32,159 nt of DNA from assembly GCA_012965955.1 (NCBI GenBank), contig DTRK01000138.1, positions 1 through 32,159 on the forward strand. The letters are read 5' to 3'. Below the pieces are notes generated by a model. The model did not search any database. It had not been told where the DNA came from and saw only the letters and a list, made by a program, of their open reading frames with translations. Made by a program: the position numbers and the translations under genes. Below, piece by piece: positions 1 through 32,159 of the stretch (the stretch's first letter is position 1; the number at the start of each line of letters is the position of its first letter). The DNA is from Flavobacteriales bacterium (GTDB lineage Bacteria > Bacteroidota > Bacteroidia > NORP154).

Positions 1-3000
1 TTATATGGTGTTGTCCCTCCTGCAGCAGTTACCGTAGCAGAGCCATCTCCTACAGCATAACAGGTTGTATTATTGCCGGTAATTGAAGTGGTCAGCTGAG
101 CCGGCTCTGTTATGACACTGGTATCAGCCAGGGTCAATCCACAGGCATCTGTGATAGCCACAGAGTACGTACCCGCTACCAGGCCGGATATGTCCTCGGT
201 GGTTGCAGCATTGGACCATAGATACGCATATGGTGAAGTTCCCCCGGAAACTGTTAGGTCAACTGACCCATCGTTGCCGGCATTACAGCTCACATCTATG
301 GTTGTGACCGCAAGTGAAGGGGCGGCGGGTTCCGCTACTGAGGCGGAGGCTGTTACGGCTGATCCGCAGGAATCAGTAACGCTAACAGTATAAGTTCCGG
401 CTGTGACACCTGATATATTCATGGTAGAGTCTCCATTGGACCATGCATACGCATATGGAATAGTTCCTCCGGCTATTGTCAAGGATACAGTGCCATCGGC
501 TCCACCATTACAAGTTGCGTCAGTTGCAGCAGCGGCCACCGTCAGCGCGCCCGGTTCGCCAATGGTCACATTGTTAGCTCCAATACACCCATTGAGATCA
601 AACACATTGACCGCCTGAAGCCCGGGAAATAACCCCACCGCTGTTGAATCCGTTTGGCCATTGTTCCACACATAGTTATATGGTATCGTACCTCCTGATG
701 GTGTAGCGGTCGCGGTACCATCACCTCCTCCATAACAGCTAACATCAGTATACGTCATTGTTACTGTTAACAATGCGGGTTCCGTTATTACAATGGAATC
801 CATAGCAGTTATACTGCAAGAATCAGTGATCGTGACACGGTAAGTGCCGGCGGCCAGTACTGTGATATCAGCAGTTGTGCTGGCTCCAGGATTGTCCCAG
901 AGATACACGTATGGCGCTGAACCACCGCTAACTGTCAGTTCAGCTTCGCCATCACTGCCTCCATTACAGCTCACATGAGTTGCCGTGATCCCGCTCACAA
1001 TCGCTGATGGATCTGATACAATAGCCGTATCGTTTAAGGTACATTCGTTACTATCTGTTACAAGTACCGTGTACGTGTCAGCAATAAGTCCAGATAATGA
1101 ACTAGAGGTTGCAGAATTTGACCATAAATACGTGTATGGCTGATATCCACTAGACACGGTCACCGAGGCAGCACCATTGTTTCCACTTATACAACCCGTA
1201 TTTGTGACGCTCATTGTGGAAGATAATTGCGGTTCAGTTATCTCGACACTTGTTCCAATCCAGCAATCACTACCGTCCTGGACCATAACCGTATAATCAT
1301 CAGGTTCCAGATCAGAGAGGTCTTCAACAAAACTGCTTCCTCCTGTCCATGTCCATAAATAAACGTACGGTGTAGTACCGCCAGTAACAGTTAAATCAAT
1401 CGATCCATCACCAGCACCAAAGCAGCTAACGTCAGTTCCATCTGCAGATAGCATGGGAGAATTTGAATTGCCCACCGTTGTTGTCGCAGTCAAAGTACAT
1501 GAGTTAACATCAGTAATAATCACTTCATAGGCATTTGCAGAAAGTCCGGTAGCGGTAGCGGTTACCTGGGATCCAGCATTGGAATCCCACTGATAAAAGT
1601 AGCCTGAGGTTCCACCGGTTACAGTTACTGTAGATTGTCCGGTGGCTTCCCCACATTCTCCTTCCACCACTTCAAACGAGGCTTCGAGTTCATCAGGTTC
1701 ACCTACGACAGCAGTTCCTACGGTAAGACAGGATGTTGAGTCCGTAATCGTTACGATATACTCTCCCGCTGTAAGGCCTGTAATGGCAGCGGTGTTATCA
1801 CTATTTGACCAGGTATATTGATAAGGTGGCGTTCCGTTGGACGCAGTTGCGGTCAGTGCTCCGTCTGCATCACCATTACAAGTCGCATCCGTTGGGGCCG
1901 CAATAGACAATGTTGGGCCACCAACGTCAGAAACTGCAGCGATTACACTATTACTACATCCATCAGCGTCTGTTACTGACACAATATATGAACCTGACGA
2001 AAGTCCGGTATCTGTTGAGGTGTTTCCGCCACTGGACCATGCATAAGTGAATGGACTCACACCGCCGCTATCCACCACCGCTGTTGCTGTTCCGTCGGAA
2101 GAACCACAAGTTGCGTCAGTAGTACTATTAGAAATTGAGATCGCGACTGCTTCGCCTACCTCGATGCTTGTGTCTGCAGAGCAACCTAAGTCATCGGTGA
2201 TTATGATCGAGTACGTACCAGCAGTAAGTCCTGTAGCTGCTGCCGTCGATTGGGTATTGTCATCATCCCATTGATATTGGTAGGGTGCCAATCCTCCGGA
2301 AGGGGCTGCCAGTGCAGTACCGTCTGATCCTCCAAAGCACGTTACGGCAGATGGCACGGATATATTTGGACTGATTCCTCCAGACTCAATAATTGTCACC
2401 GCATCCGAGAATGTTGTGGAGTTACCGCAACCATTGGTGATAGTTACTGAAATTGAATAATTTCCTTCGTCTGAGAACACGTGAGAAATGGTAGGCGAAA
2501 TTGTGGTCAGCGTATTACCATCGCCAAAATCCCATTCATACGAAGATCCTCCAAAGGCAATCATGTTAATATTGGAACATGTGGTGTAGCTTCCTGTGTT
2601 TGCTGGTGGTTCAAGTATTAATCCCCCATCAACCAGGAAGTTGTCGGAGATTTGAATTGTCAATGAATCGGTGGTACTGTTGCCACAGCTATTGGTTAGA
2701 GTTAGCTTGACGATATATGTTCCGGTATTACTGTAGGCGTGCTTAATAACAGTCATGGTAATACCATTCTCATCCATAAACTCCTCCGTTGCTACACCAT
2801 TTGATCCATCACCAAATTCCCAAAGGTTGTCTGAAGAACCCTGGAAATAAAATACGATGGCATCTCCGGCACATCCTGCAATTGTTGTGCTGGCTAGTGT
2901 GCCAAATATGTTGCTGTTAAGCGTCGGGGAAGCATTGTTCACTATGTTTACCGGAACGATCACCATGTCTGAGTTGCCACAAGCGTTGAGGATGGTAACT

Positions 3001-6000
3001 GACGTTGTGTAGCTGCCCGCTGAATCATAAACATGAGTGGCCCCAACACCTATCGTTGTATCCATGTCTCCATCGTCGAAATCCCACACGTATGTGTAGT
3101 TGTCCTCACCGCCGTTCCAGCTTGAAAGCAGGAATGAGACCTGGTCTCCAGGGCAGTATGCTCCGTTTGCAGTAGTAATTTGTGGAACGAACACATTGGT
3201 GCTAGAACTTACATTCACGGTAGTTGTTAAGGTGGTACTATTGCCACACCCATTAGTTATGGTAACTGCTGCATTGTAGTTGCCGGCTACATCATAAGCA
3301 TGTCCTATTGAGGACCCTGAGGTGGTGACGGTATCACCATCTCCGAAGTCCCAGAAGTAATTGTTAAAACCATCTTCCGTAACCAGCGTGATGATCTCTC
3401 CAGGGCAGACTTGCCATGGATTGCCCGAGAAGTTCATCCAGCTAGGGAAACTCGTTGTGGTGTCAACGGTAATGCTACTGGTGTACGTGCTATCAATACC
3501 GCAATGGCTTGTAATGGTAACAGAGACGTCGTATTCCCCAAGTGCTGCGTATGAATGATTGGTTTCTGCAGGGCCATATGCTGAAAATCCATCTCCAAAG
3601 TCCCAGAAGTATGCAACATGATTGGTATCGGTCGAAAATATTGCCTCCTGATTTGGACAGATAGGATTGGGGTACATATTAATATACGCCGACGTAGCCA
3701 GGTTACCATCTATAGTTACTGTTGTTGACACTGTTGTGTCCTTGCCACAATAGTCAAAGATCTTCACCTCTACGATGTAGGTTCCTGCCCCTGCAAACTG
3801 TCGTTTATTATTAGACGTGTTCGTTGAATCAAGAGGCGAGCCATCTCCGAAATCCCATATGTAAGCTGCATATCCGGAAGAAGCATTGAACCTGACGTCC
3901 GATCCAGGACATACGGGCGTCATGCTTGACCAAAGACTCACCCAACCGAAGGGCTTATTATCGTCAATGGTAACAGACTGGTATACCGTAGTATCGTTGC
4001 CACACTCATTCGTTACTGTTACTGCAGCGGTGTACACTCCTGCATCAGCATAAGCGTGGTTCATTACCGAGAATGAACCGGAATCCATCGACGTACCATC
4101 GCCGTAATCCCAAACGTATGACGAATAGCCATATGGCCCATTTAGATTGACAAATTCATTTGGGCAGGCAGAGCTGCCATTTTGATACCACACATATAAA
4201 CTTGCATATCCAACTTCCAGATCCGGATCAATCTTAATGGAGTCATTTAGGATAGTATCGATACCACAGAAGTTTGCGACCGTTAGTGCCACCTGATAAT
4301 CACCAGCGGCAGCATACTCGTACTGGATATAGCTATTTGTTGTGGTATCCACATTCCCATCACCGTAATCCCATATATATTGTGCAAAACCCCAGGGACC
4401 GTTCATGTAAATGTTTTGCATTGGACAAGCCACGTCAGGACTGGTGTATAAGCTCACCCACGATGGGATCATTTGGTTATTTACAATACTAACAGTGTCG
4501 TAGAGAGTTGTGTCATTCCCACACAACTGGTTAATTGTCACCGACACAATGTAGTTCCCTGTACTGGCAAATTCATGACTGACATAACTTGAGGCTGTAG
4601 TGGTAGAGCCGTCTCCAAAATCCCAATCGTAGGAGACATAACCCCATGATGTGCTGAAGTTGATATTCTCATTAGGACATGATGAGGTCGGATAAAAATT
4701 GAGGTACATATTTCCCGGGAAAGGTGTATAACCCACCACCAGTGTATCCAAAAGTGTTGTGTCGGCCCCGCAATAGTTTACTATTTTAAGTGCAATGGGA
4801 TAGGTTCCTGGTTGTGGATAACTATGGGCGTTGGTGTTAGAAGTCGTAGTTTCCAGACTACTTCCGTCGCCAAAATCCCAGGTATAGAATTGGTATCCGG
4901 CTGATGCATTAATCGAAACGGTACCGGGGCACGAAGGATTTGCACTAAAGGCAAACCCTATTGATGATGGAAAGGGCATGCTGCTGTTAATTGTAACGGT
5001 ATCAATCAAAGTGGTATCCGTGCCGCACAGGTCAGTAATCTTCAAACTCGCTGCATAGGTTCCTGTTGTTGCATAGATGTGAGAACTAGAAGCACTGGTA
5101 TTGTTCTCCAAGGGCGTACCGTCACCGAAGTCCCACTCGTAGTACGGGTATCCTGACATCCCGTTCATTGCAATAGGTTCAAATGGACATGCGGGGTTTG
5201 GGCTCGAAGAAAGATTAGCGGTTGCTGGGAAGGGCACATAAGAGTTCACATTCAGTGTACCCACTAATGTAGTGTCATTTCCACATGACTGTGTCACTTT
5301 TACAGATACGGTATAGCTGCCAAGCGTAGGGTAAATGTGGTATCTGGTAGCATTCATGGAAGAGTCTATCGGACTGCCGTCTCCGTAGTCCCACTCATAA
5401 GCTGCATATCCCCATGGAGCAGACAAGAATACATTCTCTCCAGGGCAAGCCGGGGTCGGGTTTATATTTAGCGAAACAGATGGGAATGGGGGATACTGTA
5501 CGAGTTGTGTAAGGGTCAGTAGTGAGTCATCTCCGCAGTAATTAAAAACCCTGCAACTTACCGTAAAATTTCCTTCAATACCATAGGTGTGGGCTACATT
5601 GGAATTGGTGGTTGTAATTGCATTGCCATCTCCGAAGTCCCATTCGTAAGATGCAAACCCCCATGGTCCCCAAAAACTGATATTGTCATTCGGGCAGGCT
5701 GCCACCGAAGGGCTAGAACTGCCAATATTGATCCATGTTGGGAAAGGCATTGTTGAATTAATGGTGATGGTATCCCTAAGTACTGTATCATTGTTGCCAC
5801 ACACATTTTCGATTTCTACCGACGCGATATAAGTTCCCGGCGTGCTGTATTGGTAATTGACCCAGTTATTGAATAGGGTATCATTGGGAGAACCATCGCC
5901 CTTATTGTAGATGTACTTTTGAAACCCAAATGGGGCATTGAAGGAGACGCTTTCCCCCGGACAGGGATTGTTAGGGTATAAATAGAGTTGCTCCCAGCTG

Positions 6001-6902
6001 GATAGGCCATTCACGGTAACTGATCGGGTCTTGGACCCTAATAAGGTTCCCAAGCTGTTGTAAACTTCCATTTGCACATTGTATGTTCCGTTATTCACAA
6101 ATGTGTGATTAAGGGTTGTGGAGAACGTTTCCTGGTACATTGAAGAGCCATCGTTAAAATACCAATTGTAGAGGAAGGCACCCAGCTGTGTTGTGAGATT
6201 TGTAAATGTAACCTGCAGGGGAGCGCATCCAGCATTTGTGGACATGCTAAAGTCAATTACCGTTGGGTCGTATAAGCGTATATCATCTATATAAAAACCC
6301 TCGTAGTTGTTTGCTACATTATCAACGGTATTAAATGCAACTCTAACATACACCGTTGAATTTCCGGCTATTGAGGAAATATCCAGGTTCAAACTCTGCC
6401 ATACACCCATTCCATCATTCAGGTTACCAATGTTGGGTTGGTTGTCGGCAACGGCCGTAAATGTGATACTATCTGTTGATAGTAGTACCTGAGCAACATC
6501 ATAACCCGTATAGTTTTCTGTTTGTAAGAAATAGTTAAAGCTAAAGTTTACTGATGAATAAGCACTTAGGTCAATTGCACCAGAGGTCATTTGGGCTCCT
6601 TCTGCAAATCCAGTGTTAAAGCTGGTGTCAGCAGGGTTTCCAAAGTAGGCTGTTTTAGACGTGGAATGACCAGAATCACCTCCTCGTATATCTGTATTAA
6701 CCCAGGAGAGCGTATTTTGGACGTTTGAATTGATGAATGGCCCCAGGGTGCCGCCTTCAAAGTCTTCCAGAAATATCGACGTTTGGGCCAAGCCGATGAT
6801 GGGAAACAGCGCTATGACTATACTTACCTTGAAACAATTCAGGGGATACTTGATAATTGAATTCACACGGTAATTGTAGAGACTTTTGAATAGGTTTTTC
6901 AT
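1..6902 (-). CDS. Giant secreted adhesin-like protein: signal peptide, N-terminal MAM/jelly-roll-like domain, about 15 PKD-like modules, then at least 11 SprB-type repeats. C-terminus lies beyond the left window edge
   Basis: Reverse-strand translation from ATG at 6902 (MKNLFKSLYNYRVNSIIKYPLNCFKVSIVIALFPIIGLAQTSIFLEDFEGGTLGPF...) was read to base 3 with no stop seen. The frame was spot-checked near 6000, 3000, 1500 and 5. Recurrent CPG...WDFGDGSP...CGNDTT modules are followed by C..G.DG...GGT.PY.Y.W repeats. The ORF track omits it because no stop lies in the window. An in-frame upstream ATG exists at 6950. Confidence 0.9.
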   Translation of the reverse strand, partial: MKNLFKSLYNYRVNSIIKYPLNCFKVSIVIALFPIIGLAQTSIFLEDFEGGTLGPFINSNVQNTLSWVNTDIRGGDSGHSTSKTAYFGNPADTSFNTGFAEGAQMTSGAIDLSAYSSVNFSFNYFLQTENYTGYDVAQVLLSTDSITFTAVADNQPNIGNLNDGMGVWQSLNLDISSIAGNSTVYVRVAFNTVDNVANNYEGFYIDDIRLYDPTVIDFSMSTNAGCAPLQVTFTNLTTQLGAFLYNWYFNDGSSMYQETFSTTLNHTFVNNGTYNVQMEVYNSLGTLLGSKTRSVTVNGLSSWEQLYLYPNNPCPGESVSFNAPFGFQKYIYNKGDGSPNDTLFNNWVNYQYSTPGTYIASVEIENVCGNNDTVLRDTITINSTMPFPTWINIGSSSPSVAACPNDNISFWGPWGFASYEWDFGDGNAITTTNSNVAHTYGIEGNFTVSCRVFNYCGDDSLLTLTQLVQYPPFPSVSLNINPTPACPGENVFLSAPWGYAAYEWDYGDGSPIDSSMNATRYHIYPTLGSYTVSVKVTQSCGNDTTLVGTLNVNSYVPFPATANLSSSPNPACPFEPIAMNGMSGYPYYEWDFGDGTPLENNTSASSSHIYATTGTYAASLKITDLCGTDTTLIDTVTINSSMPFPSSIGFAFSANPSCPGTVSINASAGYQFYTWDFGDGSSLETTTSNTNAHSYPQPGTYPIALKIVNYCGADTTLLDTLVVGYTPFPGNMYLNFYPTSSCPNENINFSTSWGYVSYDWDFGDGSTTTASSYVSHEFASTGNYIVSVTINQLCGNDTTLYDTVSIVNNQMIPSWVSLYTSPDVACPMQNIYMNGPWGFAQYIWDYGDGNVDTTTNSYIQYEYAAAGDYQVALTVANFCGIDTILNDSIKIDPDLEVGYASLYVWYQNGSSACPNEFVNLNGPYGYSSYVWDYGDGTSMDSGSFSVMNHAYADAGVYTAAVTVTNECGNDTTVYQSVTIDDNKPFGWVSLWSSMTPVCPGSDVRFNASSGYAAYIWDFGDGSPLDSTNTSNNKRQFAGAGTYIVEVKIFDYCGKDTTVSTTVTIDGNLATSAYINMYPNPICPNQEAIFSTDTNHVAYFWDFGDGFSAYGPAETNHSYAALGEYDVSVTITSHCGIDSTYTSSITVDTTTSFPSWMNFSGNPWQVCPGEIITLVTEDGFNNYFWDFGDGDTVTTSGSSIGHAYDVAGNYNAAVTITNGCGNSTTLTTTVNVSSSTNVFVPQITTANGAYCPGDQVSFLLSSWNGGEDNYTYVWDFDDGDMDTTIGVGATHVYDSAGSYTTSVTILNACGNSDMVIVPVNIVNNASPTLNSNIFGTLASTTIAGCAGDAIVFYFQGSSDNLWEFGDGSNGVATEEFMDENGITMTVIKHAYSNTGTYIVKLTLTNSCGNSTTDSLTIQISDNFLVDGGLILEPPANTGSYTTCSNINMIAFGGSSYEWDFGDGNTLTTISPTISHVFSDEGNYSISVTITNGCGNSTTFSDAVTIIESGGISPNISVPSAVTCFGGSDGTALAAPSGGLAPYQYQWDDDNTQSTAAATGLTAGTYSIIITDDLGCSADTSIEVGEAVAISISNSTTDATCGSSDGTATAVVDSGGVSPFTYAWSSGGNTSTDTGLSSGSYIVSVTDADGCSNSVIAAVSDVGGPTLSIAAPTDATCNGDADGALTATASNGTPPYQYTWSNSDNTAAITGLTAGEYIVTITDSTSCLTVGTAVVGEPDELEASFEVVEGECGEATGQSTVTVTGGTSGYFYQWDSNAGSQVTATATGLSANAYEVIITDVNSCTLTATTTVGNSNSPMLSADGTDVSCFGAGDGSIDLTVTGGTTPYVYLWTWTGGSSFVEDLSDLEPDDYTVMVQDGSDCWIGTSVEITEPQLSSTMSVTNTGCISGNNGAASVTVSSGYQPYTYLWSNSATSSSLSGLIADTYTVLVTDSNECTLNDTAIVSDPSAIVSGITATHVSCNGGSDGEAELTVSGGSAPYVYLWDNPGASTTADITVLAAGTYRVTITDSCSITAMDSIVITEPALLTVTMTYTDVSCYGGGDGTATATPSGGTIPYNYVWNNGQTDSTAVGLFPGLQAVNVFDLNGCIGANNVTIGEPGALTVAAAATDATCNGGADGTVSLTIAGGTIPYAYAWSNGDSTMNISGVTAGTYTVSVTDSCGSAVTASASVAEPAAPSLAVTTIDVSCNAGNDGSVDLTVSGGTSPYAYLWSNAATTEDISGLVAGTYSVAITDACGLTLADTSVITEPAQLTTSITGNNTTCYAVGDGSATVTAAGGTTPY

Positions 6903-7167
6903 GTGGTTATTTTTGTTTTTATAGTTCACATGCATCTTGTCTATTGACATGATCTCTCCCGCAATCATTCTCCTCTACAGCACGCTTCGTATAAATTGAT
7001 ACAGATATTAGTTCAACAATAGTTCTTTGGACACTTACCAAGTTAAACTAAAATGAGTTAATATTAAAATAATAAGACGTGAGAATAGAGTGCAGAGTTG
7101 TCTGTGATCAATGATGAGGTACCATAGGTGTGTTTGGCCTGATTAAGGAGCGTTGTGAATTGGATAA

Positions 7168-7204
7168 AAAGAATCCGGTTCAAGTTGCCTGCACCGGATT
7201 CTTT
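7168..7204 (-). terminator. Rho-independent terminator of the 2087-aa gene
   Basis: Perfect 12-bp inverted repeat aaagaatccggt (7168-7179) / accggattcttt (7193-7204) with a 13-nt loop. On the minus strand it is followed by a T-rich tract (TTTTTATCC) and sits just 3' of the stop at 7218. Confidence 0.8.
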
Positions 7205-7217
7205 CTGTATTGATGGT

Positions 7218-10200
7218 TTATTGAACTACGACTTTCTTGACGGATGTTCCCCTGGAAGAGACAACCTGAACATAGTACACTCCAGGCCCTTCGCCTGACA
7301 GGTCGAGATCTGTTCGCAATTCCCCGGCAATACCTGGTAACGCATTCTCTATGACCAATTGGCCTTCAATGGTGAATACCTTCAAGGTTGCCAGGTCCAG
7401 TTGCGGTATTGTGATCAGGATACTGAACTGACCTGTGTTCGGATTTGGATAAATCACCAGGTATGTGCCCAGATCAAATTCATTAAATCCAGAGATCGTG
7501 CCAACGGCTCCGGAGCCGACGATGGAATCGCCATCCGCATCATATACGGTTACGTTATAGATTCCTGCACATAATCCAGTAGCTGTGGCAGTAGTTTGAA
7601 TTAACCCATCATCCCATAAGTAGGTATATGGAGCTGTTCCGTCAGTAATCACAATTGTTGCTGTTCCTGTGCAACTATCCTGAACCTGATCTGTTGTTGT
7701 AACAGCAGCTGTCATATAATCCTTGTTGTCAAACGAAGAAGTGTTTGATTTTGATGAATTGAAGTTCTTGCCTTTTTCGGCCAGACATACTGAAGCAGTT
7801 ACAACGTCCACCCGGTAACTCAGCTTGCTGACCTGAGGGGCGCCTATATCTATCTTGATAAATACCGAATTAGTTACAGAATCAATAGCCACCCAAGTAC
7901 TGTCGAATCCTTTGGTATTACGCATAATTCGGTAATAAGCGAAATTGAACCCCTGGTAATTATCCCAGATTAAGGTGGCATCACCTCCTATTACATTGAC
8001 AGGTGCAAGGTTAATTGTTTTATGAAAATCACTTTTAGGCCCTTCATTTGCACATGAGTCCACTATTGAAATCTTATAACTATACGACAAGGAATTTGGG
8101 TTTGCATTTATAGTGTCCAAGTCCTCAAATAGGCTGAGTGAATCGTAGGCCACATTACCAATTAAAGTGTAATTCCCAATTACGTCACGGTAAACATTGA
8201 CGCTCGAAATTCCCAATCCAAGACTCGGTTTATCCCAAACCACAACGTTCATGGATGAAGTCGAATCCACAGTTACCACACATATTGAAATTGAATCCAC
8301 GGTAGTTGAAACGGTGGCAGAGTCAGTGGCAACGCAGCCAAAGGAATCCATTACGGTTACATGATAAACATCATCAGGCAATCCAGTTGCAGCAGCCGTT
8401 ATCTGTGCTCCCGGATCATCCCAGGCATAGGTATATGGAGCAACCCCACCAGAAACCCCCACTGATACCGAACCATCAGTTTGCCCGCAGTGGGCATCCA
8501 CGTTTGAAGTCGTCAATACCAACGGCGCTTCTTCTGTTAAGCTCACCGTAATAGAATCCTGGCACCCATTGGTATCAGTGGCTATTACCTCATAAGTGCC
8601 AAAGGTCAGGTTGCTGACATCTTCAGTGGTATCTGAATTTGACCAGTTGTATGTATAGGGCGCAGTACCCCCTGTCATGGTGAGGTCTATCGATCCATCA
8701 TTTCCTCCGGCACACGATATATTTGTTTCAGTTGTTGACAAGACAATCATCGAGGGTTCTGTTATCATACCCGTAGTAATTGTAACACAACCATTGGTAT
8801 CGGTAACGACTGCATCTACCCCACCATCACATAGGTCCACTGCCACAATTGTAACCTGACCATCTCCCCACAACACAGCGTAAGGGCTTGTACCCCCTGT
8901 TATGGTGACAGTTGCACTTCCATCGCATGTATCGAAGCAAGAGGTGTTTGCAATAGTTGAGATTGAAGCGGTCAATACATTCGGTTGCGTGATGGTAACG
9001 CTGGCGCTATCGGCACATCCTGCACTATCAACAACCATCACCTGATATGTTCCAGTGTCTAAATCGGTCGCCTGGGCATTGGATTGAGAGTTAAGATCAT
9101 TCCAGGTATAGGTATAATCACCTGTACCTGCGACTGCTAATGCTGTGGCAGTACCATCACCATCGCCGAAGCAGAGTACCATAGAGCTGTCAGAAATGGA
9201 TACTGATGGCCCCGGGATGTCACTGACCGTAGTGTTTGATGAAACAGTACAGCTGTTAGCATCTGCAATGTTCACTGTATCGGGGCCGTCTGCCAAACCT
9301 GTTATGCTGGAGCTCGATCCTCCACTTGTCCATGAGTAGGTGTAAGGTTCTGTCCCTCCTGTGGCCGTAGCCGCTATCCAGCCATCGCTTGAATTGCAGT
9401 GCTCTCCTGAAACGGCAAGGTTTACTGCCAGTACGTCTGGTTCTGTTACGCTAAAAGTCTGTGCCGTCTGGCAGCCACCGCCATCATTGAGTATTACGGT
9501 GTAGGAGTTGGCATCCAATCCACTAACATCCTGAATAAAGCTGCCATTGTGTAACCAAAGGTAGGTGTATGGTGTTGTGCCTCCTGATACAGTGAGGTCA
9601 ATTGCCCCATCACCGGAACCATTACAGGTGAGGTCATCCACCACAGCGGTAATTTCGGGAGAATTGGCGTTACTGACTATAACTGTGTATGTGGCAGTAC
9701 AAGAATTGGTATCGGTGATGGTCAGCGTGTAAGCACCAGCTACCAATCCCGAGTTTGATGAAGTGGTGACAGCGTTAGACCACAGGTATTCATACCCTGG
9801 TGTACCGCCGCTAACAGAAGCAACAATGCTCCCGTCTGCTACGCCACAGTTGGCATCTGCAATTGTTGTGGCAAGTGCAATAGGCAAGGGTTCGCTGACC
9901 GTTGCACTTTCGATTGTTTTACAGCCGGCTGAATCGGTTACCGTGACAGTGTATGTCCCCTCCTTTAACCCGGTGACATCCTCGATGGTATCTCCATTAG
10001 ACCATGCATAGGTGTAGGGTGTTGTACCTCCACTAACAGATATAGCCACCGCACCGTCAGAACCACCGTTGCAGGTAGCATCAGTAACCGTTGTACCGGA
10101 AATGGTAGTCCCGCCAACATCATTTAAGGTAAAGACCTGGGTATTCTGGCAACTATTCGAGTCGGTAATGGTCACTGTATAAGTGCCGGAGGCTAAACTA

Positions 10201-13200
10201 TCTGCTGTGGCAGAAGTATCTCCATTGTCCCACGCATACGTATATGGCGAGGTTCCTCCCGTTGTGCTTGTAATTGATACCGAACCATCAGCAGTTGCAC
10301 AACTTGCAGGAGTCATTGAAGCAGTTGCAATCAACATGGGAGGATCGGCGATGGTAATACTGGCTGAACCAGCACAACCGAGGTTATCAGACACTAACAC
10401 GGTATATGTTCCGGCGCCTAAATCTGTAGCAATCGCCGTGGATTGAGCTAACGGGTCATCCCACAGATATGTATATGGCAAAGACCCTCCCGTTCCGGCA
10501 GCAGTGGCCACAGCATCCGCTCCTCCATTACAAGTCAATTGAGCGGTTATCATAGCGGAGGCCGAAGCTCCTCCACCGTCAACCACAGTAATCTGCTGCG
10601 TGTAACTCGCCGTATTACCGCACGAATTAGTCATTGTGACAGTTACGGTATATGTTCCAGCAGAGTCATAATAATGGGTAACCTGGGCGCTGTTGGTAGT
10701 GACTGTTGCACCATCTCCATAATCCCAGGTATAGGAAGTTCCACCATAAGCCAGGAATCCAACACCCTGGCAAGTTGTAAATGAACCGCCACCATCAGGA
10801 GATTCTGCGAAGAAATCTCCGTCAACAGCAAGGCCAGAGCCTATGATTATCATTATTGAGTCAGATGCTGAGTTTGCGCAGCCATTTGTCAGCGTTAATT
10901 TAGCCCAATAGGAACCGGTATCTTGATATACGTGGGTAATTGATGAATAAGCACCAAATGAGGTTTGGATCACATCTACCGCTGAACCTGAACTCCCATC
11001 TCCAAAGTCCCAGGTATTGGTATAAATTCCTGCGAAGTAGAACAAGACGGCATCTCCCGGACATCCGGCAAAGCTTCCTTCAGCAGCAACACCAAAGATT
11101 CCATCATCATTACCTCCTGGAATTCCCAGGTTGGGAAAAGCACTATCAGTCACCGTAATAGTTAAACTGCTTGAATCAGAGAAACCGCAAGCATTGGTGC
11201 CGATTATGTTCACGGTGTACACCCCGGTGGAATCATATGAATGGTTAAGTCCAACACCCTGCGTGGTATCCAGTGTACCGTCTCCTAAGTTCCAGTAGTA
11301 TGTATAAGAAGTTCCGCCCAAACCTTCACTATTATTTGGGCCCAAGGCAACTATGTCACCAGGACACACATTATCGTTCAAAGTAATCATATCCACATCC
11401 ACAAACGTGTTGTTTGAATCCACTACTATTGTTGTCTTCAATGTTAGCTGGTTTCCACATCCATTCGATATCGTTACGGATGCTTCGAAAGTTCCCACAG
11501 TGTCGTATACATGTGTCAAATAATCTTGAGTTGTTGTCAGTGTATCACCATCGCCAAAATCCCAGAAAAATAAAGCCCAGTCATCGTCAATAGAGAAGTT
11601 AACGGCATCTCCCGGACATATTGTTGAGCTTGAGACGTCAAGCTCAATCTGTGGGGGTACTGGTGCATTGGCAGAAACTAAGAGTCCGCCCGTTAGCGTA
11701 GTATCCATTCCACAACCATTGGTAATGGTAACACTATAACTATAGGTGCCCAGTGAGTCATAATAATGTTCTGCCCAATCGCTGCCGGTTGTAATCGTAT
11801 ATCCGTCCCCAAAATCCCAATCGTAGGAGGCATAACCATATTCCGAACCTAAATTCACCCTATCTCCCGGACAAACTGGGTCCGGATAAGAATTCACCTC
11901 CATATTCATCGGGAAACCTATATTGTTCCCAACCACCAATGTGCTAGACAGTGTGGTATCATCACCACAGAAGTTAACTAAGGTTACCATTATTGGGAAT
12001 GAGCCTGTGTCAAGGTATGTATGGCCTATATTATTATAGGTAATTGAATCCACCGGGCTACCATCTCCATAATCCCATACATACAGGGCCATGCCAGCTG
12101 GAGCGTTGAATTGGGCGCCGCCAGGGCATATGGGAGATTGAAAGCCAATGCTGATGGAGGGCTGAAATCCCGCACTGTCATCAACAACTACCGTAGCATA
12201 AAGTGTGGAGTCATTTCCGCAGAAATTATACACTTTAACGGAGATTACGTACGTTCCAGCGGTATCAAAAGTGTGCGTAATACCATCATTACCTGAAGAG
12301 TCTGCGGGACTGCCATCTGCAAAATCCCATACGTAGGCCATGTATCCCCCTGGTGCGTTCATATACGTTTCTTCACCAGGACAAACCAGGTCGCTTGCTT
12401 GTATTTCAAACCAGGGCTGGTTTGGCAACCCTACTGAAGGGCTAACAATCACCGTTCCATAAAGGATCGTATCCCTACCGCAGTAATCATAGATTCGCAC
12501 GCTTTGAATATAGGCCCCCAAACTGGAATATGTGTGTGCATGCCACGATTCCGTAGTAGAGTCGCTGGGAGACCCGTCACCAGGGTTAAAGACATAAGCC
12601 AGATAGCCTCCAGGTGCATTAGTGCCAACCTCTTCTCCAGGACATACAGGTGAATTGAAACTTAGGTTTAACGCAGGCCAGGCCGCATCGTCTTTTACCT
12701 CAACTTGTGCCGTGGATGTATCCGTATTTCCACAGCCATTGGTAATGGCAAAGGTGACGGGGTAGAAACCCAGTGTGCTATAAGAATGAGTAGGGTATTG
12801 GCTTGTAGATGTCGTAGCATCCCCAAAATCCCAGTAAAAATCCGTACCATCGTTAGCGTAAGGGTAAAAGTTCACTGGTTGTAACGGACAAACAGGGTCA
12901 GGCCAGAATCCAAACTCCGCGTTTGGTATGCCTGTGCTATCCACGGATATGCCCTGTACAATTGTGTCAATACCGCAAATTCCAGTGGTAATCAAAGTGA
13001 CATTGTATACTCCCAAAGTTGTGTACGCATGATTGGCCCATTGTCCACTTGCTGAATCACCATCCCCAAAATCCCATAAGAAGGAACTAGCCAGTCCGTC
13101 ACCATTGAATCCAACTTCAGATCCTGGACAAACTGCTGTATCAGACATGTAAAAATCAGTTGCTTGTTGATATATCTCAAGCAGGTTGTAGCTGCTCCCA

Positions 13201-13481
13201 ATATAGCTGCCCAAACTATCATATCCGTAGAGGTTCACCTGAAAATTTCCATTCCACATGTAGGTATGGGAGGTATCAGTTCCCGTCCAGTAGCCACTAT
13301 AACCGTCACCAAAGTCAATAAGGTAAGTACTGCCTGCCGTGCTGGTGTTGGTAAATGTTACCGTAAGCGGAACGCAGCCCTGGGACACGTCCATTGTAAA
13401 GCTGGTTTGTGCGTAGGCAGTTGTAAGTGATAGACACAATGCCGTAATTATTAACGAGAGGGCTTTAGTAGGTGTGTTCAT
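7218..13481 (-). CDS. Giant T9SS-secreted PKD/SprB-repeat protein (about 11 PKD-like modules, 10 SprB-type repeats, FN3-like region, one more SprB-like repeat, type A sorting domain)
   Basis: 2087-aa ORF. Signal peptide MNTPTKALSLIITALCLSLTTAYAQ; repeated WDFGDG PKD cores; GGTTPYTYAWSNGDT repeats; C-terminal YPNPNTGQFSILI...GVYYVQVVSSRGTSVKKVVVQ typical of Por secretion sorting domains. Confidence 0.93.
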   Translation of the reverse strand: MNTPTKALSLIITALCLSLTTAYAQTSFTMDVSQGCVPLTVTFTNTSTAGSTYLIDFGDGYSGYWTGTDTSHTYMWNGNFQVNLYGYDSLGSYIGSSYNLLEIYQQATDFYMSDTAVCPGSEVGFNGDGLASSFLWDFGDGDSASGQWANHAYTTLGVYNVTLITTGICGIDTIVQGISVDSTGIPNAEFGFWPDPVCPLQPVNFYPYANDGTDFYWDFGDATTSTSQYPTHSYSTLGFYPVTFAITNGCGNTDTSTAQVEVKDDAAWPALNLSFNSPVCPGEEVGTNAPGGYLAYVFNPGDGSPSDSTTESWHAHTYSSLGAYIQSVRIYDYCGRDTILYGTVIVSPSVGLPNQPWFEIQASDLVCPGEETYMNAPGGYMAYVWDFADGSPADSSGNDGITHTFDTAGTYVISVKVYNFCGNDSTLYATVVVDDSAGFQPSISIGFQSPICPGGAQFNAPAGMALYVWDYGDGSPVDSITYNNIGHTYLDTGSFPIMVTLVNFCGDDTTLSSTLVVGNNIGFPMNMEVNSYPDPVCPGDRVNLGSEYGYASYDWDFGDGYTITTGSDWAEHYYDSLGTYSYSVTITNGCGMDTTLTGGLLVSANAPVPPQIELDVSSSTICPGDAVNFSIDDDWALFFWDFGDGDTLTTTQDYLTHVYDTVGTFEASVTISNGCGNQLTLKTTIVVDSNNTFVDVDMITLNDNVCPGDIVALGPNNSEGLGGTSYTYYWNLGDGTLDTTQGVGLNHSYDSTGVYTVNIIGTNACGFSDSSSLTITVTDSAFPNLGIPGGNDDGIFGVAAEGSFAGCPGDAVLFYFAGIYTNTWDFGDGSSGSAVDVIQTSFGAYSSITHVYQDTGSYWAKLTLTNGCANSASDSIMIIIGSGLAVDGDFFAESPDGGGSFTTCQGVGFLAYGGTSYTWDYGDGATVTTNSAQVTHYYDSAGTYTVTVTMTNSCGNTASYTQQITVVDGGGASASAMITAQLTCNGGADAVATAAGTGGSLPYTYLWDDPLAQSTAIATDLGAGTYTVLVSDNLGCAGSASITIADPPMLIATASMTPASCATADGSVSITSTTGGTSPYTYAWDNGDTSATADSLASGTYTVTITDSNSCQNTQVFTLNDVGGTTISGTTVTDATCNGGSDGAVAISVSGGTTPYTYAWSNGDTIEDVTGLKEGTYTVTVTDSAGCKTIESATVSEPLPIALATTIADANCGVADGSIVASVSGGTPGYEYLWSNAVTTSSNSGLVAGAYTLTITDTNSCTATYTVIVSNANSPEITAVVDDLTCNGSGDGAIDLTVSGGTTPYTYLWLHNGSFIQDVSGLDANSYTVILNDGGGCQTAQTFSVTEPDVLAVNLAVSGEHCNSSDGWIAATATGGTEPYTYSWTSGGSSSSITGLADGPDTVNIADANSCTVSSNTTVSDIPGPSVSISDSSMVLCFGDGDGTATALAVAGTGDYTYTWNDLNSQSNAQATDLDTGTYQVMVVDSAGCADSASVTITQPNVLTASISTIANTSCFDTCDGSATVTITGGTSPYAVLWGDGQVTIVAVDLCDGGVDAVVTDTNGCVTITTGMITEPSMIVLSTTETNISCAGGNDGSIDLTMTGGTAPYTYNWSNSDTTEDVSNLTFGTYEVIATDTNGCQDSITVSLTEEAPLVLTTSNVDAHCGQTDGSVSVGVSGGVAPYTYAWDDPGAQITAAATGLPDDVYHVTVMDSFGCVATDSATVSTTVDSISICVVTVDSTSSMNVVVWDKPSLGLGISSVNVYRDVIGNYTLIGNVAYDSLSLFEDLDTINANPNSLSYSYKISIVDSCANEGPKSDFHKTINLAPVNVIGGDATLIWDNYQGFNFAYYRIMRNTKGFDSTWVAIDSVTNSVFIKIDIGAPQVSKLSYRVDVVTASVCLAEKGKNFNSSKSNTSSFDNKDYMTAAVTTTDQVQDSCTGTATIVITDGTAPYTYLWDDGLIQTTATATGLCAGIYNVTVYDADGDSIVGSGAVGTISGFNEFDLGTYLVIYPNPNTGQFSILITIPQLDLATLKVFTIEGQLVIENALPGIAGELRTDLDLSGEGPGVYYVQVVSSRGTSVKKVVVQ

Positions 13482-13648
13482 ATTGACTATGATTTCCGGT
13501 TAAAATGAGGTGTAAAAGTAGCGTATAAAAATAACAAATTTCCTGAATTTTAGGTGTGTGCAGGCAATAAAATAGACGTCGGAAGTATGTAAAGAGTTGC
13601 TTGGTGGGGAATATAGTTTAAGTTGAAAGTAAAAAGGAGAAAGTAAAA

Positions 13649-13728
13649 GGGGAGTGCACGCCATGAAGCCTCGCTGGCGCTCACTTCATGCCTCGCGATC
13701 CCTCCTAACCGTGCAGGGAATCAAATCC
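13649..13728. repeat. Interspersed intergenic repeat, copy A
   Basis: ggagtgcacgccatgaagcctcgctggcgctcacttcatgcctcgcgatccctcctaaccgtgcagggaatcaaatcc matches 15809-15887 at about 74 of 78 positions by eye. Confidence 0.85.
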
Positions 13729-13751
13729 AGGTCCAGGTTTCCGTCATAATG

Positions 13752-13791
13752 GGGGAGTGCTCGCCATGAAGCATCGCTGGCGCTCACTTCA
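13752..13791. repeat. Interspersed intergenic repeat, copy B (truncated to the first ~40 bp)
   Basis: ggggagtgctcgccatgaagcatcgctggcgctcacttc shares the 5' half of copies A and C, then diverges (aattagaaac). Confidence 0.8.
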
Positions 13792-13798
13792 ATTAGAA

Positions 13799-13836
13799 AC
13801 TGTCTGACTTTCTCATTTATAAATCTGTCAGCCAGT
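13799..13836 (-). terminator. Possible terminator/hairpin downstream of the CDP-alcohol phosphatidyltransferase gene
   Basis: ACTGTCTGAC (13799-13808) / GTCAGCCAGT (13827-13836): 9 of 10 paired with an 18-nt loop, 3' of the stop at 13860. The minus-strand tail is only TTTCTAATT. Confidence 0.4.
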
Positions 13837-13859
13837 TCAAGATAGCCCCCCCAGCCTTG

Positions 13860-14537
13860 TTAAACTTTATCTGAGCTAATCTTATTGGGGGAAACAATCT
13901 TCACAAGAGAATATAGGTAAGTAAGAATAAAGCCCCCCGCAATTATCGGTGTAGTATATGGGACCAGCCATGCAACGATTAGTGATACATTGACAAACAA
14001 GATCGCTGATGCCGATTTAGTTTGATTTCTGATCAAATAAGGCATTGGGTATTTGACAAACATGGTTATCGTGTGGACGACAAACATTGCCATCAGAGGT
14101 AAAGTCGGATCAAAATCAAATATGACAGCCAATAATATCACAAAAAGAATGTGGCGAATCAGCTCATTGGTAGGTGAGCCTGTTCCCTTGACAATGTCGG
14201 GATCAAGCCTTGAAACTGAACGGACTAAAATTGCGGCTACAGCAATCAAACCAACAAGGCCACAAATCCATCCGTAATGCACCCCAATAACCATTATTAT
14301 AATGGTATGAGAAATAGCATCGCATACGTTGTCCAAACGAGCACCGAACTCACTCCTTACATTCAGTTTCCCAGCAAGCATACCATCCAAATCATCCATG
14401 ATGTTATTATAGATGATCAAAGGAATTAGGAACTCGTAACCTTCCTCTGTAAATAATGCAATCAAAGGGAGCACACCAAGGATGGAGACAATGTTTGGTA
14501 TGTTCTTGTAAATGTTGAGTCTAACGGAATTGGGCAT
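13860..14537 (-). CDS. CDP-alcohol phosphatidyltransferase family membrane enzyme
   Basis: 225 aa. DDLDGMLAGKLNVRSEFGARLDNVCD fits D-x2-DG-x2-A-R-x8-G-x3-D-x3-D except Gly in place of the Arg. Several hydrophobic segments. Confidence 0.85.
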   Translation of the reverse strand: MPNSVRLNIYKNIPNIVSILGVLPLIALFTEEGYEFLIPLIIYNNIMDDLDGMLAGKLNVRSEFGARLDNVCDAISHTIIIMVIGVHYGWICGLVGLIAVAAILVRSVSRLDPDIVKGTGSPTNELIRHILFVILLAVIFDFDPTLPLMAMFVVHTITMFVKYPMPYLIRNQTKSASAILFVNVSLIVAWLVPYTTPIIAGGFILTYLYSLVKIVSPNKISSDKV

Positions 14538-14549
14538 TTATGTTTCAGC

Positions 14550-15410
14550 TTAGCCTGCTAGTTGGAATCTAGATTGCTGCAAGAGCATTTCACAGTTTTG
14601 GAGGTCATCTGTTGTATCTATTTCGTACCAACGATCCATATCAAAGTAAACGCACTGAAAATTCAAACTGCCGTTGCCAACCATTTCAGAAAGAAGAGCT
14701 TCATAATAGTCATTCACTTTGCCTGCCGATATCCAAGTATCCAAGCGTTTGCAAATCCGTTTCCAGGATTCCAGTGAAAAGCCATAGATGTTTACAGTCT
14801 TATAAGTACAGCCATTCGCATTTAAATTCTCACCAAGGTTGATAGAGGCTACCCGGTCAGTCACAAAATTGTCAGTTGTAACGGTTGTTCCATTCATCCA
14901 CGGTAATATTTGAGACACAGCTATAGTGTTAGGTATAAGCATTTTCTCAAGTAACGGAGCTTCAAACACCAAGTCACTTTCAATTAAAAGGAATGGTTCT
15001 TTAATTGTAGCTCTTGCTAACCACAGTGAATAAATGTTATTTGTCGTTGCGAAATCAGCATTAACAACGTATTCAACAATAATGTCCCCACTATTTTTAT
15101 CCAAAAAATTTCTAATCTGATGATCAAAATAACCCACAACCACAACCAACCGCTTAAAGCTATTTTCGCGTAGGCAAGTAATTAAGCGACCCAGGATTTC
15201 AATTTCATTCACTTTGGTCAGACACTTAGGCATGTTGTCAGTGAAGGGTTTTAATCGGCTTCCCGTGCCAGCTGCAAGTAGCAGGGCTGTTGTTATTCTG
15301 GTTGTGTGATCCATCTTCTCCATTCTATCTTTTCCTTTCTTTCTGTTTAAACTATAATCCCCACTATCAACGCACAGCGTTGTAGTATTCAGCAGATACT
15401 CTACCTTCAA
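14550..15410 (-). CDS. LicC/PntC-like nucleotidyltransferase (putative CTP:phospho-alcohol or phosphonate cytidylyltransferase); true start probably near 15323 (MEKMDHTTR)
   Basis: ALLLAAGTGSRLKPFTDNMPKCLTKV is the NTP-transferase signature. NNIYSLWLARATIKEPFLLIESDLVFE and DMDRWYEIDTTDDL are consistent with the LicC-like subgroup. Stop lies 12 bp from the start of the downstream gene. Confidence 0.8.
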   Translation of the reverse strand: MKVEYLLNTTTLCVDSGDYSLNRKKGKDRMEKMDHTTRITTALLLAAGTGSRLKPFTDNMPKCLTKVNEIEILGRLITCLRENSFKRLVVVVGYFDHQIRNFLDKNSGDIIVEYVVNADFATTNNIYSLWLARATIKEPFLLIESDLVFEAPLLEKMLIPNTIAVSQILPWMNGTTVTTDNFVTDRVASINLGENLNANGCTYKTVNIYGFSLESWKRICKRLDTWISAGKVNDYYEALLSEMVGNGSLNFQCVYFDMDRWYEIDTTDDLQNCEMLLQQSRFQLAG

Positions 15411-15724
15411 ATGATCTGTAGAAGTGTTTTATCAACGATAAAACAAAAAACTTCAGCACGAAGAGAAAGGCAAGAACTCTTTCTCTATATCAATAACTCC
15501 ACCCCATTGTGTCTAAGTATGAGAGTCTTATGATGATTTTAAAAAAAACTCAAATTTTCAGGGTGTCTAAAGGGATTGCGAAGTTACTAAATTTATCAAG
15601 CTTATTTTATAAATCCGATGGTAGAATTATTATAAAGTCGAACCTTCTCATCATTTCGTCAAGCAAAGGTTTGAGCTTAGCGAACCTGGAAGGAGTAACT
15701 CCGTTGATCATGTCTTGTCCGATA

Positions 15725-15754
15725 AGGGAATCAATTCCCGCTCGCTTCGCGAGC
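15725..15754. repeat. Partial copy of the 3' end of the interspersed repeat (agggaatcaattcccgctcgcttcgcgagc)
   Basis: Nearly identical to 15874-15904. Contains the perfect hairpin gctcgc-ttc-gcgagc and is followed by a T-rich run. Confidence 0.75.
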
Positions 15755-15808
15755 TTGTTATTTTTTATTCCGTCACTCGCCCGAGCATGTTCGGTTTTTT
15801 TCAATCCA

Positions 15809-15904
15809 GGGAGTGCTCGCCATGAAGCAGTGCTGGCGCTCACTTCATGCCTCGCGATCCCTCCTAACCGTGCAGGGAATCAAATCCCGCTCGCTTCGCG
15901 AGCC
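15809..15904. repeat. Interspersed intergenic repeat, copy C, with terminal GCTCGCTTCGCGAGC hairpin
   Basis: About 74 of 78 positions match copy A, then the cccgctcgcttcgcgagc tail shared with 15725-15754. Confidence 0.85.
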
Positions 15905-15953
15905 TGCATTTTTTATTTTCACGCTTACTCAAGCGAGCTTGAGCCGCGCTCAA

Positions 15954-15985
15954 ATAAAAAACCCCGGCACCTTTGGTGCTGGGAT
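15954..15985 (-). terminator. Rho-independent terminator for tRNA-Arg
   Basis: Minus strand: CCCAGCACC-AAA-GGTGCCGGGG followed by TTTTTT; stem with one internal mismatch, starting about 15 nt after the tRNA 3' end. Confidence 0.8.
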
Positions 15986-15997
15986 TTGATCATCAAG

Positions 15998-16071
15998 TGA
16001 ACCCGGAGGGAGTCGAACCCCCAACCTCCTGATCCGTAGTCAAGTGCTCTATCCAGTTAAGCTACGGGTCC
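15998..16071 (-). tRNA. tRNA-Arg (anticodon ACG)
   Basis: GGACCCG-TA-GCTTAACTGGATAGAGC-A-CTTGA-CTACGGA-TCAGG-AGGTT-GGGGGTTCGACTCCCTC-CGGGTTC-A: cloverleaf arms pair; anticodon loop CTACGGA gives ACG. CCA is not encoded. Confidence 0.93.
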
Positions 16072-16084
16072 TTGTTTTACAGTA

Positions 16085-16092
16085 CAAATGTA
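16085..16092 (-). promoter_or_regulatory. Bacteroidota-type -7 element (TAnnTTTG) for tRNA-Arg
   Basis: Minus strand TACATTTG, 13 nt upstream of the tRNA 5' end. The -33 element is less clear (a TTG lies 23 nt further upstream). Confidence 0.55.
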
Positions 16093-16139
16093 GTTCTTTC
16101 TTCTAAGCTTCCCATCAAGCTAGATCGGATGAGAGGGGA

Positions 16140-16937
16140 TTATTCTTTAGGTTTATAGTAGGTCATCGCGATGGGGAGAAACTCCTGAATATCGCTGATT
16201 CTCGTGTCACTGCTTGGATGTGTGCTCAGTATTTCCGGTGGCCTTGAGCCTCCCATGGCGCCCATACGCTCCCAGAATTCCACGGCTCGCTCTGGGTTGT
16301 AGCCTGCAAGCGCCATAAAAACCAAACCCATCTTATCCGCTTCTGACTCGTGCTTTCGCGAGTACTTCAGGGTTCCCAGGATTGATCCGACACCATAGGC
16401 CGTCATGAAGAGATCCTGTGTTAATTTCGGTTTATCCGACATGGCAACAGCCAAGCCAATTCCTCCAGCCTGCACCAACAAGAGTTGACTCATGCGTTCA
16501 TTACCATGCCTTGCTATTGCGTGCGCAATTTCATGACCCATAACAACCGCCAGGCCAGTTTCGTCTTGTGCAACGGGGAGCAGTCCTGTATAAACGACCA
16601 CTTTCCCTCCAGGCATGCACCAGGCATTAACAACATCGTCTTGCACAAGATTGAATTCCCAGGTGTAGTTTTTAACCCGTTTGGACTGGCCTTCTGTGGC
16701 GAGGAACTTTTCAACTGCTTTGGACATATTGGCTCCTACCGTTTTTACCTGCTGTGCATTGGCCTCGCTCGCGTTTACAACAGTGTTCTCGGATAAGAAA
16801 GTCTGGTAATTGGTAAGGCTCATCGACATTAGCTCACTTTCCGGCAGCATGTTCAGCTGTTTGCGTCCGGTTATAGGAACTTTTGCACAAGCGATTACAA
16901 AAGAGGCGATAAGGATCAGTGAAAAATATCGAAGCAT
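16140..16937 (-). CDS. M48-family zinc metalloprotease, lipoprotein
   Basis: 265 aa. HEIAHAIARH (HExxH) and ESEADKMGLVFMALAGYNPERAVEFWERM; lipoprotein-like N-terminus MLRYFSLILIASFVIACAK. Confidence 0.93.
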   Translation of the reverse strand: MLRYFSLILIASFVIACAKVPITGRKQLNMLPESELMSMSLTNYQTFLSENTVVNASEANAQQVKTVGANMSKAVEKFLATEGQSKRVKNYTWEFNLVQDDVVNAWCMPGGKVVVYTGLLPVAQDETGLAVVMGHEIAHAIARHGNERMSQLLLVQAGGIGLAVAMSDKPKLTQDLFMTAYGVGSILGTLKYSRKHESEADKMGLVFMALAGYNPERAVEFWERMGAMGGSRPPEILSTHPSSDTRISDIQEFLPIAMTYYKPKE

Positions 16938-16962
16938 TGTGTGTGTGTTAGTGGTACAATAG

Positions 16963-16970
16963 CAAATATA
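16963..16970 (-). promoter_or_regulatory. Bacteroidota-type -7 element (TATATTTG) upstream of the M48 protease
   Basis: Minus strand TATATTTG matches TAnnTTTG, about 25 nt upstream of the ATG. No convincing -33 partner was identified. Confidence 0.4.
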
Positions 16971-17091
16971 GAACTACAAAACCAAATACTGTGCCTCAAT
17001 GTGATGAACCATTGTTGGACATATATAAATGAGGAAACCCCTTGGTAAGGGTCGTGGGCCCTGTAAAGGCAATTCCAGATCGACCATGTTG

Positions 17092-20000
17092 TTATTCTGT
17101 ATCTGAATCCAGCGTGTTTTTTAGGTATTCTTCAACAGAGAGAATAATGCCGTCTTGAAATACCACAACGCTTGAATTTTCTATTCCCTCAGACTCGACT
17201 ACAATGCGTAGCTCCTTTGCATCTTCATATCTTATAAATTCACCTACGGTATAAATGGCCTTGTCATCAATATTGTGTACTTCAATTCCAAGGTCTTTAA
17301 TAGAAAAAAAAGTGGTTGCCTCATCAACAGGGACGTCTTTGCCAAACTCCCCAATCTTAACCATATACCTGGCATCACCTGCTGGAACCTCGACTGAGAC
17401 ATCCGTTTTGTATAACTCATGGAGGTTGATAGCGGTTTGTTGTGTCTCCAGCGCCTGTTGCTCCAAAGCATCTGCGGTTCGGTATGCCGCTGCTTGTTCT
17501 TCCAGGTCATTCGTGGTGGCAAAAATCCTAATGAACCTGGCCTGAGTGTATAGGTTGTCTGCTTCTTCATGGTAGTTGTTGAGTACCTGCACCTTCTCAG
17601 AATCCATTGTGCCTTCAGATTTGGTTTGCTGTGCTATTTCACGATTGTTCTCCAGGTACCTCAAACTGTTATTCACCTGCTTTTGACTGGCTAACGCTTC
17701 CACCTCTAACTTTTCAGCCTCTTGTAGTGCCAGTGCTTTGTCTTTAGGGTCTTCTATGGTTGCAGCTGTCTTTCTCAGCTCTTGTGCCTTTTCAAATTTG
17801 GCAACAGATTCCTCCTGATCGCTCTTTACTTCATCCAGGTCTTCTGGTGTGAGGTATGTGCTGTTGGAAGTTAGGTCCTCATATTGCAAGACATTTGTTC
17901 TAAAAGAGTAGCTGTTGATAAGCGATTTGCCCTCAGATGCCTTGTTCCGTTTTTGAGCTGCGGCTATTTCAAACTTCTCAGCTTCCACCAAAGCACTCTC
18001 TGTAAATGCTGGATCAGCTGATTCTGCTTTCTCTCTAATGTCTTTTGCTTTCTCATCGTAGCTAGCAGCTTCACGTTCAAGCTTTTCTACAACAAGTATC
18101 TCATCCACCATTGTTTCCTTATTGATGACAGCCGACTCGATTGTTTCTTCATTAATTTCAAAGGCTTCTTCAGGACTGGTTGCTACAGTGGTCTCTTCAG
18201 CTATATCCTCCACTGGCGGATCAGCAGCGTTCACAGTTGTGGAAGTATAAACCGTTGCTGAGACCTCCGTACCTGTTTCTGACGTTGATATGTCCGGCTC
18301 AGTTGTGGAGGTTTCTGGTATTGTTTGCGTGCTTATGTCAACATCAGCAGACGTTACTGCATCACTCTCTGCATCCAGCAGCCTGGCTTCTACATATGTT
18401 TTTTCTAAGTCATCCTCTGTGTCTTTCTTTTCGGCTTCTAATTGTTCACCCTTCTCAAGCCTGTCATCATTGTCCATTGAGATATCAGCAGGTACATTGT
18501 CAGGATTTGAAGGATCAGGGGTACCTGCACGTTCTGGCATACTTCGTGCCTGCTCAACTGATATCCGCTTTCCATTCAGGTATGCTGTCACAAATGCATC
18601 CGCAATACCTTTTTCAATAACTACTTCTTTCCTATTCGATGCTTCATTGAAGCTGTTGAACTTACCATGGTTGTACCTGATATAACCGTTGGATGTTCTC
18701 AATGTGTATAGATCGTTCAGGTTGAATTTCTCACCCAGGTTGGTGGGCCTGGAGTACACCCCTACCTGTACCGTATAAAAGAGTTCGTCAATAGTGCCAA
18801 TGTCAATGGTTCCTGGTACAGATGTAGCAGAAGTTCCTGATGATGTGCGAAAGGTTGATCCTGCACTTACAATAGGTTGTGGAACGGTTCCATCCTCCAA
18901 CATTCTTCTTGCATCGGCGATCGACACTCGAGCTCCATTGTAAAATGCCACGACGAAAGCATCGTCATACCCCATACCTTGAATTACTCCTTTGGCTTCG
19001 TTAGCTGACGATATTTGGCTGAATAGTCCGGCAGAGTAACGAATGAAACCCATATCGGTTTTCTCACCCATGATTGGGTTAATACCCTTAAACAAGTCTT
19101 GGGGGATCGGATTTCTAAATGCCCCAACTTGAACTTTAAAAAGGAGGCCTGATGGAATTATAGGGTTAACTGGGATTGGATTGGATGGCGTGTAGGGCAC
19201 CATTTCCTCAACAGCGAAAATATCAGCCTCCAGTGGTTCATCTAAGCTTAACATGGTCACTGCCTCAGAAGTTAGCGTGGTAAATGTTTCTTCAGGACTG
19301 GTCATTTCCGAAACGTTGCCTGTCGTGTTTGTGGTTGCAGTTTCCTCAAAAGTTGTAGTATTTGAGCTATTATCAGGAGGCTCTACATATTCAATTTCAT
19401 TTGTTTCTGGTTCATTTACGATGAATTGAGCATCATCAATAGCAGTAGTTGAGGGAGTTGGTTCTGTTCTAAGTGCCGTAGTTGATTCAACTTCATCATT
19501 CATAACGGCAGCCAAAATTTCTTCTGATGAGGCATCTTCAAGGGGAACCCCACCAACAGTTACATCTGTTTCGTCTTGGGGACTGGAATTATCTGAGCGA
19601 GTAGTGGAAGGATCAGTTTGGGGTTGGCTAGTCGCAGTCTCACTGGTATTTGCTGAAGCGTCAGCTAGAACAGTCTCATTGCCTGGACCAAGTTGCTTTG
19701 CCCTTGCCATCTCCGCATCAGCTTGTGTCTCAAGTTGTTCTGCTTTGTCTAAGGCCGCCATCATTTCTTCAGGGTCATCAATGGTTTCTATACTTTCATA
19801 TATGCGTTTTGCTTCTTTTCTATTAGCTTCACTGTCTGAAACGAGTTCGTCCGCTGTTCGCGGGTCTGATGATGCAATTGTAGTTGCAGGAGTTGAAGCA
19901 GATACCGTCCCTGGCTGTGAAGACGTTGAAGTCGTTGTGTTGCTAGTCGTAATGTTTGAAGCTGTTCTCGCGCTCTCACTATCGGTTGGGCTACTGTCGG

Positions 20001-23000
20001 TTGTAGGGGGTGCTGGTTCTGTTGAAACCAGAGGATCAGAAGCCCCCGTTGAAGATTCATCGCCAGTGTTGCTGGACGCAAGAGAGCTCTCGCTGGCCGG
20101 CTTTTCACCTAGAAGTGCCGCCACCTCAGCATCAGATTCAAAGTATATGTTCAGAGCTTCCCTTTGCTTGTCTAAGGCTTGGGACTCCAGGTCATTTGCC
20201 CTGCGTAGCTCTGCGGCTATTTCCGCCGGATCTTCCAAAGTCTCAGCGTTTGCTCGGACAGTTTTCTTTTCTTCGGAGAGGCCATTATACTCAGTTGAAA
20301 GGGCATCCAGGCTCTCTTGCTCTTGAGCTGACATTGGTCGAGCTACCTTTACCGCTTCAAAAAGCACGCCTTCATATTTGTATAACTCATGGAGGTTGAT
20401 AGCGGTTTGTTGTTTCTCCAGCGCTTGTTGCTCCAAAGCAGCGGCGGTGAGGAACGCCGCTTCTTTTTCTTCTGGATCATTAGTGGTGGCAAAAATCCTA
20501 ATGAGCCTGGCCTGATTGTATAGGTTGGCTGACTCTTCATGGTATTTACTGAGCTCCTGCACCTTCTCAGAATCCATTGTTTCTTCAGATTTGGTTTGCT
20601 GTGCTATTTCACCCTTGTTCTCTCGGTAGCTCAAGCTGTTATTCACCCGCTTTTGACTGGCTAACGCTTCCACCTCTAACTTTTCAGCCTCTCTTAGTGC
20701 CAGTGCTTTGTCGTTAGGGTCTTCTATGGTTGCAGCCGCCTTTCTCAGTTCTTGTGCCTTTTCAAATTCGGCAACAGATTCCTCCTGCTGACTCTTTGCT
20801 TCATTCAGGTCTTCAGGTGTGAGGTACGTGCTGTTTGAAGTTAAATCATCATACTGTGCCACATTTGTTCTAAAGGAATAGCTGTTGATAAGCGCTTTGC
20901 CCTCAGATGCCTTGTTCCGTTTTTGAGCCGCGGCTATTTCAAACTTCTCAGCTTCCTCCAAAGCACTCTCTCTAAATGCTGGATCAGCTGATTCTGCTTT
21001 CTCTCTAATGTCTTTTGCTTCCTCATCGTAGCTAGCAGCTTCACTTTCAAGCTTCTCCACAGCAAGTATCTCATCTACGATTGTTTCCTTATTTATGACA
21101 GCCGCCTCGATCGTTTCTTCATTAATTTCAAAGGATTCTTCAGGACTGGCTGCTATAGTGGTTTCTTCAGCTATTTCCTCTGCTGGAGGATCAGCAGCGT
21201 TCACAGTTGTGGAAGCATCAACCGTTACTGAAACCTCCGCATCTGTTTCTGAGATTGATATGTCCGGCTCAGTTTCTGACACTACGCTAACCAACGGTTG
21301 TTCATAGGCAGACTCAGTTGTGGAGGTTTCTGGTATTGTTTGTGTGCTTATGTCAATATCAGCAGACGTTACCGCATCACTCTCTGCATCCGTTTCGGTG
21401 GGTGAAGTTTCAGTAGCGGCAACTTCGACGGTTTTTGAAGAACTTAGTATTTCACTGGAAAGCTCTTCCTGGAAGTCAGCTTCTTTTCTGAGTGAGGTTG
21501 CTTCTGCATCCAGCAGCCTGGCTTCTACATATGTTTTTTCTAAGTCATCCTCTGTGTCTTTCTTTTCGGCTTCTAATTCCTGAGCCTGAGATAATATCTC
21601 TTCTTTAATAACAGGATCCTTAGTTCTCTCCGCTTGCTCTATAAGGTTTTTAATGTCTGTATCAATCTCGGTTATCTCATTCTCCATGAACTGAATCTTC
21701 TCATAGGCTTCCCCGGCTTGTTCTTCTTTCACCTCAGCCTCCCTCTCCATCTCTTCAGCTCGTTGTGATATACCTCCTGGGTCATTCTCAATTGACTGAG
21801 CTAACACTTTTTGTTCGATCAGTAGTGGAATTGCCTCACCTTTCGGACTGCTGGTCGTGGCGGTTTTTATCTTTTCTGCAGTAGTAAATGCAGTAGTCGA
21901 TTGCCGCTCTCTCCTCTCTGCCTCAGAGGTGAGCGACTTGGCAATTTCAAACGATACCTTTGCCTGCTTTAATAGTTTCTCTGATTCCTTGTCCAAAATA
22001 TCGGCCTTTTGGGAAGCTGTTTCCTTTTGCCTGGCGTCAGCTATATTGTCTAGTCTGGAACGGATAGCTTCGGCCTCCTTAGCCTTGGTTGTAGATTGTT
22101 CTTTCTTGTTCCTGGCGGTTTCGAATGCCGCTTCTGCTTCGTTCTTTAATCTAAGCTCGTCCTTCTTAATCTTCTCCGCATACTCAAACCCTATGTTTAC
22201 CATTTGCTCGTCGGTAAGCTCAGTAAAGGTCTCTGCTTCCATCGATTCAGGTGTTTGCGATTCTGTTGCTGGTGAGCTCGAAGAAACTTCAGCAAAGTCT
22301 TCAGCTTTTGCGTTGACGTCAAGTTTAGCCTCCTCCAGTATCTCGTCTATTGACAGAAGTTCTACTGACTCATCAGTTACTGCCATATCTGGCTCTCCAT
22401 CTGGGGCAAATCTGCCTGGAGGCTCCTTCAGCATAACTTTATATACAGAAATCTTACCTTGAATGCTGGATCTCTTAGAGGAGAAAAATGCCGTTCTTTC
22501 ATCAGCTGTTGGTAAGTACAGAATATCATCGTCAGCTGAGTTGATGGCGAAATCGAGATTCACTGGTTTTGACCATCTGCTGGTAGAAGAATCGTATCTA
22601 GCTTTGAATATATCATAACCGCCCATGCTATTGTGGCCATTTGACGAGAAGTAAAGAATATTTTTTTTCGGATGCATCACGGGAAAGTTCTCATCGTAAG
22701 CTGAGTTAATGTAGTCGGGTAGTCGTTCAGCCATTCCCCAGGCACCGTCAGATTTCTTTAAAACCATATACAGGTCTCGGTTATCGCCGCTCTTTCCATA
22801 ACTTGAAAAGAACAGCCTCTTGGCATTCTTCCCCAGATAAACCAATGATTCTTCGTTTCTTTCAATGTCGTTGGGAGTTTTGAAATCATCGGGTTTCACC
22901 AGTATCTTACCCGTCAATAACTCCATGTCATAGGTTCGGAAGTATTCAGTCTCCTTGATCTCTGTTTTGCTCAACACGCCCAATTCCGTCTTGTTGCGGA

Positions 23001-23475
23001 GTAACGTCAATCCATTTTCGCACATTTGCACGCGCCTCTCCACCGGTAAGGCGGCTAAATCCTTTTTTGAAGCACTGTTCTTAAACTGGTTGTAAGCGGT
23101 AATTGCCTTTTTAAATTGGTAGTTGAGATGGTAGGCATAGCCCAGGTAGTAGTAGGCCTTCTGATCAGCATTCAGATTGGCTGTTACCTTTTCCAGCAGT
23201 GCAATTGCACTTCCTTTATTCTCGTCTGCAAACAGAACACATACACTGAATTTGAAGTTGTAATTAATGTTTTCAGGATACACACTCAACAGCTGGGAAA
23301 AAAGTGGAAAAGCCTCGACGTACAACTCCTCTTTGAAGAGGTCCTCAGCCTGCTTGATTAGCTCCTCCACGGAATCATCATCAATGGCGACGCTCGAAGT
23401 GAGAAGCGGGGATATCAACAATGCTGAGGCGAGTAAAGTTACTCGCATCCACCTATGTGAACAAGTCTTCATCAT
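17092..23475 (-). CDS. Giant envelope protein: signal peptide, TPR, PD40/WD40-like propeller, long helical-repeat region, two SPOR-like domains, duplicated helical block, third divergent SPOR-like domain
   Basis: 2127 aa. TPR-like AEDLFKEELYVEAFPLFSQLLSVYPENINYNFKFSVC; PD40-like LFFSSYGKSGDNRDLYMV / ILYFSSNGHNSMGGYDIFKAR; FKVQVGAFRNP, FYTVQVGVYSRP and YMVKIGEFGKD SPOR-type starts. Confidence 0.85.
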   Translation of the reverse strand: MMKTCSHRWMRVTLLASALLISPLLTSSVAIDDDSVEELIKQAEDLFKEELYVEAFPLFSQLLSVYPENINYNFKFSVCVLFADENKGSAIALLEKVTANLNADQKAYYYLGYAYHLNYQFKKAITAYNQFKNSASKKDLAALPVERRVQMCENGLTLLRNKTELGVLSKTEIKETEYFRTYDMELLTGKILVKPDDFKTPNDIERNEESLVYLGKNAKRLFFSSYGKSGDNRDLYMVLKKSDGAWGMAERLPDYINSAYDENFPVMHPKKNILYFSSNGHNSMGGYDIFKARYDSSTSRWSKPVNLDFAINSADDDILYLPTADERTAFFSSKRSSIQGKISVYKVMLKEPPGRFAPDGEPDMAVTDESVELLSIDEILEEAKLDVNAKAEDFAEVSSSSPATESQTPESMEAETFTELTDEQMVNIGFEYAEKIKKDELRLKNEAEAAFETARNKKEQSTTKAKEAEAIRSRLDNIADARQKETASQKADILDKESEKLLKQAKVSFEIAKSLTSEAERRERQSTTAFTTAEKIKTATTSSPKGEAIPLLIEQKVLAQSIENDPGGISQRAEEMEREAEVKEEQAGEAYEKIQFMENEITEIDTDIKNLIEQAERTKDPVIKEEILSQAQELEAEKKDTEDDLEKTYVEARLLDAEATSLRKEADFQEELSSEILSSSKTVEVAATETSPTETDAESDAVTSADIDISTQTIPETSTTESAYEQPLVSVVSETEPDISISETDAEVSVTVDASTTVNAADPPAEEIAEETTIAASPEESFEINEETIEAAVINKETIVDEILAVEKLESEAASYDEEAKDIREKAESADPAFRESALEEAEKFEIAAAQKRNKASEGKALINSYSFRTNVAQYDDLTSNSTYLTPEDLNEAKSQQEESVAEFEKAQELRKAAATIEDPNDKALALREAEKLEVEALASQKRVNNSLSYRENKGEIAQQTKSEETMDSEKVQELSKYHEESANLYNQARLIRIFATTNDPEEKEAAFLTAAALEQQALEKQQTAINLHELYKYEGVLFEAVKVARPMSAQEQESLDALSTEYNGLSEEKKTVRANAETLEDPAEIAAELRRANDLESQALDKQREALNIYFESDAEVAALLGEKPASESSLASSNTGDESSTGASDPLVSTEPAPPTTDSSPTDSESARTASNITTSNTTTSTSSQPGTVSASTPATTIASSDPRTADELVSDSEANRKEAKRIYESIETIDDPEEMMAALDKAEQLETQADAEMARAKQLGPGNETVLADASANTSETATSQPQTDPSTTRSDNSSPQDETDVTVGGVPLEDASSEEILAAVMNDEVESTTALRTEPTPSTTAIDDAQFIVNEPETNEIEYVEPPDNSSNTTTFEETATTNTTGNVSEMTSPEETFTTLTSEAVTMLSLDEPLEADIFAVEEMVPYTPSNPIPVNPIIPSGLLFKVQVGAFRNPIPQDLFKGINPIMGEKTDMGFIRYSAGLFSQISSANEAKGVIQGMGYDDAFVVAFYNGARVSIADARRMLEDGTVPQPIVSAGSTFRTSSGTSATSVPGTIDIGTIDELFYTVQVGVYSRPTNLGEKFNLNDLYTLRTSNGYIRYNHGKFNSFNEASNRKEVVIEKGIADAFVTAYLNGKRISVEQARSMPERAGTPDPSNPDNVPADISMDNDDRLEKGEQLEAEKKDTEDDLEKTYVEARLLDAESDAVTSADVDISTQTIPETSTTEPDISTSETGTEVSATVYTSTTVNAADPPVEDIAEETTVATSPEEAFEINEETIESAVINKETMVDEILVVEKLEREAASYDEKAKDIREKAESADPAFTESALVEAEKFEIAAAQKRNKASEGKSLINSYSFRTNVLQYEDLTSNSTYLTPEDLDEVKSDQEESVAKFEKAQELRKTAATIEDPKDKALALQEAEKLEVEALASQKQVNNSLRYLENNREIAQQTKSEGTMDSEKVQVLNNYHEEADNLYTQARFIRIFATTNDLEEQAAAYRTADALEQQALETQQTAINLHELYKTDVSVEVPAGDARYMVKIGEFGKDVPVDEATTFFSIKDLGIEVHNIDDKAIYTVGEFIRYEDAKELRIVVESEGIENSSVVVFQDGIILSVEEYLKNTLDSDTE
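17407..18443 (-). repeat. Internal segmental duplication, C-terminal copy (1037 bp)
   Basis: Collinear with 20377-21578 (starts tttgtataactcatggaggttgatagcggtttgttg, ends tcttttcggcttctaatt). Lacks two in-frame segments of 45 and 120 bp. Confidence 0.95.
20377..21578 (-). repeat. Internal segmental duplication, upstream copy (1202 bp)
   Basis: Collinear with 17407-18443. The extra 165 bp lie between short direct repeats (ctcagtt; ctgcatcc). Confidence 0.95.
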
Positions 23476-23686
23476 ATTATTAAACCCCGCCGCGGAATCT
23501 GATTCCTTATCAGCAAATAGCTGTTAAGAAATTAACTCGGGACAGGGTTACTCTGTTGTGGTGTATTATGTAAATCAGCTAACTAAATCGTTCCTCCTAC
23601 GAATTTAGTGCCTAAAAAGTTACCTCATAAAGCTATCAGGCGAAATGTCACCATCTGGTAACCCTCTCAAGAGCTCAAGATTCCCC

Positions 23687-24340
23687 CTATGGCTCTGATT
23701 TACCGAACAAATTAGCCTTACTCTCTTCTTTTCGCAATAAACGTTCAATATTCTTCTGATGCGTAATTAAGACCAGGATCGCTATTACCAGAGAAAATAT
23801 GACCAGTGAGGAGATGGTAGTCTCAAAAACCAGAATAACAACCACTGGGAATGCAGTAGCAGCAACCATTGAACTCAAGGAAACGTATCTTGTAATTAGT
23901 AAGACAACAATAAAAACACCCATAGAAGCCAGGGCAGCCCCTGTATGAACGGCCAGGATTATTCCAAGTAAAGTGGCTATTCCCTTGCCTCCTCTAAAAC
24001 CAACGTAAACGGGAAAAATGTGACCCAGCAGCGCAGCAATTCCCAGTGCTAGCTGGAAGTCAATAAAAGGCCCTGTACCAGGCAGAAGATGAGTTATCTC
24101 TAAAGTATGTAGCAAAGTGACCAAATTAACCGAGAGCCAGCCCTTGGCGGAATCAATTAGAAGGACTGCTATGCCCGCTTTCTTGCCCAGGACTCTAAAA
24201 GCATTTGTAGATCCTGAATTACCGCTGCCATATTCTCTAACGTCAGTTCCATAAAAGATCTGTCCAATCCAAACGGCAGATGCTATTGAACCGAGTAAAT
24301 ATGCTAAGACAAGCGCGAGGATATTTATCAGGGAGATCAT
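23687..24340 (-). CDS. plsY: Acyl-phosphate:glycerol-3-phosphate acyltransferase
   Basis: 217 aa. GSIASAVWIGQIFYGTDVREYGSGNSGSTNAFRVLGKKAG and GHIFPVYVGFRGGKGIATLLG are hallmark PlsY motifs. Confidence 0.96.
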   Translation of the reverse strand: MISLINILALVLAYLLGSIASAVWIGQIFYGTDVREYGSGNSGSTNAFRVLGKKAGIAVLLIDSAKGWLSVNLVTLLHTLEITHLLPGTGPFIDFQLALGIAALLGHIFPVYVGFRGGKGIATLLGIILAVHTGAALASMGVFIVVLLITRYVSLSSMVAATAFPVVVILVFETTISSLVIFSLVIAILVLITHQKNIERLLRKEESKANLFGKSEP

Positions 24341-24408
24341 ATGTTGCGAAAAGGATGCTAAATATATAAATATCAGCTATATATTCAGTGCTCCTGATAC
24401 AGATGGGC

Positions 24409-27400
24409 TTATTCGCCCTGAACTCTACTTAGGAATACCTTTTTCTTCCTTTCTGAGGAGATAAGATACTGATAAGGCATTCCCCCTTTTTCTTCGACCT
24501 TTAGCTTTCTTTTGGCGGGTTTTTCTTCCTTAATAGGATTATTGAAGTCATCATTCGTAGAAACGGCCTGCATAAGCCCTCGGGAGTAGGTGAAAAAATA
24601 CCAGCTATCTTCATTAGGTTCAAGGTATATTGTAAGCACATCCCCTCCACGTTTCTTTCGAATTTCGACGTAGCCTTCAACGTTTTTGTTGATCTGCCTC
24701 TTACCAATATTTCCAATACCGATTGAGCCGTTCGATATGTACGAATTATGTTCCTTGCTCCAAGACATTTTGAGGTCTGTGAAGACAATTGATTTTTCCA
24801 ATTCGTTGGGAAATTTCTTAAATGAGCCTAGTAAATTCACTTCTGAAACAAGCTTGTCAGCCACATCTTTACCCACCAATTCCATCAATCCGCGTTCGTA
24901 AACGGGTCTATCAAAATTAAGCGGTTCCAGATTGATATCGTCCTGTAAACTAACTGCCAACGCTTTCATGGATTGGTCAGACAGAAAGAAGTCCACACCC
25001 ATTAAAAGGTCTAGCCCAAGCGAGTCACTAGCCAGGTAGTGTTGCCCCATTCCGGTCGTTGTAAGTTTAACCTGCCCGATCCTTTCACCGAATCCAATTC
25101 GCCCCTCACCGTAAACAATACAGTCCTTGGTTTTAAGGCTAACGTAATTACCCGGTTGCCTAATTTCGATGAGTTTGTCTTTATTAGAGATCCTATATTC
25201 TTTAGACTTCTTATCGTAGAATAAGAAGCCTTCAGCAGTGATCATCGCTAGATCTCTTCGCCCACCTAAAGGCGATATAAATGTAGAGTACACATAAAAA
25301 GAGTCTTGATTAAGGATAAGCCCGAAAGAGAGTACGTCATCCGTAAGGTTTAAGGTGTTATCAGTAATGGGAATATAGATCTCTTCAGGATTGATCTCTG
25401 TATTGATCTGAAACCAATGGCTGATGATCTTCTCACAATAGTGACTAATCTTGCAGAACCCTTCGAAATTCAAGTATTTCTGAGTGGCTGTTAAAGATGT
25501 TTTACCCGAAAAAGCAAATTTTGGACTTAGGGCGAAGTTTGCCGTATCACTAATTTCTCCAAAGGCATATGTGCGCATAGTGGTATCTACTCCTATTTCG
25601 TCAAAATAGATTGTTTGTTTTCGGTTCATATTATCGATATAGTCATACTTTCCAACACCTTCGTAGCTTTTCTTGCCGTGAATTTTAACATCAGCCCCAT
25701 AAATATTATGATACTTGGTGACGATATTGGCCATAATCTTTGCATTCTTTAGCGGGTCCATCTTAGCCTTTTTACGAACGATGACAATTCCACTGTCTGG
25801 GTAAATCCTCGCATCAGCTACGTGGATAAACTCTACTTGTTCGGCTGTGATCACCTTTGATTTTACGTTATAGTTGGCCTGTTCCGCAAAGAAATATAGT
25901 GAGTCTTGTTTTGGATGAGTCGAAGTAAATTTGGATCCCTTCAACACAACTTCTTCTCCACCTTCAATAACGGTAGAAGAACCCTCAGAGCTCAATGCGA
26001 TATCTCCACCATCCATATCCCAAGTGAATTCGCTTACATAACAGATATATTGGTTCGGTGCAAATACGACCAATGAACCGCCGATGTTGGATTTGAATAC
26101 ACCCTTTCTGTCGATAAAGTCAACATGTGCGCGTACATTGTCTGTAGTGAAGGCAAACTCGGAGTCAACATCAGTCGCGAGTTTAAACCCAGCGGTATCA
26201 GCATCAAAAGACATATTGTTGAATTTCACGAGGTTACTTGTAAGTCTCGCTTTGGAGAAACTAACAAGGCCAGAGCCTTCAATGCCGTCAGGATTAAGTG
26301 CAATACGCCCGTGGATGGTTGCTTCGCCGTTGAAAAGATCCATCGGGTCTTCTTTATCGTACACATACATGACATCATTAGGGGGTTCCCAATGGATGGA
26401 TACATTTTCTGCAATGACCTGAGGGAATTGTACCGGTTCTGTAGCTCCCTTGTTGATGTAGCTTTGTGCATTGGCATTCATGGAGTCTGGGAAAAATGTA
26501 ATGTCATCTGATTCGGCCGTAGAACGTAGATACTCTAGTGTGCCACTACCCTGCAGCCCCTTGTGGCTCAGTGATATGGCACTTGTGTATTTACCTTTAC
26601 CACCGTAGACCTCAAATCCGGGTTCTGGTGTCGGACGGGTAAATCCAAGTGAGTAATCAGGCATAACACCCAAATATTCTTCAAAATCAGGGAATATTCC
26701 TCCGGAAACAAAAGTGCCCTTTAGCGCAACAGATGCCGGGTCAAAGTTGTCCAAACTATCAATGGAAAAAGGTTCCAGGTGAAAGTAGAAGTTATCTTTT
26801 TTATAAACACCCCTCTGAATTGAGGAACGTTGATAGAAGGTGTACGAATCCTTAAGACTGTGAAATATGGGATAGGTAGGGGAGGGTTTATATCCGGATT
26901 TGTTAAATGGTTTATCCACGAGCAGCTCTCCATTGATATACTCAATTACTGTTTTGATGTGGATGATGTCTCGACCACCTTCTCTGTTTTCTTCTCCATA
27001 TATGCTCAGACGCAACGAGTCTACATTCTTCAAATTGATCTTGAAGTTGTCGTATTCAAAAGAAAATTCTCTTCCGAAAAAGTCAAATAATCCAGCGTGA
27101 ACCTGACCAGCAAACGTAAAGTCACGGTTTTTCTTTACTGATATCTTCTGTTTAGCAGGATAGATATATACGTTCTGGGAGTCACTGAGAAATATGCTTC
27201 GTACCCCATTGATATTTAGATCATAGTTGAGTAAATTAAGACTCGCATTCTTGTCATTTTTGGTGTTTGACATGAAATTGATTACATCATAATCTTGCTT
27301 TCCTGCATTTGCTGCCAGGTAATCAAACACTTTCTCTTTTATAAATACGCGGTCTTCGGCGAAATCAAAGTTGAGAAATCCCATATTGGTGAGGTTCATA

Positions 27401-29019
27401 ATCTGTTGGCGGACTTGCACGATTGGCAGTCTTAAAAAAGAAGAAAATTCATTCACGTAAAACTCTCTCGTATCAGCATTTTTTTTAGAGAACTGTTTGA
27501 GCTTTACCAAAGGATGATATTGGTCTCTTCCCTGAAGTTGTTCATACTTGTTGTGAAGGTAAGAGTCTGAGGATGAGAACTTAGCCTTAGAGTCTTTAGA
27601 TATACCCAGTAACTTCCAGAACTTAATCTGCGGGTCGTCAATGTCCCAGTATATAGCTTCGAAGTCCATTTCCAGTGCGTGGTATGAATTGAAATATGGA
27701 CTTTGCGCCAATCCTGCTTCCTCTCTTATTAAGGTAAGCTCTCTGTTAATTATCTTGTCATTCACCTTCTTGATAACGAATCTGAGACGCAGTTGTGGAT
27801 GGTATATAGAATCCTCGTCCAGATAGATTGTTACCGCTGATTTTGAGGATGTGATTCGTTCTTCCTGGATTACAAATTTCTTGGATGCCGCAACCAGGAA
27901 TCTGTCAATCGAGGCTTTAATAGTATCATTTTCATAATCCCATCGAATGATCAGGTAAGCATCTTCTTCCTCACTTCCTAACCCTATGAGTTTGGCTCCC
28001 TCCATTGAAAATCCACCTACATAATTCACCTTATCAAAAATGTTGTCTATGTGAAGTCGTTTGTCATCTGACTCAAATCTGGGGTAGCTGGCATTTTTGA
28101 CATCGACATTGGCCTTTACTTTATCCGTTAAGGTACCTGTTAGCTCGTAGTCGAAGAAGTTGTTATTAAAGAAGGTGACATTTTCAGCAGAATAGGTGGC
28201 ACGATTCAATTCTATCGAGTAATTCGATAATGTAGCCAACACAACATCCTCTGGAATACCGGCGCGAAGCCAATTGACCTTTCCTCCTCTTCCCTGCCAA
28301 ATTCTACTTGTCGGGTAATAGGTTCCTGATGTTTGATATATAATGGAGCTATCTCCCTTTGAGAAACATTTAAGATCCAAAGTTTTGAAAGTTACTTTAG
28401 GAAGGCTGTCAAATTCAAAGACGTAATCCTGCTTGCTGGAAAGCCAGGTTACAGAGGCCGACTTATATAGCACATTGCTTGCAAAGAGATCGCTAGAAAA
28501 ATCCAGGAATGCACTGATCTTATTTGTTCGGGCTTTCTCAATAAGTTTATTCAGGCTTGCTTGCCATGCAGCGAAACTTTCAGCTGTTTGCCCCGCCGTT
28601 TCAAAGTTTATCAGCGTCAGTAGATAGCTAACGAACTGAGATGGCTTCATCCTTTTCTTCAATAGTGCATTGGAGGTTGTAGAGATAAAGGCAATCTGCT
28701 CATCACTTAATTTCCTGGAACTGGCACTATACTGAAAGGATATGGAGTCTCCCCGTGCCTTCATCCTTTTTTTAAGTGCGGCGTTCGCTGTTTTGTAGAT
28801 CTTTTCTTGCTCATTTAGAGGTAAACCCTCTATTTTCCATATCGCTTGAAATTCGTTCATAAGGGCTTCTCCACCTTCGTATTGAGCAGTCATGAATCCG
28901 TAGAGCTCTTCATAATACTTGTCAGGTTCTGAACTAAATTTTCGAAGTGTTTGTGCTGTCGCTATTTCAGCCATTAATAGAGCCGCAAGCACCAGTGATA
29001 TTTTCACAAGTTTATTCAT
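24409..29019 (-). CDS. Large envelope protein of unknown function (1536 aa, beta-strand-rich)
   Basis: Signal peptide MNKLVKISLVLAALLMAEIATAQ; no recognised catalytic motif. Its ATG overlaps the tpiA stop in an ATGA (29016-29019). Confidence 0.85.
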   Translation of the reverse strand: MNKLVKISLVLAALLMAEIATAQTLRKFSSEPDKYYEELYGFMTAQYEGGEALMNEFQAIWKIEGLPLNEQEKIYKTANAALKKRMKARGDSISFQYSASSRKLSDEQIAFISTTSNALLKKRMKPSQFVSYLLTLINFETAGQTAESFAAWQASLNKLIEKARTNKISAFLDFSSDLFASNVLYKSASVTWLSSKQDYVFEFDSLPKVTFKTLDLKCFSKGDSSIIYQTSGTYYPTSRIWQGRGGKVNWLRAGIPEDVVLATLSNYSIELNRATYSAENVTFFNNNFFDYELTGTLTDKVKANVDVKNASYPRFESDDKRLHIDNIFDKVNYVGGFSMEGAKLIGLGSEEEDAYLIIRWDYENDTIKASIDRFLVAASKKFVIQEERITSSKSAVTIYLDEDSIYHPQLRLRFVIKKVNDKIINRELTLIREEAGLAQSPYFNSYHALEMDFEAIYWDIDDPQIKFWKLLGISKDSKAKFSSSDSYLHNKYEQLQGRDQYHPLVKLKQFSKKNADTREFYVNEFSSFLRLPIVQVRQQIMNLTNMGFLNFDFAEDRVFIKEKVFDYLAANAGKQDYDVINFMSNTKNDKNASLNLLNYDLNINGVRSIFLSDSQNVYIYPAKQKISVKKNRDFTFAGQVHAGLFDFFGREFSFEYDNFKINLKNVDSLRLSIYGEENREGGRDIIHIKTVIEYINGELLVDKPFNKSGYKPSPTYPIFHSLKDSYTFYQRSSIQRGVYKKDNFYFHLEPFSIDSLDNFDPASVALKGTFVSGGIFPDFEEYLGVMPDYSLGFTRPTPEPGFEVYGGKGKYTSAISLSHKGLQGSGTLEYLRSTAESDDITFFPDSMNANAQSYINKGATEPVQFPQVIAENVSIHWEPPNDVMYVYDKEDPMDLFNGEATIHGRIALNPDGIEGSGLVSFSKARLTSNLVKFNNMSFDADTAGFKLATDVDSEFAFTTDNVRAHVDFIDRKGVFKSNIGGSLVVFAPNQYICYVSEFTWDMDGGDIALSSEGSSTVIEGGEEVVLKGSKFTSTHPKQDSLYFFAEQANYNVKSKVITAEQVEFIHVADARIYPDSGIVIVRKKAKMDPLKNAKIMANIVTKYHNIYGADVKIHGKKSYEGVGKYDYIDNMNRKQTIYFDEIGVDTTMRTYAFGEISDTANFALSPKFAFSGKTSLTATQKYLNFEGFCKISHYCEKIISHWFQINTEINPEEIYIPITDNTLNLTDDVLSFGLILNQDSFYVYSTFISPLGGRRDLAMITAEGFLFYDKKSKEYRISNKDKLIEIRQPGNYVSLKTKDCIVYGEGRIGFGERIGQVKLTTTGMGQHYLASDSLGLDLLMGVDFFLSDQSMKALAVSLQDDINLEPLNFDRPVYERGLMELVGKDVADKLVSEVNLLGSFKKFPNELEKSIVFTDLKMSWSKEHNSYISNGSIGIGNIGKRQINKNVEGYVEIRKKRGGDVLTIYLEPNEDSWYFFTYSRGLMQAVSTNDDFNNPIKEEKPAKRKLKVEEKGGMPYQYLISSERKKKVFLSRVQGE

Positions 29020-29786
29020 GGGATGGAGCTGCTCAAGCTCTTGGCAATTTGCAAGAAATCTCCAGCGATTAATGAGGCACCGCCAATTAATCCTCCATCG
29101 ACATCTTCATTCGCAAATAGGTCATTTGCATTGGCAGGATTGCAGCTGCCGCCGTATAAAACTGAGGTATCCATAGCTATTTCCTTGTTGTAGTTTTCTT
29201 CAATTACTGTTCTGATAAAGCTGTGCATTTCCTGGGCCTGCTCCGGAGTTGCCGTCATTCCAGTTCCTATCGCCCAAACAGGCTCATAAGCAACAATTAC
29301 CTTACCAAAATCCTCCGCACTAAGATGAAAAAGACCCTCTTGTAGCTGTCCTCTAACAACATCTTCCTGGTTACCATCCTCACGCTCGCCTTGCTGCTCA
29401 CCGCAGCAATAGATAGGGAACAAGCCATTTCGAATTGCTGCGTCCACTTTACGTTTAAGTAAATTGTTCTTTTCCCCAAATATGCTTCTGCGCTCCGAAT
29501 GGCCGATAATTACAAAATCAGCACCTACAGATTTGAGCATCACAGCTGATATCTCGCCAGTATACGCTCCATTATCCTGATCACTACAGTTCTGTCCAGC
29601 ACAATAAATTCCCTTCTCTGAATCAGCGTTTATCAGCGATAAATGCGTTGAAGGAGGGGCAATTATACAAATCAAATTGCCGCCCGGATCTGCATTCCAG
29701 CCAGATTTTACCTCATTGAATAAAGCCAGTCCTTCAGATGCACTGGTATTCATTTTCCAATTGGCGGCAAGTATGTTTTTTCTCAT
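29016..29786 (-). CDS. tpiA: Triosephosphate isomerase
   Basis: 256 aa. AANWKMNTS, VIIGHSERR, VAYEPVWAIGTGMTATPEQAQ, LYGGSCNPANA, DGGLIGGASL. Confidence 0.98.
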   Translation of the reverse strand: MRKNILAANWKMNTSASEGLALFNEVKSGWNADPGGNLICIIAPPSTHLSLINADSEKGIYCAGQNCSDQDNGAYTGEISAVMLKSVGADFVIIGHSERRSIFGEKNNLLKRKVDAAIRNGLFPIYCCGEQQGEREDGNQEDVVRGQLQEGLFHLSAEDFGKVIVAYEPVWAIGTGMTATPEQAQEMHSFIRTVIEENYNKEIAMDTSVLYGGSCNPANANDLFANEDVDGGLIGGASLIAGDFLQIAKSLSSSIP

Positions 29787-29807
29787 AGGAGAAGAATTGA
29801 GAGAGGT

Positions 29808-30887
29808 CTAACTTAATCTGACTCGTGGGTCAAGAACAGCGTATATAATATCTACAACGATATTTACAACCACGAAAACGCCCGCCAGAAATAATGTTAC
29901 ACCCATCGCCACGGGAAGGTCATATTTCTCCAACGCCTGAAATAACTCAAGGCCAATTCCCTTCCACCCAAAAACATATTCTATGAAGACAGCTCCTGCA
30001 AGCAGGGAGGCGAACCATCCGGACATAGTTGTAATAACAGGGTTCAGAGCGTTTTTCAACGCGTGCTTAAAGATTACCTTGTAATAGGACAAACCTTTTG
30101 ACTTCGCCGTACGGATGTAATCTTGAGACAGTACGTCAAGCATTGAGCTTCGTGTAAGCTGCACTATTATTGCCAGAGGCCTTATACCCAATGTGAAGGC
30201 TGGAAGTATCAAGTTCTGAAGTGTCAATATTTCCCCTTCGAACGGATCTAAAGTATACAAACTACCTGTCATATTCAATCCTGTATATTCACTTAGTTCA
30301 TAGCCAAACAGCCAGGCGATGATAATTCCGGAGAAAAACGATGGGGCAGACATACCAAGCACTGCAAGCACCAAAGAAGAGTTGTCGAACCAGGTATCCT
30401 TGCGTATGGCCGCGAATATGCCTAAAATGATCCCCACAATTGCTGCAAAGGTCATCGAAGTCGTGGCTAATATTGCTGTTTCCGGAAGCGATTCCGAGAG
30501 TATTTCTGAGACCCTTCGTTTCGTCTGGTAAGACCGTCGGAGATAGGGCGCCTTCATGATCAACATCTTCGAATCACCAATTCCTAATAGCCTGGTGTAG
30601 GACTGGTACCTATTACTATTCAGGTATAGAAAATGGTCACGATCTACCGTATCGTGTAAAGAAATGGGTGAGAGATCATTGACGTACATTGCAAATTGGA
30701 CGGGTAGTGGCCTATCCAATCCGAGGTCTCTCTGGATATTCGCGATCGTAACTGAATCCATTCTGTTCCCGCCCATCATCCTTGCGGGATCTCCAGGAAG
30801 TACGTTAAACATGAAGAATACTACAGTAACTCCCCCCGCCATGACGAGGATGCCATATGTGATACGCTTGAATAAAAACCTTAACAC
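29808..30887 (-). CDS. ABC transporter permease, DppB/OppB (oligopeptide) family
   Basis: 359 aa. FNVLPGDPARMM near the N-terminus, AKSKGLSYYKVIFKHALKNALNPVITTMSGWFASLLAGAVFIEYVFGWKGIGLELFQAL, and C-terminal DIIYAVLDPRVRLS. Confidence 0.94.
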   Translation of the reverse strand: MLRFLFKRITYGILVMAGGVTVVFFMFNVLPGDPARMMGGNRMDSVTIANIQRDLGLDRPLPVQFAMYVNDLSPISLHDTVDRDHFLYLNSNRYQSYTRLLGIGDSKMLIMKAPYLRRSYQTKRRVSEILSESLPETAILATTSMTFAAIVGIILGIFAAIRKDTWFDNSSLVLAVLGMSAPSFFSGIIIAWLFGYELSEYTGLNMTGSLYTLDPFEGEILTLQNLILPAFTLGIRPLAIIVQLTRSSMLDVLSQDYIRTAKSKGLSYYKVIFKHALKNALNPVITTMSGWFASLLAGAVFIEYVFGWKGIGLELFQALEKYDLPVAMGVTLFLAGVFVVVNIVVDIIYAVLDPRVRLS

Positions 30888-30906
30888 CTGCTTCTTATTG
30901 TAAATC

Positions 30907-32159
30907 TTAGGACTTGCTGATCAGTTCCTCTATTTCAGCATAATCCGGAATATCTTTGTAATGCCACTTGCCAACTATTACACCATTGTGAATAAGCATT
31001 AGACCAGGATTTGACCTTATGATTGTTTGCAGCGTTTTTTCATCTGTGACGTAATAATCATAGCCGGCCTGCACATCATGCCGGAATTGTTCAACATTCT
31101 CATACAACGAGGATGTGAGGCCAATGAACGCCATTTCATTTTCCATGCTTTTAGCGGCCAGTGCATTCACTTTTTCGCTTGCATCTACATTGTTTTCGTT
31201 GGTAATATCATAGGCGATGATTAGAAATACATATCCCGCAGAATCTGATACAAAAACGTCTGTGAAATCCTCTCCATCCATATTAGCAATGCTGAAATCA
31301 TGGATGGGCGGTTCATATCCCTTTGAAATTAAAATAGTCTCACGATCAATAAACACCAAAGTCGTGTCCTCCCAGGGTTTATGAGCATCCGTATACTTGT
31401 TGGTATTTCCTTGTCCATCCTTGTATAGCCAGATATTTTCGTAAACATCAATAGGGGCACCTTCTGGACTCTCCATATTCCGCTGCATACTTTTGTCTAA
31501 ATCGTAAGGCTCAACAATAGCATAAGGTCTGAAGTCACGAATTGGGAGGTGCATTAATACATAGGCCGAAAATAAAAGGGACACAACCGCAGGGACTCCA
31601 AATGCCACCATTGCAAACTTCTCGCGCAACTTCTCCTGGTTTTTAAATAACCACACTGCAAGGAACAGTAATATGGAGAAATAAACGGGGAATCCCCATG
31701 AGATTACGCCGTATGAAAAGATGGCTATCAAGACAATCGAGGCCGGCAACAACATCATATCATCTTTCCTGGTATTGACCACAATCGCTCCTTTCCGGAC
31801 AAATATTATCAGCACAAATACCAGCAATATGAGATCTTTAGTAAACGATTCCCAGGGGGTGAGCTTGAGTGCGTCTCCGAAACAACCACAATCTGTAACT
31901 TTTTCGAAGTAAGCAGAATAGAAGGTTAGGAATGTAAAAAATACGATCATGAGCAGAAGCATCCACGAAACGAGCTTCATCTTAGAACCAAACAGGGCGG
32001 CTACACCGAGAACAATCTCAATTGCACAGATGAGCACCGCCATTGGAAGCACAATTGGGACCAGGAACTCTAAGTTGAGTACATCTGGCGCGAAGTAGTC
32101 CTTAAGCTTGTAAGAGAAACCAACCGGATCGTTGGCTTTGATTAGTCCTGAAACGATAA
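30907..32159 (-). CDS. DoxX/BT_3928-like membrane protein, truncated at its 5' end by the right window edge
   Basis: The frame stays open upstream of the listed GTG at 32052 to the edge (IVSGLIKANDPVGFSYKLKDYFAPDVLNLEFLVPIVLPMAVL), followed by DCGCFGDALKLTPWESFTKD. Confidence 0.88.
   Translation of the reverse strand, partial: IVSGLIKANDPVGFSYKLKDYFAPDVLNLEFLVPIVLPMAVLICAIEIVLGVAALFGSKMKLVSWMLLLMIVFFTFLTFYSAYFEKVTDCGCFGDALKLTPWESFTKDLILLVFVLIIFVRKGAIVVNTRKDDMMLLPASIVLIAIFSYGVISWGFPVYFSILLFLAVWLFKNQEKLREKFAMVAFGVPAVVSLLFSAYVLMHLPIRDFRPYAIVEPYDLDKSMQRNMESPEGAPIDVYENIWLYKDGQGNTNKYTDAHKPWEDTTLVFIDRETILISKGYEPPIHDFSIANMDGEDFTDVFVSDSAGYVFLIIAYDITNENNVDASEKVNALAAKSMENEMAFIGLTSSLYENVEQFRHDVQAGYDYYVTDEKTLQTIIRSNPGLMLIHNGVIVGKWHYKDIPDYAEIEELISKS

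Follow-up and report, generated by a model that had tools for sequence, protein, structure and literature searches.

A dispersed module copy and two apparent slippage-type deletions within the gene for a large predicted envelope protein of a marine Flavobacteriales genome

The PorE protein of the type IX secretion system is built from TPR, propeller, CRD, and OmpA_C-like domains (PMC7192894), and some small indels in bacteria are known to arise by slippage at short repeats (PMC2884548). We analyzed a stretch of DNA of 32,159 nucleotides, referred to here as the window, from the MAG of a marine Flavobacteriales bacterium (3.1 Mb in 316 contigs) whose nearest named relatives are uncultured Flavobacteriales MAGs. 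The ORF listing of the window contains a reading frame of 2,127 amino acids (aa) on the minus strand (17092..23475), and its product resembles PorE in having an N-terminal TPR and PD40 propeller and, as predicted here, a C-terminal peptidoglycan-binding module. No papers linking SPOR proteins to type IX secretion were found in a literature search.

The host protein and its surroundings

From its hydrophobic N terminus, the protein continues through TPR, a PorE-like PD40 propeller, a long helical-repeat region, and two SPOR domains (SPOR1 and SPOR2) to the second copy of a duplicated module (copy B) and, finally, SPOR3. A Pfam search with the whole 2,127-aa protein gave no match; the protein was then searched in pieces, which led to weak but consistent matches to TPR (aa ~84 to 130) and PD40. 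The NCBIfam PorE model (NF052230) matched the propeller only (aa 221 to 346), with a score of 65 bits that is far below the 600-bit cut-off for membership. SPOR1 and SPOR2 (aa ~1443 to 1647; 18535..19149, minus strand) were identified through Pfam SPOR, a CwlC-like structure model, and a profile match to PDB entry 1x60, which ranked first in the profile search of solved structures. All 36 aligned members matched Pfam SPOR, with E values as low as 1.7e-11 in relatives, while the window's own protein scored 19.6 bits compared to a cut-off of 21. The SPOR1-2 model gave a TMt of 0.67 with the CwlC cell-wall-binding domain (1x60) and 0.57 with FtsN (1uta), and a fold search with this model returned no match at an E value of 0.001 or better. 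The modelled SPOR fold and the Pfam SPOR matches among family members together indicate that SPOR1 and SPOR2 are predicted members of the SPOR domain family. The SPOR3-like domain (aa ~2036 to 2120; 17116..17370, minus strand) is a conserved C-terminal domain that was present in 68 of 80 relatives; it was poorly modelled and, when searched alone, gave no Pfam SPOR match. Taken together, these features predict a large cell-wall-binding envelope protein, which would be anchored to peptidoglycan in the periplasm.

The gene is flanked by genes for PlsY and an M48 protease both here and in the two same-genus genomes, G001 and G002. A 1,536-aa reading frame at 24409-29019 had no Pfam match and is kept beside PlsY in relatives. 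Elsewhere in the window, 3-6968 and 7218-13481 encode two adjacent giant proteins with many PKD and SprB repeats, and the second of these has a type IX secretion sorting domain at its end. The intergenic DNA at 13650-13791 and 15725-15917, near a tRNA-Arg at 15997-16071, contains short palindromic repeats that are rich in GC, such as GCTCGCTTCGCGAGC and a unit with GCTGGCGCTCACTTCATGCC; except for one weak match on contig C221, they were found in this contig only.

Anatomy and direction of the duplication

The duplicated module is present as copy A (aa 634 to 1033; 20377..21578, minus strand), which is undeleted and matches the sole copy found in relatives, and copy B (aa 1679 to 2023; 17407..18443, minus strand), which lies between SPOR2 and SPOR3. 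An earlier sequence-only reading of this DNA had described these intervals as collinear copies of 1,202 and 1,037 bp whose 165-bp length difference was the sum of a 45-bp and a 120-bp segment, and it had called for a pairwise alignment. MAFFT aligned the copies end to end at 91.2% identity, with 91 substitutions in 1,037 aligned bases; the alignment had just two gaps, which were of those lengths, and every other difference was a substitution. The offsets between the copies given in that reading (2970, 3015, and 3135) were correct, and the frame was kept as claimed, with phases that agree and a 2,127-aa reading frame that stays open. The edges of the copies were sharp, with 13 to 17 matches per 50 bp outside compared to 40 to 49 inside. 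As collinear, sharply bounded homologues within one gene, the two copies represent an intragenic segmental duplication. They are separated by 1.9 kb that includes SPOR1 and SPOR2, which makes the duplication dispersed and led us to reject a tandem duplication. A mobile or genome-wide repeat was rejected because the genome holds no further copy, and tandem arrays were rejected as a cause because the window contains none. The only microhomology found that might bear on how the module was first copied was a similar LE.EK-like motif at the 5' edge.

The second copy was absent from G001 and G002 and from G005 and G006, which belong to the same family (the G006 orthologue is split over two contigs); each of these instead has SPOR2, a shorter linker, and SPOR3, and this is the empty site that the comparison with relatives proposed earlier was meant to reveal. 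The linker between SPOR2 and SPOR3 is 389 aa long here and 16 to 169 aa long in 69 relatives, so that a short linker represents the state before the duplication. Copies A and B were sisters in a tree of the module (support, 1.0), and 10 and 15 changes relative to G001 were unique to the two copies, indicating that they have evolved at similar rates. Since the relatives have no second module and the copies are sisters with similar rates, copy B is best regarded as a lineage-specific copy of copy A. Between the copies, dS was 0.196, dN was 0.068, and dN/dS was 0.35 (344 codons, averaged over both branches), and the last of these values suggests constraint. The duplication had been called recent, a term that holds in a relative sense: the event postdates the divergence from the closest species sampled, but with a dS of about 0.20, it is not very young. 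Internal duplications of at least 300 bp and at least 80% identity were found in 4 of 63 full-length relatives and were tandem in all 4; a dispersed copy beyond SPOR2 was found in the window only and in no sampled relative. This restricted distribution and the 316 contigs of the assembly are what would be expected if copy B were a chimera created during assembly of the MAG, but such an artifact would not readily account for 91 substitutions between the copies with a dN/dS of 0.35, for a frame that is kept at both edges, or for a recipient linker that flanks the insert on both sides much as in G001, and we consider it very unlikely.

Junctions, polarity, and mechanism of the losses

Both segments missing from copy B are bounded by direct repeats in copy A. 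The 45-bp segment (21268..21312, minus strand) includes one CTCAGTT and is followed by a second (7 bp; 21313..21319, minus strand); it is missing at 18297/18298 of copy B, where a single CTCAGTT is kept (18298-18304). The 120-bp segment (21383..21502, minus strand) includes one TCTGCATCC and is followed by a second (9 bp; 21503..21511, minus strand); it is missing at 18376/18377 of copy B, which keeps a single TCTGCATCC at 18368-18376. The CTCAGTT repeats had been placed at 21268 and 21313 before, and these positions were confirmed. The 120-bp segment had likewise been recognized as bounded by repeats, but these had been given as 8 bp at 21384 and 21504 rather than as 9 bp at 21383 and 21503. 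When deletions were placed along this gene, with the real site included, junction homology of at least 7 bp was found in 0.25% of the placements of a 45-bp deletion and homology of at least 9 bp in 0.16% of those of a 120-bp deletion. Because so few placements reach these lengths, the junction repeats exceed chance. Lost segments flanked by direct repeats, of which one is retained, are the pattern of slippage-type deletion.

Insertion of the two segments into copy A, with target-site duplications of 7 and 9 bp, would likewise leave two short repeats in one copy and one in the other. However, the 120-bp segment encodes ATSLRKEADFQEELSSEIL..., and SLR.EAD...SSEIL from this segment is conserved in relatives that have a single copy. 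In the 45-bp segment, PLVSVVS is encoded, for which relatives have PLISIVS or PLVSIVS; it lies in a fast-evolving linker that aligns poorly, and this short PLVSIVS-like motif is its sole tie to the relatives. Because the relatives have counterparts of both segments, we rejected insertion into copy A, an explanation that we regard as highly improbable, and both segments appear instead to have been lost from copy B. The ancestral state would thus have contained them, which is clear for the 120-bp segment and less firmly indicated for the 45-bp segment, and by parsimony, the deletions would have followed the duplication. The G002 orthologue carries a 30-bp tandem array (L029 6612-6709) in the Ser/Thr/Glu-rich linker equivalent to the one deleted in the window, and because of this array, the linker can be said to change its length in more ways than one.

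The earlier claim of slippage-type deletion is supported by the repeats of 7 to 9 bp at both junctions and by the relatives, and judged from the junctions, slippage at short repeats is the mechanism that fits best; microhomology-mediated repair or template switching would give an identical scar. Divergence between the copies is uneven. The 85 bp of copy B that span the 120-bp junction (18359..18443, minus strand) are identical to copy A, and the 146 bp between the 45-bp junction and the copy's end (18298-18443) contain 3 differences, compared to 88 in the other 891 bp. The permutation p value was 0.003 in a change-point test and 0.027 in a longest-run test. These values suggest local gene conversion between the copies before or with the deletions. 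They would also be expected had the deletions accompanied an episode of gene conversion or template switching between the copies instead of resulting from two independent slippage events; yet the junctions are separate and do not share a repeat, the tract of low divergence is short, and the p value for run length was only 0.027, so that we consider this course of events unlikely.

We prefer slippage as the mechanism and think it highly probable that, once this lineage had separated from its closest sampled relatives, a helical spacer module present in single copy in the central part of the gene was duplicated in frame into the short SPOR2-SPOR3 linker, and that the duplicate subsequently lost 120 bp between 9-bp repeats and 45 bp between 7-bp repeats. 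These losses would have removed part of a Ser/Thr/Glu-rich, probably disordered linker and left the helical bundle intact. In a structure model of copy B plus SPOR3, which was based on an alignment of 4 sequences, most of the helical part had a pLDDT above 85, while residues 41 to 123 were below 50, and both junctions fell within that stretch or at its edge. As far as this low-confidence region can indicate, the deletions thus appear to have shortened the linker and one helix end while leaving the bundle untouched. A fold search with the copy B model found nothing with an E value below 0.001. Copy B is likely a spacer of roughly 345 residues that moves the last wall-binding (SPOR3-like) domain away from the other two. 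That this lengthening was adaptive, with constraint preserving copy B as an additional spacer that separates SPOR domains binding the wall while it still undergoes gene conversion with copy A, is a tentative proposal to which we assign a low probability.

Comparison with known systems

The events and processes proposed here are of known kinds, those of ordinary bacterial gene remodelling, and this locus is of value because its history is legible nearly step by step: it holds a record of length change in a long envelope protein, in which a module was copied to a dispersed site and then pruned at short repeats, and comparison with outgroups gives each change its direction. Where PorE has the CRD and OmpA_C domains, the protein has three SPOR-like domains together with helical repeats and linkers that amount to ~1,000 aa. 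SPOR1 and SPOR2 share the SPOR fold with envelope proteins such as CwlC, FtsN, and DedD; unlike in those proteins, three SPOR-like domains here end a very large PD40 protein, and the last of them is displaced by the duplicated module. The in-frame losses, the direct repeats of 7 to 9 bp, and the one repeat kept at each junction are shared with short-homology-dependent illegitimate recombination (replication slippage) in bacteria. What differs is that the losses here lie inside one copy of an intragenic duplication, so that the undeleted sequence is preserved in the same gene.
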